Part shown: in pieces, positions 1 through 64,000 of the stretch
Layout: the number at the start of each line of letters is the position of its first letter
How positions within the stretch are numbered: position 1 is the stretch's first letter
Origin: Bradyrhizobium sp. SRL28
Lineage (GTDB): Bacteria; Pseudomonadota; Alphaproteobacteria; Rhizobiales; Xanthobacteraceae
Direction: 5' to 3'
Assembly (NCBI RefSeq): GCF_018596315.1
Contig: NZ_JAHEAG010000006.1
Coordinates: 1-64,000 of the forward strand
Length of the DNA: 64,000 bases
Made by a program: the position numbers and the translations under genes
The notes under the pieces: model-generated
Told to the model about the DNA's origin: nothing
What the model saw: the letters and a program-made list of their open reading frames with translations, nothing else
Databases searched by the model: none

Positions 1-10
1 ACATGCACAA

Positions 11-118
11 TTGCGAGCTCCGCGAAGCAATCCATCTTTCCACTTGCGGCGTTATGGATTGCTTCGCGGAGCCTGTCATCGGGCGCGCATTTGCGCGACC
101 CGGTAGCTCGCAATGACG
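11..118. repeat. Palindromic intergenic repeat (TTGCGAGC family)
   Basis: The outer arms TTGCGAGC and GCTCGCAA are inverted, and an inner pair GCGAAGCAATCC / GGATTGCTTCGC forms a second hairpin. A relative with the same inner motif lies at about 35937-36050. It sits downstream of glnD at the window edge. No coding potential is recognised here. Confidence 0.7.
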
Positions 119-145
119 GTGGAGCCGTCGGGTGAGGACGGCTCA

Positions 146-2941
146 TCACGCCGCCGGCTGTGCGACGTTGTCTTCGCTGGAGAGCAGGTGAATCAGTGCG
201 CTCTTGATCGCGGCCTGCCGGGTCGGCGCGGTGATCTGGGCGCCGAGCAAATCCGTCACGTAGAATACGTCGCGGGCGCGTTCGCCGAAGGTCGCGACAT
301 GGGCGGAGGCGATGTTGAGGTTGAGTTTCGAGATCGCGGTCGTCAGTTGATACAGCAGGCCGGGGCGGTCGAGGCCGGAAACCTCGATCACGGTGTAACG
401 GTCCGACCACTGGTTGTTGATGGTGACCTCCGGCTCGACCACGAAAGCGCGCACCTTGCCGCGGTTGGCCGCCTTGCGGGCCACCACTTCGGGTAGCCGC
501 AGCTTGCCTTCCAGCACCTGCTCGATCATCTCGCCGATGCGGGTGGCGCGCCGTCCCTCGTCCTCGTCGCGGTCGTATTCCCTTGATATCGCGATGGTAT
601 CGAGCGCGCGCCCGTCGGTGGTCGTGTAGATCTGCGCGTCGACGATGTTGGCGCCGGCAGACGCGCAGGCGCCTGCAATGATCGACAGCAGCCACGGATG
701 GTCGGTCGCCAGGATCGTCAGTTCGGTGACGCCGCGCGCCTCGTCGAAGCCGACATTGATCGATAGCTGGTGCCCGGCCTGCTCGCTGGCGCGGATGAAA
801 CGCGCCTGGCGGATTTTTCGCTGCAGGTCGACCTTGAGCCAGTAGGCGGGATAGTGCCGCCCGATATAGGCGTTGAGCTCAGCTTCCGGCCACTCGTTGA
901 ACGCGGCGCGGAATTCGGACTGCGCCACCGCGATGCGCTGCGCGCGGTTCACTTCCGAGAAGCCGCCGGTCAGCACCGGCTCGGTTTCGTAATACAGCGT
1001 GCGCAGCAACTGCGCCTTCCAGCCGTTCCACACGCCGGGGCCGACACCCCTGATGTCGGCGGTGGTCAGGATGGTCAAAAGCTTCATCTGCTCGACGGAT
1101 TGCACGACGGCCGCGAAATTCTCGATCGTCTTGCGGTCGGAGAGGTCGCGCGACTGCGCCACCGTGGACATTGTGAGGTGCTCTTCGATCAGCCATGCCA
1201 CCAGCTCGGTATCGGCGGTGTTGAAGCCGAGCCGCGGGCACAGCCGCCGCGCCACCCTGGCGCCCGCGATCGAATGATCCTCGGGGCGGCCCTTGGCGAC
1301 GTCGTGCAGCAGCGTGGTGATGTAGATCACCGCGCGATGCTCGGGCTGGATCTTGCGGAACAGGTCGCTCGCGACCGTGAACTCGTCATTGCCGCCGCGC
1401 TCGATCTCCTGCAGGTGGCCGATGCAGCGGATCAAATGCTCGTCCACCGTGTAGTGATGGTACATGTTGAACTGCATCATCGACACGATCTTGCCGAAGG
1501 CGCGGATGAAGTGACCGAGCACGCCGGTCTCGTTCATGCGCCGCAGCACGATCTCGGCGTTGTCGGATGTCAGGATCTCCATGAACAGCCGGTTGGCTTC
1601 CGGATTTTCGCGAAGCTGGGCGTTCACCAGTTTCAGCGAGCGCGTCACCGTGCGCATCGCGTCGGGGTGGAAGGCAAGGTTGTTCTTCTGCGCCAGCTGG
1701 AAGATCCGGATCAGGTTGACCGGGTCGTGCTTGAAGACGTCGGGTGCTGCGAGATTGATGCGGTTGTTGTCGATGATGAAGTCGTCGCTGTCGGGCACCC
1801 GCCGCCGCTTGGTGCCCGGCCGCAGCCGCGCCACCATGCGGCTCAAGACCGGCGCGGGCTTGGCCTGCTCGTCTTCCAGCTTGGCGCACAGGATCGCGGT
1901 GAGGTCGCCGACGTCCTTGGCGACCAGGAAGTAGTGCCTCATGAAGCGTTCGACATCCTGCATGCCGGGATGCGAGGTGTAGCCGAGCCTCACCGCGATC
2001 TCGCGCTGCATGTCGAACGACAATCGTTCCTCGGCGCGGCCGGAAACGAAATGCAGGTTGCAGCGCACCGACCACAGGAAGTCGGCGCAGCGGCGGAAGG
2101 TGCGGTACTCCTGCGCGTCGAACACGCCGCGCTCGACCAGCTCGTCGGTCTCGCGCACGCGGTAGACGTATTTGGCGATCCAGAACAGCGTGTGCAGGTC
2201 GCGCAAGCCGCCCTTGCCGTCCTTGACGTTGGGCTCGACCAGATAGCGCGATTGCCCGGCGCGGCGGTGGCGTTCTTCGCGCTCGGCGAGCTTGGCGGTG
2301 ACGAATTCGGACGCCGTACCCTGCACGACGTCCTTGTCGAACCGCGCGACCAGTTCGTCATAGAGCGGCTGGTCGCCGGTCAAGAACCGCGTCTCCAGGA
2401 TCGCGGTGCGGATCGTCATGTCGCCGCGCGCCTGGCGGATGCATTCGTCGACCGAGCGCGTGGCGTGGCCGACCTTCAATCCCATGTCCCACAGGCAATA
2501 GAGAATGGCTTCGGCGACCTGTTCGCCCCAGGCGGTCTGCTTGTAGGGCAGGATGAACAAGAGATCGATATCGGATTCCGGCGCCATCAGGCCGCGGCCG
2601 TAACCGCCGGTGGCGACCACAGCCATGCGCTCGGCGCCGGAGGGCACATGCGAGCGATAGAGGTGTCGCGTGGCGGCGGAGTAGAGGATGCGGATGATTT
2701 CGTCCTGCATGAAGCAGAGCCGCTCCGCGCAGCGGCGGCCGTGGCGGTCCTTCAAGAGTATCGCCTGCGCTGTGGCGCGCGCCGCGATCATCTCGGCCTT
2801 GAGCAATTGCGCCAGCGCCGAGCGAAACACGTCCTCGCGGCCGGCATGTTTTTCGGCCAAGGCATCGACCGCCGCGGTGATCCGCGCGGTGTCGAAACGT
2901 TCATCCTCCCCCGAGGGGGCCTCAGTCACGACGCTATCCAT
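146..2941 (-). CDS. glnD: PII uridylyltransferase / uridylyl-removing enzyme
   Basis: This is the bifunctional nitrogen sensor that uridylylates PII proteins when glutamine is low and removes UMP when it is high. The nucleotidyltransferase motif GGYGRGLMAPESDIDLLF is at residues 112-129, with the Asp pair that binds metal. The HD-domain sequence LLHDVAKG lies near residue 545. Two ACT domains occupy the C-terminus, including the stretch VIEVSGLDRPGLLYQL. At 931 residues it has family length. I chose the start giving MDSVVTEAP; an in-frame extension to 3031 is possible but its N-terminus is not GlnD-like. The gene is transcribed away from the ABC importer beginning at 3137. Confidence 0.96.
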   Translation of the reverse strand: MDSVVTEAPSGEDERFDTARITAAVDALAEKHAGREDVFRSALAQLLKAEMIAARATAQAILLKDRHGRRCAERLCFMQDEIIRILYSAATRHLYRSHVPSGAERMAVVATGGYGRGLMAPESDIDLLFILPYKQTAWGEQVAEAILYCLWDMGLKVGHATRSVDECIRQARGDMTIRTAILETRFLTGDQPLYDELVARFDKDVVQGTASEFVTAKLAEREERHRRAGQSRYLVEPNVKDGKGGLRDLHTLFWIAKYVYRVRETDELVERGVFDAQEYRTFRRCADFLWSVRCNLHFVSGRAEERLSFDMQREIAVRLGYTSHPGMQDVERFMRHYFLVAKDVGDLTAILCAKLEDEQAKPAPVLSRMVARLRPGTKRRRVPDSDDFIIDNNRINLAAPDVFKHDPVNLIRIFQLAQKNNLAFHPDAMRTVTRSLKLVNAQLRENPEANRLFMEILTSDNAEIVLRRMNETGVLGHFIRAFGKIVSMMQFNMYHHYTVDEHLIRCIGHLQEIERGGNDEFTVASDLFRKIQPEHRAVIYITTLLHDVAKGRPEDHSIAGARVARRLCPRLGFNTADTELVAWLIEEHLTMSTVAQSRDLSDRKTIENFAAVVQSVEQMKLLTILTTADIRGVGPGVWNGWKAQLLRTLYYETEPVLTGGFSEVNRAQRIAVAQSEFRAAFNEWPEAELNAYIGRHYPAYWLKVDLQRKIRQARFIRASEQAGHQLSINVGFDEARGVTELTILATDHPWLLSIIAGACASAGANIVDAQIYTTTDGRALDTIAISREYDRDEDEGRRATRIGEMIEQVLEGKLRLPEVVARKAANRGKVRAFVVEPEVTINNQWSDRYTVIEVSGLDRPGLLYQLTTAISKLNLNIASAHVATFGERARDVFYVTDLLGAQITAPTRQAAIKSALIHLLSSEDNVAQPAA

Positions 2942-3095
2942 GATCTCCCCGATATCGGACGGCGCAGAGGCTGTCACGGGCGATTGTAAGGTGAGGGCAA
3001 TTCTATGCTGAATTCCGAACCGCTTGGGCAATGCTGTGCTGACTCCGTAGCATTGACGGTATGTATTTTCTCGTTGCGTCGCAATCTAACTTATT

Positions 3096-3115
3096 GAAAA
3101 ACAATGATGTTTTTC
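3096..3115. promoter_or_regulatory. Perfect 8-bp inverted repeat upstream of the ABC importer
   Basis: GAAAAACA and TGTTTTTC are separated by ATGA. The hairpin lies 21 bases before the chosen start of the substrate-binding protein, in the divergent region with glnD. It may be an operator or a 5' leader hairpin. Nothing identifies the binding protein. Confidence 0.4.
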
Positions 3116-3136
3116 AGGACCTCAGGGAGGGCGACC

Positions 3137-4111
3137 ATGCTCAGGATTTCACGGCGCGCAGTGGCTGCGGCCATCGCGCTTTCGACCTTGCTGCCCGGCG
3201 CGGCGTCTGCCGCCGATGCGCTCAAGGAGATTCGTATCGACTGGGCGACCTACAATCCCGTGTCGATGATCCTCAAGCAGAAGGGATTGCTGGAGAAGGA
3301 ATTCGCCAAGGACGGTATCAGCGTCGTCTGGGTGCAGTCGGCCGGTTCCAACAAGGCGCTCGAATTCCTCAACGCCGGCTCGATCGATTTCGGCTCGACC
3401 GCGGGCTCGGCGGCGCTGATCGCCAGGATCAACGGCAACCCGATCAAGTCGATCTACGTCTATTCGCGTCCCGAATGGACCGCGCTGGTGACAGCTAAGG
3501 ATTCCAAGATCGCCTCCGTCGCCGATCTCAAGGGCAAGCGCGTCGCGGTGACCCGCGGCACCGACCCGCACATCTTCCTGGTGCGTGCGCTGCTCGGTGC
3601 GGGGCTTACGGAAAAGGACATCACGCCGGTGCTGCTGCAGCACGCCGACGGCAAGACCGCGCTGATCCGCGGCGATGTCGATGCCTGGGCCGGTCTCGAC
3701 CCGATGATGGCGCAGGCCGAAGTCGAGGAGGGCGCAAAGCTGTTCTTCCGCAAGGCGGACGCCAACACCTGGGGCATCCTCAATGTGCGCGAGCAGTTCC
3801 TGAAGGATCATCCCGACGCCGTTCGCCGCGTGCTCGCGGTTTACGAGGAAGCGCGCAAATATTCGCTGGCCAATTACGACGACCTGAAGAAGACGTTCAT
3901 CGGCGTGACCAAGCTGCCGGAGGCGGTGGTCGACAAGCAGCTCAAGGAGCGCACCGAGCTGACCCACAGCCGCATCGGCGCTCCGCAGCGCGAATCCATC
4001 CTCGCCGCCGGCCTTGCGCTGCAGCAGGCCGGCGTCGTCGACGCCAAGGTCGACGTCAAGGCGACGCTGGATGCGCTGATCGACGACCAGGTCCCACTGC
4101 CGACGAATTAG
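3137..4111 (+). CDS. ABC transporter substrate-binding protein, sulfonate/nitrate/taurine type
   Basis: Periplasmic binding protein of about 324 residues. It starts with an Arg-rich n-region and hydrophobic core ending in ASA-AD, a good Sec signal peptide. The body has the NMT1/SsuA fold pattern, including a GSIDFGSTAGSAAL segment and VADLKGKRVAVTRGT. The ATG at 3137 is preceded by GGGAGGG, which favours it over the upstream ATG at 3104. A permease and an ATPase of the same class follow, so the three form one importer. The substrate cannot be read from sequence; aliphatic sulfonates are the usual annotation. Confidence 0.88.
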   Translation: MLRISRRAVAAAIALSTLLPGAASAADALKEIRIDWATYNPVSMILKQKGLLEKEFAKDGISVVWVQSAGSNKALEFLNAGSIDFGSTAGSAALIARINGNPIKSIYVYSRPEWTALVTAKDSKIASVADLKGKRVAVTRGTDPHIFLVRALLGAGLTEKDITPVLLQHADGKTALIRGDVDAWAGLDPMMAQAEVEEGAKLFFRKADANTWGILNVREQFLKDHPDAVRRVLAVYEEARKYSLANYDDLKKTFIGVTKLPEAVVDKQLKERTELTHSRIGAPQRESILAAGLALQQAGVVDAKVDVKATLDALIDDQVPLPTN

Positions 4112-4126
4112 GAAAGGGTGTATCGG

Positions 4127-4247
4127 CGTCGTCCCTGCGAAAGCAGGGACCCATACGCCGCGGCCGTTGTTGTGGTTCTCGATGGCTATCACCTTCCTTC
4201 ATTACCAAAGCCGGTGGTTATGGGTCCCCGCGTTCGCGGGGACGACG
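4127..4247. repeat. Composite palindromic repeat, copy 1 (two-arm element)
   Basis: The left arm GTCGTCCCTGCGAAAGCAGGGAC continues into CCCATACGCCGCGG. The right arm, inverted, has GGTGGTTATGGGTCCCCGCG and ends in GACGACG. Each arm can fold into a hairpin and the pair forms a larger one. This copy sits inside an operon, between the substrate-binding protein and its permease. Other copies start near 6529, 41043, 51711, 58103 and 60388. Confidence 0.85.
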
Positions 4248-4307
4248 AATGGATAGAGGCGCGGCTTAACCCCCACCTTGCAATCCGGCGTGAGAAGCGT
4301 TCTTGCT

Positions 4308-5159
4308 ATGGCCATGACCGTTGAACTTCCCGCGCTGGAACGGACCGATGCGATAACGCCGCCTGCGTCGCCCGCGCGGCTGCGCCGCTATGCGCGGCCG
4401 GCGCTCGGGCTGTTGCTGCCGGTCGGGCTCGCATTGTTCTGGGAAGTCTGGGTCTGGCTCGGCTATTCCAACGGCCGGCTGGTGCCACCGCCAACCAAGA
4501 TCTTCGCCACCGTGATGGAACTGGCAAAGAGCGGCGAGCTGTCGCGCCATATCACCGCCACGGTGACGCGCGTTGCCGCCGGCTTCGGGCTCGGCGTCGT
4601 CGCCGGAACCATCCTCGGCGCCATCTCCGGCTATTGGGGCCTGGCGCGGCAGTTGCTCGATCCGACCGTGCAGGCGCTGCGCGCGATTCCGTCGATCGCC
4701 TGGGTGCCGCTGTTTATCCTGTGGCTCGGCATCTTCGAAACCTCGAAGGTCGCGCTGATCGCAGTTGGCGTGTTCTTCCCGGTCTATCTCGGCGTGATGG
4801 GCGCGATCCTCTCCGTTGACCGCAAGATCGTCGAGGTCGGCCGCATCTTCCGCCTCTCGGGTCCGGCGATGATCCGCCGCATCCTGCTGCCCGCGGTGCT
4901 GCCGGCCTACGTCGTTGCGCTGCGGGTCGGACTTGGCCTGGGCTGGATGTTCGTCGTCGCGGCCGAATTCATGGGCGCGTCCGAAGGGCTCGGCTATCTC
5001 CTGATCGACGGTCAGCAGCTCGGCAAGCCGGCGCAGATCGTGGCGGCGATCGTGATCTTTGCGATCCTCGGCAAGACCACCGACTGGCTGATCGAACTCG
5101 CCAGTGCGCCCTTGCTGCGCTGGCAGGATGCGTTCGGCCGCCAGAGCGGAGCCGCCTGA
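4308..5159 (+). CDS. ABC transporter permease, sulfonate/nitrate/taurine type
   Basis: Inner-membrane permease of about 283 residues with roughly six membrane segments, beginning with a helix near residues 30-50. The EAA-loop-like region around residues 175-215 (VGRIFRLSGPAMIRRILLPA) is typical of SsuC/TauC and contacts the ATPase. The stop codon overlaps the start of the ATPase gene by one base (TGATG), showing translational coupling. The exact start is uncertain between two nearby ATG codons at 4308 and 4314. A repeat element separates it from the binding-protein gene. Confidence 0.88.
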   Translation: MAMTVELPALERTDAITPPASPARLRRYARPALGLLLPVGLALFWEVWVWLGYSNGRLVPPPTKIFATVMELAKSGELSRHITATVTRVAAGFGLGVVAGTILGAISGYWGLARQLLDPTVQALRAIPSIAWVPLFILWLGIFETSKVALIAVGVFFPVYLGVMGAILSVDRKIVEVGRIFRLSGPAMIRRILLPAVLPAYVVALRVGLGLGWMFVVAAEFMGASEGLGYLLIDGQQLGKPAQIVAAIVIFAILGKTTDWLIELASAPLLRWQDAFGRQSGAA

Positions 5160-5944
5160 TGCTCGCGCTGGATAGAGTGGGCAAAACCTATCCCAACGGC
5201 GTCCACGCGCTGGAGCGTTTTTCCGCCGAGATCAGGCCCGGCGAAATCGTCGCCATCATCGGCGGCTCCGGCTGCGGAAAATCGACGCTGCTCCGCGCCA
5301 TCGCCGGCCTCGACCGCGCCAGCACGGGCACGGTGACGCTGGACGACGTCACGATTACGGCGCCGCATGCCAAGATCGGGATCATCTTCCAGGAGCCGCG
5401 ATTGCTGCCCTGGCTCAGCGTCGCCGACAATATAGGCTTCGGCCTGACGGATCTGCCGGCCGCTGCGCGGCGCGAGAAGGTGGCACGCGCGCTGGCGCGG
5501 GTCGGCCTTGCCGACAAGGCAAAAGCCTGGCCGCGCGAACTTTCCGGCGGGCAGGCGCAGCGGGTGGCGATTGCGCGTGCACTGGTGCCGCAGCCGGAAG
5601 TGCTGCTGCTCGACGAGCCGTTCTCCGCGCTGGATGCTTTCACGCGGCGCGACCTGCAGGATCATCTGCTCGATCTCTGGAACGACACGCGGCCGACCCT
5701 CGTTCTGGTGACGCACGACGTCGACGAGGCGGTGGTGCTGGCGGATCGCGTGCTGGTGATGCGGCCGCGGCCGGGCCGGCTGTTCGAGGCGATCAGGATC
5801 AATCTGGCGCGGCCGCGCGACCGCACCTCGCCCTTGTTCGAGAATTTCAAGCGCCATGTGCTGACCTCGCTCGATCGCTCGCTCGACCGCAATGTGCCCG
5901 ATGCCGACCCAAAAACGATGGCCGGCGAAGCGATGTGGTGGTGA
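5159..5944 (+). CDS. ABC transporter ATP-binding protein, sulfonate/nitrate/taurine type
   Basis: Cytoplasmic ATPase of 261 residues powering the importer encoded just upstream. It has the Walker A motif GGSGCGKSTLLR, the signature LSGGQAQRVAIARAL, and Walker B VLLLDEPFSALD, followed by a switch His in LVTHDVDEA. The length and the C-terminal RPGRLFE segment fit the SsuB/TauB subfamily. It overlaps the permease stop by one base. The ATPase is conserved in all key residues and is expected to be functional. Confidence 0.92.
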   Translation: MLALDRVGKTYPNGVHALERFSAEIRPGEIVAIIGGSGCGKSTLLRAIAGLDRASTGTVTLDDVTITAPHAKIGIIFQEPRLLPWLSVADNIGFGLTDLPAAARREKVARALARVGLADKAKAWPRELSGGQAQRVAIARALVPQPEVLLLDEPFSALDAFTRRDLQDHLLDLWNDTRPTLVLVTHDVDEAVVLADRVLVMRPRPGRLFEAIRINLARPRDRTSPLFENFKRHVLTSLDRSLDRNVPDADPKTMAGEAMWW

Positions 5945-6002
5945 CAGCGGCGCAATTTCGCTCTAAATCCGGCGTGGCAAAAAGAACAACCGGGAGACGA
6001 AG

Positions 6003-6512
6003 ATGGACGCCGCCGAACTTCGCGCGATGCAGGCCCCGATCAAGGAACGCTACAAGTCCGATCCCTCCGCCGCCGTCATCACCCTGAAAGCCAAAGGCTC
6101 GATCGACAATGAAGGCATCGCCTGCAAGGTCGAGACCGGCCGCGCGCTGGCGGTAGCTGGCCTCCACCCCGCCACCGGCGGCTCCGGCCTCGAGCTCTGC
6201 TCCGGCGATATGCTGCTGGAAGCCCTGGTCGCCTGCGCCGGCGTGACGCTGAAGTCGGTGGCCACCGCCGTCGATGTTCCCCTGAAGACCGGCAACGTCA
6301 TTGCCGAAGGCGACCTCGATTTTCGCGGCACGCTCGGCGTCGACAAGGAAGCCCCGGTCGGTTTCGAAGAAATCCGCCTCCGCTTCGAGGTTGGAACCGA
6401 CGCGCCGCAGGACAAGCTCGACCTGCTCTTGAAACTCACCGAACGCTATTGCGTGGTCTATCAGACCATCAAGAACGGCCCGAAAGTTTCGGTGTCGATG
6501 AAGCGGGTGTGA
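6003..6512 (+). CDS. OsmC family protein
   Basis: A 169-residue OsmC/Ohr-fold protein. The central helix carries LCSGDMLLEALVACAGVT, with Cys66 and Cys78, and a further Cys150 sits in the sequence YCVVYQTIKNGP near the C-terminus. OsmC/Ohr relatives are thiol peroxidases of organic hydroperoxides, using two conserved cysteines; which pair is used here is not certain. GGGAGACGAAG just before the ATG gives a plausible ribosome site. It lies 58 bases after the ABC ATPase gene and could be co-transcribed with it, though no shared function is evident. Confidence 0.85.
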   Translation: MDAAELRAMQAPIKERYKSDPSAAVITLKAKGSIDNEGIACKVETGRALAVAGLHPATGGSGLELCSGDMLLEALVACAGVTLKSVATAVDVPLKTGNVIAEGDLDFRGTLGVDKEAPVGFEEIRLRFEVGTDAPQDKLDLLLKLTERYCVVYQTIKNGPKVSVSMKRV

Positions 6513-6528
6513 GACGTATCAACTCGGT

Positions 6529-6650
6529 GTCGTCCCTGCGAAAGCAGGGACCCATAACCACCGGCGTCAGTTGGTGCAGGAAATATCAGCCTACACCTCC
6601 CGTAATCGAGAAGCCGCGGCGTATGGGTCCCTGCGTTCGCAGGGACGACG
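6529..6650. repeat. Composite palindromic repeat, copy 2
   Basis: Same two-arm design as at 4127 but in the opposite orientation: the CCATAACCACCGG inner end is on the left and GCCGCGGCGTATGGG on the right. Both arms end in GTCGTCC/GGACGAC. It fills the gap between the OsmC gene and the next membrane-protein gene. Confidence 0.85.
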
Positions 6651-6658
6651 GATAGAGC

Positions 6659-7468
6659 ATGTCCCCCGAACTCGCCTTCATCCTGACGCTCGGCCTGCGC
6701 ATGGCGATCACCGCGGCGTTTGTGGTGACGGCATCCGTCGTCACCGAACGATCGGGCCCGGTGATCGGGGCGCTGATCGCGACGCTGCCGATCTCGGCCG
6801 GGCCGTCCTACGTATTCCTCGCGCTCGATCATGACGCCGCCTTCATCGCCGAGGGCGCGCTGGCAAGCCTGCCGATCAACGCCGCGACGATCTTTCTCGG
6901 GCTGACCTATGTCGTGCTGGCGCAGCGCCGTGGCGCGCTGCTCAGCTGCCTCACGGCGGTGGCCGTGTGGCTCGTGCTCGCCACGATCATCCGCTCGGTG
7001 CAATGGTCGTTGGCCGGCGGGCTGATCGCCAATGTCATCGCCTACGCCATCTGCGTCCCGTTGCTCGCCCGCTATCGCCACGCCAAAATGCCGCCGATCC
7101 GGCGCCGCTGGTACGACATCCCGCTGCGGGCATCGCTGGTCGCAACGCTGGTGGCGACGGTGGTCACGACGTCGAGCTGGGTCGGCCCCAAGGTCAGCGG
7201 CATCATCGCGCTGTTCCCGATCGTGTTCACCTCCATGATGCTGATCCTGCATCCCCGCATCGGTGGCCCGCCGACGGCGGCCGTGCTCGCCAACAGCGCC
7301 TGGGGCTTGATCGGCCTCGGCATCGCAATCGCGGTGCTGCACGTCGCGGCATTGCTGTTCGGCTCGGCGATCGGGCTGAGCCTGGCGCTGGCGACCTGTA
7401 TCGGCTGGAACCTGACCCTGTGGTGGCTCGGGCGCAGGAAGGCCGCACACGCCAAGCCGCAAGTTTGA
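6659..7468 (+). CDS. Conserved integral membrane protein of unknown function
   Basis: A 269-residue, strongly hydrophobic protein with about eight predicted membrane segments. The sequence includes GPVIGALIATLPISAGPSYVF and, in the second half, GPKVSGIIALFPIVFTSMML, which look like two related halves, each with a Gly-Pro then an Ala-Leu-(Ile/Phe)-Pro pattern. That suggests an internal duplication of a four-helix unit. I do not recognise a named family with confidence. It follows repeat copy 2 directly. A transporter or permease role is plausible but unproven. Confidence 0.75.
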   Translation: MSPELAFILTLGLRMAITAAFVVTASVVTERSGPVIGALIATLPISAGPSYVFLALDHDAAFIAEGALASLPINAATIFLGLTYVVLAQRRGALLSCLTAVAVWLVLATIIRSVQWSLAGGLIANVIAYAICVPLLARYRHAKMPPIRRRWYDIPLRASLVATLVATVVTTSSWVGPKVSGIIALFPIVFTSMMLILHPRIGGPPTAAVLANSAWGLIGLGIAIAVLHVAALLFGSAIGLSLALATCIGWNLTLWWLGRRKAAHAKPQV

Positions 7469-7527
7469 TGGTTACCGACTGCGATGAGACCCGCTAAGTT
7501 GGCAACTGGACAGAACCGGGGCGCGCG

Positions 7528-8235
7528 GTGGAGGGATTGTACAAGGTCGAATACGACATCAGCGGCGGCACAGGCCGCAGCGTGCTGTACGCGCATGCCG
7601 GAAGAATGCTCGGCGGCAATACGGCATTCGCGCACTTCGGCGCGTACGAAAATGTAGACGGCGAAATCATCGCAAGGCTGAGGACGCGGCGCCACAGCGC
7701 CTCGCCGCACCGGAGGAATCTGGTCAGTGCCGACGCCGTTACGATCAGCATACGCGGCAAACCGCAGGGCGACGTCTGGCACTTCGCGGGCTCCGTCGTC
7801 GAAGACGCCGGCTCGGTGTTCCGCGCGGTCATGACGCCGCTCGGCAATGACGACATCCCCCCGCCAGGGCCGGTCGGCGAAGGCGGCATCGTCAGCGGGC
7901 TTTACTCGATCGACATCCGGATGCTGGACGGCATCACCGGTGGGCAAACCGGCGTGATGCTGCTGAAAGACGGCCGCATCCTGGGCGGCGACGCGTTCTT
8001 CTATTATCTCGGCGCCTATAGCTCCTTGAACGGCCGCTGGAAGGGCGAGTTCGTTAATCAGGAGCACACCCCGGCAAAGGACGAGCATCCGCTGTTCGGC
8101 GGTCATGAGGTCGGCATCGGCTTCTCGGGCCGCTGTAGTGCCGAAGGTGCAGAGATCGAGGCGACTGCGCTGGTGGGCAAGCGCAGCATCCGCTTCGCGG
8201 CGACGCTGAAATTGATCGAGCCCTTTGCCGGCTAA
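7528..8235 (+). CDS. Tandem GrlR-like protein
   Basis: A 235-residue protein made of two repeats. Each begins with GLY followed by a beta-strand, then a strand with (A/D)GR(M/I)LGG(N/D), and then (H/Y)(F/L)GAY. The second unit also keeps a downstream PLFGG. This pattern resembles the GrlR family, small beta-barrels named for a negative regulator of the enteropathogen type III secretion locus. Here there is no secretion system nearby, so the regulatory name should not be taken as function. The start codon is GTG at 7528. The next gene, mutS, is convergent. Confidence 0.65.
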   Translation: MEGLYKVEYDISGGTGRSVLYAHAGRMLGGNTAFAHFGAYENVDGEIIARLRTRRHSASPHRRNLVSADAVTISIRGKPQGDVWHFAGSVVEDAGSVFRAVMTPLGNDDIPPPGPVGEGGIVSGLYSIDIRMLDGITGGQTGVMLLKDGRILGGDAFFYYLGAYSSLNGRWKGEFVNQEHTPAKDEHPLFGGHEVGIGFSGRCSAEGAEIEATALVGKRSIRFAATLKLIEPFAG

Positions 8236-8248
8236 GAGGAGCTAGCTT

Positions 8249-8285
8249 CGTAGCCCGGATGGAGCGAAGCGAAATCCGGGCTACG
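8249..8285. repeat. Palindromic repeat (GTAGCCCGGAT family)
   Basis: CGTAGCCCGGAT and ATCCGGGCTACG are perfect inverted arms around a short loop containing GAGCGAAGCGAA. The element lies between two convergent genes, where it could also act as a bidirectional transcription stop. A longer relative occurs at 38493-38580. Confidence 0.75.
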
Positions 8286-8290
8286 GCTCG

Positions 8291-11026
8291 TCACCCCTTC
8301 GGCAATTTCGCCTTCAGCGCATACAACGCCTCCAGCGCCTCGCGCGGGGACATCTCGTCGGGATGCAGCGCCTTCACGGCTTCCATCATTTGCTCCGCCT
8401 CGCTCGGCGGCGCGGCTTCCGCGGCGGCGCGGGAGGGGACGGCGAACAGCGGCAGGTCGTCGGCGAGCGCGCGGGCGGTCTGGCCGCGGTCTTGCGCTTC
8501 GAGTTTCGCCAGCACTGATTTGGCGCGCGTGATCACTGCCGGCGGAAGGCCTGCGAGTTTGGCGACCTGGATGCCGTAGGAGCGGTCCGCCGAACCGGGC
8601 AGCACCTCATGCAGGAACACGACGTCGCCCTGCCACTCCTTGACGCGCACGGTGGCGTTGAACATCCGCGGCAGTTTGGCGGAAAGCGCGGTCAGCTCGT
8701 GATAATGGGTGGCGAACAGCGCGCGGCAGCGGTTGGCTTCATGCAGATGCTCGATCGCGGCCCAGGCGATCGACAGGCCGTCGAAGGTGGCGGTGCCGCG
8801 GCCGATTTCGTCCAGGATGACCAGCGAGCGCTCGCTGGCCTGGTTGAGGATGACGGCGGTCTCGACCATCTCGACCATGAAGGTCGATCGTCCCCGCGCA
8901 AGATCATCCGCCGCGCCGACGCGGCTGAACAGCCGATCGACGACGCCAATCCGCGCGCGCGACGCCGGCACATAGGAGCCGATCTGCGCCATCAGCGCGA
9001 TCAGCGCGTTCTGGCGGAGGAAGGTCGATTTGCCCGCCATGTTGGGGCCAGTGATCAGCCAGATCTGGCCGGATTTCTGCGCGGGCCCCGGCGAGAGATC
9101 GCAGGCATTGGCGATGAACGGATGTCCGTCGCGCTTCAGCGCCTGTTCGACGACGGGATGACGGCCGCCCTCGACGGCGAAGCCGAGCGAGCCATCGACC
9201 TCGGGCCGCACGTAATTGTCGTCGACGGCGAGCTTCGCCAGCGCGGTCGCGACATCGAGCAGCGCGAACGCATGTGCGGCGGCGCGCAGATCGTCGCTGG
9301 CCGCAAGCGCCATCGCGCAGAGCCGCTCGAAGATTTCCAGCTCAAGATTCAGCGCTCGGTCGCCGGCGTTGGCGATCTTGGCCTCGATCTCGCCGAGCTC
9401 GGACGTGGTGAAGCGAACCTGGCCTGCCAGCGTCTGGCGATGGATGAAGGTCGCGTTCAACGGCGGCGCCATCAGCTTGTCGCCGTGCTGCGCCGTCACC
9501 TCGACGAAGTAGCCCAGCACATTGTTGTGACGAATCTTGAGCGCCTTGATGCCGGTGTCCTCGGCATAGCGCGCCTGCATCGCGGCGACGACGAGGCGGG
9601 AGGCATCGCGCAGATTCCGGCTCTCGTCGAGCGCGGGCTCATAGCCTTCGCGGATGAAGCCGCCGTCGCGCTTGATCAGCGGCAGTTGCTCGGCGAGTGC
9701 GCGTTCGAATTCGTGGGCGAGGTCGCGCGAGGGACGACGCAGCGCCTCCATCACGGCAACGATTTCAGAGGGTGGCGCTTCGAGTTGCGCGAGCCGCGCC
9801 AGCGCCTGATCTGCCGCAAGGATGCCGTCGCGCAAGCCAGCAAGATCGCGCGGGCCACCGCGTCCGACCGATAGCCGCGCCAAAGCGCGCGACATGTCGG
9901 GTGCGGCGCGCAGCGTGGTCCTCACATCGTCACGCGCCGCACTGTCGACGACAAAGGCGGCAATCGCGTCCAGCCGCCGCGCGATTCCCGCGCTGTCGGT
10001 GAGCGGGGCGGCGAGGCGTTGCGCCAATAGCCGCGATCCCGCGGCGGTGACCGTGCAATCAATCGCGTCGAGCAACGATCCGCGCCGCTCGCCAGCCAGC
10101 GTGCGGGTCAATTCGAGATTGGCGCGGGTGGCGGGGTCAATCGCCATGGTGGTGCCCGCCGCCTCGCGCGACGGCGGCGACAGTGGCAGACGTTTTCCGA
10201 CCTGCGTGCGGTCGATATAGGTCACGGCCGCGGCCGCCGCGGTCGCTTCCAGCCGCGACATCGCGGAGAGGCCATCCATGGTCGCGACCGCGAAATAGTC
10301 GCACAGCCGCCGCTCGGCGGTGGCGCCGTCGAAGACGTCGCGGGTGAGCGGCGTTACCGACGGCAGTTCGCGCAGCAGCGGGCCGAGGTCGGCATCGCCA
10401 TAGAGCGCGTCGGTGACGATCACCTCATTCGGATTGATCCGCGCCAGCGTCGCCGCGAGTTCCGCGGTCGAGCATTCCGTCACCATGAACTCAGACGTCG
10501 AAATGTCGATCCAGGCGAGGCCAATGCGATCCCCGCCGGCAGAGGCGCGGGCGCGGGCGATCGCCAGCAGATAGTTATTGGTGCGGGCGTCCAGCAGCGT
10601 GTCTTCGGTCAGCGTGCCCGGCGTCACCAGCCGCACCACGCCGCGGGCCACCACGCTCTTGTTGCCGCGGGCGCGTGCCGCGGCGGGATTCTCGGTCTGC
10701 TCGCACACGGCAACGCGGTGGCCGGCATTGATCAGCCGATGCAGATAGTCCTCGGAGCGCTCCACCGGCACGCCGCACATCGGGATGTCCATGCCCTGGT
10801 GCTTGCCGCGCTTGGTCAGCACGATGCCCAGCGTTTTGGAGGCGATCTCGGCGTCCTCGAAGAACAGCTCGTAGAAATCGCCCATCCGGTAGAACAGCAA
10901 GAGCCCGGGATGGGCGGCCTTGATCTCGAGGTACTGTTCCATCATCGGCGTGACGCGTGAATTTGCGTCAGCGGCGGGCGCGGCCTCGGGAGGTGCAGGG
11001 GCAGGGATGGATTGCTGGATCGTCAT
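8291..11026 (-). CDS. mutS: DNA mismatch repair protein MutS
   Basis: Mismatch-recognition ATPase of about 911 residues. The N-terminal mismatch-binding domain has the Phe-x-Glu region ([14 protein letters not shown]). The ATPase domain carries Walker [14 protein letters not shown] near residue 660 and Walker [18 protein letters not shown] near 738, with a following ATHYHEL motif. The C-terminus has the helical dimerisation segment. I prefer the start MTIQQSIP at 11026; an ATG four codons upstream is in frame. It is divergent from pcaF and convergent with the GrlR-like gene. All catalytic motifs are intact. Confidence 0.96.
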
Positions 11027-11256
11027 TGCGGGCGGCAAGCTACAAAATTTCTCCGCCCGGTCCTATTCCCTTACCCCCATTGTCAGAGTTTTCCACGCCC
11101 CACGCCGAATAATTGGTCACGCCCGCATGACGGGCATCCCGCCGGAGCACGACAGGAGTGGCAAGCCTCAATTGACCTGCCGCGGGCACGCTCCTAAAAC
11201 TCGCCAACAGTTCCAGCGGGTCAACGCCTAAAGCACGGCATTCAGGGAGAGATTCT

Positions 11257-12465
<1,209 letters not shown>

Positions 12466-12468
12466 AAC

Positions 12469-12568
12469 AACTATTTGGGAGGGCAAAAAACAGCGCTTCC
12501 CCAAATTAGTTATGTCATATAATGATCGGGCGGCGCGGCTTCGCGACAAAATTGCAAAAACAATTTTG
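12469..12568 (+). promoter_or_regulatory. Candidate regulatory leader of pcaH with two inverted repeats
   Basis: Between pcaF and pcaH, AACTATTTGGG (12469-12479) faces CCCAAATTAGTT (12500-12511), and CAAAATTG (12547-12554) faces CAATTTTG (12561-12568). The stretch is markedly AT-richer than its surroundings. It could hold an operator and promoter for pcaHG or a leader hairpin. A regulator cannot be named from sequence. Confidence 0.4.
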
Positions 12569-12600
12569 CGCTAGGGCGCAAGGCGAGGGAGGAATTCGTC

Positions 12601-13302
12601 ATGACATTGGTCTATCCAGTGCAAAGTCTCGCGGCGCATCCGCCGCGGCTGTCCCCCGCCTACAAGAGCACGGTCAAGCGCTCGCCCTCGAAGCCGCTGA
12701 TTCCGATGCGGCACACGCTGTCGGAATTGACCGGGCCGGTCTACGGCCACGAGACGGTGCGCGAGAACGACCACGACCTCACCGTTCAAGGCAAGGGCGA
12801 GCCGCTTGGCGAGCGCATCATCGTGCACGGCCATGTGCTCGATGAAGACGGCCGCGGCGTGCCGAACACGCTGGTCGAACTGTGGCAGGCCAATGCCTGC
12901 GGCCGCTACGTGCATGTCGTCGATCAGCATCCCGCGCCGCTTGATCCGAATTTCACCGGCGCCGGCCGCGCGCAGTCGGACGCGCAGGGTTACTATCGCT
13001 TCGTCACCATCAAGCCCGGCGCCTATCCCTGGGGCAACCACCACAACGCCTGGCGGCCGGCCCACATCCACTTCTCGGTGTTCGGCCATTCGTTCGTCTC
13101 GCGCCTCGTCACGCAGATGTATTTTCCCGGCGATCCCTTGTTCCCGTTCGATCCGATCTTCAATTCGGTGACCGACGAGAAGGCGCGCGACCGGATGATT
13201 TCCTCGTTCGATCTGGAGAACACTAAGCCGGATTGGGCGCTGTGCTACCGTTTCAACATTGTGCTGCGCGGGCGCAACGCCACGCCGATGGAGAACAAAT
13301 AA
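12601..13302 (+). CDS. pcaH: Protocatechuate 3,4-dioxygenase, beta subunit
   Basis: Iron-carrying subunit (233 residues) of the intradiol enzyme that opens protocatechuate to 3-carboxy-cis,cis-muconate. The four non-haem Fe(III) ligands match the family: Tyr103 in CGRYVHVVD, Tyr142 in GAYPWGNHHN, and His155/His157 in WRPAHIHFSV. GGGAGGAA lies before the ATG. Its stop codon TAA directly abuts the GTG start of pcaG, so the two subunits are translationally coupled. Together with pcaF and the dehydroshikimate dehydratase genes downstream, it marks protocatechuate as the hub of this region. Confidence 0.95.
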   Translation: MTLVYPVQSLAAHPPRLSPAYKSTVKRSPSKPLIPMRHTLSELTGPVYGHETVRENDHDLTVQGKGEPLGERIIVHGHVLDEDGRGVPNTLVELWQANACGRYVHVVDQHPAPLDPNFTGAGRAQSDAQGYYRFVTIKPGAYPWGNHHNAWRPAHIHFSVFGHSFVSRLVTQMYFPGDPLFPFDPIFNSVTDEKARDRMISSFDLENTKPDWALCYRFNIVLRGRNATPMENK

Positions 13303-13908
13303 GTGGAACAGGCCAAACCGGACGGTGTTACTCCGTCGCAGACCGTCGGCCCCTATTTCGCCTATGGGCTGACGCCGAACGGCAAATACGACTGGAACGA
13401 CACGTTCAGCAATAATCTCGTGACAGCGGATACCTCGGGCGAACGCATTCGCATCGAGGGACAAGTGTTCGATGGCGACGGCGAGGTCGTGCCGGATTGC
13501 ATGCTGGAGATCTGGCAGGCGGATGCCCAAGGGCGCTTCTCCGACCCGCAGGACAAACGGGCGCTGCCGAATACGTCATTCAAGGGCTTCGGCCGGATCG
13601 GTACCGATGCGAACGGCGGATTCGTCTTCAACACCATCAAGCCCGGGCAGGTCGCCGATCCCGACGGCAAGCCGCAGGCGCCGCATATCGTGCTCGCCGT
13701 GTTCGCGCGCGGCATGCTCTTGCACAATTATTCGCGGATCTATTTTGATGGCGAGGCGGCCAACGCCGCCGATCCAGTGCTGGCGCTGGTGCCGGCCGAC
13801 CGCCGCGCCACGCTGATCGCGACGCGGCAGCCGGGCAACGGCAACGCGGTCTATCGCTTCGACATCCACTTGCAGGGCGACAAAGAAACCGTGTTCTTCG
13901 ACGTGTAG
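13303..13908 (+). CDS. pcaG: Protocatechuate 3,4-dioxygenase, alpha subunit
   Basis: Structural subunit (201 residues) of the same dioxygenase. It shares the fold with PcaH (PSQTVGPYFAYGL at the N-terminus, then DGDGEVVPDCMLEIWQAD) but lacks the Tyr/His iron site, as expected: the region corresponding to RPAHIHF reads QAPHIVLAVFARG. The start is GTG at 13303, zero bases after the pcaH stop. Length is that of the family. Confidence 0.94.
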   Translation: MEQAKPDGVTPSQTVGPYFAYGLTPNGKYDWNDTFSNNLVTADTSGERIRIEGQVFDGDGEVVPDCMLEIWQADAQGRFSDPQDKRALPNTSFKGFGRIGTDANGGFVFNTIKPGQVADPDGKPQAPHIVLAVFARGMLLHNYSRIYFDGEAANAADPVLALVPADRRATLIATRQPGNGNAVYRFDIHLQGDKETVFFDV

Positions 13909-13930
13909 ACGCGGCCGCCGGGGGTGCGGA

Positions 13931-14824
13931 ATGATCATCGGGCGTCAGCAGGATGTCACGGTTACGGCCACTTCCGTGATGGAGCGGACGTCCGATCCGC
14001 GGTTGCGCGAGATCATGGTGTCGCTGGTCAAGCACCTGCACGGCTTCGTCCGCGACACCAGGCTGACTGAAGCGGAATTCCGCGAGGCCACTGCGATTCT
14101 CGCCGAAATGGGCCGTCAATCGACCGATACGCACAACGAAGTCGTGCTGATGGCGGGCTCGCTCGGCGTTTCCTCGCTGGTCTGCCTTCTGAACAATGGC
14201 GACCAGGGCAACACCGAGACGGCGCAATCATTGCTCGGGCCGTTCTGGCGATTGAATTCTCCCCGCGTCGAAAACGGCGGCTCGATCGTCCGGTCCGAAA
14301 CGCCGGGCGCGGCCCTCTTTGTCAACGCACGTGTCGTGGACCATGCCGGCAATCCGGTTGCCGGGGCGGAGGTGGATGTATGGCACACCTCACCGGTCGG
14401 CCTTTACGAGAACCAGGACCCCGAACAGGCGGAGATGAACCTGCGCGGCAAGTTCACGACCGATGCCGATGGTCGCTTCGCCTTTCGCTCGGTGATGATG
14501 GTCGGCTATCCGATCCCGACCGATGGCGTGGTCGGGCGGCTGTTGCAGGTGCAGGGCCGGCATCCTTACCGGCCGGCACATCTGCATGCGCTGATCTTCA
14601 AGCCGGGATTCAAGGTCCTGATCTCGCAGGTCTACGATCCCGCCGATCCGCACATTGACAGCGACGTGCAGTTTGGCGTGACCAAGGCGTTGATCGGCGA
14701 TTTCGTGCGTCATGACGAGCCGCATCCGACCGCCACGGATGTCCGCGCGCCCTGGTATTCGCTCGACCATGTCTACAGGATGGAGGCGGGCGAGGCCGTA
14801 TTGCCGCGCCCGCCGATCAAGTAG
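13931..14824 (+). CDS. Intradiol ring-cleavage dioxygenase, hydroxyquinol/catechol 1,2-dioxygenase type
   Basis: A 297-residue enzyme with the N-terminal helical dimerisation domain of catechol/hydroxyquinol 1,2-dioxygenases (residues about 15-105) and a C-terminal beta-sandwich. Iron ligands are visible: Tyr159 in GLYENQD, Tyr193 in VGYPIPTDG, and His217/His219 in YRPAHLHALIF. This differs from PcaHG, which lacks the helical domain. The start lies 22 bases after pcaG. The substrate is unknown; hydroxyquinol or a substituted catechol is the likely class. It may give this cluster a second ring-opening route. Confidence 0.85.
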   Translation: MIIGRQQDVTVTATSVMERTSDPRLREIMVSLVKHLHGFVRDTRLTEAEFREATAILAEMGRQSTDTHNEVVLMAGSLGVSSLVCLLNNGDQGNTETAQSLLGPFWRLNSPRVENGGSIVRSETPGAALFVNARVVDHAGNPVAGAEVDVWHTSPVGLYENQDPEQAEMNLRGKFTTDADGRFAFRSVMMVGYPIPTDGVVGRLLQVQGRHPYRPAHLHALIFKPGFKVLISQVYDPADPHIDSDVQFGVTKALIGDFVRHDEPHPTATDVRAPWYSLDHVYRMEAGEAVLPRPPIK

Positions 14825-14892
14825 GATTATCCAGATTCCCGGCGATGTCTGTCGCCGCCCCGCAAACGCCATTGGCGCCTGACGAGGTCATC

Positions 14893-15711
14893 ATGCCGTC
14901 GTTCTCCCTCGCCGCGCTGACCGTCCTCGAACTCGCGCCCCCTGCGTTGATCGACGTCGCCGCCGCCTGCGGCTATCAGCAGGTCGGGCTCCGGCTGCTG
15001 CCTGCCATGCAAGGCGGCGTTGCCTATCCGCTGATGGAAGACGAGGCCGGCCTGAAGGAGACCCTCGCCAGGCTGGATGCGACCGGCATCACCGTGGCTG
15101 ACCTCGAAGTGGTCGCGCTCCGGCCGGAAACCGAGATCGCCGCATTCTCTGCGTTTTTCGAGACGGGTGCGCGGCTCGGCGCCAAGCACATCCTGGTCGC
15201 CGCCTACGATCCCGACCTCGGCCGGCTCAGGGATCGCTATGCGGCCTTCTGCGAGGCCGCGGCCCCCTACGGATTGTCCGCCGACCTCGAATTCATGCCA
15301 TGGACGTCCGCTCCTGACCTTGCGACCGCGAGCAGCATTGTCGCGCAGGTAGATCAGCCAAATGCCGGCGTGCTGGTGGATGCGCTGCATTTCGACCGGT
15401 CGAGGAGTTCGATCGACGAACTCGCGCGCGTCCCCGCGCACCGGCTGCATTATTGGCAGATGTGCGACGCCCCCGCCGAGCGGCCCACCACGACGGAGGC
15501 CATGATCCATGCCGCCCGCCACGCGCGGATGTTTCCGGGCGAGGGCGGCATCGATCTCGTCTCGCTGACGCGCGCCATGCCGGCGGATATCACGGTCAGT
15601 ATCGAAGTCCCGACCGCCGAGCTTGCGAAGACGATGGATGCGAAGGCGCGGGCGCAGCGCGCGCTCATCGCCGCCAGGAATGTGATTGCCGGATCGCGCG
15701 ATGGTGCCTGA
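14893..15711 (+). CDS. TIM-barrel sugar-phosphate isomerase-like protein, candidate 3-dehydroshikimate dehydratase
   Basis: A 272-residue AP-endonuclease-2/xylose-isomerase-like barrel. Candidate metal ligands are Glu133 (DLEFMPW), Asp163 (LVDALHF), Gln189 (WQMCDA) and Glu238 (SIEVPT). Order and spacing nearly match the barrel half of the QuiC-type protein at 23483 (Glu135, Asp166, Gln192, Glu240), which suggests related chemistry. The start MPSFSLAAL is chosen because the same N-terminus recurs in a relic at 28947; an upstream in-frame ATG is at 14845. It sits directly after the dioxygenase genes. A dehydratase role is inference; an isomerase or epimerase is the alternative. Confidence 0.7.
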   Translation: MPSFSLAALTVLELAPPALIDVAAACGYQQVGLRLLPAMQGGVAYPLMEDEAGLKETLARLDATGITVADLEVVALRPETEIAAFSAFFETGARLGAKHILVAAYDPDLGRLRDRYAAFCEAAAPYGLSADLEFMPWTSAPDLATASSIVAQVDQPNAGVLVDALHFDRSRSSIDELARVPAHRLHYWQMCDAPAERPTTTEAMIHAARHARMFPGEGGIDLVSLTRAMPADITVSIEVPTAELAKTMDAKARAQRALIAARNVIAGSRDGA

Positions 15712-15813
15712 TCGTCAATTTCGAGGCAGCCAGAGATTTTCCTCCGGACTGGCCGGTGCGCCGATTGAAGATGATAGTATCTCGCAAGTTCATGCCCGGA
15801 GTTGCCGTACATG

Positions 15814-16767
15814 ATGACGCTTCGCCAGGTCGAGGTGATCCGCGCCGTGATGGTGACCGGCACGATCGGCGGGGCTGCGAGGCTTCTGAATGTGTCGGCT
15901 CCCGGCATCAGTCGGCTGGTGAAATACACCGAGAAGTCCCTGGGCGTCCGCTTCTTCCAGCGCCAGAACGGGCGCTATTTCCCGACGGCGGAAGCCCGCA
16001 ACATCTTCGAGCAGATCAACGGCGTCTACGAGAAGATGGATGATCTCACCGAGATCATCTCCAAGATCGGTCGCGGCGATCTGTCCGAGCTGCGTATCGG
16101 CTCAGTACCCAGCATCTCGCAGGTCATGGTGCCGCGCGCTATCGAGCGGGTGCGGCGCCGCTATCCCGAACTGCGGATTGACATCAACATCCTCAAGATC
16201 GAGGAGGCCGTCGATTATCTGCTGCTGGGCCGTGGCGATTGCGTCGCCATGAGTTACCGGCTCGAGCATCCCGGCCTCGATTTCCTGCCGCTGGCGTCGG
16301 GCGAGTTGTTCTGCATCGTGCCGGCAGGGCATGAGCTTGCCGGATGCAAGCAGGTCTCGGCCGCGGAGATCATCCGCTATCCGCTGATCGGCATCGATCC
16401 CAATGATCCCTATGGACGGATCATGGCGGAGATATTTGCGCGCAACAAACTCGACTACGACATCACCATCCGCGCGCGCTTCGGCACAACCGTGTGCGCG
16501 CTGGTCAAGGCCGGCCTCGGCATTGCCGTGATCGACCAGTTCACCGTCGCCCATGGCGGTTATCCCGGCGTCGAATTGCTCAGGATAGTCGAGCCGACCA
16601 GGTTCGACACTTACATTGCGGTGAAACGCGGTGCGCCGCTGTCGCTTCACATCGAGCATTTCATCGAATGTCTGCGCTCGGAAATGCGCGCCGTTGGACC
16701 GGGCAAGGCGGCGCCGCGAAAGCCCGATTCCAAGCCCCGCAAGGAAATAACGGCGCGCAAGAAATAA
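15814..16767 (+). CDS. LysR family transcriptional regulator
   Basis: Regulator of about 317 residues. The N-terminal winged helix-turn-helix covers TGTIGGAARLLNVSAPGISR, followed by the linker helix and the two-lobed effector domain (LRIGSVPSISQVMVPRAIE onward). The C-terminus is basic (KPDSKPRKEITARKK). LysR proteins usually sense a pathway intermediate, so it probably controls this quinate/protocatechuate region. A T-N11-A dyad overlaps its stop codon, just before the AroE-like gene. The start is uncertain among ATG codons at 15802, 15811 and 15814. Confidence 0.88.
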   Translation: MTLRQVEVIRAVMVTGTIGGAARLLNVSAPGISRLVKYTEKSLGVRFFQRQNGRYFPTAEARNIFEQINGVYEKMDDLTEIISKIGRGDLSELRIGSVPSISQVMVPRAIERVRRRYPELRIDINILKIEEAVDYLLLGRGDCVAMSYRLEHPGLDFLPLASGELFCIVPAGHELAGCKQVSAAEIIRYPLIGIDPNDPYGRIMAEIFARNKLDYDITIRARFGTTVCALVKAGLGIAVIDQFTVAHGGYPGVELLRIVEPTRFDTYIAVKRGAPLSLHIEHFIECLRSEMRAVGPGKAAPRKPDSKPRKEITARKK

Positions 16768-16778
16768 CATGATGTTAT
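16764..16778. promoter_or_regulatory. Perfect dyad with T-N11-A, candidate LysR-type operator
   Basis: ATAACAT-G-ATGTTAT is a perfect 7-1-7 palindrome. Counting from T16765 to A16777 gives the T-N11-A spacing known for LysR-type regulator sites. It overlaps the stop of the lysR gene and precedes the AroE-like gene by about 115 bases, a suitable place to control the downstream operon. Confidence 0.5.
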
Positions 16779-16893
16779 CTATCCGGCATAAATGGGTAAT
16801 TGTGTTAGGTCGGCAAAACGCTATCGTCTGGGCGGATCGGGGCGTATCTCGAACCGACCGCCGCCAACGCGCATTGGGACCGATGACGAGATC

Positions 16894-17784
16894 ATGAGCC
16901 CTGCCGCCCGACCGCTTGCTCCAGCCGACCGCCGCTTTCTCACCGGCCTGATCGGCGCGCCGATTGCCCATTCGGCGTCGCCGGCGATGCATGAGCGGGC
17001 CGCCGAAGCGCTCGGCGCGCATTGCCATTACCAACTGATCGAAGTGGCCGGCGCCGACCGCGAGGAATTGCGGCTGCTGCTCGACGGCGTGCGCCGTCTG
17101 GGCTTTGCAGGGGTCAACGTCACCTTTCCCTACAAGGAGGCGGTGGTCGCCCTGCTCGATGAATTGTCGCCGGGCGCGCAGGCGATCGGCGCGGTCAACA
17201 CCGTCGTGGTCCGCGATGGCCGGCTGATCGGACATAACACCGACACCACAGGATTTGCCCGGGCGATCACCGAGCTTGTCCGTGACCCCGCGCAGAGCAC
17301 CGTTGCCGTGATCGGCGCAGGCGGCGTCGGCAAGGCGATTACGTTTGCGCTGGCCGGGATCGGCGTCGCCGAGATCAGGATCTTCGACACCGACCGCGCC
17401 AAGGCTGCGCAACTCGCCAGCCAGATCGGGAAACGCGGCAAAACGAGTGTTGTCGGCAGCGTCGAGGACGCCATGAGCGGCGCCACCGGGATCGTCAACA
17501 GCTCGCCGGTCGGCATGTTGCCGAACCGCGGCACGCCGGTGCCGGATGCTCTGTTGCACAAGGATATATGGGTGGCCGACGCAGTCTACACGCCGCTCTG
17601 GACGCCGCTGTTGAACGCCGCAAAGGCTGAGGGTGCCGAGGTCATGACCGGGCGCGAGCTCGCGATTTATCAGGCCGCGGACGCATTCGAATTATTCACG
17701 GGACTGAAGCCATCGGCCGTCGAGATGGGAAATGCATTCGACGCCGTGATGGCCAGACGCTACGCTAAAGTGAACGCAGCCTAA
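16894..17784 (+). CDS. Shikimate/quinate dehydrogenase (AroE family, probably NAD-linked and catabolic)
   Basis: A 296-residue AroE-fold enzyme. Substrate-binding residues are seen in HSASPAMHE, catalytic Lys81 in NVTFPYK and Asp117 in HNTDTTG. The nucleotide motif GAGGVG is at 141-146. The second Rossmann strand ends in FDTD (Asp165), where NADP-using AroE normally has a basic NR(T/S) motif; an acidic residue there favours NAD. With the neighbours this fits quinate or shikimate oxidation rather than aromatic biosynthesis. The start at 16894 gives a normal AroE length. Confidence 0.85.
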   Translation: MSPAARPLAPADRRFLTGLIGAPIAHSASPAMHERAAEALGAHCHYQLIEVAGADREELRLLLDGVRRLGFAGVNVTFPYKEAVVALLDELSPGAQAIGAVNTVVVRDGRLIGHNTDTTGFARAITELVRDPAQSTVAVIGAGGVGKAITFALAGIGVAEIRIFDTDRAKAAQLASQIGKRGKTSVVGSVEDAMSGATGIVNSSPVGMLPNRGTPVPDALLHKDIWVADAVYTPLWTPLLNAAKAEGAEVMTGRELAIYQAADAFELFTGLKPSAVEMGNAFDAVMARRYAKVNAA

Positions 17785-17828
17785 AACGCGGCCGGTCACA
17801 AGGTCGCTTGTCGTAACGAGAAGAGGGG

Positions 17829-18971
17829 ATGGAAATGAGATCTGGAATTTTCGCAGGACTCCTGCTTGCCACCGTGTCGGCCGCAGCCGCATTCGCGCAA
17901 GGCGGCCCGATCAAGCTCGCCAATGTCGCCGAGCTGTCCGGCGGCGGCGCCACCGTCGGCACCAACTGGAAGAATGGCATCGATCTTGCGATCGAGGAGA
18001 TCAACGCCAAGGGCGGTGTTCTTGGCCGTAAGCTCGAAGTGACGCATGCGGATTCGCAGTCGAATCCCGGCGTCGCGCGTGCGCAGGTACAAAAGGCGCT
18101 CGACAATGAACCCTACGTCCTGCTCGGCCCCGGCTACTCCGGCTCCGTCAAGGTCACTTCGCCGCTCGCCGCCGAAGCCGGCATCGCGCAGATCATGGGC
18201 GGCGAGGCCGCTGAACTGACGCAGGGCGGCAACAAGTTCCTGTTCCGCACTTCGTTCGGCCAGCAATCCTCGATGCCGAAGGTCGCCAAATACATCAACG
18301 ACGAGCTGAAGGCGAAGTCGGTCGCGATCGTCTGGGTCAACAATGATTTCGGCAAGGGCGGCCGCGACGTCATCACCAAGGAATTCGCCAAGTACAACAT
18401 CAAGGTCGCGGCTGACATCTCGACCGAAGCGGGCCAGGCTGATTTCGCCGCCGACGTCAGCAAGATCAAGGCCGCGGCGCCCGATGCGGTGTTCGTCTAT
18501 GTCAACGAGGAAGAGAGCGCGCGGATGCTCAAGGAGCTGAAGCGCCAGGCAATCACCGTGCCGCTGATGGGCGAGACCACGCTGGTCGGCCAGAAGGTCG
18601 TCGAACTCGCCGGCGACGCGGCGAACGGCGCGCGCGGGCATGTCGGCCTGACCACCGATGCACCGGTCGATCTCGTCAAGGCGTTCCGCGAAAAGTTCCT
18701 CAAGAAGTACAATTACGTCCCCGACCATAACGGGCTGAAGGGTTATCTCGCGATCTACATGATCAAGGCCACCACCGAGAAGATGGGCAAGGTCGACGCC
18801 AAGGCGTTCGCCGACACTCTGCACGGCCTCACCATCAAGGCCGCCAGCGAGCCCGGCATCCTGATGGATGTGACCTTCGATGAGAAGGGTGACATCGACC
18901 GCCAGGGATTCCTGGTCGAGATCGTCGACGGCAAGCAGGTCGTCAAGCAGGTATTGCCGAAACTGAACTGA
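17829..18971 (+). CDS. ABC transporter substrate-binding protein, branched-chain amino acid (LivJ/K) type
   Basis: A 380-residue periplasmic binding protein with a signal peptide (MRSGIFAGLLL core, cleavage after AFA-Q). The body follows the Peripla_BP_6 pattern: IKLANVAELSGGGATVG near the start, then GIDLAIEEINAKGGVLGRKLE. Such proteins bind amino acids, but the family also imports aromatic acids in proteobacteria. Its position between the AroE-like gene and four importer genes, within a quinate/shikimate cluster, suggests a cyclic hydroxy acid ligand. Ligand identity is inference. A strong hairpin follows the gene. Confidence 0.88.
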   Translation: MEMRSGIFAGLLLATVSAAAAFAQGGPIKLANVAELSGGGATVGTNWKNGIDLAIEEINAKGGVLGRKLEVTHADSQSNPGVARAQVQKALDNEPYVLLGPGYSGSVKVTSPLAAEAGIAQIMGGEAAELTQGGNKFLFRTSFGQQSSMPKVAKYINDELKAKSVAIVWVNNDFGKGGRDVITKEFAKYNIKVAADISTEAGQADFAADVSKIKAAAPDAVFVYVNEEESARMLKELKRQAITVPLMGETTLVGQKVVELAGDAANGARGHVGLTTDAPVDLVKAFREKFLKKYNYVPDHNGLKGYLAIYMIKATTEKMGKVDAKAFADTLHGLTIKAASEPGILMDVTFDEKGDIDRQGFLVEIVDGKQVVKQVLPKLN

Positions 18972-18979
18972 GTCGCGAC

Positions 18980-19005
18980 GGGGCGTGCGCTTGAGCGCAC
19001 GCCCC
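18980..19005 (+). other. Perfect 11-bp hairpin after the binding-protein gene
   Basis: GGGGCGTGCGC and GCGCACGCCCC form a perfect GC-rich stem with the loop TTGA. There is no T-run after it, so it is more likely a 3'-end stabiliser or partial terminator. It would keep the binding-protein message more abundant than that of the downstream permeases. Confidence 0.7.
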
Positions 19006-19065
19006 CGAGATCAGCATGGTGAAAATGATTGACGCCGTCCGCATGTGACGGGTGAGGGGAGGAGC

Positions 19066-19941
19066 ATGTCCAATCTGCTCGATCTGCTGGTGGCAGGCCT
19101 TGCGACCGGGGCGATCTACGCCCTCGTTGCAGTCGGCTTCACGCTGCTGTGGCAGACATCGCAAACCATCAATTTCGCGCAGGGCGAATTCGTGATGCTG
19201 CCGGCATTCCTGATGCTGGCGGTGATGCATGTGGGCGCGCCATTCTGGCTCGCCATCCTCATCGGCATCCTGCTGTCGCTGCTGCTGCTGGGGCTCGGCT
19301 TCAAGCTGCTGCTGGTCGATCCGATGTTGCGGCACGGCGTGCTGCCGCTGGCGATTGCGACCATGGCGCTGGCGATCGGCATGAAGGAGGCGGTGAAGCA
19401 GTTCTTCAGCGCCGAAGCGTCGCCGTTCCCCTCCATCGTACCTGCCGGTGACGTTTCGATACTCGGCCGGGTGGTCTCGTTGCAGAGCCTTGGTGTGCTC
19501 GCACTCGCGATCGCGGTGGTGATCGGATTGACCATGCTCCTGAACCGCACGTCGATTGGCCACCAGATGCAGGCGACCGCGCAGAACCCGACAGTCGCCC
19601 GCATCATCGGCGTGCCGGTCGAACGCATGATCCTGATGACGTTCCTGATCAACGCGTTTCTGGTGGCGCTGGCCTCGTTGCTGATTACGCCGATCTATCT
19701 GGCGAAATTCTCCTCCGGTGAAGTGCTGGGGCAGGCCGCCTTCATCGCGGCGATCGTCGGCGGCTTCAACCAGGTGCGCGGCGCGATCGCCGGTGGCCTG
19801 TTGATCGGTGTGGTCGACAATCTGGCGGCCGCCTATGTGTCGACGCAGTACCGCGCCGCGGTGCCGCTGATCCTCCTGATCGTCATCATCCTGTTCCGGC
19901 CGCAGGGCCTGCTTGGTCGGCCCGAGGAGCGCACGGTATGA
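19066..19941 (+). CDS. ABC transporter permease, LivH type
   Basis: Inner-membrane permease of 291 residues with about eight hydrophobic segments. The LivH pattern is clear: LATGAIYALVAVGFTLLWQTSQTINFAQGEF at the N-terminus and LGQAAFIAAIVGGFNQVRGA near the C-terminus, ending in LLGRPEERTV. GGGGAGGAG stands before the ATG at 19066. The stop overlaps the LivM-type gene by four bases (ATGA). Confidence 0.9.
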   Translation: MSNLLDLLVAGLATGAIYALVAVGFTLLWQTSQTINFAQGEFVMLPAFLMLAVMHVGAPFWLAILIGILLSLLLLGLGFKLLLVDPMLRHGVLPLAIATMALAIGMKEAVKQFFSAEASPFPSIVPAGDVSILGRVVSLQSLGVLALAIAVVIGLTMLLNRTSIGHQMQATAQNPTVARIIGVPVERMILMTFLINAFLVALASLLITPIYLAKFSSGEVLGQAAFIAAIVGGFNQVRGAIAGGLLIGVVDNLAAAYVSTQYRAAVPLILLIVIILFRPQGLLGRPEERTV

Positions 19942-20939
19942 CCGCCACCGGGAAATATCTGCGTATCGGGCTCGGCGTCGCCGTCATCGCGGCCCTGATC
20001 ATCGTGCCGATGAACTTCAACCGCTACGGCCTCTACATCCTGAGCCAGTGGGCTGTCATGACGATCGCCGCGATGGGGCTCAATCTGACGCTCGGCTATG
20101 CAGGCCAGGTTTCGCTGGCGCAGGGCGCGTTCGTCGGCATCGGGGCCTATGCAGCGGCGATCATGACCACGCAGGGCGGCATGCCGCTGATTGCGGCGCT
20201 CGGCGTCGCCATTGTGCTGTGCTTTGCGATTGGCTGGATTCTGGGTTATCCGGCGCTGCGCGTGCAGCATCACTATCTTGCCTTCGTGACGCTGGCGTTC
20301 TCGACACTCGCGTTCCTGGTGTTCCGCAACGAGGACTGGCTCACCAAGGGTATCTACGGCATATCAAACATTCCGCGGCCCAATGTCATGGGCTTCGCCA
20401 CCAACCGGCCGCTGCCGTTCTATTACTTCTGTCTCGGCTCGCTCGGCATCGTCTCGCTGGCGATGTGGTGGCTGATCCGCTCGCCCTGGGGCCGCGCCTT
20501 CGTGGCGCTGCGCGAAAATCCGGTGCGGGCGCTATCGCTCGGCATCGACACGCGGCGCTATACGCTGATGGCGTTTGCGATCGGGTCGGCGCTTGGCGGC
20601 GTCGCCGGCACGCTCTATGCGCCGCTGACGCAATATATCGATCCGGTTCCCTTCAACCTCTCGCTCTCGCTCGATCTGTTGATGATGGTGATCGTCGGCG
20701 GTTCCGGATTCTTCTTCGGGCCGTTCCTCGGCGCGATGATTGCGGTGCTGCTGCCGGAGTGGCTGCGCTTCACGCAGGGCTATTACCTGATGCTCTACGC
20801 GGTGGCTGTGATGCTGCTCCTGATCTATTCGCCGACCGGCATCCTCGGCATCCTCGACCGCTATCTGACCGAGCGCCGCACCAAGGCGGCATCCGCGCTG
20901 CGCGCGGTGGCGAAATCCAGACTGGAGACGGCGCCATGA
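19938..20939 (+). CDS. ABC transporter permease, LivM type
   Basis: Second permease subunit, 333 residues, with about ten membrane segments. LivM features include NLTLGYAGQVSLAQGAFVGIGAYAAA and the cytoplasmic loop GRAFVALRENPVRALSLGID that contacts the ATPases. It overlaps the upstream LivH and downstream LivG-type genes by four bases each, so translation is coupled through the operon. Confidence 0.9.
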   Translation: MTATGKYLRIGLGVAVIAALIIVPMNFNRYGLYILSQWAVMTIAAMGLNLTLGYAGQVSLAQGAFVGIGAYAAAIMTTQGGMPLIAALGVAIVLCFAIGWILGYPALRVQHHYLAFVTLAFSTLAFLVFRNEDWLTKGIYGISNIPRPNVMGFATNRPLPFYYFCLGSLGIVSLAMWWLIRSPWGRAFVALRENPVRALSLGIDTRRYTLMAFAIGSALGGVAGTLYAPLTQYIDPVPFNLSLSLDLLMMVIVGGSGFFFGPFLGAMIAVLLPEWLRFTQGYYLMLYAVAVMLLLIYSPTGILGILDRYLTERRTKAASALRAVAKSRLETAP

Positions 20940-21679
20940 CCGCAGTTCTCGAAGTCAGCGACGTCAAAAAGAGTTTTGGGGGCATCAAGGCCGTCGACGG
21001 CGTCAGCTTCGACGTGCAGGAGGGCGAGATCCTCGGCCTGATCGGCCCGAACGGCTGCGGCAAGTCCACCCTCTTCAACTGCATCCTTGGCCAGCTCACG
21101 CCGACCGGTGGCGAGGTCAAGGTCGACGGCAAGGTCGTCACTGGATTGCGGCCGTCCGAACTGAATCGTCTGGGCGTCAGTCGTACCTTCCAGCTTCTGC
21201 AGGTGTTTCCAAAACTCTCGGTGCGGGAGAATTTGATCCTCGCCGGGCAGGAGCATCAGGGCAACATGATGTCGCGGCTGCTCGGCCCCTCCGACGCCGG
21301 ACTATCGGCGGCGGCCGACCAGATGATCGGCTTCTTCAAGCTCGATCATCTCGCGACCGAAGCGGCCGGCGGCCTGTCCTACGGCCAGCAGAAACTGCTC
21401 GACGCCGCCATGGCGTTCATGGGCGGACCGCGGCTGGTGCTGCTCGATGAACCCGCCGGCGGCGTCAACCTCACCATGCTCGGCGATCTCAAGGAACGGC
21501 TGGCGGCGATCAACCGCGAAAAGCGCGCCACCTTCGTGGTGATCGAGCACAACATGGAATTCGTGATGTCGCTGTGCACCCGCGTCATGGTGATGGCGGA
21601 AGGCAAGCTGCTGGCGATGGGCACACCAAGCGAAGTCCGCGCCAATCCCGCCGTCATCGAAGCTTATCTCGGTCATTAA
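20936..21679 (+). CDS. ABC transporter ATP-binding protein, LivG type
   Basis: Importer ATPase of 247 residues. Walker A is GPNGCGKSTLFN, the signature is LSYGQQKLLD, Walker B is RLVLLDEPAGG, and the switch His lies in VVIEHNMEFVM. The C-terminal tail contains EGKLLAMGTPSEV typical of LivG. The chosen ATG lies in the four-base overlap with the permease gene. Confidence 0.92.
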   Translation: MTAVLEVSDVKKSFGGIKAVDGVSFDVQEGEILGLIGPNGCGKSTLFNCILGQLTPTGGEVKVDGKVVTGLRPSELNRLGVSRTFQLLQVFPKLSVRENLILAGQEHQGNMMSRLLGPSDAGLSAAADQMIGFFKLDHLATEAAGGLSYGQQKLLDAAMAFMGGPRLVLLDEPAGGVNLTMLGDLKERLAAINREKRATFVVIEHNMEFVMSLCTRVMVMAEGKLLAMGTPSEVRANPAVIEAYLGH

Positions 21680-21690
21680 AGGACCAGCCC

Positions 21691-22431
21691 ATGAGCGACA
21701 CCATCCTGGATGTTCAAGGCCTCGTCGGCGGCTATGGCAAGATGACGATCCTCAACGGCACCAGCTTTTCGGTGCCGGCGGGCTCCATCACCACCGTCAT
21801 CGGCCCGAACGGCGCTGGAAAATCCACCGTGTTCAAGGCGATCTTCGGCCTCTTGAAGCTGCGCGAAGGCAAAATCCTGTTTAGAGGGCGCGATGTCACC
21901 GGCCTGAGCCAGCGCGAATTGCTGACATCAGGCATCTGCTACGTGCCACAGGGACGTAATATTTTTCCGGAGCTGTCGGTCCGCGACAACATCCAGCTCG
22001 GTGCCGTCGTCGCCGGGCGCGACATCACCGATTTGCCTGCCCGGATCGAGGCGGCGCTCGATAAATTCCCGGTGCTGCGCAAGAAGGCGACCCAGCAGGC
22101 TTCCACGCTGTCGGGCGGCGAGCAGAAGCAGCTCGAAGTCGCGCGCGGCCTGCTGCTCAATCCGCAATTGGTGTTGATCGACGAACCTTCAATCGGGCTG
22201 TCGCCGCTGATGGTGCAGCAGACCTTCAACATTCTGAAGGATTTGCGCGACCGCGGCGTATCGATCCTGATGATAGAGCAGAACGCCCGCTCCGCGCTCG
22301 AGATTTCCGATTACGGCATCGTGCTCGAGCTGGGCCAGACCCGGCTTGTCGACACCGCGCAACGCGTGCTGAACGACCCCCGCATCGGGCAATTGTTCCT
22401 GGGCGGCGCCATGACGGAAACGGCCGCATGA
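21691..22431 (+). CDS. ABC transporter ATP-binding protein, LivF type
   Basis: Partner ATPase of 246 residues. Walker A is GPNGAGKSTVFK, the signature LSGGEQKQLEVARGL, and Walker B LVLIDEPSIGLSP, with the MIEQNARSALE switch region. AAAGGA sits before the ATG at 21691. The stop overlaps the start of the Gfo/Idh/MocA gene by four bases, tying the importer to the catabolic enzymes. Confidence 0.92.
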   Translation: MSDTILDVQGLVGGYGKMTILNGTSFSVPAGSITTVIGPNGAGKSTVFKAIFGLLKLREGKILFRGRDVTGLSQRELLTSGICYVPQGRNIFPELSVRDNIQLGAVVAGRDITDLPARIEAALDKFPVLRKKATQQASTLSGGEQKQLEVARGLLLNPQLVLIDEPSIGLSPLMVQQTFNILKDLRDRGVSILMIEQNARSALEISDYGIVLELGQTRLVDTAQRVLNDPRIGQLFLGGAMTETAA

Positions 22432-23486
22432 ACAGCACGTTGCGGATCGGCGTGGCGGGTGCGGGGCTGATCGGCCGCAAACATATCGAGCTGGTCGCGG
22501 CGTCGCCTGATTGCGTCTTGGCCGGGATCGCCGATCCCTCGCCCGAGGCAAAGGCGTTTGCCGAATCGCGCCGGATTCCCTGGTACGCCGATCATCGCGC
22601 CTTGCTGGAGCGGGAGACGCCTGACGGGATGATCGTCGCGTCACCCAACGCGCTGCATCTACCGATGGCGCTCGATTGCGTCGCGCGCGGGGTCCCCGCG
22701 CTGGTTGAGAAGCCGGTGACCGACACCGTCGCATCCGCGCAGCGCCTTTGCGAAGCAGTGCGACGCAGCGGCGTGCCGGTTCTGGTCGGCCACCATCGCC
22801 GCCACAATCCCCGTATCAAGGCGATACGCGAGAAGGTCGCCGGCGGCGAGATCGGCCAGCTCACGGCCGTCGTCGGCTTGTGGCTGCTGAAGAAGCCGGA
22901 CGACTATTTCGATGTCGCATGGCGGCGCGAGGCAGGCGGCGGGCCGTTGCTGATCAATCTGGTGCATGACATCGACAATCTGCGCTTCATCTGCGGCGAG
23001 ATATCTGAGGTTCAGGCCATGACCTCGAGCAAGGCGCGCGGCTTCGCTGTCGAGGACACCGCCGGCCTGCTGTTGAAATTCGCAGGCGGCGCGATTGGCA
23101 CGGTAACGCTGTCGGATACGACGCCAGCGCCGTGGAGCTGGGAACTGTCATCGGGCGAGAACGCCGCCTATCCGAAGCAGGACCAGCCTTGCTATCTGTT
23201 CGCCGGCACTAAGGGGTCGCTGTCGGTGCCCACCATGGAGCTGTGGTCGTATCCGGGCGAAGGCGGCTGGTATGCGCCGCTCTCCCGTGCCACGGTCGAT
23301 GTGCCCTCGGCAGATCCGCTTGTGGAGCAGCTCCGGCATTTCCGTGCGGTGATCGCGAGAAGCGAGGTCCCGCTGATTTCCGCCGCGGACGCCATGGGGA
23401 CGCTTGCCGTGGTCGAAGCGGTGCGCGAAGCGGCGCTTACCGGCGCGCGCGTTTCCCCGGGCTGGATCATGGAGAAGGCCGCATGA
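22428..23486 (+). CDS. Gfo/Idh/MocA family NAD(P)-dependent dehydrogenase
   Basis: A 352-residue oxidoreductase. The N-terminal Rossmann motif GVAGAGLIGRKH is at residues 8-19. The family motif VEKPVTD carries the conserved Lys-Pro near residue 95, and the catalytic-type His region is NLVHDIDNLRF near 185. Members oxidise polyols, cyclitols and sugars. It overlaps LivF upstream and the QuiC-type gene downstream by four bases each, so it probably acts on the imported substrate, perhaps a quinate-like cyclitol acid. The substrate is inference only. Confidence 0.85.
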   Translation: MNSTLRIGVAGAGLIGRKHIELVAASPDCVLAGIADPSPEAKAFAESRRIPWYADHRALLERETPDGMIVASPNALHLPMALDCVARGVPALVEKPVTDTVASAQRLCEAVRRSGVPVLVGHHRRHNPRIKAIREKVAGGEIGQLTAVVGLWLLKKPDDYFDVAWRREAGGGPLLINLVHDIDNLRFICGEISEVQAMTSSKARGFAVEDTAGLLLKFAGGAIGTVTLSDTTPAPWSWELSSGENAAYPKQDQPCYLFAGTKGSLSVPTMELWSYPGEGGWYAPLSRATVDVPSADPLVEQLRHFRAVIARSEVPLISAADAMGTLAVVEAVREAALTGARVSPGWIMEKAA

Positions 23487-25354
23487 ACAAGCGCTCGATC
23501 GCCACGGTTTCGCTCAGCGGCGCCCTCGACGAAAAGCTCCGCGCCATCGCCGCCGCCGGCTTCGACGCCGTCGAGATCTTCGAGAACGATCTGCTGTCGT
23601 TCAGCGGCAGCCCGCGCGACGTCGGCCAGATGTGCCGGGATCTCGGGCTTTCGATCTGCGCTTTCCAGCCGTTCCGTGACTTCGAGGGCATGCCGGAGCC
23701 GCAGCGCACCCGCAACTTTGCGCGCGCCGAGCGCAAGTTCGACCTGATGCAGGAGCTGCAGACCGATCTGATGCTGATCTGCAGCAATATTTCGCCGGCC
23801 TCGCTCGGCGGTATCGACCGCGCGGCTGCCGATTTCCGTGAACTGGGCGAACGTGCCGCCGCGCGGGGCTTGCGCGTCGGCTATGAGGCGCTCGCCTGGG
23901 GACGCCACGTCAACGATTATCGCGACGCCTGGGAGATCGTGCGTCGCGCCGACCACAAATCGATCGGCATCATTCTAGACAGTTTTCACGCGCTGGCGCC
24001 GTCGTTTCCGACGATGCCGATTCAATCGATCCCGGCCGACAAGATCTTTCTGGTGCAACTGGCCGACGCGCCGAAACTCGGCCTCGACGTGCTGTCCTGG
24101 AGCCGGCACTTCCGCTGCTTCCCGGGCCAGGGCGACCTCCCGGTCGCGCCGTTCGTGGAAGCTGTGCTCGCCACCGGCTATGCGGGCCCGCTGTCGCTGG
24201 AAATATTCAACGACCAGTTTCGCGCCGGCTCCGCGGTCCGAACCGCGACCGATGGGCTGCGCTCGCTCATCCTGCTCGAGGATGACGTCCGCGGCGCGGC
24301 GGCGGGCGCGCCTGCGAGGCCGCTGCAGCCGAAGGCGAAGAGCCGCGGCGTCGGCTTCATCGAATTCGCCGTCAGCGAAGAGAAAGCCCGCGACCTCGCC
24401 GCGCTGTTCGGCCAGCTCGGTTTTCGCAAAACCGGCGCGCATCGCAGCAAGGACGTCGAACGCTGGTCGCAGGGCCAAATCGATCTCGTGATCAATTGCG
24501 AGCCTGATGGCTTCGCGCATTCGCACTTTGTCGCGCACGGTCCCGGTGTCTGCGCCATCGCCGTTGATGTGGATGACGCCGCCAGGACCATGGCGCGCGC
24601 GGAGGCGCTGCAGGCGCGGACCTTCTACCAGCCCGTCGGGCCGGGCGAACTCGAAATTCCGGCGATCCGCGGCGTTGGCGGCAGCCTGCTGTATTTCCTG
24701 GAAGAGGCCGGAAAGAACTGGGACCTCGATTTCGAGGCGCTGCGCAGCAATGCGGCCGGCGATCGGCTCGATGCGGTCGACCATATCTCGCAGTCGATGC
24801 CCTATGACGAGATGCTGTCGTGGCTGTTGTTCTACACCGGCATTCTCGATCTGGAACGCCTGCCGCAGATGGAGATCGCGGACCCGGTTGGCCTCGTGCA
24901 GAGCCAGGCGCTGATCAACGGCAGCGAAAACCTGCGCGTGGTGCTCAACGGCTCGTCGGCGACGCGCACGCTGTCGGCCCGCTTCATCCACGAATTCTTC
25001 GGCTCCGGCGTCCAGCATGTCGCGTTCTCCTGCCGCGATATCTTCGCGGCGGTCGCCGACATGCGCGCGCGCGGCGCGGACTTCCTCAGGATTCCCGACA
25101 ATTACTACGACGACATCGAAGCCAAATATGGTCTCGACGCCGACATGATGGCCGCGCTTCGCCACAACCAGATTCTCTACGACCGCGAAGGCGAGGGCGA
25201 ATTCTTCCAGGTCTACACGCACGCGTTCGACGAGCGGTTCTTCTTCGAGATCGTCGAGCGCCGTGACTATCACGGCTTCGGCGCCGCCAACGCCGCGATC
25301 AGGCTGGCGGCCCAGACCAGGGAATCGCGGCCACTGACGATGCCTAAGGCGTGA
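23483..25354 (+). CDS. quiC: 3-dehydroshikimate dehydratase fused to HPPD-like VOC domain
   Basis: A 623-residue two-domain protein. Residues 1-270 form an isomerase-like TIM barrel with metal ligands Glu135, Asp166, Gln192 and Glu240. This matches the pattern known for Pseudomonas QuiC1, which turns 3-dehydroshikimate into protocatechuate. Residues 288-610 are two vicinal-oxygen-chelate modules like 4-hydroxyphenylpyruvate dioxygenase, with the facial triad apparently kept: His434 (VDHISQS), His512 (VQHVAFS) and Glu589 (FFFEIVER). The start ATG overlaps the upstream stop by four bases. The product feeds pcaHG. Confidence 0.9.
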   Translation: MNKRSIATVSLSGALDEKLRAIAAAGFDAVEIFENDLLSFSGSPRDVGQMCRDLGLSICAFQPFRDFEGMPEPQRTRNFARAERKFDLMQELQTDLMLICSNISPASLGGIDRAAADFRELGERAAARGLRVGYEALAWGRHVNDYRDAWEIVRRADHKSIGIILDSFHALAPSFPTMPIQSIPADKIFLVQLADAPKLGLDVLSWSRHFRCFPGQGDLPVAPFVEAVLATGYAGPLSLEIFNDQFRAGSAVRTATDGLRSLILLEDDVRGAAAGAPARPLQPKAKSRGVGFIEFAVSEEKARDLAALFGQLGFRKTGAHRSKDVERWSQGQIDLVINCEPDGFAHSHFVAHGPGVCAIAVDVDDAARTMARAEALQARTFYQPVGPGELEIPAIRGVGGSLLYFLEEAGKNWDLDFEALRSNAAGDRLDAVDHISQSMPYDEMLSWLLFYTGILDLERLPQMEIADPVGLVQSQALINGSENLRVVLNGSSATRTLSARFIHEFFGSGVQHVAFSCRDIFAAVADMRARGADFLRIPDNYYDDIEAKYGLDADMMAALRHNQILYDREGEGEFFQVYTHAFDERFFFEIVERRDYHGFGAANAAIRLAAQTRESRPLTMPKA

Positions 25355-25398
25355 CTATTCGGAACGGAAACAAGAAGACTGAAAAGGGGAGCGAGACG

Positions 25399-27228
25399 AT
25401 GCCGATCATGAAGAGGAAGAGTATTGGTGCGGCATTGCTGCTCGCCGCCTGCGGGTATCTGACGCCGGCGCTGGCCGATACGCTGCCTTGCGATGACGGC
25501 ATCAAGACAGCCTTTCGCCCGGACGCCGACACGTCGGTCGTCGCGGTTCGGCTGGTGAAGAAGGGCGAGGAACTAAAGGCGCCTGATGCGCAACAGCCCA
25601 TCACGGCGGCGGCTGATCTGTGCCTCGTGAAGCTGCTGGTCGGCCCCGGCGCCACGGCGGAAAAGGACAAGAATGCGCGGTCGTATTCCGAAGGTATCGG
25701 CATCGAGGTCTGGCTGCCGACGCATGCCAACTGGAACGAGCGTATACGCAACTATGGCGGTGGTGGATGGGTCGGCGGCGGTCATCGCTATGCCGACAAG
25801 ATCGGCAGCAAGGTGCCGACCATCGTCAACGCCAATATCGGCTACGCGTCGGGCACGACGGATGCGGGCCAGCCCTGGTATCAGGATGGCTCGTTCGCGT
25901 TTCTGTCCGATGGCAAGGTCAACGTGGAATCGCTTCGCGATTTCTCCGTGCGAGCCATGGTGGAACAGGCCGTCAAAACCAAAGCGCTGGTCAACCTCTA
26001 TTACGGCAAGGCGCCGAAATACGCCTACTACGACGGCCATTCGCAGGGCGGCCGGCAGGGCATGAAGCTCGTGCAGGAGCATCCCGAACTGTACGACGGC
26101 TACATGATCGCCCAGCCGGCGCTGAGCATCGCGAAATTCGGAACGGCGGGCCTCTATCCCCAGATCGTGATGAAAACCGAACTCGGCTTCACGTCGGTGG
26201 ACAAGCCGAAGGCCGCAGCCTTCGCCGCCAAAATCGCCGCCGCCAACAAGCGCGCGGTTGCCGCTTGCGACAAGGCGGGCCTCGGCTTCCTGCTCGATCC
26301 CTTTGCCTGCGACTATAATCCCGCGCGCGATGCCGAGGCGCTATGCGCAGGCGAAGCCGGCGAGGGTGTCACCGGAAATAATGCCGATGTCGCGACCTGC
26401 ATGAGCCTGAAGGAGGCGAATGCATTGAACCGGATCTGGTACGGCGCCACCAGCGACGGGAGTTTCGATGCCGTGCAGGGCGCTGAGGCGCGATCCGGTA
26501 AATTGCTCGGCAAGAACCAGCTTTGGTGGACGTTCACCAAGAGCACCGCCATCGGCAACCTGATCACCAGCGCCTCTTCCTATGGCGTCGCCTTGGCACT
26601 GCAGGATATCAGCTACGCCCCCGACGCCAGCACGGCGTCAGGCGAGCCGATCACGAACGGTTCGACGAATACACGCAATAAATGGCTTGAACTCGATTAT
26701 GCCGGCCTCGCCGACGCCGTGAACAAGGGCGTCGCGTTGCAGCCGACGCTGTTCAGCGACCTCATCACGGACAAGGCGGATCTTGGCAAGCTGCGCGAGC
26801 TCGGCCGCAAGGTCATCGTCCATACGGGCCTGGTCGACGATGCGATCCCGCCCGCCGGCAACATCAACTATCACGAGCGTGTGGTGGCAGCGATGGGCGG
26901 GCATACCGAGGTGCAGAAATTCATGCGGATGTATCTGCTGCCGGGTTCGGCGCACTCTTCGCAAGGCCGGGCCTACACGGTCGGTGGCAAGAACGACACC
27001 GTGCCGCTGCCGAAACTGCCCGGCAACGCCAACCAGAATCCGACGCGCGAGCAGGATCAGTTCTTCACCGCGCTGGTGGATTGGGTCGAGAAGGGCACAG
27101 CACCGGGCGAGATCATGCTGACCTCACGCGACAACGGCGTCAGCTATCCCGTCTGCGTCTATCCGCTGCGGACGACGTGGAACGGCAATGGGGATGCAAA
27201 GCAGGCGTCGAGCTATAGCTGCCGGTAG
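25399..27228 (+). CDS. Tannase / feruloyl esterase family protein, exported
   Basis: A 609-residue ester hydrolase with a signal peptide. The serine nucleophile Ser215 lies in YYDGHSQGGRQG; candidates for the remaining triad are the Asp in HTGLVDDAIPP and the His in GSAHSSQGRA. Tannases and feruloyl esterases split gallate or hydroxycinnamate esters such as galloyl- or caffeoylquinate. A LAAC lipobox-like string at residues 15-18 allows lipoprotein anchoring as an alternative to cleavage after ALA. GGGGAG before 25399 favours that ATG; a GTG at 25351 overlaps the quiC stop. Confidence 0.85.
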   Translation: MPIMKRKSIGAALLLAACGYLTPALADTLPCDDGIKTAFRPDADTSVVAVRLVKKGEELKAPDAQQPITAAADLCLVKLLVGPGATAEKDKNARSYSEGIGIEVWLPTHANWNERIRNYGGGGWVGGGHRYADKIGSKVPTIVNANIGYASGTTDAGQPWYQDGSFAFLSDGKVNVESLRDFSVRAMVEQAVKTKALVNLYYGKAPKYAYYDGHSQGGRQGMKLVQEHPELYDGYMIAQPALSIAKFGTAGLYPQIVMKTELGFTSVDKPKAAAFAAKIAAANKRAVAACDKAGLGFLLDPFACDYNPARDAEALCAGEAGEGVTGNNADVATCMSLKEANALNRIWYGATSDGSFDAVQGAEARSGKLLGKNQLWWTFTKSTAIGNLITSASSYGVALALQDISYAPDASTASGEPITNGSTNTRNKWLELDYAGLADAVNKGVALQPTLFSDLITDKADLGKLRELGRKVIVHTGLVDDAIPPAGNINYHERVVAAMGGHTEVQKFMRMYLLPGSAHSSQGRAYTVGGKNDTVPLPKLPGNANQNPTREQDQFFTALVDWVEKGTAPGEIMLTSRDNGVSYPVCVYPLRTTWNGNGDAKQASSYSCR

Positions 27229-27234
27229 CTGTTC

Positions 27235-28947
27235 TTGCGCCGCCCACGATTGTCCGAGGTCTCGCCCGGTTACGACGTCGTCGTGATCGGCGCGGGGGCC
27301 GCCGGCATGTCGGCGGCGCTTTTTTCCGCCATTCGAGGCGCGAAAACGCTGCTGGTCGAGAAGACTGAATTCGTCGGCGGTACCTCCGCGCTGTCGGCGG
27401 GATCGATCTGGATACCCAATACGCATCATGCATCGGCCACCGGGGCGGCCGATAGCGCGGCGAACGTCGAAAAATATCTGCAGCAGATCGTCGGAAACCA
27501 TGCCGACGTTGCGCTGCGCGCGGCTTTCCTGAAGGCGGGTCCCGCGGCAGTCGAGGTTCTGGAAAATCGCTCCGAAGTTAAATTGCGGGCCTATGTTCGT
27601 CATCCCGACTATCGCTCGGAGCTTGAGGGCGCGGCGCTGGCCGGGCGCGCGCTGGAGCCGTTACCGTTCGACGGGCGGTTGCTTGGCGAGGCGTTCAGGC
27701 TGGTTCGTTCGCCGCTACCGGAGTTCACGCTACTTGGCGGGATGATGGTCGACAGGACCGATATCGGTCATCTCTTGTCATCGGCGAGGTCCGTCAGATC
27801 GTTGTGGCACGCCGCCAGGCTCGTTGCGCGTTACGCGCGCGACAAGGCGAGCCATGGCAGGGGCACACGGCTCGTGATGGGTAACGCGCTGGTTGGCCGG
27901 CTTCTGTATTCATTGATGCGTCAGGGTGTGGACATCCTGACGGGTGTATCGCTCGCGAAGATTATCCGGAAGCCTGACGGTGCCGTTACGGCGGCGAGTT
28001 TGATCTCGGAGGGAGTATCGCGCGAGATCGGCGTCAAGGCCGCGCTGATTCTGGCGGGAGGCGGTTTCAACCGCCATGCCGAACGGCGTCACGCGGCGCT
28101 CGGAACTGAAGCTGGCTGGTCGTCTGTTGCGCCGGGCTCGATCGGTGATGCGCAGGACAAGGCCCTCGAGATCGGTGCGCGGCTCAGCGAGCGCGATGCC
28201 AGCGCTGCCTTCTGGGCACCCGCATCGATCCGGCGGCGGCGCGACGGATCACAGGCGGTCTTTCCGCATTTCGTGCTCGACCGTGCCAAACCGGGGACGC
28301 TGGTTGTCGACAGCAACGCGCGTCGGTTCGTCAACGAAGCGATCTCCTATCACCAGTTTGCGCTGGAGATGTTGGCGAAGGGAAAATCGGCCATTCCGGC
28401 GTTTCTGATCGCGGATGCGGTTTCAGTTCGGAAGTACGGTCTTGGCATGGTTCGGCCTGGTGGCTGGGGCGCCAGAGCTGCTGTCGCCGACGGCTATCTC
28501 AGCGCCGCCGACACCGTCGAGCAGCTTGCGCTGCGGTTGAACATCGATCCCAGTCAATTGCGCGAGACGGTCGACAAGATGAACCTGTATGCGCAAACCG
28601 GTCGAGATCCCGAATTCGGCAGGGGAAGCACGGTGTATCAAAATCACAACGGCGATGCGTCTGCAGGCGGGGCCAATCCCAACCTTGGCCGCATCGCGAA
28701 GGCTCCCTTCTACGCGGTCCGGCTTTATCCTTCCGATATCGGCACCTCGTCCGGACTTGTCACGGACGAGGTTGCCCGCGTTTTCGATGCCGGAAATCAG
28801 CCGATTGTCGGCCTCTACGCTTGCGGAAATGACATGCAGTCGATCATGGGCGGAACCTATCCCGGACCGGGGATCACGCTCGGACCGGCGATCGCGTTTG
28901 CCTATATCGCCGTGTCGGATGCCGCTCGGCGCGTGGGCCTCGAATGA
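27235..28947 (+). CDS. FAD-dependent oxidoreductase (FAD_binding_2 family)
   Basis: A flavoprotein of about 570 residues. The N-terminal dinucleotide motif VVVIGAGAAGMSAALFS is followed by LLVEK and GGTSALSAGSIW, and the C-terminal FAD segment is GGTYPGPGITLGPAIAF. The fold is that of fumarate reductase/3-ketosteroid delta-1-dehydrogenase relatives. The start is uncertain: a TTG at 27235 lies six bases after the esterase stop and a TTG at 27250 is also in frame. Its position suggests oxidation of a product of the esterase or quinate route. The substrate is unknown. Confidence 0.82.
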   Translation: MRRPRLSEVSPGYDVVVIGAGAAGMSAALFSAIRGAKTLLVEKTEFVGGTSALSAGSIWIPNTHHASATGAADSAANVEKYLQQIVGNHADVALRAAFLKAGPAAVEVLENRSEVKLRAYVRHPDYRSELEGAALAGRALEPLPFDGRLLGEAFRLVRSPLPEFTLLGGMMVDRTDIGHLLSSARSVRSLWHAARLVARYARDKASHGRGTRLVMGNALVGRLLYSLMRQGVDILTGVSLAKIIRKPDGAVTAASLISEGVSREIGVKAALILAGGGFNRHAERRHAALGTEAGWSSVAPGSIGDAQDKALEIGARLSERDASAAFWAPASIRRRRDGSQAVFPHFVLDRAKPGTLVVDSNARRFVNEAISYHQFALEMLAKGKSAIPAFLIADAVSVRKYGLGMVRPGGWGARAAVADGYLSAADTVEQLALRLNIDPSQLRETVDKMNLYAQTGRDPEFGRGSTVYQNHNGDASAGGANPNLGRIAKAPFYAVRLYPSDIGTSSGLVTDEVARVFDAGNQPIVGLYACGNDMQSIMGGTYPGPGITLGPAIAFAYIAVSDAARRVGLE

Positions 28948-29102
28948 TGCCGTCGTTTTCGCTTGCCGCGCTTGCCGCGCTCGAACTTGCACCACCCGAA
29001 TTGATCCACATCGCCGCCGCATCTATCCCGTCTGCGTCTATCCGCTGCGCACGACGTGGACGGCGGAGATGCAAGCAGACCGCGAGCTATGGCTGCCAGT
29101 AA
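28944..29102 (+). pseudogene. Chimeric gene relic: start of a TIM-barrel gene joined to the end of a second tannase gene
   Basis: An open frame of 52 codons begins MMPSFSLAALAALELAPPEL, closely matching the N-terminus of the barrel protein at 14893. After about 26 codons homology switches to the 3' end of the tannase gene: bases 29024-29049 are identical to 27145-27170. There the tannase tail YPVCVYPLRTTW is read in another frame; after a five-base gap the frames merge and the relic ends CKQTASYGCQ, like the tannase end KQASSYSCR. The middle of both ancestral genes is gone. It overlaps the FAD gene stop by four bases. Confidence 0.72.
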
Positions 29103-29152
29103 ATCGGCCGGATAAGATGTGCCATCGGCAGGGCGCCAACACCGGATTGCAC

Positions 29153-30076
29153 ATGATCGAACCCAAGGAAGCCGCCAGCAAGGCGCGCGAAATGCTGGGC
29201 CTGCTTGGCTTCCTGCTGGTTGCCACCGCCCAGGTCTCCAACATGATCCTGGCGCGTGGTGTCGCCGGGAGCGTCCCGCCGTTCTCGATCGCGTTCTTTC
29301 GCTGGAGCATCGTGGCGCTCGGCCTGCTGCCGGCCGTCGTGATGGCGCTGCGGGAAAAGCCCGGCGTGTTGCACGGGCAGACGTTCGGCATCGCCGCGGC
29401 TGGTTTTCTCGGCATGTTCATCTGCGGCGGCCCGGTCTATGTCGCCGGCGTTACGACGTCGGCGATCAACCTGGCGCTGATCATGGCGCTCTCGCCGCTC
29501 GTGGTGTTGCTGTTTTCCTTCATATCAGGTCAGGAAGCCATCCATCGAAGCCAGATCATCGGCATGCTGCTCTCGTTGGCGGGCGCCGCGTTGATCATTA
29601 TGATGGGGCGAGGCGCTATTGGTTCAGGCGTGGCGATCGGAGATATTCTCGCACTGATGGCGATGCTGGGCTGGGCGGGGTACACCTTGCTGCAGAACCG
29701 TGTGGGCACCGGCATAAGCTTTCTGGCGCGGATCGGCCTGTTCGCTGCGGCAGGCGCGCTGTTCTCGCTGCCCTTCGCCATCCATGAAATGTGGTCTGCG
29801 CCTGCCGCCGCGTTCAGCGGCCGTGCAGCGCTGGTCTATCTGTTCGCAGGCTTGGTGCCCGGGCTTTTCGCCTATTCGGCCTATGCCTATCTCGGCGCGA
29901 AGTTCGGCGCGGTGTCGACGTCCCTGAGCCTCTATCTCGGGCCGATCGTCAGCGCGGTGCTGTCGATCCTCTTTCTCGGAGAGGCGCCGACCGTGATCCA
30001 TCTGATCGGTGGCGCGCTGTCGCTCGGCGGAATGTGGTTGAGCCTGCAGGCCAAGCAGAGCGCGTCACGACCCTAA
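29153..30076 (+). CDS. EamA/DMT family transporter
   Basis: A 307-residue membrane protein with ten hydrophobic segments in two EamA repeats (ATAQVSNMILARGVAGSVPP in the first half; AIGDILALMAMLGWAGYTLLQNR at the start of the second). Members move small metabolites, usually outward. Start candidates are ATG at 29117 and at 29153; the first lies just after the chimeric relic. It may export an aromatic intermediate, but nothing in the sequence fixes the substrate. Confidence 0.85.
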   Translation: MIEPKEAASKAREMLGLLGFLLVATAQVSNMILARGVAGSVPPFSIAFFRWSIVALGLLPAVVMALREKPGVLHGQTFGIAAAGFLGMFICGGPVYVAGVTTSAINLALIMALSPLVVLLFSFISGQEAIHRSQIIGMLLSLAGAALIIMMGRGAIGSGVAIGDILALMAMLGWAGYTLLQNRVGTGISFLARIGLFAAAGALFSLPFAIHEMWSAPAAAFSGRAALVYLFAGLVPGLFAYSAYAYLGAKFGAVSTSLSLYLGPIVSAVLSILFLGEAPTVIHLIGGALSLGGMWLSLQAKQSASRP

Positions 30077-30230
30077 CGCGACGTCGGCTGCCCCGACATT
30101 TATCAAGGCATCTTCGCGCTCGATGCGCACATCGCGGATTTTCACCTGACGAGTCGCTCTCCTATCGCGCCGTTTCGTGTGGCCCGCCGTGGCCGGGGTA
30201 GCCCTGGCATCGACTTGACAATAAATGCCC

Positions 30231-30258
30231 AGTTATATAACATGCATATTATATAACT
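30231..30258. promoter_or_regulatory. 28-bp dyad, likely ArsR-family operator
   Basis: AGTTATATAA (30231-30240) and TTATATAACT (30249-30258) are perfect 10-bp inverted arms around CATGCATA. The dyad is 15 bases before the ArsR-type start codon. A TTGACA hexamer at 30215-30220 could be the -35 element, with a -10 inside the left arm (TATAAC, short spacing), so a bound repressor would block the promoter. Confidence 0.7.
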
Positions 30259-30273
30259 GATCTGAGATGGACT

Positions 30274-30597
30274 ATGTCAAGCCTCGATGCCGCCTTTTCC
30301 GCGCTGGCTGACCCAACCCGTCGGGCGATCCTGGCGCGTCTCGCGTTGGGCGAGGCCACCGTCATGGAGCTGGCCGAGCCGTTCGAGATGACGCAACCCG
30401 CCATCTCCCGACACCTCAAGGTGCTCGAAGGCGCCGGTCTCATCCTCCGGCGTGTCGAAGGCACCAAGCGGCCGTGCCGGCTGGCGCCGACGGCCGTCGC
30501 CGAGATCGACCAATGGCTCGGGATGCTGCGCCAGACCCTGAGCGCGAACTACAACCGGTTGGACGACGTTCTGGCCGCCATGAGAACCGAAGAGTGA
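30274..30597 (+). CDS. ArsR family transcriptional regulator
   Basis: A 107-residue winged helix-turn-helix protein (ALADPTRRAILARLALGEAT, then FEMTQPAISRHLKVLEGAGL as recognition region). It has no metal-binding cysteines, placing it in the non-metal group often paired with an AHSA1/SRPBCC gene. That partner follows 11 bases later. A perfect dyad lies directly upstream, so autoregulation is likely. Confidence 0.92.
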   Translation: MSSLDAAFSALADPTRRAILARLALGEATVMELAEPFEMTQPAISRHLKVLEGAGLILRRVEGTKRPCRLAPTAVAEIDQWLGMLRQTLSANYNRLDDVLAAMRTEE

Positions 30598-30608
30598 AAG
30601 GCAGTCCG

Positions 30609-31088
30609 ATGAGCAAGTTGACGCTTAAGACCGAAGGCGACACCCACGTCGTCGTTACCAGGCACTTCGCCGCCACGCCGGAGGCGGTGTATCGGGCGCA
30701 CACCGATCCGGCGCTGATCCAGAAGTGGCTGCTCGGTCCGGAGGGCTGGACGATGCCGGTCTGCATCAACGAGGCGCGCCCCGGCGGCAAGATCCGGTAC
30801 GAATGGAGCGACGGCAAGGGAGGCGGCTTCTACCTGACCGGAGAGTTTATCGAGACGGTGCCGTTCAGCCGGCTCGTTCACGTGGAACGGATGCATCTGC
30901 CCGACCCGACACCGGACAATCATGTCGAAACGAATTTTGCCCCCGACGGCACCGGCACGCTGATGACTATGCGGATGACGCTGCCTGATGCAGCGACGCG
31001 TGCCACGATGCTGGCGACCGGCATGGAAGATGGAATGGAAGCGAGCTACGCGCGGCTTGACGCACTTTCCTTGCCCGCGCGGCCGTAA
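30609..31088 (+). CDS. SRPBCC (AHSA1/START-like) domain protein
   Basis: A 159-residue helix-grip-fold protein. The N-terminal strand VVTRHFAATPEAVYRAHTDP and the segment LIQKWLLGPEGWTM are typical of AHSA1 (activator of Hsp90-like) proteins in bacteria. Members bind hydrophobic ligands. It is translated from ATG 30609 just after the ArsR gene, forming a two-gene operon. The exact role is unknown. Confidence 0.88.
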   Translation: MSKLTLKTEGDTHVVVTRHFAATPEAVYRAHTDPALIQKWLLGPEGWTMPVCINEARPGGKIRYEWSDGKGGGFYLTGEFIETVPFSRLVHVERMHLPDPTPDNHVETNFAPDGTGTLMTMRMTLPDAATRATMLATGMEDGMEASYARLDALSLPARP

Positions 31089-31109
31089 CGAAAACCGCGA
31101 GCGGGCGGC

Positions 31110-32669
31110 TTACTCCATCACCGCATGGTCAGGCGCGGCCGACTGTTCGCGCAGCGTCGCCTTGGTCGAGCCGATCATGATGGCGAGCGGGATCGCGCAA
31201 GCCGTGAAGATCATCACCATCTGGTAGTCGTACGAGAACGCGATGATCTGCGCCTGCGTCTTGACCATCATATCAGCCATGGCGCGGCCCTTGTCGGTGG
31301 CGAGATCGATCATGTCGCGCACCACAGGCATCTGCAGGGCGTGATTGAACGGATTGATATGCTCCGACAGGACTGCGTAGCTGTAGCGCGTGCCCTGCGT
31401 GAGTTGCGAGATGACGAGCGAGATCCCGATCGAGCTTGCGACGTTGCGCATCAGGGTCAGCATCGAGGTGCCGTCGGTGCGCAGATGATTGGGCAGTGTC
31501 AGGAACGCCACGGTGGAAAGCGGCACAAACACCAGGCCGAAACCAAAGCCCTGGACCACGCTGATGACCACGATTTCGGTCACACCGGTCTGGTCGGTCC
31601 AGCCGGTCATGTAGAACAACGAGGCCGCGGTCAGGCTGAGGCCTGCGATGATCAGCGTTCGTGCCTCGATATGGTTCATCATGCGGCCGACCAGCATCAT
31701 CGCCACGAACGTGCCGCAGCCGCGGCTCGCCAGCAGAAGCCCGGCGGTGATGATGGGATAGCCGATCACGTTCTGCAGGAACGGAGAGGAAAGGGCCATG
31801 GTCGAGAACAGCACCAGCCCCATCACTGCCATGAACACGCAGCCGGCGACGAAATTCTTGTCCTTGAACAGCGCGAACTGGATGAAGGGCCGGTCGGTCG
31901 TCAGCGAATGCGCCAGGAAATAGTAGAAGCCGATACCGGCGATGATGAACTCGGCGATGATCTCGTTGGATTCCAGCCAGCCGAGCTGCTCGCCGCGGTC
32001 GAGCGCGAGCTGCAGCGCGCCGATCGCGATGGCGAGCGCGGTGAAGCCGAACCAGTCGAAGCGCAGGTGGATGTCTTTTCTGGACTCGTCCATGAAGATA
32101 ACGAGGCCGAGCACGGTAAAAATTCCGAACGGCAGGTTGACGAAGAACACCCAGTGCCATGAGTAAGTTTCCGTCAGCCAGGCGCCCAGCGACGGGCCCA
32201 TGATCGGCCCCATCATCACGCCCATGCCCCAGATCGCCATCGCTTTCGCCCGCTCGTGCAGCGCGTAGGAGTCGAGCATCACCGCCTGCGACAGCGGTAC
32301 CAGCGCCGCGCCGAACACGCCCTGCAGCAGGCGGAACACCACCATCTGGGTGATGTCCTGCGCCAGCCCGCACATCACGGACGCAATGGTGAAGCCGGCC
32401 GAGCAGACGACGAAGATTCGCTTGCGGCCGAAACGGTTGGCGATCCAGCCCACCGGTGCGGTCATGATCGCGGCGGCGACGATGTAGGAAGTCAGCACCC
32501 AGTTGATCTGGTCCTGCGACGCCGACAGCGTGCCCTGCATGTAAGGCAGCGCGACGTTGGCGATGGTGGTGTCCAGCGCCTGCATGATCGTCGCCGTCAT
32601 GGCGCAGATCGTCACCATGTTCCGGCGCAGACCGGGAACGGCAGCCGATGATGCGCCCGGCGTCGCCAT
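31110..32669 (-). CDS. emrB: MFS multidrug efflux transporter, DHA2/EmrB type
   Basis: A 519-residue drug:H+ antiporter with about 14 membrane segments. The motif A region (VGWIANRFGRKRIFV) and motif C-like region (MGPIMGPSLGAWLTE) are present. It is the last gene of a marR-emrA-emrB operon on the minus strand. With the adaptor encoded upstream it should export hydrophobic compounds or phenolics across both membranes through a TolC-like channel. Confidence 0.92.
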   Translation of the reverse strand: MATPGASSAAVPGLRRNMVTICAMTATIMQALDTTIANVALPYMQGTLSASQDQINWVLTSYIVAAAIMTAPVGWIANRFGRKRIFVVCSAGFTIASVMCGLAQDITQMVVFRLLQGVFGAALVPLSQAVMLDSYALHERAKAMAIWGMGVMMGPIMGPSLGAWLTETYSWHWVFFVNLPFGIFTVLGLVIFMDESRKDIHLRFDWFGFTALAIAIGALQLALDRGEQLGWLESNEIIAEFIIAGIGFYYFLAHSLTTDRPFIQFALFKDKNFVAGCVFMAVMGLVLFSTMALSSPFLQNVIGYPIITAGLLLASRGCGTFVAMMLVGRMMNHIEARTLIIAGLSLTAASLFYMTGWTDQTGVTEIVVISVVQGFGFGLVFVPLSTVAFLTLPNHLRTDGTSMLTLMRNVASSIGISLVISQLTQGTRYSYAVLSEHINPFNHALQMPVVRDMIDLATDKGRAMADMMVKTQAQIIAFSYDYQMVMIFTACAIPLAIMIGSTKATLREQSAAPDHAVME

Positions 32670-32673
32670 GGCG

Positions 32674-33846
32674 CTAATCGTGGTCCTGATTCGCCACCGC
32701 CGGCGACAGGCCGAGCAGGGCGGGCAACGAACGGCGATGGTTGGTGTCGATGGTGGCGTAGACGCTCATGCCGGCCTTCAGCTTGCGGACGAACTTGTCG
32801 TTCTTGTCGAAATAGATCCGCACCGGAACGCGCTGCACCACCTTGACGAAATTGCCCGACGCGTTCTGCGGCGGCAGGATCGCAAACTGCGCCCCGGTGC
32901 CGGGCGAGAGTGAGCCGACCGTGCCCTTGAACGGGTGGTTCGGAAACGCATCGACCTCGAGCGTGACGGACTGACCGACCGCGACATGGGTGAAATCGGA
33001 TTCCTTCGGGTTGGCGTCGACCCATGGATTCGAGGTGTCGATGATGCTGAACACCGGCGTGCCGGCCATCACGAAGCGGCCGAGCTGAATCTGCTCGACC
33101 TGCGTGGCGATGCCGGCCATCGGCGCGCGCATCACCGTGTGGTCGAGATTGCGCTGGGCCTGGTCGAGCGCCGCCTTGGCCTGGGCATAGGGCGGGAATT
33201 CGGCGAGCGGGAGATCGGGATTGCCGAGCAGTTGTGCCTTGGCGGTGGCGATCTTCTGCTGCAGCAGCTGGAACTGCGCACTCGCGGTGACGAGCGCGGT
33301 GGACGCATTGTCGAGATCGAGCTGCGAGCCGAAATTGTTCTTCACCAGCGCCGACTTGCGTTCGACGTCGCGCCGCTTCAGATCCATGCCCTGCTGCGAG
33401 AGCTCGCTCATCTGGCTGTAGATCTTGAGATCAGCGTTCAGATTGTCATAGGTGACATTGGCTTGTGCCAGGGTGGCCTTGGCCTGTGCCACGGCGAGGC
33501 GGAATGGGACGGGATCGATCTCGAACAGCACGTCGCCGGGACCAACCTGCTGGCCCTCCTTCACCACGACCTTTTCGATCTTGCCGGATATGTCAGGCGT
33601 GATCAGAACCTTCTGCGCGCCGACATAGGCGTCGTCAGTGGTCACGTAGCGCCCGCCATTGAGATAGAACGTCACGCCGGCCACCAGGGCGACCAGCGGC
33701 AGCACCACCAGCAGCAGGAAGCGGCGGTAGCGGCGCATGCCGGCCATCAGCCGGCGGCGTGGCTCGGCGGCGAGTTTCGGCCGCGCCGACGGCGAAGCGG
33801 GATTGCTCTTCTGCTCGGGCGGGAATTTGAGCACGGGATCAGCCAT
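32674..33846 (-). CDS. emrA: HlyD/EmrA-type membrane fusion protein
   Basis: A 390-residue periplasmic adaptor with one N-terminal membrane segment (about residues 40-65, FLLLVVLPLVALVAG), a biotinyl-lipoyl-like half motif (ISGKIEKVVVKEGQQVGPGD), a coiled-coil hairpin of about 100 residues, and a returning half motif (APMAGIATQVEQIQLGRFV). It bridges EmrB to an outer-membrane channel. It overlaps the MarR gene by eight bases and precedes emrB by four. Confidence 0.92.
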   Translation of the reverse strand: MADPVLKFPPEQKSNPASPSARPKLAAEPRRRLMAGMRRYRRFLLLVVLPLVALVAGVTFYLNGGRYVTTDDAYVGAQKVLITPDISGKIEKVVVKEGQQVGPGDVLFEIDPVPFRLAVAQAKATLAQANVTYDNLNADLKIYSQMSELSQQGMDLKRRDVERKSALVKNNFGSQLDLDNASTALVTASAQFQLLQQKIATAKAQLLGNPDLPLAEFPPYAQAKAALDQAQRNLDHTVMRAPMAGIATQVEQIQLGRFVMAGTPVFSIIDTSNPWVDANPKESDFTHVAVGQSVTLEVDAFPNHPFKGTVGSLSPGTGAQFAILPPQNASGNFVKVVQRVPVRIYFDKNDKFVRKLKAGMSVYATIDTNHRRSLPALLGLSPAVANQDHD

Positions 33847-34318
33847 AACGCTGCTCCTTTCGCGGAGGTTCGTTCGCCGGATGCTGGATCGCGTTGCGAA
33901 CGTTTTCCTTGATCAGGTCGAGTTGGTCGAGCAGGCGGTGGGCATCAGTGGGGTTGATGCCGTCGAGCGCGGCCGCCGTCAGCTCGGAGCGCAGCCCGGC
34001 GAGCTTGCCGAGCAGTGGGCGTGCGGCCTTGCGCAGATAGAGGCGGTTGACGCGGCGGTCCTTCTCGTCGCCGCGACGTTCGATCCAGCCATTGTCGCAG
34101 AGCTTGTCGATCAGCCGCGTCAGCGTGATCGGCTGCATCTCCATCTGTTCGGCGAGTTCCGATTGCTTCAGGCCTTCGGTTCGCTCGACCTTGGCCAGAA
34201 CAGCCCATTGCGCGCGGGTGATGCCGTAGCGCGCCGCCTGCCGGTCGGCATAGGCACGCATCATCCGCTGCACCTCGCCAAGCGTGAACAGGAAGTTCAT
34301 ATCCACGGAACCACGCAT
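33839..34318 (-). CDS. MarR family transcriptional regulator
   Basis: A 159-residue winged helix repressor. The recognition region is KQSELAEQMEMQPITLTRLID, followed by the wing WIERRGDEKDRRVNRLYL with the family DxRxxR-like pattern. It heads the efflux operon and probably represses it until a phenolic ligand binds. A repeat containing a perfect dyad lies directly before the gene. Confidence 0.92.
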   Translation of the reverse strand: MRGSVDMNFLFTLGEVQRMMRAYADRQAARYGITRAQWAVLAKVERTEGLKQSELAEQMEMQPITLTRLIDKLCDNGWIERRGDEKDRRVNRLYLRKAARPLLGKLAGLRSELTAAALDGINPTDAHRLLDQLDLIKENVRNAIQHPANEPPRKEQRYG

Positions 34319-34331
34319 GGCCTAAGCCTCC

Positions 34332-34361
34332 ATAAGCTTGCGATATAATAAGCTTGCTTAT
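34332..34361. promoter_or_regulatory. Candidate MarR operator (repeated ATAAGCTTGC with dyad)
   Basis: ATAAGCTTGC occurs at 34332-34341 and again at 34348-34357. The second copy extends to ATAAGCTTGCTTAT, in which ATAAGC and GCTTAT are perfect inverted arms. The site ends 14 bases upstream of the MarR start on the minus strand, where a repressor would block the operon promoter. Confidence 0.6.
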
Positions 34362-34472
34362 GAATTCCGCATGGTGAGTTAATAATGGCCTGATCCGCTT
34401 CCAGCACATGGCTGGGAACCAGCGGGTGGCCGGGCTTTGGGATTGGTTCTCAAACTGCTACAAAAGCCGAAT

Positions 34473-34958
34473 ATGACCCTGACAAAGCCGACATTTCCCG
34501 CGCCCGACCACGATCACGGCCGCTGCACTGCGGAAGCAATCGCGCATGCCGAACAGGTTTGCGCGCGGCGGGCGCAGAAATTCACGCCGATCCGGCGCCA
34601 GGTGCTGCAGGCGCTGCTGTCGAGCCACCGGCCGCTCGGCGCCTATGAGGTGATCGACGAACTCGCCAAATCGATGCCGCGGCCGGCGCCGATCACGGTC
34701 TACCGCGCGCTCGATTTTTTGATGGAGAACGGCCTCGTCCACCGGATCGAGAGCCGCAACGCCTTCCTCGCCTGCGCGCATGATCATGACGAGACCTCGA
34801 TGGTGGCGTTCCTGATCTGCGATCATTGCGGCTCCGTCGGCGAAATTCCCGCGGCCCCCGTGGCGCAAAGCCTCAACGCGGCGGCCCGGGCGTCGGGTTT
34901 TGCGCCAAAGCTCTCCGTCGTCGAGATCGCCGGCACCTGCGCGCACTGTCAGAAATAG
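34473..34958 (+). CDS. zur: Fur family regulator, Zur-like
   Basis: A 161-residue Fur-family protein. The winged helix includes TPIRRQVLQALLSSHRPLGAYEV. Likely metal ligands are Cys101, His103, His105, the CxxC pair Cys116/Cys119 (ICDHCG) and a C-terminal CxxC pair Cys156/Cys159. This layout, with an N-terminal His-rich stretch (DHDHGRC), fits zinc-sensing Zur better than iron-sensing Fur. The start MTLTKP is chosen for fit to the family. Confidence 0.82.
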   Translation: MTLTKPTFPAPDHDHGRCTAEAIAHAEQVCARRAQKFTPIRRQVLQALLSSHRPLGAYEVIDELAKSMPRPAPITVYRALDFLMENGLVHRIESRNAFLACAHDHDETSMVAFLICDHCGSVGEIPAAPVAQSLNAAARASGFAPKLSVVEIAGTCAHCQK

Positions 34959-34991
34959 AGAACACGGCGGATAAGCCGGCCACGAGGATCG

Positions 34992-35930
34992 ATGTCTTCC
35001 AAACCAGTAGCACTTTCCGCCGGGCGTGCGCTCAGTCCGGGCGCGATCGCCTTGATGCTGATGCTGTGCGTGAGCTGGGGGTTCAACCAGATCGCGGTGA
35101 AGCTGGTGTTGCCGGACGTGCCGCCGATGCTGCAGGCGCTGATCCGCTCTGTCGGCGCGTTGCCGGTGTTGCTCGCGATCGGTTGGTTTCGCCGGGTGAA
35201 ATTCTTCGAGCGCGACGGGACGCTGTGGCCCGGCGTGTGCGCGGGCGTGATTTTCGGTATCGAATTCGTGCTGATCTATCGCGGCCTGCTGCTGACGTCG
35301 GCGTCGCGTGCCGTGGTGTTTCTGTATACGGCGCCGTTCTTCGTCGCCCTCGGCTCATATGTCTTTCTGCGCGAACGGCTTCGGGCGCCGCAATGGGGTG
35401 GCCTGGCCCTGAGTTTCGCCGGGGTCGCGCTGGCGATCGGCGTTCCCCAGGCCAATGTCGACGCGAAGGTCTTGCTGGGCGACCTCCTGATCGTCGCCGG
35501 CGGCGCGCTCTGGGCGGCCACGACGCTGATCGTCAAGACCACCGCGCTGATCAAGGCCCCCGCGGAAAAGGGGCTCGGCTATCAGGTGGCGCTATCGATC
35601 CCGATTCTCGCGCTTGCCGCGTGGATATCGGACGAAACCATCACCCACGTTCCCGGGCCGCTGTCGCTGTCGCTGCTGGCCTATCAGGCGTTCTGGGTGG
35701 TGGGCCTGACGTTCCTGTTGTGGTTTGCGCTGGTGAAAACCTACTCAGCCAGCAAACTGTCAGCCTTCACCTTCGTCACGCCGCTGTTCGGCGTCGTCGC
35801 CAGCTACTTCATCCTGCACGATACGCTGACCGTCGCCTTCGGCGTCGCCGCGCTGCTGGTCATCGCCGGGCTCTATCTCGTGAACAAGCCGGATCCGAAG
35901 GTCACGCCGGATCCGAACGTGTCGGCGTGA
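34992..35930 (+). CDS. EamA/DMT family transporter
   Basis: A 312-residue membrane protein with ten hydrophobic segments in two EamA repeats (MLMLCVSWGFNQIAVKLVLP in the first; LLGDLLIVAGGALWAATTLI in the second). It begins 33 bases after the zur-like gene and may share its transcript. Substrate unknown. A palindromic repeat follows. Confidence 0.88.
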   Translation: MSSKPVALSAGRALSPGAIALMLMLCVSWGFNQIAVKLVLPDVPPMLQALIRSVGALPVLLAIGWFRRVKFFERDGTLWPGVCAGVIFGIEFVLIYRGLLLTSASRAVVFLYTAPFFVALGSYVFLRERLRAPQWGGLALSFAGVALAIGVPQANVDAKVLLGDLLIVAGGALWAATTLIVKTTALIKAPAEKGLGYQVALSIPILALAAWISDETITHVPGPLSLSLLAYQAFWVVGLTFLLWFALVKTYSASKLSAFTFVTPLFGVVASYFILHDTLTVAFGVAALLVIAGLYLVNKPDPKVTPDPNVSA

Positions 35931-35936
35931 TGCTTC

Positions 35937-36050
35937 CGTCATTGCGAGCGAAGCGAAGCAATCCATCTTTCCGCCTGCGCTGAAGGATGGATTGCTTCGT
36001 CGCTGTCGCTCCCTTGCGCAAACGCTTCGCGTTTGTCGCAGGCAATGACG
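35937..36050. repeat. Palindromic intergenic repeat (TTGCGAGC family)
   Basis: Outer arms CGTCATTGCGAGC and GCAATGACG are inverted, and GAAGCAATCCATC / GATGGATTGCTTC form an inner hairpin. A third hairpin, AACGCTTCGCGTTT, lies on the right. It is related to the element at 11-118 and separates two convergent genes. Confidence 0.75.
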
Positions 36051-36060
36051 TAGAAAGAGC

Positions 36061-36936
36061 CTAACCCGTCTCGATCGGCAGCGACGTGTCCTTGGCCCAT
36101 TCGCCCATCGAGCCGTCATAGAGGGTGAGGTTGTCGTAGCCGAGGCGGTGCAGCAGAAACAGATCGACCGTCGCTGAGATGCCGCCGCCGCAATAGGCGA
36201 CCACACGCTTGTCTTTCGTGATGCCCTGCGCCTTGAATTTGGCTTCCGCCTCGCCAAGCGGAACGAAGGCCTTGGTCCTGGGATCGAGCAACGTCGCTGC
36301 CGACACGTTGCAACTGCCGGGGACACGGCCGGCCCGGCCGTAGCGGCTCGGTTCCAGGCCCTTGTGAAACTGCGGGCCGAGCGCGTTGACGACGATCGTG
36401 TTGCGCTCGGAGGTGGCCGCGAGCGTCGCGTGCTTGTCGACGAAAAATCCCTGTTTCGGCTTCGCCGTGAACGTTGCCGGCGGATATCCCTTCGCCGGTC
36501 CGATTTCGAGCGGGCGGCCCTCGAGCTTCCATTTGTCGAGCCCGCCGTCCAGTACCGCGACGTTCTCGAAGCCGAGCGATGTGAGCATCCACCAGAACCG
36601 CGTCGCCCACATCGGTGTGCCGATGCTGTACAGCACGACCTGGCTTTTGTTGGACACGCCGTGACGTCCGAACGCCTGCTCCAGATGCGCGACACCAGGC
36701 ATCATGAAGCGAAGCTCGGTGTTGGGATCGGAGAACTCGCCCTGCAAATCCAGAAAGTCCGCACCCGGAATATGCCCGGTTTCGAACGTGTGACGTCCGG
36801 GTACGGTGAGATAGGGCTGGCTGCTGCCTTCAGGGGCGGGCTCGAGGTAGGTGGTGCAGTCGAACAGCCGCAAATCGGCCTGGCCCAGAATATCAGCGAG
36901 TTCCGCGGTAGAGATGAGCCCGTTACGCCCCGACAT
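36061..36936 (-). CDS. sseA: 3-mercaptopyruvate/thiosulfate sulfurtransferase
   Basis: A tandem rhodanese protein of about 291 residues. The N-terminal inactive domain contains RHTFETGHIPGADFLDLQGE. The C-terminal domain carries the catalytic Cys in VAYCGGGISATVDLF, near residue 247; the loop CGGGIS differs slightly from the CG(S/T)GVTA of many relatives. It transfers sulfur from mercaptopyruvate or thiosulfate. An alternative start five codons upstream is at 36951. Confidence 0.88.
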   Translation of the reverse strand: MSGRNGLISTAELADILGQADLRLFDCTTYLEPAPEGSSQPYLTVPGRHTFETGHIPGADFLDLQGEFSDPNTELRFMMPGVAHLEQAFGRHGVSNKSQVVLYSIGTPMWATRFWWMLTSLGFENVAVLDGGLDKWKLEGRPLEIGPAKGYPPATFTAKPKQGFFVDKHATLAATSERNTIVVNALGPQFHKGLEPSRYGRAGRVPGSCNVSAATLLDPRTKAFVPLGEAEAKFKAQGITKDKRVVAYCGGGISATVDLFLLHRLGYDNLTLYDGSMGEWAKDTSLPIETG

Positions 36937-37202
36937 TTGTTGGCCTCCCATTGTTTTAGGGCCGATGCTAGGGCCCGCATCGGGCTATGAAAAGGCGCCT
37001 GGAAGTACGCTCGCCCTTCCAATTCGGCGATTCCTGTCCAATATAGCGGTTAACGAAGTGGCGGTATTTCTACCCTGCTTCCGGCCGTCGTGATCGGCCT
37101 AAGATACTGAATATACAACGAAAAATCCGGAACGTGATGGGGCGCACAGACCCTTCGCCTCCCTCTTGGTGAATGTCACCAAAACCTGATATTCGAGGCC
37201 CC

Positions 37203-38489
<1,287 letters not shown>

Positions 38490-38492
38490 CTA

Positions 38493-38580
38493 GTAGCCCG
38501 GGTGTAGCGAAGCGAAACCCGGGACTTGTTGCAATCTGAGGCACCGATCCCGGATTGCGCTTCGCTCCATCCGGGCTACG
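38493..38580. repeat. Palindromic repeat (GTAGCCCGG family), long form
   Basis: GTAGCCCGG at the left and CCGGGCTAC at the right are inverted; within each half GTAGCGAAGCGAAACCCGGG and ATCCCGGATTGCGCTTCGC also pair. It is an extended relative of the element at 8249-8285 and lies between ispG and the dioxygenase gene. Confidence 0.75.
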
Positions 38581-38614
38581 ATGATCCCAATCAAGAACGA
38601 TTGGGAGAACGCCA

Positions 38615-39508
38615 ATGTCTTCGTTGTCCGGCAAGCAGGGACCGCGCTATCGGCACGTTGCCGGCGAATCTGACCCCTACGAGACCATCGCTGTCGAAAA
38701 ACTCACCCCGATCATCGGCGCGGAGATTTCCGGCGTCGATATCGGCAAGCTCGTCTCGGACGACGCGCGCTCCAATCGCCAGATGGACGAGATCCATCGC
38801 GCGCTCGCCGAAAACCTCGTGATCTTTTTTCGCGACCAGCACATCAGCCCCGACCAGCACCTCGCCTTCGGCCGCAAGTTCGGCGAATTGCATGTGCATC
38901 CGGCGGCGCCCAACGAGGGCGATCCCGCGCTGATGAAGATCTATGCCGACAAGGATTCACCGCGCGCCAATGGCGAGGGCTGGCATACCGACGTCTCCTG
39001 CGACGTCGAGCCGCCGATGGGCTCGATCCTCTACATCAAGCAGTGCCCGCCGCGCGGTGGCGATACGCTGTTCGCCAACATGTACGCCGCCTACGAAGCG
39101 CTGTCGGACCGGATGAAGGCCTATCTCGACGGGCTCACCGCGCTGCACGACGGCGAGCAGACCTATCGCGGGCTCTACGCCAATTACGGCGTCGCCGACC
39201 GGGTGGAATATCCGCGCGCCGAGCACCCGGTGGTGCGCACGCACCCGGTGACAGGAAAGAAAGCGCTCTACGTCAACCGCGGCTTCACCCGATTCATCGT
39301 CGGCATCCCGCGCGACGAGAGCGACGCTATGCTGGCCTATCTCTACCAGCACGCGGAGAACCCGCTATTCCAGTGCCGCTTCCGCTGGACGGAAAACGCG
39401 GTCGCCTTCTGGGACAACCGCTGCGCCCAGCACCGCGCGATGTGGGATTACTGGCCGCACACAAGATCAGGCACGCGGGTGACGGTGAAGGGGGAGCGGC
39501 CGGTGTAA
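38615..39508 (+). CDS. TauD/TfdA family Fe(II)/2-oxoglutarate dioxygenase
   Basis: A 297-residue oxygenase. The facial triad is His124 and Asp126 (GWHTDVSCD) and His273 (CAQHRAMWDYWP), with the 2-oxoglutarate-binding Arg in the following RSGTR. The family hydroxylates taurine, chlorophenoxy acids, sulfates and other small acids. A Rieske oxygenase gene follows on the same strand, with a palindromic repeat between them. Substrate unknown. Confidence 0.88.
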   Translation: MSSLSGKQGPRYRHVAGESDPYETIAVEKLTPIIGAEISGVDIGKLVSDDARSNRQMDEIHRALAENLVIFFRDQHISPDQHLAFGRKFGELHVHPAAPNEGDPALMKIYADKDSPRANGEGWHTDVSCDVEPPMGSILYIKQCPPRGGDTLFANMYAAYEALSDRMKAYLDGLTALHDGEQTYRGLYANYGVADRVEYPRAEHPVVRTHPVTGKKALYVNRGFTRFIVGIPRDESDAMLAYLYQHAENPLFQCRFRWTENAVAFWDNRCAQHRAMWDYWPHTRSGTRVTVKGERPV

Positions 39509-39512
39509 ATTT

Positions 39513-39589
39513 CGTAGGGCGGATTAGCGAAGCGTAATCCGCCAATCATCGCAAAGGCGGCGGGTTACGCTACGCTAACCCGCCCTACG
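39513..39589. repeat. Palindromic repeat (CGTAGGGCGGATTA family)
   Basis: CGTAGGGCGGATTAGCG at the left faces CGCTAACCCGCCCTACG at the right, with an inner pair around AATCATCG. It fills most of the gap between the two oxygenase genes. Confidence 0.75.
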
Positions 39590-39683
39590 GCGGCCGCTGT
39601 GCAGCTATGACGTATTCGCGTTGACGCCAAACCGCGCCTGCGCCAAGCTTCGTCAAAAGCAATAAACATCCGGAGGACGCCCC

Positions 39684-41024
39684 ATGCTCCGCGCAGAAGA
39701 CAACAAATTCCTCACCGAGAGCGGTGCAGGCACCGCAATGGGCGAATTGCTGCGCCGCTTCTGGCTCCCCGTGCTGCTGTCGAAAGAACTGCCCGAGGCC
39801 GACGGCACGCCGAAAAAGATCGTCGTCATGGGCGAGGAACTGCTCGCCTTCCGCGACAGCCGCGGCGTGGTCGGCGTCATCGATCAATATTGCCCGCACC
39901 GCGGCGCCAATCTCTGGCTTGGGCGCAACGAGGAATGCGGCATCCGCTGCGTCTATCATGGCTGGAAATTCGATACCGACGGGCGCTGCGTCGACATGCC
40001 GACCTCCTATCCCGATCTCAACGCAAAAGACCTGATCCGCATCAAGTCGTATCCGGTGCGGGAATGGGGCGACATGATCTGGGCCTATATGGGCCCGGCG
40101 GATCAGGTCCCCGAATTGCCTGATCTGGAAATGGCGCTGCTGCCGGCTTCACATCGCTACGTCTCGAAGAAATGGCAGGACTGCAACTGGGTGCAGGCGC
40201 TGGAAGGCTCGATCGACACCGCGCATTTCACCTTCGCGCATCTATCGTTCGAGAAGGAAGAGAACGAGATCCTCGACATCAAGAAGCACTTTGTGAATCC
40301 GCTTGTACGGGTCGCAACCGACCACATGCGCTGGATCGCCGAAGACCCGCGCCCGGTGATCAAGATCAATCCGCACGAGGCCGGCTTGACGGTCGCGGGC
40401 GGGCGGTTGACGGGCTCCGACAATATCTACTGGCGTATCGCCCAATTCCTGATGCCGGTGCATGCCTATGCGCCGAGCTCGATGCCCGGCGAGAATATTT
40501 TCGGCCAGAGCTTTGTGCCGGTGACGGATACCAATTGCTGGATCTTCACCTATGCCTGGAATCCGGAGCGCCCGCTGACGCAGGCCGAGCGCGACGGCTA
40601 CGACCGAGGCAACGGCGTGATGGCCGTGGTCGACGAGAACTATGTTCCGCTGCGCAACAAGTCGAACGATTACCTGATCGATCGCAAGCTGCAGAAGACC
40701 AGCAGCTACACCGGCATCAAGGGCGTGTCGGAGCAGGACGCCGCCGTGCAGGACAGCCAGGGGCCGATCGCCGACCGCACCCGCGAGCATCTCGGCCCGA
40801 CCGATCTCGGCATCATGCATTTCCGCAAGCTGGTGATGGACGCCGCCCGCGCGTTGCAGAAAGGCGAGGCGCCGCCGCACCTCAAGCATCAGGATCGTTA
40901 TACGGTGCGTTCCGGCGCCTGCGTCACCAGCAAGGCCAAGGACCTCACCGCGGTCATGATCGAGCGGTTCGGCGACGCGGCCGGCTATGTCGGTGGTCCC
41001 GGCAGGAATGCGGCGGCGGAGTAG
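39684..41024 (+). CDS. Rieske-type aromatic ring-hydroxylating oxygenase, alpha subunit
   Basis: A 446-residue oxygenase. The Rieske [2Fe-2S] ligands are Cys70 and His72 (YCPHRGANLWLG) and Cys89 and His92 (CVYHGWKFD). The mononuclear iron site is seen in GSIDTAHFTFAHLS. The layout is like phthalate 4,5-dioxygenase/vanillate demethylase-type oxygenases, which work as alpha-only oligomers with a separate reductase. No reductase gene is adjacent. Substrate unknown; it may act on an aromatic acid. Confidence 0.88.
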   Translation: MLRAEDNKFLTESGAGTAMGELLRRFWLPVLLSKELPEADGTPKKIVVMGEELLAFRDSRGVVGVIDQYCPHRGANLWLGRNEECGIRCVYHGWKFDTDGRCVDMPTSYPDLNAKDLIRIKSYPVREWGDMIWAYMGPADQVPELPDLEMALLPASHRYVSKKWQDCNWVQALEGSIDTAHFTFAHLSFEKEENEILDIKKHFVNPLVRVATDHMRWIAEDPRPVIKINPHEAGLTVAGGRLTGSDNIYWRIAQFLMPVHAYAPSSMPGENIFGQSFVPVTDTNCWIFTYAWNPERPLTQAERDGYDRGNGVMAVVDENYVPLRNKSNDYLIDRKLQKTSSYTGIKGVSEQDAAVQDSQGPIADRTREHLGPTDLGIMHFRKLVMDAARALQKGEAPPHLKHQDRYTVRSGACVTSKAKDLTAVMIERFGDAAGYVGGPGRNAAAE

Positions 41025-41042
41025 GGGGCACACTCTCATCAC

Positions 41043-41183
41043 GTCGTCCCGGCCTTGAGCCGGGACCCATAGCCACCGATGTTCGTTGCGTCAGAATGTG
41101 TCTACCCGATCGTCCTATCGATAAGCCGCGGCGTATGGGTCCCGGCTCCTGATGCGCAATTGCGCATAAGCGCCGGGACGACG
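41043..41183. repeat. Composite palindromic repeat, copy 3 (divergent)
   Basis: It has the GTCGTCCC...GGGACGAC outer ends and the same inner ends (CCCATAGCCACCG left, GCCGCGGCGTATGGG right) as the other copies. The arm hairpins are altered to GGCCTTGAGCC and a longer loop with GCGCAATTGCGC. It lies between convergent genes. Confidence 0.75.
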
Positions 41184-41199
41184 TATGGAGAGACAACGC

Positions 41200-42807
41200 C
41201 TACAGCGGCACCTTCCGATACTCCCGATTGCTGAGACTCGCTTCCTCCAGATCGAGGTCGCGTTCGATCCGCCGCCTGGTTTCGTCGGTAATCTTGCCGT
41301 CGCGGAGCAGGACGTGGATGAATTTCCGTTCCTCCGAGATCAATTCGCGCGTCAACGCAGTGCCCGCCGCCGAGACATCGTGGGCATCGGGATCGAGCGT
41401 GTCAGGGAGCTGGTTGCTGCGGACCTCGTGCCGGGAACGCAGAAGCTTGACGACTTCATCAGATAGTTCACGGTCGTCGGTGATGGCATCCAGCGACTTG
41501 AGCGCCGCATCGAGCGCCTCGCGGCGCGCCGCGATCTCCGCCTCATGCTCGGCTCGATGCTCGTTGCGGCCGTCCTTTGTGACGTCGAGCCATCGTGCGA
41601 CCAGCGGCAATCCCGAACCCATTCCGACCAGCGTGATGAAGATGACGCCGAAGGCGACGAACAGGATCATGTCGCGATGCGGGAAGGCCTCGCCGTTCGG
41701 CAGCGCGAGCGGCAATGCCAGCGCGGCAGCCAGCGACACCGCGCCGCGCACGCCGGTGAAGGAGATCACGAAAGCGGTCCGCCAGTTCGGAGCAGGATCA
41801 CGCTTGCGAATGCGTTCGCTGATCAGGCGCGGCAAATAGGTTGCCGGATAAACCCAGGCAAAACGTGCGACGACGATAATGATTGCGACCAGCGCTGTGG
41901 TGAGCAGGATATCGTCAAGCGGAAACGCTTTCGATTTCTCGAACAGGAGCCGCATCTGGAATCCCGTCAACAGGAACAGCAGGCCCTCGATCAGAAAGAT
42001 CACGAGGTCCCAGAAGAAAATGCCCTGCAGACGCGTGGCCGACGAGATCAACAGCGGGCCGTTCCAGCTAATGTAGAGGCCGCATGCCACGGTCGCGAGG
42101 ATGCCGGAGCCGCCGAGATGTTCAGGAATCCAGTAGGCGAGGTAGGGGGTAATCAGCGACAGCGTGATCTCGACCTGCGGATCCCGCGCGCGGTGGCGGG
42201 CGCGTAGGGATAGCCAGCCGACCGCCACGCCAAAAAGGATCTCGCAGACGACGATCACCGCGAAGGTGCCCGTCGCCTTGGGCAGCGAGAACATTCCGGT
42301 CGTAATTGCCGCCACTGTGAACCGATAGAGGATCAGCGCGGTGGCGTCGTTGGCGAGCCCTTCGCCCTCGAGCACGACGAGAATGCGGCGGGGCATGCCG
42401 AGCCTGCGCGCAATTGCCAGCGGCGCCACCACGTCCGGTGGCGCGACGATGGCTCCCAGCAGGAAGCCCACCGTCCACGGCAGCCCGATCAGGTAATGCG
42501 TCGCGGCGGCGACCGCGAAGGCGGTGAAGATCACGCAGCCGACCGCGAGCAGGACGATCGGCCGCAAGTTGGCCTTGAATTCGCGCCAGCTCATGGCGAC
42601 GCCGGCCGAATAGATCAGCGGCGGCAACACCAGCAGCAGCACCACTTCAGGCGGCAATTCCACCATCGGCATGCCCGGCACGAAGGCGAGCACGATACCG
42701 GCGAGCAGCAGCAGAATGGCCGGTGCAACATTGATTCGTCGTGCCAGCAGCGCGGTTCCTGCCAGCACCGCAAGCAGGATCAAAAAGATCTGAAACTTGG
42801 CTTCCAT
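41200..42807 (-). CDS. Na+/H+ antiporter, CPA1 family
   Basis: A protein of about 535 residues with some twelve membrane segments (residues 1-400) and a charged cytoplasmic tail rich in Glu and Arg. The ion-binding region is AIVAPPDVVAPLAIARRLG with the neighbouring GEGLANDATALILY motif typical of NhaP/YjcE antiporters. It exchanges Na+ or K+ for H+ and serves pH and salt homeostasis. Start candidates are ATG at 42825 and 42807. Confidence 0.9.
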   Translation of the reverse strand: MEAKFQIFLILLAVLAGTALLARRINVAPAILLLLAGIVLAFVPGMPMVELPPEVVLLLVLPPLIYSAGVAMSWREFKANLRPIVLLAVGCVIFTAFAVAAATHYLIGLPWTVGFLLGAIVAPPDVVAPLAIARRLGMPRRILVVLEGEGLANDATALILYRFTVAAITTGMFSLPKATGTFAVIVVCEILFGVAVGWLSLRARHRARDPQVEITLSLITPYLAYWIPEHLGGSGILATVACGLYISWNGPLLISSATRLQGIFFWDLVIFLIEGLLFLLTGFQMRLLFEKSKAFPLDDILLTTALVAIIIVVARFAWVYPATYLPRLISERIRKRDPAPNWRTAFVISFTGVRGAVSLAAALALPLALPNGEAFPHRDMILFVAFGVIFITLVGMGSGLPLVARWLDVTKDGRNEHRAEHEAEIAARREALDAALKSLDAITDDRELSDEVVKLLRSRHEVRSNQLPDTLDPDAHDVSAAGTALTRELISEERKFIHVLLRDGKITDETRRRIERDLDLEEASLSNREYRKVPL

Positions 42808-42882
42808 GATCGCCCCCATTCGCAAGGAAAAACCGTGGGGTCAATGCGCAAGCGCGCGCTCACGGATGAAGGGCGAAGGGGT

Positions 42883-43177
42883 TTCAAGCCGGTCTACGGC
42901 CAGGGCATGACGGTGGCGGCAGGAAGCGATGCTGTTGCGCGAATGCCTCGATGCCGGCGCGGCCGATCTGGCGCGATTCATCAACTGGTATATCGGCAAG
43001 CTGCACATGGCCGCGCGTTACGATGCAAAGCTGGCGACCGCGTTTCTCGAGGTCGCCAATCTGGAGGCACCGCCGACACGGCTGTTGCAACCGCCGGTCG
43101 TGATGCGCGTGATCCGGGGCAACCTTGGCCGCCGTCGCGGCGGCACGGAGGCCGCGCCGGCGGGGGCGCAAGCCTGA
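42883..43177 (+). pseudogene. 3'-end relic of a flavin-dependent monooxygenase
   Basis: The sequence FKPVYGQGMTVAA (42883-42921), then QEAMLLRECLDAGAADLARF in another frame (42920 onward), recalls the end of class-A FAD monooxygenases, where (N/K)P(V/I)YGQGM(S/T)VA is the conserved FAD segment. A small deletion near 42919 breaks the frame. The remaining frame to 43177 gives an 82-residue tail with NWYIGKLHMAARYD and LLQPPVVMRVIRGN. The bulk of the gene is missing upstream, where the antiporter gene begins. I treat it as decayed rather than as a small gene. Confidence 0.6.
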
Positions 43178-43184
43178 ATGGATA

Positions 43185-43577
43185 TTACTCGCGCAGATCG
43201 TAGCGGTAGGATTTCGAGACGATCTTCCAGCCGTCACGCAGTTTCATCGCCACCAGATAGTCGGTGAAATAGCGCGGCGGCAACTGGCAGCGCACCTTGA
43301 TGAAGGCGGTCTGATCATCCGAGCGGTCGATCGTGACGATGAAATCCTCGCGCGGCTTGCCTTCGGCCTTGGCAGAGGGGCGCTTGCGCACGCGATCGAG
43401 CCAGTCCGGCACGGTCAGGACCTGCAACTCGCCCTTCTCCAGCCAGCGCAAATCGGCGGTGGAGTCAAAGATCGCGCCGAGCTTGTCGGCATCGCCCTCA
43501 TACAGGCCATCGAAATAGCTCTTCACCACGGCTTCGACGGTCGATCGGTCAGCGTTCACGGCTTTGCTCCCGGACAA
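43185..43577 (-). CDS. NTF2-like (SnoaL/lumazine-binding type) protein
   Basis: A 130-residue cone-shaped-fold protein. It opens with VEAVVKSYFDGLYEGDADKL, followed by IFDSTADLRWLEKGEL, and ends with a strand KLRDGWKIVSKSYRYDL, the order of NTF2-like domains. Members are enzymes or ligand binders. No catalytic pair can be assigned. It converges on the monooxygenase relic. Confidence 0.75.
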   Translation of the reverse strand: MSGSKAVNADRSTVEAVVKSYFDGLYEGDADKLGAIFDSTADLRWLEKGELQVLTVPDWLDRVRKRPSAKAEGKPREDFIVTIDRSDDQTAFIKVRCQLPPRYFTDYLVAMKLRDGWKIVSKSYRYDLRE

Positions 43578-43883
43578 GAAGAGAATTTGTTCAAGATGAA
43601 TTAAGCCATGAACCGGCTGATCGCGCTATTGAGAAAAGGCGAACGCTCGCATCGCTGCGGAAGAATGCGTGTCTCGCGGGGTTGCCATAAGGCGCGGCCT
43701 TCCGGGGAACCGGGGCGAAATGGGATCGCTGGTGGCCGAACCTGGCGGCTTGTTCGCATGACTAAGGCTATAGCGAGGGCACAATTCACGTCCGCGTGGA
43801 TCGTGACTTAACTCACAAAGCCGGGCTGTGGCTTCTGGTAGGCAGGCCGGTGTGGTAAAAAAGTACGAGACTCCGGAGGAGTC
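43578..43883. other. Intergenic region without recognised genes
   Basis: About 306 bases between divergent genes (NTF2-like and caspase-like). Short open frames exist, such as one of 67 codons from 43608, but none resembles a known protein or has convincing start signals. ACTCCGGAGGAGT before 43884 is a short perfect inverted repeat that includes the ribosome-binding site of the caspase-like gene. Confidence 0.5.
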
Positions 43884-45653
43884 ATGATGATGTCAGGATC
43901 GCTAAAATTGCTTCGATGGGCCGCTGCAGCGGCGGCCTTCCTGTTTGTGAGCGAGCCGGCCCTTGCCGAGAAGCGCGTGGCGCTGGTGCTGGGCAATTCC
44001 GCCTACAGGAATGTCGCACCGCTGGCCAATCCCGTTAACGACAGCGCCAAGATCGCGTCGACACTGAAAGAGGCGGGCTTCGATGTCGTCGATTCCCGGC
44101 GGGATCTCTCCGCCGCCGACACCCGGCGCGCGCTGCGCGATTTTGCCGACCGCTCCCGTGATGCCGATATCGCCGTCGTCTATTACGCCGGCCACGGCAT
44201 CGAGGTGGACGGCGGAAATTACCTGATTCCGGTGGATGCACGGCTGGAACGCGACACCGACGTCTATGACGAAGCTCTGTCGCTCGATCGCGTCCTGGTC
44301 GCGATCGAGCCGGCCAAGAAGCTGCGGCTCGTGATCCTCGACGCCTGCCGCGACAATCCGTTTTCCCGGACCATGAAGCGCACCGTCGCCTCGCGCGCGA
44401 TCGGGCAGGGCCTGGCCAAGGTCGAGCCGACCAGCCCGAACGTCCTGATCGCCTATTCGGCCAAGGCCGGTTCCACCGCAGCCGACGGTGACGGCCAGAA
44501 CAGCCCGTTCACGGCGGCACTGTCGCATCATTTGACGAAGCCCGGGCTCGACGTCCGCCGTGCGTTCGGATTCGTGCGCGACGAGGTGCTCAAGACCACG
44601 GGCAATAAGCAGGAACCCTTTGTGTATGGTTCGCTCGGCGGTGAAGACGTGCCGTTGGTGCCGGCCCGCCCGGCACCTGCGGCGGCCCCTGTGGCACCCG
44701 CCCTCAGCGCGCAGGCCGAAGCCCGCCGCGATTACGAACTCGCGCTGCAGATCGGCAACAAGAGCGCGCTCAACGCCTTCCTCGCGCAATATCCCGATGG
44801 CTTCTACGCCAGCCTTGCCAAGCTTCAGCTCGACAAGATCGCCGCCGAGGAAACGCGCGTCGCCGCGACCGAGAAAGCGCGGTTGGCCGAGCAGGAGCGG
44901 GCACGGCTCGCCGCCGAAGGCGCCCAGAAGTCGCAACAGGCAAAGGCCGAAGCGGAAGCCAAAGCCGCCGAACAGGCGCGCATCGCGGCTGAAAAGGCCA
45001 AGCAGGTGGCGCAGGACCAGGCGGCCGCGGCCGAACAGAAGCGCGTCGCTGCCGAAAGCGCCGCCGCCGACAAGGCGTCCGCTCCGGCCCCCGCTGACAA
45101 GGCGGTGAACGTTGCCGCCCTCGCCGCGGGGCCGCCGCAAGCCGATGTCACCAAGTCGGTGCAGGCCGAACTGCGCCGCGTCGGCTGCCTGACCGGCAAT
45201 GCCGATGGCAACTGGAACAACGCCTCGCAGCGGTCGCTGACGCAGTTCAACCGTTACGCCGGCACCAGGCTCGACACCAAGGTCGCCAGCGTCGATACGC
45301 TCGATACGATCAAGCTGAAGTCGTCGCGGGTGTGCCCGCTGGTCTGCGAACACGGCTTCCAGGCCGAGGGCGAGCGCTGCACCAAGATCGTCTGCGCCGA
45401 GGGCTCGTTCCTCAACGACGACAATGAATGCGAGAAGCGTCGCTCCAAAAAGCCGGTGGCAACGCGCGAAAGGCCGGAATCACGGCGCGTTTACGAAGCA
45501 AGACCAGCTCAGGAACCAAGGCAGGTTATTGTCAGGCGTTCTCAAGCACCGAGGGGTGCGGGCATTTCGTCCTCAGGCCAGCCGCTTACCGGCCAGGAAC
45601 GTGCGACGGGTTGCCACTCGTTCGGGGCCATCATGTCGGGCGTGTGCCCGTAG
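43884..45653 (+). CDS. Exported caspase-family (peptidase C14) protein
   Basis: A 589-residue protein with a signal peptide (cleavage after ALA at 28). Residues 30-255 form a caspase/metacaspase p20-like domain with the His-Cys dyad His104 (VVYYAGHGIE) and Cys155 (LDACRDNPF). Residues 275-400 are Ala/Glu/Lys-rich and strongly helical, likely a coiled coil. The C-terminal part has a peptidoglycan-binding-like segment (VQAELRRVGCLTGNADG) and a Cys-rich stretch (CPLVCEHGF, CTKIVCAEGSF). It probably acts in the periplasm. The target is unknown. Confidence 0.85.
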   Translation: MMMSGSLKLLRWAAAAAAFLFVSEPALAEKRVALVLGNSAYRNVAPLANPVNDSAKIASTLKEAGFDVVDSRRDLSAADTRRALRDFADRSRDADIAVVYYAGHGIEVDGGNYLIPVDARLERDTDVYDEALSLDRVLVAIEPAKKLRLVILDACRDNPFSRTMKRTVASRAIGQGLAKVEPTSPNVLIAYSAKAGSTAADGDGQNSPFTAALSHHLTKPGLDVRRAFGFVRDEVLKTTGNKQEPFVYGSLGGEDVPLVPARPAPAAAPVAPALSAQAEARRDYELALQIGNKSALNAFLAQYPDGFYASLAKLQLDKIAAEETRVAATEKARLAEQERARLAAEGAQKSQQAKAEAEAKAAEQARIAAEKAKQVAQDQAAAAEQKRVAAESAAADKASAPAPADKAVNVAALAAGPPQADVTKSVQAELRRVGCLTGNADGNWNNASQRSLTQFNRYAGTRLDTKVASVDTLDTIKLKSSRVCPLVCEHGFQAEGERCTKIVCAEGSFLNDDNECEKRRSKKPVATRERPESRRVYEARPAQEPRQVIVRRSQAPRGAGISSSGQPLTGQERATGCHSFGAIMSGVCP

Positions 45654-45685
45654 CCACGGGGGCGTGTTATCGAACACGTCGGGCC

Positions 45686-45722
45686 CCCGGCTCATCTCTG
45701 TCTTGAGGGCAGAGGAGCCGGG
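45686..45722. terminator. Hairpin between the caspase-like and DUF1345 genes
   Basis: CCCGGCTC and GAGCCGGG form an 8-bp stem with a further CTCTG/CAGAG pairing inside. It lies between convergent genes. There is no T-run, so termination is plausible but not certain. Confidence 0.45.
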
Positions 45723-45752
45723 TCCCGAGTCAAATGCCGAGACGACGGGGAG

Positions 45753-46433
45753 TCAGATTGCGCTCGCCGCGATATTCACCATCAATGCCAGCAGCGCGGT
45801 GTTGAACACGAATGAGACGATGCCGTGCACGGTCGCGGTGCGGCGGATGACCCTGTCGGTGATCCCGACGTCGGAAACCTGCGCGGTCATGCCGATCACG
45901 AACGAGAAATAGACGAAGTCCCAATAGTCCGCGTCCTCGTGCGCGTCGCCGCTCGGAAACTGCAGGCCGCCGGGCTTTTTGCCGCGATAGAACTCGTGCG
46001 CGTAGTGCAGCGAGAAGGCGGTGTGAACGGTCGCCCATGACAGCACGATCGTCACTGTGGCCAGGATCAGCCCGGGCGTACTGCCCTTCGAGGCGCCGAG
46101 CTCGAGCACGATGGCGGCGAGACTCGCGAAGGCGCCGAGCGCGGTCAACAACAGCAGCAGGAAACGCCCGTCGTCCTGCAGCACCGCGCTGCGCCTTATA
46201 TGGCCGACGTCACAGCGCAGCATCATGATGTAGGCGAGCACGAGGTACAGTGCGGAGAATACGTCCCAGCCGACGACAAGCCGTGTCGGCAGCCGCAGCG
46301 TGCCGGGCAGTAGCAGGAATGCGATGACGCCGACCGCGAGCGCGATGAAGGTGCGGGGCCTCCCGTAGACCACGCGGACCGGCAGGGGCAGGTTCCGGAA
46401 CCGAACAAGGTGCTCTTCGAATTCCTCGCTCAT
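45753..46433 (-). CDS. DUF1345 membrane protein
   Basis: A 226-residue protein with about five membrane segments. The pattern WDVFSALYLVLAYIMML followed by LGASKGSTPGLILATVTIVLSW and then HYAHEFYRG, with DYWDFVYFSFVIGMTAQVSD, is that of DUF1345. The function is unknown. It lies 21 bases downstream of the polyprenyl synthase gene on the same strand and is probably co-transcribed. Confidence 0.85.
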   Translation of the reverse strand: MSEEFEEHLVRFRNLPLPVRVVYGRPRTFIALAVGVIAFLLLPGTLRLPTRLVVGWDVFSALYLVLAYIMMLRCDVGHIRRSAVLQDDGRFLLLLLTALGAFASLAAIVLELGASKGSTPGLILATVTIVLSWATVHTAFSLHYAHEFYRGKKPGGLQFPSGDAHEDADYWDFVYFSFVIGMTAQVSDVGITDRVIRRTATVHGIVSFVFNTALLALMVNIAASAI

Positions 46434-46454
46434 CCGCTGCCTTTGACTAGCGCG

Positions 46455-47375
46455 CTAGTTCTTGCGCTCCGCGACGAAGTGCGCGGCTGCCCGCAATATC
46501 TCGCCCTTCGCCCCGAAGATCGACAGCGCGGAATCGGCCCGCGCCAGGAGATCGCGCACGCGCTGCTTGGCGCCGTCGATGCCGAGCTGGGTGACGAAGG
46601 TAGTCTTGCCGAGCGCCGCATCCTGGCCGGTCTGCTTGCCGAGCGCCTCGGCGTCGCCTTCGACGTCGAGCAGATCGTCGGCGATCTGGAACGCCTCGCC
46701 GAGCGCGCGGCCGTAATCGTCGAGCGCCTGGTATTCCTTCTGTGAGGACTGGCCGAGGATCGCACCCGCGATGCAGCCATAGCGCAATAGCGCGCCGGTC
46801 TTCATCTGCTGCACCCGTGCCACGTCGACCGGCTCGCGGTCGCCGAACCGCCCCTCGCCCGCGAGGTCGAGGATCTGGCCGCCGACCATGCCGCCAATGC
46901 CGGAGGCGCGCGCCAGCGCCCGCGTCAGCAACAGGCGCACATTGGCGTCCTTGTGGATCTCGTCGCGGGTGACGATGTCGAACGCCAGCGTCAACAGGCC
47001 GTCGCCGGCGAGGATCGCGGTGGCGTCGTCGGTATTCTTGTGCAGGGTGGGCCGTCCGCGGCGCAGGTCGCTGTTGTCCATCGCCGGCAGATCGTCATGG
47101 ATCAGGGAATAGCAATGGATGCATTCCAGTGCGGCGCCGACAAGCAAGGCAGCGTCTCGCGGAACCCCGAACACGGCCGAACTTTCGACCGCCAGAAAAG
47201 GGCGCAGTCGCTTTCCGCCGTTGAGGCTGGAATAGCGCATCGCGTCCATCAGCCGCTTCGGCCGGGCAATCTCGTCCGGCAAGAGCGTGTCGGAGAGCAG
47301 CTTTGCCAGCAGAGCTTCGGTATCGTCCGCGGTCTGGTCCAGGCGTTTGGAAAAATCGGCAGTGGCGGTGGTCAT
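46455..47375 (-). CDS. ispA: Polyprenyl (farnesyl/geranylgeranyl) diphosphate synthase
   Basis: A 306-residue trans-prenyltransferase that chains isopentenyl diphosphate units. The first Asp-rich motif DDLPAMD is at 94-100, followed by RRGRPT. The second, DDLLDVEGD, lies near 230. The two residues just before the first motif's helix (CIHCYSLIH) include small and polar side chains, compatible with a short-chain product. The start at 47375 gives family length. It uses precursors from the pathway containing IspG. Confidence 0.9.
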   Translation of the reverse strand: MTTATADFSKRLDQTADDTEALLAKLLSDTLLPDEIARPKRLMDAMRYSSLNGGKRLRPFLAVESSAVFGVPRDAALLVGAALECIHCYSLIHDDLPAMDNSDLRRGRPTLHKNTDDATAILAGDGLLTLAFDIVTRDEIHKDANVRLLLTRALARASGIGGMVGGQILDLAGEGRFGDREPVDVARVQQMKTGALLRYGCIAGAILGQSSQKEYQALDDYGRALGEAFQIADDLLDVEGDAEALGKQTGQDAALGKTTFVTQLGIDGAKQRVRDLLARADSALSIFGAKGEILRAAAHFVAERKN

Positions 47376-47552
47376 TAAGAATAGCTCCAGATCAATTTGG
47401 CCGGACAATCGTTGATGGCAACGGCTTCGTCAATTCCATGACGGAGGTCACAAAAGCGCTGGAAAACGCACGAAATATCATGGAGATGTCACGAGGGTGG
47501 GGCCTGATCACCGGCCCCGGGCCGGCCTGGGCTGAACCGGAAGCATCCAATT

Positions 47553-48224
<672 letters not shown>

Positions 48225-48377
48225 GCCAATTTTCGGCCCCTTTAACCGCAAGCTGGCCTAGCTTTACGCCATCCCATCCTCTATAAGCGCGGCCTTATCG
48301 GCATCGCAGCCCGTGCGCGCAGCGCTGGGCCGTCCGGTTTTGGACGATGCCTCCGACAACACCCCTAGAGGACCGTT

Positions 48378-48560
48378 ATGGCCGTTCCCAGAAGAAAAAC
48401 ATCGCCCTCGCGGCGTGGCATGCGCCGCTCGGCGGACGCGCTGAAGAAGCCGACCTATGCCGAGGACAAGGATTCCGGCGAACTGCGCCGTCCGCACCAC
48501 CTCGACCTCAAGACCGGCATGTATAAGGGCCGGCAGGTGCTGAAAAAGAAGGAATCCTGA
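48378..48560 (+). CDS. rpmF: 50S ribosomal protein L32
   Basis: A 60-residue basic ribosomal protein. The N-terminus [20 protein letters not shown] is diagnostic for bL32. The zinc-type cysteines seen in some bL32 proteins are absent, as is usual for alphaproteobacteria. It is flanked by genes of unrelated function on the same strand. Confidence 0.96.
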
Positions 48561-48694
48561 TCGGGTTCGGGGATAAGGCGTCGCTTTTAGCGGCGTCTGC
48601 CCGAATTTGGCCAACGAGTGGGCCAACGGTTCCACCAGGGCGAAGCGATGCTTCGCCGGGGGACATTCCGGTTTTCTAGGAAGGCGCGATACCC

Positions 48695-49423
48695 ATGGTC
48701 GGTTTTCCGCTGCTTCTGATTCCGCTCGCGATCTACAATATCATCGTCTTTCTGATGCCCGACGTCTCGTTCACCGATCCGCTGGTGAAGGTGACATTGA
48801 TGTCGGGTGCGGAATGGGCGGTGACGCTGAGCGACGTGCTGCTTACGCTCGCCATCCTGCTGCTGCTCGCCGAAGTCATCAAGGGCGCGCGCCCCGGCGC
48901 GAAATATCTCACCGACCATCTGCTGTCGCTGATCGTGTTCGGCGCGGCGGCGGCCGAATTCGTGCTGTGGCCGAAGTTCGGCACCTCGACCTATTTCCTG
49001 CTGACGGCATTGTCGCTGGTGGATTTCCTCTCCGGCCTTGCACTGCGAACGCGGCGCCGTGCCGTTGCGGTCGCGGCAGCGCCTGCGCCTCCGCCAAAAG
49101 CCGCCGCAAAAGTCGAGGCACCCGCGGCCGCGGCCGCGCCCGAACCTGAGCCCGCGAAGGCAGCGCCACCTGCTCCTGTTGCCCCATCGGTACCGGCGGC
49201 AGCATCTGTCGCGGAAGCCGTGCTGCAGGATCACCCCGAACCGAAACACCCCGAACCGAAACCGGTGCAGCCTGCCGTTGCGCCCGAGGCGGCCGCGCCG
49301 AAGACGCCTTCACCGGAAATCCCGTCGCCGGAGGTCCAGTCACCGGAAATCCCGTCACCGGGACTGCAGCCGGGCCCAGGCTTTCCGCACCCGCCGGATA
49401 AGCCGGACACGCCTCAGCGCTGA
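48695..49423 (+). CDS. Membrane protein with Pro/Ala-rich tail, unknown function
   Basis: A 242-residue protein. Residues 1-120 hold about four membrane segments (MVGFPLLLIPLAIYNIIVF, SDVLLTLAILLLLAEV, SLIVFGAAAAEFVLW, FLLTALSLVDFLSGL). Residues 122-242 are almost wholly Pro, Ala, Glu, Lys and Val, with short repeats such as HPEPK and SPEIPSPE. The tail looks disordered and may span the periplasm or act as a tether. No named family recognised. Confidence 0.75.
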   Translation: MVGFPLLLIPLAIYNIIVFLMPDVSFTDPLVKVTLMSGAEWAVTLSDVLLTLAILLLLAEVIKGARPGAKYLTDHLLSLIVFGAAAAEFVLWPKFGTSTYFLLTALSLVDFLSGLALRTRRRAVAVAAAPAPPPKAAAKVEAPAAAAAPEPEPAKAAPPAPVAPSVPAAASVAEAVLQDHPEPKHPEPKPVQPAVAPEAAAPKTPSPEIPSPEVQSPEIPSPGLQPGPGFPHPPDKPDTPQR

Positions 49424-49491
49424 CTCATAGCGTTTTCGAGCGAAGCAGGGGAATCCCGGTTCGTGTCAAGAAACGCGTAGAAACAAAAAAG

Positions 49492-49776
49492 CTAGATGGT
49501 TTGCCGTGTCCGGAAGCTGGTGCCGGACCGCCGGATTTGGCTGGCGCCATAGGCCGTCTGCGCATCCGCCAGCGAAGCCCGCCGCAGGCCACGGGTCTGC
49601 GGCGCCTGCTCGGCGGTTGCGATCAACTGGGCGACGAAGGTCGGATCGGGCCGCGGCGCCGGTCGCGGCGTCCGGTGCACGGGCTGGGTCACCGGCACCA
49701 GCTCGACGCAGGCCGGCTCGTCGAGGTTGACGAACTCGCCGTCCAAAATTTCGTCTGATCGATCGATATCCAGCAT
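49492..49776 (-). CDS. Conserved small protein of unknown function
   Basis: A 94-residue, mostly polar protein. Its N-terminus MLDIDRSDEILDGEFVNLDE is acidic and its C-terminus is basic. It is likely a lineage-restricted conserved protein. No domain is recognised. It is convergent with the Pro-rich membrane protein gene. Confidence 0.55.
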   Translation of the reverse strand: MLDIDRSDEILDGEFVNLDEPACVELVPVTQPVHRTPRPAPRPDPTFVAQLIATAEQAPQTRGLRRASLADAQTAYGASQIRRSGTSFRTRQTI

Positions 49777-50006
49777 CGCACACCGTAACCGGCTAAACTG
49801 TCACGTTTTGGGACGTTACGCCCCACTGCGATCTGACCTCGCAAGACCTATGCCGCTTCCTCTCGGTTCGTTCCTACCGAGCCCGGGAAGTCCACGAAAC
49901 ATGGTTTCCAGATTATTTATGAACTTGGCCTAGTCTCAAGTTCGAAAGAGCCACTATCCTCAGGCGATGGGAATCACCCGACGGTGTCCCGAATCGAGGC
50001 GCCCTG

Positions 50007-51698
50007 ATGCTTCCTGTCCCGCAAGCCTCCAGCATCCTTGCCTCGCTCGGTCAGGCGGCCTTCCTCTGGGACCTGACGGCGGACACCATCGCCTGGAGCG
50101 ACAATGCCGGCGCGGTCTTCACCGATATTCCGGCGGAGGCGCTGGCCAGCGGCTCCGCCTTCGCCAGGCTGATCGAGCCCTCCCGTTCGATCCGGACCGA
50201 GGCGCTCGCTCAATCGGCGCCGGCACGGGGCGGTGAAGGCGTCGCCTACCGGATCGAATATGGGTTGCGGGCCGCGGCCTCGGCGCCGGTGATCTGGATC
50301 GAGGAGACCGGGTGCTGGTTTGCAGGGCCCGACGGCAAGCCGGTGCGCGCGGAAGGCATCGTTCGTGTCAACAACGAGCGCCACGCCCGCGACGAGCAGC
50401 TCATGCGGCTGTCGAGGCACGATCCGCTGACCGGTGAACTCAATCGCACGCATCTGGTCGCCGCGCTGGCGGAAACGATCGAAGAAACCATGCGTTTCCG
50501 GTCCGGTTCCGCCTTCATGCTGATCGGCATCGATCATCTGGCGCGCGTCAACGACGCCTTCGGCTTCGACGTGGCGGACGCCGTGATCGCCGAAGTCGGA
50601 AAACGCATCCGCGCCAAGCTGCGCGGTGGCGACGTGCTCGGCCGGTTCTCCGGCAACAAGTTCGGACTGATCTTGAGGAACTGTACGGTCGACGACACCA
50701 ATACTGCTGGCGAGCGCTTCCTGGCAGGAATCCGCGACGAGGTGATCCCGACCAAATCCGGTCCCGTCTCGGTAACGGCCTCGATCGGCGCCGTCACCAT
50801 ACCGCGCCATGCCCGCAACGCCGATGAGGCTGTCAACCGCGCCCAGGAAACACTCGACGGCGCGAAGCGGCGCCGCGCCGGATCGTTCTCGCTGTGGCGT
50901 CCCAATGTCGAGCGTGATGCCCAGCGCCGGGTCAACATCCGCGTCACCGACGAGATCGTCACCGCGCTCAACGAGCGCCGCATCGTCACCGCGTTCGAGC
51001 CGGTGGTGGAAGCGCGCTCGCGGCAGCCGGCGTTCTACGAGTGCCTGGTGCGGATGGAGCAGGCGGACGGCCAGGCGCTGCTGGCGCCCGACATCGTTCC
51101 GGTCGCGGAGCGGTTGGGCCTGATCCGGCTGGTCGATCACCGCGTGCTCGAGCTCGCGGTCGCCGAACTTGCGGCGTCGCCGAATGTGCGGCTCAGCCTC
51201 AACATCTCGCCCGACACCACGATGGACCCCGACTGGTGGACTTCGATCGAATCGCTGATGCAGGCCCATCCCGGCGCCGGCGAGCGGCTGATCGTCGAAA
51301 TCACCGAAACGGTTGCGATCCAGGATATCGACGACGTCCGCGGTTTCGTCACTCGCTTGAAGAATTTCGGCAGCCAGATCGCGATCGACGATTTCGGCGC
51401 CGGCTACACTTCATTCCGAAATTTGCGCAAGCTCGGCGTCGATATCGTGAAGATCGACGGCGCCTTCGTGCAGAACATCGCGCGCTCCGCGGACGATCGC
51501 GCCTTCGTGCATACGCTGATCGATCTGGCGCGGCGGCTGCAGATCAAGACGGTCGCGGAATGGGTGCAGGATGAGGAAGCCGCCGTGATGCTGCGCGAAT
51601 GGGGCTGCGATTACATCCAGGGCCGCCTGATCGGGCTGGCCTCGCCGGAACGGCCGTGGGCTGTGGCGGGTGATGCGGTGCTGCCGGCGGCGGGTTAG
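50007..51698 (+). CDS. PAS-GGDEF-EAL protein with degenerate GGDEF motif
   Basis: A 563-residue cyclic-di-GMP signalling protein. An N-terminal PAS-like sensor covers about 10-125, then a GGDEF domain in which the signature is SGNKF (215-219), so cyclase activity is unlikely. The EAL domain starts near 310; its signature is ECL (345-347), while catalytic residues are kept: Asn399 (SLNIS), Glu431 (EITET), Asp461/Asp462 (DDFG), Lys482 and Glu518. It is probably a phosphodiesterase controlled by the upstream domains. No membrane segment. Confidence 0.9.
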   Translation: MLPVPQASSILASLGQAAFLWDLTADTIAWSDNAGAVFTDIPAEALASGSAFARLIEPSRSIRTEALAQSAPARGGEGVAYRIEYGLRAAASAPVIWIEETGCWFAGPDGKPVRAEGIVRVNNERHARDEQLMRLSRHDPLTGELNRTHLVAALAETIEETMRFRSGSAFMLIGIDHLARVNDAFGFDVADAVIAEVGKRIRAKLRGGDVLGRFSGNKFGLILRNCTVDDTNTAGERFLAGIRDEVIPTKSGPVSVTASIGAVTIPRHARNADEAVNRAQETLDGAKRRRAGSFSLWRPNVERDAQRRVNIRVTDEIVTALNERRIVTAFEPVVEARSRQPAFYECLVRMEQADGQALLAPDIVPVAERLGLIRLVDHRVLELAVAELAASPNVRLSLNISPDTTMDPDWWTSIESLMQAHPGAGERLIVEITETVAIQDIDDVRGFVTRLKNFGSQIAIDDFGAGYTSFRNLRKLGVDIVKIDGAFVQNIARSADDRAFVHTLIDLARRLQIKTVAEWVQDEEAAVMLREWGCDYIQGRLIGLASPERPWAVAGDAVLPAAG

Positions 51699-51710
51699 CT
51701 CCCCCCCGCC

Positions 51711-51829
51711 GTCGTCCCCGCGAACGCGGGGACCCATACGCCGCGGCCCTTCAATGGGGCAATCGGGTAGACGACTTCGCTAAACAATCAACGCTGGTGG
51801 TTATGGGTCCCTGCTTTCGCAGGGACGAC
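51711..51829. repeat. Composite palindromic repeat, copy 4
   Basis: Left arm GTCGTCCCCGCGAACGCGGG with inner end CCCATACGCCGCGG; right arm GGTGGTTATGGGTCCCTGC ending in GGGACGAC. It separates the EAL gene from the convergent phaR gene. Confidence 0.85.
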
Positions 51830-51856
51830 AATGGAGAGAGATCCGACGAAAGAGTC

Positions 51857-52456
51857 TCACTCTTCCTTCTTCGGCTCTTTCGACATGCGCTCGAGCCGTT
51901 CCTGCATGTCCTTCATCTGGCGGCGAAGATCGTCGATGTTGTCTTCTTCGGCCGCCGGCTCCGGCACCTTCTCCAACTCGGACGACGTCGAGCCGGGGCG
52001 CGGCGGCACGAACGGCTTGAACATCGAGAACGTCTGCTGAAACAATTCCATGTTGCGGCGGACATGTTCCTCGAGCGGCGCAAACGGCGTTCCACTGAAG
52101 GTGTTGGTGAGCTGCTTGCGGAATTTTTCCTGCTCGCGCGTCAGCGTGTCGATCGACTGCTCCAGATATTTCGGCACCACCATCTGCATGCTGTCGCCGT
52201 AGAAGCGGATCAACTGCCGCAGGAAGGTAGTCGGCAATAAATTTTGTCCGGCCTTGTTTTCCTGTTCGAAGATGATCTGCGCCAGCACCGAGCGGGTGAT
52301 GTCGTCGCCGGTCTTGGCGTCGTAGACGAGAAAGTCCTCGCCATCCTTCACCATCGCCGCGAGATCCTCGAGCGTCACGTAGGTGCTGGTGCCGGTATTA
52401 TAGAGCCGCCGGTTGGCGTATTTCTTGATGGTCGTAGGTTGGTCTGACTTTGCCAT
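51857..52456 (-). CDS. phaR: Polyhydroxyalkanoate synthesis regulator PhaR
   Basis: A 199-residue regulator of polyhydroxybutyrate metabolism. The N-terminal DNA-binding domain has the diagnostic KKYANRRLYNTGTSTYVTLE, and the following domain binds PHB. The C-terminal tail is charged with a short coiled coil (DDLRRQMKDMQERLERM). The start MAKSDQP at 52456 is chosen over an upstream ATG. It is divergent from phaA, and a TGC/GCA-type site lies in between. Confidence 0.94.
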   Translation of the reverse strand: MAKSDQPTTIKKYANRRLYNTGTSTYVTLEDLAAMVKDGEDFLVYDAKTGDDITRSVLAQIIFEQENKAGQNLLPTTFLRQLIRFYGDSMQMVVPKYLEQSIDTLTREQEKFRKQLTNTFSGTPFAPLEEHVRRNMELFQQTFSMFKPFVPPRPGSTSSELEKVPEPAAEEDNIDDLRRQMKDMQERLERMSKEPKKEE

Positions 52457-52772
52457 AAGCTCACACAATACACCGAGAGCGGGGAACCCGACGGCATCGC
52501 CGACGGGCAGACGAGCAACGCAACGCAGCAAAGTAAGCATTTTCAATGCGGTTCGGCTACCGTTTTGTGCGGCACGGTTAATTCCAAGGCATGGACGCTG
52601 CTATGGAAACCCTCACGGGGATCAATTTGAATGCGCCGCGGCAGGATTTTGGCCCCTGGCCGATTGACATGGATCAACGGGGTTAACAGGATGAGGTGAG
52701 AGACAGGCACGCCAACCGGCCGCCCGCCGTCGAAGCAACCTCAAGCCCAAGAAACCAAATAAGGAGATGTCC
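52457..52772. promoter_or_regulatory. phaR-phaA divergent control region
   Basis: About 316 bases between two divergent genes. CGCAACGCAGCA at 52519-52530 differs by one base from the PhaR consensus TGCRNYGCASMA as I recall it from Bradyrhizobium work. AAGGAG at 52761-52766 is the ribosome site for phaA. Other content is unremarkable. Promoter hexamers were not confidently placed. Confidence 0.4.
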
Positions 52773-53951
<1,179 letters not shown>

Positions 53952-54022
53952 ACTAAAGGCAGAGTGACTGGTTGAATGATGAAAAGATCATCTCGCAACC
54001 TCGGCTCGAATTGGTAAAAATG

Positions 54023-54050
54023 AAATGCCCGGCCTCGCGCCGGGCATTTT
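54023..54050 (+). terminator. Hairpin with T-run between phaA and phaB
   Basis: AAATGCCCGGC and GCCGGGCATTT form an 11-bp stem around a short CTCGC loop and end in TTTT, a classical factor-independent terminator. It should limit read-through from phaA to phaB. Confidence 0.8.
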
Positions 54051-54157
54051 CATCTTACGCAGGCGTTTTCAACAACGCTTCAAACCTAAGGCTGAGCTTC
54101 GTCAAAAGACCGGGACAATTCCGGCTTATAAAGAAGACCACCAAGGAGGACTACGAC

Positions 54158-54883
54158 ATGGCACGTGTTGCATTGGTTACGGGGGGTACGAGGGGCATTG
54201 GCGCGGCGATCAGCAAGGCGCTGAAGGCTGCGGGTTACAAGGTTGCGGCGAGCTACGCCGGCAACGACGCCGCCGCCGAAAAATTCAAATCGGAGACCGG
54301 CATCCCCGTTTACAAATGGGATGTCAGCTCGTTCGACGCCTGTGCCGAGGGCATCAAGAAGGTCGAGGGCGACCTCGGTCCGATCGACGTGCTCATCAAC
54401 AATGCCGGCATCACCAAGGATGGCGCCTTCCACAAGATGACGCTCGATCAGTGGAACGCGGTCATCAACACCAATCTCGGCTCGCTGTTCAACATGACGC
54501 GCCCGGTGATCGAGGGCATGCGCGCCCGCAAGTTCGGCCGCATCATCAATATCTCCTCAATCAACGGCCAGAAGGGACAGTTCGGCCAGGTCAATTATTC
54601 GGCGGCGAAAGCCGGCGACATCGGCTTCACCAAGGCGCTGGCGCTGGAGAACGCCAAGGGCGGCATCACCGTGAATGCGATCTGCCCCGGCTACATCAAC
54701 ACCGAAATGGTGCAGGCGGTGCCGAAGGACGTTCTGGAGAAGAGCATCCTGCCGCTGATCCCGGTCAACCGTCTCGGCGAGCCCGAGGAAATCGCCCGCG
54801 CGGTGGTGTTCCTCGCCGCAGACGAGGCCGGTGGCATCACCGGTTCGACCATGACCGTCAACGGTGGGCAGTACATGGTTTGA
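54158..54883 (+). CDS. phaB: Acetoacetyl-CoA reductase
   Basis: A 241-residue short-chain dehydrogenase that reduces acetoacetyl-CoA to (R)-3-hydroxybutyryl-CoA with NADPH. The cofactor motif TGGTRGIGAAI is at residues 8-18 and the catalytic pair is Tyr147 and Lys151 (NYSAAK). AAGGAGG precedes the ATG at 54158. It provides the monomer for PHB; phaC is not in this window. Confidence 0.95.
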   Translation: MARVALVTGGTRGIGAAISKALKAAGYKVAASYAGNDAAAEKFKSETGIPVYKWDVSSFDACAEGIKKVEGDLGPIDVLINNAGITKDGAFHKMTLDQWNAVINTNLGSLFNMTRPVIEGMRARKFGRIINISSINGQKGQFGQVNYSAAKAGDIGFTKALALENAKGGITVNAICPGYINTEMVQAVPKDVLEKSILPLIPVNRLGEPEEIARAVVFLAADEAGGITGSTMTVNGGQYMV

Positions 54884-54935
54884 CGGCGTCTCGTCATCGC
54901 ATGGCTGTTGCATGTCGCAACGGCTCATAAAAAGT

Positions 54936-55060
54936 CGTCATGCCCGGGCTTGTCCCGGGCATCCACGTCTTTACAACCAGCGGCAAGAAAGACGTGGATG
55001 GCCGGGCATAGGCGAGCGTAAGCGACGCCGTCCTTCAGACGGCTATGCCCGGCCATGACG
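54936..55060. repeat. Palindromic repeat (CGTCATGCCCGG family)
   Basis: CGTCATGCCCGGGCTTGTCCCGGGC at the left pairs within itself and with TATGCCCGGCCATGACG at the right. Inner ATCCACGTCTTT and AAAGACGTGGAT are also inverted. It lies between phaB and the transporter gene, ending close to the latter's start. Confidence 0.75.
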
Positions 55061-55074
55061 AGAGAACTCTGCTA

Positions 55075-55941
55075 ATGACTCCCCGTACCGCCACATTGAT
55101 CGGACTGACCGCGATCCTGATGTGGTCGCTGCTGTCGGTCCTGACGGTCGCCACGGGGAAAATTCCCGCGTTCCAGCTTGCCGCCATGACATTTGCGATC
55201 GGCGCCTTGGTCGCCTTCGCAAGTTTCCTGTTTCGGCCCTCTGCCTTTGGTGCGTTGAAGCAGCCGCCGGTCGCCTGGGTCGTCGGTGTCGGCGGCCTGT
55301 TCGGCTATCACGCGCTGTATTTCCTCGCGCTGCGCTTCGCGCCGCCCGCGGAAGCGGGGTTGTTGAATTATCTCTGGCCGCTGTTGATCGTGCTGTTCTC
55401 TTCGCTATTGCCGGGCGAGCGATTGGCGCCGCATCACATCATCGGCGCGCTGCTTGGGCTTGCCGGCACCGTGTTGCTGTTCGCCGGCAATGGCGCGAGC
55501 TTTACGCCCGGCCAGATACCGGGACTGGCCGCAGCCTTCGTCGCCGCCTTTGTGTGGGCGGCTTACTCGGTGATGTCGCGCAAGCTCAAGGCGGTGCCGA
55601 CCGATGCGGTCGCCGGCTTCTGTCTCGCCACCGCGCTGCTGGCCGCGCTTGTGCATGGCATGGTCGAGACCACGGTGTGGCCGGAGACGATCGGGCAGTG
55701 GCTGGCGATCATTGCGCTCGGCGTCGGGCCGGTGGGGGCTGCGTTCTTCGTCTGGGACATCGGCATGAAACGCGGCGATATCCGCGTGCTCGGCGCCGCG
55801 TCCTACGCGACGCCGTTGCTGTCGACGGCGTTTCTGATTTTTGCGGGCTTCGCGCAGCCGACCGCGACGATTGCCATCGCTGCGATCCTGATCGCGGGCG
55901 GCGGCTTGATTGCGGCGAAGGATATGGTTTGGAAAAAGTAG
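55075..55941 (+). CDS. EamA/DMT family transporter (aromatic amino acid exporter-like)
   Basis: A 288-residue membrane protein with ten hydrophobic segments. The first repeat opens with TATLIGLTAILMWSLLSVLT and the second with PGLAAAFVAAFVWAAYSVMSRK. This spacing, with YLWPLLIVLFSSLLPGE, recalls the YddG-type aromatic amino acid exporters. Substrate is inference. An alternative start at 55045 lies inside the repeat and is less likely. Confidence 0.85.
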   Translation: MTPRTATLIGLTAILMWSLLSVLTVATGKIPAFQLAAMTFAIGALVAFASFLFRPSAFGALKQPPVAWVVGVGGLFGYHALYFLALRFAPPAEAGLLNYLWPLLIVLFSSLLPGERLAPHHIIGALLGLAGTVLLFAGNGASFTPGQIPGLAAAFVAAFVWAAYSVMSRKLKAVPTDAVAGFCLATALLAALVHGMVETTVWPETIGQWLAIIALGVGPVGAAFFVWDIGMKRGDIRVLGAASYATPLLSTAFLIFAGFAQPTATIAIAAILIAGGGLIAAKDMVWKK

Positions 55942-56020
55942 GTGGGCAAAGCGCAGCGTGCCCACCATCTATCCACACATGCATCTTTGGATGGTGGGCC
56001 TGCTTCGCTTTGCCCACCCT
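55940..56020. repeat. Palindromic repeat (GGTGGGCAAAGCG family)
   Basis: AGGTGGGCAAAGCG and CGCTTTGCCCACCCT are inverted outer arms, with CCCACCATCTAT / GATGGTGGG pairing inside. It lies between convergent genes and may stop transcription from both. Confidence 0.75.
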
Positions 56021-56026
56021 ACGAAA

Positions 56027-56458
56027 TCACGCCGGCTCCCAATTCTTCGGCGCCAGTTCAAACTTCGCAAACTCGAATCCCGGCGCAACCGTGCAACCGA
56101 CCAGCGTCCAGTCGCCGGTGCTCTCGGCGGCCTGCCAGGCATGCGGCGGCACGATCGCCTGCGGCGCTTCGCCGGCCGTGAGATCTGCGCCGAGCTTCAC
56201 GCTGCGCTGTCCGTTATCATCAGCGATTTGCAGCGTCAGCGCCGCGCCCGCGTAATAATGCCAGGTCTCCACGGCGTCGATGCGATGCCAGTGCGAGCGT
56301 TCGCCGCGCGCCAGCAGAAAATAGATCGCGGTCGATCGCGAGCGTCCATCGGCGTCCACGCTGATATCGCGAAACGTCTCGCGATAATGCCCGCCTTCGG
56401 GATGCGGCGTCAGGTCGAGCCGCGCGACGATCTCGGCGGCTTCTTTCGAAAGCGCCAT
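56027..56458 (-). CDS. DUF985 (cupin_5) family protein
   Basis: A 143-residue cupin-fold protein. The signature LTPHPEGGHYRETFR followed by TAIYFLLARGERSHWHRID and ETWHYYAGAALTLQI is that of DUF985. The fold binds metal or sugar-like ligands; the biochemical role is unsettled. Its start overlaps the stop of gloB by one base, so the two are co-translated. Confidence 0.88.
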   Translation of the reverse strand: MALSKEAAEIVARLDLTPHPEGGHYRETFRDISVDADGRSRSTAIYFLLARGERSHWHRIDAVETWHYYAGAALTLQIADDNGQRSVKLGADLTAGEAPQAIVPPHAWQAAESTGDWTLVGCTVAPGFEFAKFELAPKNWEPA

Positions 56459-57225
56459 CAGGACTTGTTCTTGCGTTCGCGGAGTTCGCCGAACACTTCG
56501 ACGGCGCTGGCGCCCTTCATGTGCAGCTTCGCCGCCACCGACGGCTCATCGGCGCGCAGGAATACGTTGGTCTTCTTCTCCTCGCCCAGCAGCACCGGGA
56601 TCGTCGGCTTGTTCTCGGCGCGCAGCCGCGTCACTTCCTCGGCGCGTGCCTTCAGCGCGGGGTTATCGCCGTCGACTGACAGCGCGAACTTGACGTTGGA
56701 GGCGGTATATTCATGGCCGCAATAGAGTTTGAAATCGTCGGGCAGCGCGCGCAGTTTTAGTAGCGAGTCCCACATCATGGGATAGGTGCCCTCGAATACA
56801 CGGCCGCAGCCGATCGAGAATAGCGTATCGGCAGCGAATACGGCTTTGTCACCGTCGAACACATAGGAAATATGGTCGAGCGTATGGCCCGGGGTTTCCA
56901 GCACCCGCACCAGCAGGCTTCCCACCTTGATCACATCGCCATGGGCCGCGCGCAGGTCGACATTGGCGATCTTGGTGGACTTGTCGTTGGGGGCAACGAC
57001 CCGGCAATTATATTTCTGCTTCAGTTCGGCGACGCCGCCGACATGGTCGTGATGGTGGTGGGTGACGAGAATATCCGTCAGCGTCCAGCCCTCGCGCTCC
57101 AGCGCCTTGATGATCGGCGCGGCTTCCGGCGCGTCGATCGATGCGGTGGCCTTGGTCGCGGGATCGTGGATCAAATAGCCGAAATTGTCGCTGAGGCAGG
57201 TGAAGGTGCGAATTTCCGCGGCCAT
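56458..57225 (-). CDS. gloB: Hydroxyacylglutathione hydrolase (glyoxalase II)
   Basis: A 255-residue metallo-beta-lactamase-fold enzyme that hydrolyses S-lactoylglutathione. The dinuclear metal motif THHHHDHVGG (residues 55-64) is clear, with later ligands in TPGHTLDHISY and the glutathione-binding YCGHEYT. The start MAAEIRTF at 57225 gives family length. It overlaps the downstream cupin gene by one base and is divergent from a methyltransferase. Confidence 0.93.
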   Translation of the reverse strand: MAAEIRTFTCLSDNFGYLIHDPATKATASIDAPEAAPIIKALEREGWTLTDILVTHHHHDHVGGVAELKQKYNCRVVAPNDKSTKIANVDLRAAHGDVIKVGSLLVRVLETPGHTLDHISYVFDGDKAVFAADTLFSIGCGRVFEGTYPMMWDSLLKLRALPDDFKLYCGHEYTASNVKFALSVDGDNPALKARAEEVTRLRAENKPTIPVLLGEEKKTNVFLRADEPSVAAKLHMKGASAVEVFGELRERKNKS

Positions 57226-57345
57226 GATAACTCCATGAGTAAGGCTTTCAGCCCCATTGGGTATCAAGAAATATGGCGTTAACGCTCACGCGGCAATGCC
57301 ATTTTCGGCGCGCCGCAATGAAACACGGTGTGGTAGATTGCGCTC

Positions 57346-58092
57346 ATGACCATCGACGTCATCGATCTCCGCGACTTCTATTCGCAGCGCCTCGGCATCG
57401 TGGCGCGGCAGCTGATCAACCGCGGCATCCGGGCGCGCTGGCCCGATGCGGCGGGGCAGCGCGTGCTCGGGCTCGGCTACCCGACGCCCTATCTGGGCCT
57501 GTTTCGCGAGGATTCCGAACGCTGCATCGCCTTCATGCCGGCGGCGCAGGGCGTGTTGAAATGGCCGACCGCGCGCCCCGCGCTGGCGACCCTGATCGAC
57601 GAATTCTCGATGCCACTGCCGGACGCCGCGGTGGACCGCATCCTGCTGGTCCATGCGCTGGAAATGTCTGATGATCCGGAGCGCTTGCTGCGCGAGGTGT
57701 GGCGGGTGCTGGCGCCGTCCGGGCGGCTGATCGCGGTGATCCCGAACCGGCGCGGCGTGTGGACGCGTACCGACACTACGCCGTTCGGTCACGGCCGGCC
57801 CTATTCGCGTGCGCAGATCACGCAATTGCTGCGGCAGACCTGGTTCACGCCGGCTTCGTGGGGCGAGGCGCTGTTCCTGCCGCCGGTCGGCAATAGCTGG
57901 TTTTTGCGCTCGGCGATGGCGTGGGAGCGTGTCGGCGCGGCGCTGTCGCTACCGTTCGCCGGCGTCCATATCGTGGAGGCGACCAAGCAGGTCTATCGCG
58001 CGATCCCCGCGGGCCGTGAACGCACCCGGTTGATTCCGTCGCTGGAGCCGGTGCTGGTGCCGTCGTCGACGGCGACAAGGGATAACGCGTAA
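57346..58092 (+). CDS. Class I SAM-dependent methyltransferase
   Basis: A 248-residue protein of the Methyltransf_11 type. Motif I is the unusual VLGLGYPTPYLGLF near residue 43-56; the post-motif region DAAVDRILLVHALEMSDDPE matches the motif that precedes substrate binding in this group. It is divergent from gloB, an arrangement common in related genomes. Substrate unknown. Confidence 0.8.
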   Translation: MTIDVIDLRDFYSQRLGIVARQLINRGIRARWPDAAGQRVLGLGYPTPYLGLFREDSERCIAFMPAAQGVLKWPTARPALATLIDEFSMPLPDAAVDRILLVHALEMSDDPERLLREVWRVLAPSGRLIAVIPNRRGVWTRTDTTPFGHGRPYSRAQITQLLRQTWFTPASWGEALFLPPVGNSWFLRSAMAWERVGAALSLPFAGVHIVEATKQVYRAIPAGRERTRLIPSLEPVLVPSSTATRDNA

Positions 58093-58102
58093 CGCGTCGT
58101 GG

Positions 58103-58223
58103 GTCGTCCCTGCGAAAGCAGGTACCCATAGCCACTGGCGGTAATTGTTTTAGAAAGTCCACCGCCAGCGTGCTTCAAAATGAAGGCCGCGGCGTATGGG
58201 TCCCCGCGTTCGCGGGGACGACG
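58103..58223. repeat. Composite palindromic repeat, copy 5
   Basis: Left end GTCGTCCCTGCGAAAGCAGG with inner end CCCATAGCCACTGG; right inner end GCCGCGGCGTATGGG leading to CGGGGACGACG. It lies between convergent genes. One arm has a base change (GGTACCC for GGGACCC). Confidence 0.85.
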
Positions 58224-58241
58224 ATATAGCGAGCGAACTAT

Positions 58242-58988
58242 CTACTCATTCCCCGGATTGAAATCTTCGCTGGGCGCGGCAGGCGCGGCCATGCCGTCGG
58301 GACGCGGGCCATGCGGCCGGCGGCGCCGGCGCGGGAAACGCTCGCCGCCACGGCCCTCTTCATAGCCGCCGGGCGCGCCGTTCACCTGCGGCTGCGGGCC
58401 GGTGATGAAGGAGGGCAGGCGATCGACGCCGCCGGTGTCGGCAATCACCGGCTGCGGCTGGGGTTGCGGCTGATATTGCGGCTGCGGACGAGGCTCGCGG
58501 TCGCGATGATGCTCGCGCGGCTGCTGGTCGCGCTGGTAGGACTGACCGTCGCCCCGCTGTTCACGCGGATTGTTGTCGCGGATGTAGGGTTGCGGCTGCT
58601 GCGGGACGAAGCCCGGTTCCTGGCCGAAATGCGAGAAGCTCTCGCCCTCGTCCTCGCCGTCTTCGGTCGCCGGCGCTTCGTTGTCGACGCGCGGCTGCGG
58701 CTGGTTCTGCCGGAACTGCTCCTGGGCGGCTGCGATCAGGCGGAAATAGTGTTCGGCGTGCTGGTAGTAGTTCTCGGCCGCGACCGGGTCGCCGGAAGAG
58801 CGCGCGTCACGCGCCAGCTGAACGTATTTTTCGGCGACGTGCGAGGCAGTGCCGCGGATCTTGATATCGGGTCCGTTCGATTCGAACACCCGGGTCATGG
58901 GGTTTTGACCGCGCCGGTTATTATTGTTGCTGTTATTGTTGTTATTATTCCGGTTACGCATCCGCTTGTTGTTCTGACCGTTTCTCAT
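58242..58988 (-). CDS. DUF4167 domain protein with poly-Asn N-terminus
   Basis: A 248-residue protein. Residues 12-25 are nearly all Asn, encoded by an AT-rich triplet run. The DUF4167 core lies at about 30-95 (RVFESNGPDIKIRGTASHVA, then YVQLARDARSSGDPVAAENY). The rest is Gln/Pro/Arg-rich and probably disordered. Such proteins are typical of alphaproteobacteria and lie near prmC and prfA. RNA binding is a common guess, not shown. Confidence 0.9.
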   Translation of the reverse strand: MRNGQNNKRMRNRNNNNNNSNNNNRRGQNPMTRVFESNGPDIKIRGTASHVAEKYVQLARDARSSGDPVAAENYYQHAEHYFRLIAAAQEQFRQNQPQPRVDNEAPATEDGEDEGESFSHFGQEPGFVPQQPQPYIRDNNPREQRGDGQSYQRDQQPREHHRDREPRPQPQYQPQPQPQPVIADTGGVDRLPSFITGPQPQVNGAPGGYEEGRGGERFPRRRRRPHGPRPDGMAAPAAPSEDFNPGNE

Positions 58989-59476
58989 GTCTCGCCTTTA
59001 TTCCAGCCCTGAAGTTATGCAGTTGCCGTCGTATCCTCATCGCATCCGGGCGCACTCAGGCGCACCGAATCACGATGCCGTTCAGATTCATGTCGTCGAT
59101 TTCGCCAACCCTCGCGTTCAACAAAGACGCGTTCCCCAACCGGCCGCGTTCACCGCACGCCGGACCAAATCATTCAGCCTGCCAAAACCAGCCTAATCGT
59201 CTTGCGTGACGGCTTCGCGTGAGTGGCTGTTGCGTAAGTCTTCAAGCGCAATATCAGGCTTTCGTTCGCTTTGCGGTCGAGAGCAGCACAGCTCCAGCTA
59301 TTGCGCTCAATTCGACCTGCGTTTTGGAACCTTTCACCCGGCGGGCTCTCGTTTCGAGAACTCTGGCCTCACCCGTGTAATCTTACGGGGCCAGCAACCC
59401 TGGACCGATGTTGTGAGCGGAACGTAGTCGCTCCCGGGGAATATTCCAAGGGGTTTTTTTGCGTTCCAAAAGGACT
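58989..59476. other. Intergenic region with T-run, possible small RNA
   Basis: About 488 bases with no recognisable protein. Short frames exist but lack good starts and similarity. Near the right end GGGGAATATTCC and AAGGGG are followed by seven T residues at 59454-59460, a weak factor-independent terminator on the plus strand. A non-coding RNA on that strand is possible. No tmRNA, RNase P or 4.5S RNA signature was seen. Confidence 0.35.
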
Positions 59477-60358
59477 TTATCGGGCCATTTTGTGGCCCGC
59501 GACGGCCCTCGGAATGCCGGCCAGATCGACTTTGGGGGCGATCACAGGCGTTAACCCTGCGGCAGCCATCAAAGCCTGGATAGGGCCGCTTTGGCCTTGT
59601 CCGGCTTCCACAACGAGGGGGCCGTCCGGTGCCAGAAGGCGAGCCGCCTGAGGAATCAGCGCGCGGTAGGCGTCCAGCCCGTCGGCGCCGCCATCGAGCG
59701 CGGCCAGCGGATCGTGATTCCGCACCTCCGCCGCCAGACCATCGATGTCCGTCGAGCGGATATAGGGCGGATTCGAAACGATCAGATCAAACAAACCTGA
59801 CAGTCCGCTCGCATAATCGCACGCGATGAGCGTCGTGCGATCCGACAGCCCCGCGCGAGCCGCATTGGCCCCGGCGGTTTGCAAGGCGCCCTCCGAAATG
59901 TCGGTCCCGAATCCTTGCGCCGCCGGCAGCTCGGACAACAGCGCCAGCAGGATCGCGCCGGAACCGGTGCCGAGATCGGCGATGCGCAACGGACGATCGA
60001 GGTTTCCGCCGGCGCGCAGCAGTTCCAGCGCCAGCTCGACCACCGTCTCGGTATCGGGTCGCGGCACCAGCGTCGCGGGGGAGAGTTGCAGCGACAGTCC
60101 CCAGAATTCCTTCTCGCCGATGATGCGGGCGACCGGTTCTCCCGCGAGGCGGCGGCGGGCGAATGCTTCGAGGCGTGCCGATTCATCCGGCGTGAGTTGG
60201 CGCTGCGCGGCCGTGATCAAGCCGGTCAGGTCGAGGCCGAGTGCGTGACCGATCAGAAGGCGGGCGTCGAGCTCGGCGGATTCGATGGCGGCGGATTTGA
60301 ACTGCGCGGACAGGACACGCCGGGCGGTCTCGATGGTTTGTCCGGCGAAATCCGTCAT
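59477..60358 (-). CDS. prmC: Release factor glutamine methyltransferase
   Basis: A 293-residue methyltransferase that modifies the GGQ glutamine of release factors. The SAM motif ADLGTGSGAILLALL and the diagnostic VSNPPYIRS are present. The start MTDFAGQTIET at 60358 is chosen; an upstream ATG at 60385 lies near a repeat. prfA, whose product is its substrate, is the next gene upstream, separated by a repeat. Confidence 0.94.
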   Translation of the reverse strand: MTDFAGQTIETARRVLSAQFKSAAIESAELDARLLIGHALGLDLTGLITAAQRQLTPDESARLEAFARRRLAGEPVARIIGEKEFWGLSLQLSPATLVPRPDTETVVELALELLRAGGNLDRPLRIADLGTGSGAILLALLSELPAAQGFGTDISEGALQTAGANAARAGLSDRTTLIACDYASGLSGLFDLIVSNPPYIRSTDIDGLAAEVRNHDPLAALDGGADGLDAYRALIPQAARLLAPDGPLVVEAGQGQSGPIQALMAAAGLTPVIAPKVDLAGIPRAVAGHKMAR

Positions 60359-60387
60359 GCGGCGTCCTCGCGCAAATCCCTCCACAC

Positions 60388-60548
60388 GTCGTCCCTGCGA
60401 ACGCAGGGACCCATACGCCGCGGCTTCTCGATTGAGGCGGTGTGGGTTGATATCTTCCGCCGCAACGAAAGCCTGTGGTTATGGGTCCCTGCGTTCGCAG
60501 GGACGACGATAGAATCGTTCATGGGTCCCCGCTTTCGCGGGGACGACG
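60388..60548. repeat. Composite palindromic repeat, copy 6 (three arms)
   Basis: It begins GTCGTCCCTGCGAACGCAGG with inner end CCCATACGCCGCGG, has the right inner end GTGGTTATGGGTCCCTGCG, and then an extra arm ATGGGTCCCCGCTTTCGCGG ending in GGACGACG. It lies between prfA and prmC, which read through it on the minus strand. Confidence 0.85.
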
Positions 60549-60560
60549 AGGAGGCGGTCC

Positions 60561-61640
60561 TCACGCCGCTGCGCCTTGGGCTGCGAGTTGTGCCGCCTGA
60601 TGCTCAGTCGTCAGCGCGTCGGTCAATTCGCCCAGCGCTTCGCCCGAAATCACCTGCGGCAATTTGTAGAGCGTCAGGTTGATGCGGTGGTCGGTGACGC
60701 GGCCTTGCGGGAAATTATAGGTGCGGATGCGCTCGCTTCGATCGCCGGAGCCGACCTTCTCCTTGCGGTCCGCGGAGCGCGCCGCATCGACGCGCTGACG
60801 TTCGGCGTCGTAGATGCGCGAGCGCAGAATGTTCATCGCGGAGGCGCGGTTCTTGTGCTGCGAGCGGCTGTCCTGCATCATCACCACGATGCCGGTCGGA
60901 ATATGGGTGATGCGGATCGCCGATTCGGTCTTGTTGACGTGCTGGCCGCCGGCGCCTTGCGCGCGCATGGTCTCGATCCGCAGATCGTCGTTCTTGATGT
61001 CGACATCGACGTCCTCGACCTCGGGCAGAACGGCGACCGTAGCCGCGGACGTGTGAATGCGTCCCTGCGTCTCGGTGTCGGGCACGCGCTGCACGCGGTG
61101 CACGCCGGATTCGAATTTCAGTTTTGCAAATGCGCCGCGGCCCTGCACCTCGGCGATGATTTCCTTGAAGCCGCCCATGGTGCCTTCGGAGGCCGAGATC
61201 ACCTCGACCTTCCAGCCCTGCAAGGCAGCAAAACGCTCATACATCCGGAACAGGTCGCCGGCGAACAATGAGGCCTCGTCGCCGCCGGTGCCGGCGCGAA
61301 TTTCCAGCATCACGTTGCGGTCGTCCATGGCGTCCTTGGGCAGCAGCGCCACGCGAATCTTCTGCTCCAGTTCGGCCACGCGCGCCTGCAGCGTTTCGAG
61401 CTCGGCTTCGGCCATGCTGCGCATTTCGGGATCGGTGGCGGCATCCGCCAGCAGCTGTTCGGCGCCTGCAATCTCGGCCCGTGCCGCGCGATAGTCTTTC
61501 ACCGCGTCGATCAGCGGATTGAGCTCGGCAAGCTCGCGCGTGATCTGCACGTATTTTTCGGAATTCAACTGACCCAGCAGCTCGGCCTCCAGCGAGGCGT
61601 GGTGGGCGAGCAGGATATCGAGTTTGGCTTCGGGTAGCAT
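60561..61640 (-). CDS. prfA: Peptide chain release factor 1
   Basis: A 359-residue translation release factor for UAA and UAG. The peptidyl-tRNA hydrolysis motif [13 protein letters not shown] lies near residue 228. The stop-codon reading region is in the central domain ([18 protein letters not shown]). Length is standard. It is preceded by ptsP 54 bases upstream. Confidence 0.97.
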
Positions 61641-61694
61641 GGCGTGGTTCTCAGGGATCGAAAGGGAAGGCGGCGTTGTCGGGCGCGAGCCTCG

Positions 61695-63962
61695 CTACAA
61701 CGACAGCCCCTCGGCTTCCGCGAATTCCGTCAGTTTCTTCCGGATCGAAACGCTGCCGGCCGGCGCCTCGAGCAGCGGCATCATGACAGCCTCGGCCTTC
61801 TTGGCGTCGAGGTCCAGGATCATCGCCTTTACCGGACCGTGCGCGGTGGCGGATAGCGACAGCGAGCGGTAGCCCAGCGCAATCAGCGCCAGCGCGCCGA
61901 GCGGCTTGGAGGCCATCTCGCCGCACAGCGACGCCGTCTTCTTCGCCGCCTGCGCCTTGCGCACGATGTCATGAAGCGCACGCATGATCGGCGCCGACAT
62001 GGTGTCGAACCGCTCGGAAACCTTGGCGTTGCCGCGGTCGACCGCGAACATGAACTGGAACAGGTCGTTCGATCCGACCGAAACGAAATCGACCTTCTTC
62101 AGGAGTTCGTCGAGCTGATAGAGCAGCGCCGGCACCTCCACCATGGTGCCGACGTCGATCCGTTCCGGCAGCGCATGGCCGTGCTGGCGCAGATATGTCA
62201 GTTCGCGCTCGACGATCGCCTTGGCCTGGTCGAATTCGGCGACATCGGAAATCATCGGGAACATGATCTTCAGCGCGCGGCCGCCGCCGGCCCGCAGCAA
62301 AGCGCGGATCTGGCCGCGCAATAATCCCGGCCGGTCCAGCCCGAGCCGGATCGCCCGCCAGCCGAGCGCGGGATTTTCCTCGATCACGGTCTCCATATAG
62401 GGCAGCGCCTTGTCGCCGCCGATATCGAGGGTGCGGAACGTCACGGGCTTGGAGCCCGCGGCATCCAGCACGGTGCGATAGAGCGCCAACTGGTCCGAGC
62501 TGCGCGGCAGGCTCTGGCCGACCATGAACTGCAGTTCGGTGCGGAACAGCCCGATGCCGGCGCTGCCGGTATCGTCGATATGCGGCAGGTCGATCACGAG
62601 GCCCGCGTTGATCATCAGCTCGACCGGCTGGCCGTCCTTGGTCACGCAGGGCATGTCGCGCAGCGCGGCGTACTGCGCCTGTCGCCGCGCGCGAAACCGC
62701 ACCCGCTCGGCATAGGCCGATTCGATCTCGGCCGAGGGGCGGACATAGATCGAGCCCGAGGTGCCATCGACGATGATGGCGTCGCCGGGATCGGCGATGC
62801 CGGGGGCGTTCGGCACTTCGCCGACGGCGGGAATGCCGAGCGCGCGCGCCACGATCGAGACGTGGGAATTCGCGGTGCCTTCCTCCAGCACCAGGCCGCG
62901 CAGCCGCTTGCGGTCATAGTCGAGCAGCGCCGCAGGTCCCATCGCGCGCGCGATCAGGATGGCGTTCTCGGGAAGCTGCTCGCGCGAGGGTGCATGATCC
63001 TGTCCCACCAATTGCCGCATCAGGCGATGGCCGAGGTCTTCCAGATCGTGCAGGCGGTCGCGCAGATAGGGATCGGTCGAGCGCAACATGCGGGCGCGGG
63101 TATCGGATTGCACGCGCTCGACGGCGGCTTCGGCGGTCAGGCCGGTGGCGACCGCTTCGTGCAATTTGTGCGACCAGCCGTGATCATTGGCGAACATCCG
63201 ATAGGCTTCCAGCACCTCGCGGTGCTCGCCGCCCTCGGCGACATCGCCGCGCTCCAGCATGCGGTCGAGATCGGCGCGCAGCTTGGTCAGCGCAGCATCC
63301 AGCTTCTTGATTTCCTTCGGCAGGTCTTCGGCGATGTAGTTGGTGATGACGACGCGCGGCTCGTGCAGCACGACATGGCCGAGCGCGATGCCGTCGGACA
63401 GGATTGCGCCGGTCTTGTGCAGGGAATGCCCCGCTGCGGGTTCCGCGCCGGGCTGCGCCAGCGCCGCCAATTCGCCGGAGGCGATCATTTCCGCCAGCAC
63501 CATGGCGGTGGTCTGCAGCGCCTCGACCTCTTCCTCGACATAGGTGCGCTTGGCGCGGTTCTGCACGACAAGCACGCCGAGCGTGTTGCCGGCGCGCAGG
63601 ATCGGCACGCCAAGGAACGAATGGTAGATTTCTTCGCCGGTTTCCGGGCGGAATGAGAACGCCGGATGGCTTTGCGCGTCGGAGAGGTTGAGCGGGCTCG
63701 CCTCGCTGGACACGAGGCCGACGAGGCCCTCATGCGCGTTCAGCACCGTCCGGTGCACCGCGTCGCGGTTCAGACCTTCGGTGGCATAAAGTTCGAGCGT
63801 GTTATCGATGCGCAGCACGTAACAAGAGCAGACCTCGGCCACCATGTTGGCCGCGATCAGGACCACGATCTTGTCCAGGCGTTCCTGGGCCGAGACCTTC
63901 TCCGCCATGGTTTCGCGGAGCCGTCTCAACAAGACGCGGGGGCCTCCCGAAGCGCTCCGCAT
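61695..63962 (-). CDS. ptsP: Phosphoenolpyruvate-protein phosphotransferase, nitrogen type (EI-Ntr)
   Basis: A 755-residue first enzyme of the nitrogen phosphotransferase relay. A GAF domain covers about 25-170 (ERLDKIVVLIAANMVAEVCS at its start). The phosphorylated His lies in EEGTANSHVSIVARALG. The PEP-binding barrel has DIGGDKALPY and SVGSNDLFQFMFAVDR, and the catalytic Cys is in ASLCGEMAS. It donates phosphate to NPr and then EIIA-Ntr. The start at 63962 gives a full GAF domain. Any upstream partner lies outside the window. Confidence 0.95.
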   Translation of the reverse strand: MRSASGGPRVLLRRLRETMAEKVSAQERLDKIVVLIAANMVAEVCSCYVLRIDNTLELYATEGLNRDAVHRTVLNAHEGLVGLVSSEASPLNLSDAQSHPAFSFRPETGEEIYHSFLGVPILRAGNTLGVLVVQNRAKRTYVEEEVEALQTTAMVLAEMIASGELAALAQPGAEPAAGHSLHKTGAILSDGIALGHVVLHEPRVVITNYIAEDLPKEIKKLDAALTKLRADLDRMLERGDVAEGGEHREVLEAYRMFANDHGWSHKLHEAVATGLTAEAAVERVQSDTRARMLRSTDPYLRDRLHDLEDLGHRLMRQLVGQDHAPSREQLPENAILIARAMGPAALLDYDRKRLRGLVLEEGTANSHVSIVARALGIPAVGEVPNAPGIADPGDAIIVDGTSGSIYVRPSAEIESAYAERVRFRARRQAQYAALRDMPCVTKDGQPVELMINAGLVIDLPHIDDTGSAGIGLFRTELQFMVGQSLPRSSDQLALYRTVLDAAGSKPVTFRTLDIGGDKALPYMETVIEENPALGWRAIRLGLDRPGLLRGQIRALLRAGGGRALKIMFPMISDVAEFDQAKAIVERELTYLRQHGHALPERIDVGTMVEVPALLYQLDELLKKVDFVSVGSNDLFQFMFAVDRGNAKVSERFDTMSAPIMRALHDIVRKAQAAKKTASLCGEMASKPLGALALIALGYRSLSLSATAHGPVKAMILDLDAKKAEAVMMPLLEAPAGSVSIRKKLTEFAEAEGLSL

Positions 63963-64000
63963 GTGCTGGTATCCTCCCCCGCGAGGCCAGCCCGCCGGGT

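What the first reader, a model, noticed from the sequence alone, without database searches (positions are those of the whole stretch)
28944..29102. Chimeric gene relic fusing the start of one catabolic gene to the end of another
The first half matches the N-terminus of the barrel protein at 14893 (MPSFSLAAL...LELAPP). The second half matches the tannase gene end: 29024-29049 equals 27145-27170 over 26 bases, then a five-base gap shifts the frame. This implies that a second barrel gene and a second tannase gene once lay here, and that a deletion joined them.
Basis: seen in the sequence. Interest (0 to 1): 0.6.

Follow-up and report, generated by a model that had tools for sequence, protein, structure and literature searches.

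The report
Recombination scar joining two gene ends
A 159-base stretch in a Bradyrhizobium genome is most likely a dead join between the start of one catabolic gene and the displaced tail of the neighbouring tannase gene, left behind when a foreign piece of DNA was spliced in; it is a fossil of gene exchange rather than a working gene.

Summary
In detail: 28944-29019 matches the start of the barrel gene at 14893 (77 bp, 79%, E 5e-14) and 29020-29101 the tannase 3' end (87 bp, 85%, E 2e-20). A close FAD gene occurs in 9 of 265 genus genomes, in all 9 right after tannase. Five of the 9 have a barrel gene directly after FAD, 4 of them with a full-length ORF, so a second barrel gene at this spot is real. 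A second tannase is not: each of the 9 has one tannase match and at most an 87-bp tail downstream. Between G004 and its FAD-less sister G005, the insert is flanked by a 58-bp duplication of the tannase end. In G141 the tail carries a variant of its FAD-less clade-mates' tannase. The tail is best read as the resident tannase end, displaced when FAD plus barrel DNA came in. G141 shares the join, G191 nearly so; the frame beyond it is not conserved. So: a dead scar, probably homologous on the tannase side and illegitimate on the other. Whether the barrel gene was cut on entry or deleted later is open.

The parts
28944..29019 (+). first 76 bp of a second xylose-isomerase-like barrel gene (truncated)
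   Evidence: 79% to 14890-14966; 95-96% to the start of the barrel gene directly after FAD in G207, G257, G232
29020..29101 (+). displaced 3' end of the tannase gene
   Evidence: 85% to 27141-27227; the sequence after its stop resembles the tannase-DMT spacer of FAD-less genomes (10 of 74 different from G091; 44 of 71 from the DNA after this genome's own intact tannase)
28944..29102 (+). 52-codon chimeric open frame, judged non-functional
   Evidence: frames diverge after the join in G141 (50 aa) and G191 (56 aa)
25351..27228 (+). intact tannase gene (Pfam PF07519), the only match at E <= 1e-20 in the genome
27235..28947 (+). FAD-dependent oxidoreductase gene, the incoming gene next to the scar
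   Evidence: Pfam PF00890, NCBIfam NF009477 above its cut-off; a close copy (89% or more) in 9 of 265 genus genomes, this one included
29153..30076 (+). EamA/DMT transporter gene, right flank
   Evidence: Pfam PF00892
14845..15711 (+). intact first barrel gene beside the dioxygenase genes (paralogue of the relic)
   Evidence: Pfam PF01261
30080..30136 (+). probable second gene-end relic: residues 197-215 of a 217-aa protein of unknown family
   Evidence: 19 residues, 79%, tblastn E 0.002 in a search of 39 stretches run up to E 10; reading frame

Best explanation
The stretch is the right-hand junction scar of a horizontally acquired segment. Shown: a close FAD gene follows tannase in only 9 of 265 genomes, the tannase tail before DMT is a partial second copy of the tannase end, and the barrel fragment is the beginning of a gene that follows FAD in relatives. 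Inferred: incoming DNA carrying tannase end, FAD and barrel gene paired with the resident tannase gene by homology on the left, while on the right the barrel DNA, after about 76 bp, was joined without useful homology to the resident tannase gene about 82 bp before its stop. That keeps one whole tannase gene, adds FAD, leaves a truncated barrel gene, and pushes the old tannase end downstream as a scar in front of DMT. Later spread between species went by ordinary homologous exchange through the tannase and DMT genes. The 52-codon frame is a by-product. The confidence given is for 'displaced-end junction scar', whether the barrel gene was cut on entry or deleted afterwards; for the one-step entry alone I would say about 0.5.
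For: Gene order in 20 stretches and 18 more, picked because they matched the locus or FAD: 9 genomes without the close FAD gene have tannase directly before DMT (G005, G091, G210, G234, G065, G062, G235, G237, G159). G004 against its sister G005: 1-9123 pairs with 938-10014 and 11708-20000 with 9957-18230, so 58 bp of the tannase end is matched twice, around a 2584-bp insert. The last 1.5 kb of tannase before the insert is 95-100% alike per 100 bp (its first 300 bp only 76-95%). In G004 the first 600 bp of DMT are nearer to G207 (543/588) than to sister G005 (531/599), while bases 601-900 are nearer to G005 (290/300 against 257/288): the segment was brought in with part of DMT. The motif TGGAATGGCAACGGAGAyGC occurs in G141's scar and in the tannase ends of its rpoB clade-mates G091, G065 and G062, and in no other of the 39 stretches scanned. 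One tannase match per genome in 13 of 13 genomes examined, the 9 FAD-bearing among them. FAD of the 9 forms one clade while the tannase gene of G141 groups with its rpoB clade-mates. Codons 3-24 of the barrel piece: 5 synonymous and 10 amino-acid changes in 3 relics against 17 and 6 in 7 other copies (Fisher p 0.02), or 17 and 1 in the 5 of them directly after FAD (p 0.0005).
Against: In the window itself no exchange boundary is visible in the identity profile, and its tail is hardly nearer to FAD-less genomes (10 of 83 from G005 and G065) than to its own tannase (12 of 83); the case rests mainly on G004 and G141. The spacer after the tail would also be native if a whole second tannase had once stood there. 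G191's join is 6 bp shorter and its FAD end and barrel start are of the other subtype (with G004, G160), so G191 could be a separate event or a conversion (by eye). The barrel gene after DMT in G191 and G182 shows further rearrangement that one event does not explain. The codon counts are small, the rows are related, the consensus was made from the seven non-relic copies (which favours them), one of those seven (G257) is broken further on, and the two copies in the downstream position show only amino-acid changes (0 and 2; 0 and 3).
Confidence: 0.82

Rival explanations
1. Two steps: FAD plus a complete barrel gene were inserted before the displaced tannase end, then an internal deletion removed most of the barrel gene and joined its start to the tail. 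(This is a sub-case of the displaced-end scar; it differs in when the barrel gene was cut.)
For: G207, G257 and G004 show FAD, barrel gene, short spacer, tannase tail, DMT; one of these barrel genes (G257) is already broken, ORF 45 aa instead of 269, so the gene decays here.
Against: The tail in those three is about 50-58 bp, shorter than the 82-87 bp in the window and G141, so the window cannot descend from exactly that junction.
Confidence: 0.38
2. One reading: a complete second tannase gene (for instance the resident copy after single-crossover integration) stood between barrel gene and DMT, and one deletion fused the two.
For: The tail is followed by a tannase-DMT spacer like that of FAD-less genomes.
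Against: 0 of 9 genomes with the close FAD gene keeps more than an 87-bp tail; one tannase match each. G190 and G009, which have neither FAD nor a tannase gene in the 20-kb stretch read, also keep a short tail before DMT, so short tails can arise without a second gene.
Confidence: 0.1
3. The 52-codon frame is a small working gene, translationally coupled to FAD.
For: Open frame with its ATG overlapping the FAD stop; a frame of similar length is open in G141 and G191.
Against: After the join the three peptides differ by frame; the relics are rich in amino-acid changes; G182 lacks the barrel start and half of the tail.
Confidence: 0.03
4. Transposon or site-specific element with a target duplication.
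For: Direct duplication of 58 bp around the insert in G004.
Against: The 2584-bp insert in G004 is filled by FAD (1.7 kb) and the barrel gene (0.8 kb), with no room for an integrase or transposase; the length of the second tannase tail differs between genomes (about 45 to 87 bp).
Confidence: 0.03

Closest known systems
Homology-facilitated illegitimate recombination (named for Streptococcus pneumoniae, Acinetobacter and Pseudomonas stutzeri in PMC2884548, passages and section 14 read; rare in E. coli conjugation, PMC3240628, abstract and section list seen)
   Same: One side of the gained segment joins in long shared sequence (tannase), the other side joins without useful homology, at different points in different lineages.
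   Different: Seen only as old footprints; later changes and exchanges have blurred it, and DNA uptake in this organism was not tested.
Small variable segments of bacterial genomes (PMC2884548, passages and section 14 read)
   Same: A kb-sized variable segment between conserved neighbours, with a flanking gene end altered; later spread through flanking homology.
   Different: That study compares strains within species (E. coli, S. aureus, S. pyogenes); this is between species of one genus.
Ordinary gene-fragment pseudogenes (general knowledge)
   Same: Truncated, frame-broken gene ends, apparently with relaxed coding constraint.
   Different: Two gene ends of different origin joined in a single open frame.

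Membership tests
Homology-facilitated illegitimate recombination footprint | One junction in extended homology | tested here: met
   In G004 against G005: last 1.5 kb of tannase 95-100% alike up to the insert; for the window itself inferred
Homology-facilitated illegitimate recombination footprint | Other junction with little or no homology | tested here: met
   Barrel start and tannase end share no more than a base or two at the join, read by eye, with the parent sequences inferred from relatives
Homology-facilitated illegitimate recombination footprint | Both junctions made in one uptake event | not testable with these tools
   Only descendants are seen
Gene relic (pseudogene) | Frame not conserved | tested here: met
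   52, 50 and 56 codons, different frames after the join
Gene relic (pseudogene) | Relaxed coding constraint | tested here: inconclusive
   5 synonymous and 10 amino-acid changes against 17 and 6 in the 7 other copies, p 0.02; few sites, related rows, consensus made from the 7
Deletion fusion of two whole genes | A relative keeps both genes intact at this place | tested here: not met
   Barrel gene yes (5 of 9, 4 full length), second tannase no (0 of 9)
Transposon or integrative element | Mobility gene and fixed ends | tested here: not met
   G004's insert is filled by FAD and barrel gene; tail lengths differ between genomes

The most novel reading that the evidence does not exclude
The interval between the tannase gene and the arsR gene is a repeated docking place where pieces of a quinate/shikimate module (FAD, dehydroquinase, a 217-aa unknown, barrel gene, shikimate dehydrogenase) enter by one-sided homology, so that each entry leaves a recognisable chimeric scar in front of DMT; independent scars (window with G141, possibly G191, and G207/G257/G004) would make this a natural record of homology-facilitated illegitimate recombination in rhizobia.
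Probability: 0.4. Interest if true: 0.5.

Novelty: new member of a known kind. Interest (0 to 1): 0.3.

Why it matters
The scar itself probably does nothing, but it records how catabolic genes are added next to conserved neighbours without a visible mobile element. In G141 the tail carries clade-specific variants that tell resident from incoming DNA, and the 9 genomes give a small natural series of junctions. It also warns that a 'second gene' inferred from a gene-end fragment may be only the displaced end of the one gene still present.

Tried and rejected
A first rpoB tree was discarded because loci lay on mixed strands; it was rebuilt with one orientation (quick method, SH-aLRT support only). 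The promoter scan gave no site in the scar; its one site lies inside DMT and was not pursued. A control element before DMT as the reason why tails of 45-87 bp are kept remains a guess. The rpoB tree holds 29 of the 265 genomes, chosen because they matched the locus or the FAD gene; of 30 handles searched, G229 (partial gene) was left out and G065 entered with its larger piece only. In some searches the search scored two candidates per genome, and the match list is cut, so rarer or weaker copies may be missed. The label 'ArsR' in the tables is the AHSA1-type ORF 30474-31088 next to arsR (30274-30597). The label 'EthD-like' in my notes was recalled; no family matched that protein. Literature listings (10, 10, 1 and 8 papers listed) showed no paper on this locus; apart from PMC2884548 and PMC3240628 I saw only listings and starts of abstracts.

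Full report
What is there. The window lies in contig C219 of a 9.65-Mb genome. Relatives that the genome search puts in the same genus include records named Bradyrhizobium: equal contig lengths identify G207 with Bradyrhizobium sp. CSA112, G004 with B. algeriense RST91, G160 with sp. AUGA SZCCT0283, G257 with B. valentinum LmjM3 and G182 with sp. 190. At 28944-29102 a 52-codon frame joins the first 76 bp of a barrel gene to the last 82 bp of a tannase gene; both matches are far above chance (E 5e-14 and 2e-20; next best 0.013), and no other place in the genome matches at E <= 0.001 (40 of 54 candidates scored). The neighbourhood looks like a quinate/shikimate/protocatechuate region: tannase, FAD oxidoreductase, a fused barrel-HPPD protein, shikimate dehydrogenase, protocatechuate dioxygenase.

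Relatives. A search of 265 genomes of the genus with 28850-29200 found two others with the whole chimera, G141 (85%) and G191 (83%); others match only the left part (FAD end and barrel start) or only the right part (tannase end and DMT start). A close FAD gene is found in 9 of 265 genomes including this one (the other 8 at 89-93%); 8 more have a distant one (77-79%). In all 9 it follows tannase. Of the 9, G207, G257 and G004 have FAD, barrel gene, tannase tail, DMT; G232 and G160 have FAD and barrel gene without DMT; the window, G141 and G191 have the chimera; G182 has lost the barrel start and part of the tail. The barrel ORF after FAD is full length (269 aa) in G207, G232, G004, G160 and broken in G257. 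G191 and G182 carry an intact barrel gene beyond DMT. Among the stretches without the close FAD gene that I read, 9 genomes have tannase directly before DMT; others lack DMT (such as G010) or tannase (such as G190, G009, G050, G163) there. These stretches were picked by their match, so they are not a random sample.

The tannase piece. Each of 13 genomes tested, all 9 with the close FAD gene among them, has one tannase match at E <= 1e-20. In sisters G004 (with FAD) and G005 (without), the alignment shows a 2584-bp insert flanked by a 58-bp duplication of the tannase end; the last 1.5 kb of tannase before it is 95-100% alike. DMT of G004 is nearer to G207 in its first 600 bp and nearer to G005 after that, so the segment came in by exchange that ended inside DMT. 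In G141 the scar carries a variant that among 39 stretches occurs otherwise only in the tannase ends of G091, G065 and G062, its relatives in the rpoB tree, and not in its own intact tannase end. After the tail's stop, G141 differs from G062 in 4 of 75 positions and from the DNA behind its own intact tannase in 46 of 73; for the window, 10 of 74 from G091 and 44 of 71. Within the tail itself the window is not decisive: 10 of 83 from G005 and G065, 12 of 83 from its own tannase, and its identity profile shows no boundary. Taken together the tail is best read as the resident tannase end. A whole second tannase is not needed and not seen, though a short-lived one cannot be excluded.

The barrel piece. 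It is 95-96% identical to the start of the barrel gene after FAD in G207, G257 and G232, against 79% to the window's other barrel gene. Beyond the join the frames differ: 52, 50 and 56 codons in the window, G141 and G191. In codons 3-24 the three relics have 5 synonymous and 10 amino-acid changes from the consensus of seven other copies; those seven together have 17 and 6, the five directly after FAD 17 and 1. The consensus was made from the seven, one of them (G257) is broken further on, and the rows are related, so this is only indicative.

The join. Window and G141 share it apart from one substitution; G191's is 6 bp shorter. By eye, the window's and G141's FAD end and barrel start are of one subtype (with G207, G257, G232), G191's of another (with G004, G160). 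One old event with later exchange, or two events, are both possible. The rpoB tree (29 genomes) places the window and G191 as sisters and G141 in a clade of four whose other three lack FAD; the FAD tree does not follow it, so FAD moved between lineages.

How it most likely arose. Homology on the tannase side and a join without homology on the other would in one step give a whole tannase, FAD, a cut-off barrel gene and a displaced tannase end. This process, homology-facilitated illegitimate recombination, is described in naturally competent bacteria (PMC2884548 section 14; PMC3240628 abstract). The alternative, insertion of a whole barrel gene and later deletion, is nearly as likely; the observed intact arrangements have a tail of about 50-58 bp, shorter than the window's 82 bp, so they are not its direct parent.

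Wider picture. In the distant relatives G225 and G226 the order is FAD, type II dehydroquinase, a 217-aa unknown, barrel gene; G173 has the same order with about 3.8 kb between FAD and dehydroquinase; G118, G227, G228 and G229 have FAD, dehydroquinase and the 217-aa gene without a detected barrel gene; G097 has FAD, 217-aa gene and barrel gene without a detected dehydroquinase. Fragments of the 217-aa gene lie between DMT and arsR: 19 residues near its end in the window (30080-30136, E 0.002) and similar pieces in G141, G234, G005 and G004 (E 0.002-0.04, each weak alone but at the same place); its first 49 codons in G191 and G182, next to a piece of the shikimate dehydrogenase end. The interval has thus been rearranged repeatedly. 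I rate the finding real, explained in its main lines, and of modest interest.

Noticed in passing
window 30080-30136: A probable second gene-end relic between DMT and arsR: 19 residues near the end of a 217-aa protein of unknown family that in G225 and G226 lies between dehydroquinase and barrel gene (79%, E 0.002); similar pieces at the same place in G141, G234, G005 and G004.
   Followed up: partly
L035 about 7506-7850 and L036 about 7550-7897: In G191 and G182 the DNA between DMT and the downstream barrel gene is a patchwork: DMT end, shikimate dehydrogenase end, first 49 codons and apparently the end of the 217-aa gene.
   Followed up: partly
L046 (G190) near 9985-10049 and L049 (G009) near 10028-10078: These two stretches hold no tannase gene but keep a tannase tail of about 50-65 bp just before DMT; perhaps that DNA helps to express DMT.
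   Followed up: no
L039 about 11100-11900 (G257, B. valentinum): The barrel gene after FAD is broken (ORF 45 aa instead of 269), an independent decay of the same gene.
   Followed up: no
G062, G232, G207, G005 tannase genes: The protein search reports one stop read through in each of these four of 13 genomes; it may lie before the true start or be a real break, not checked.
   Followed up: no
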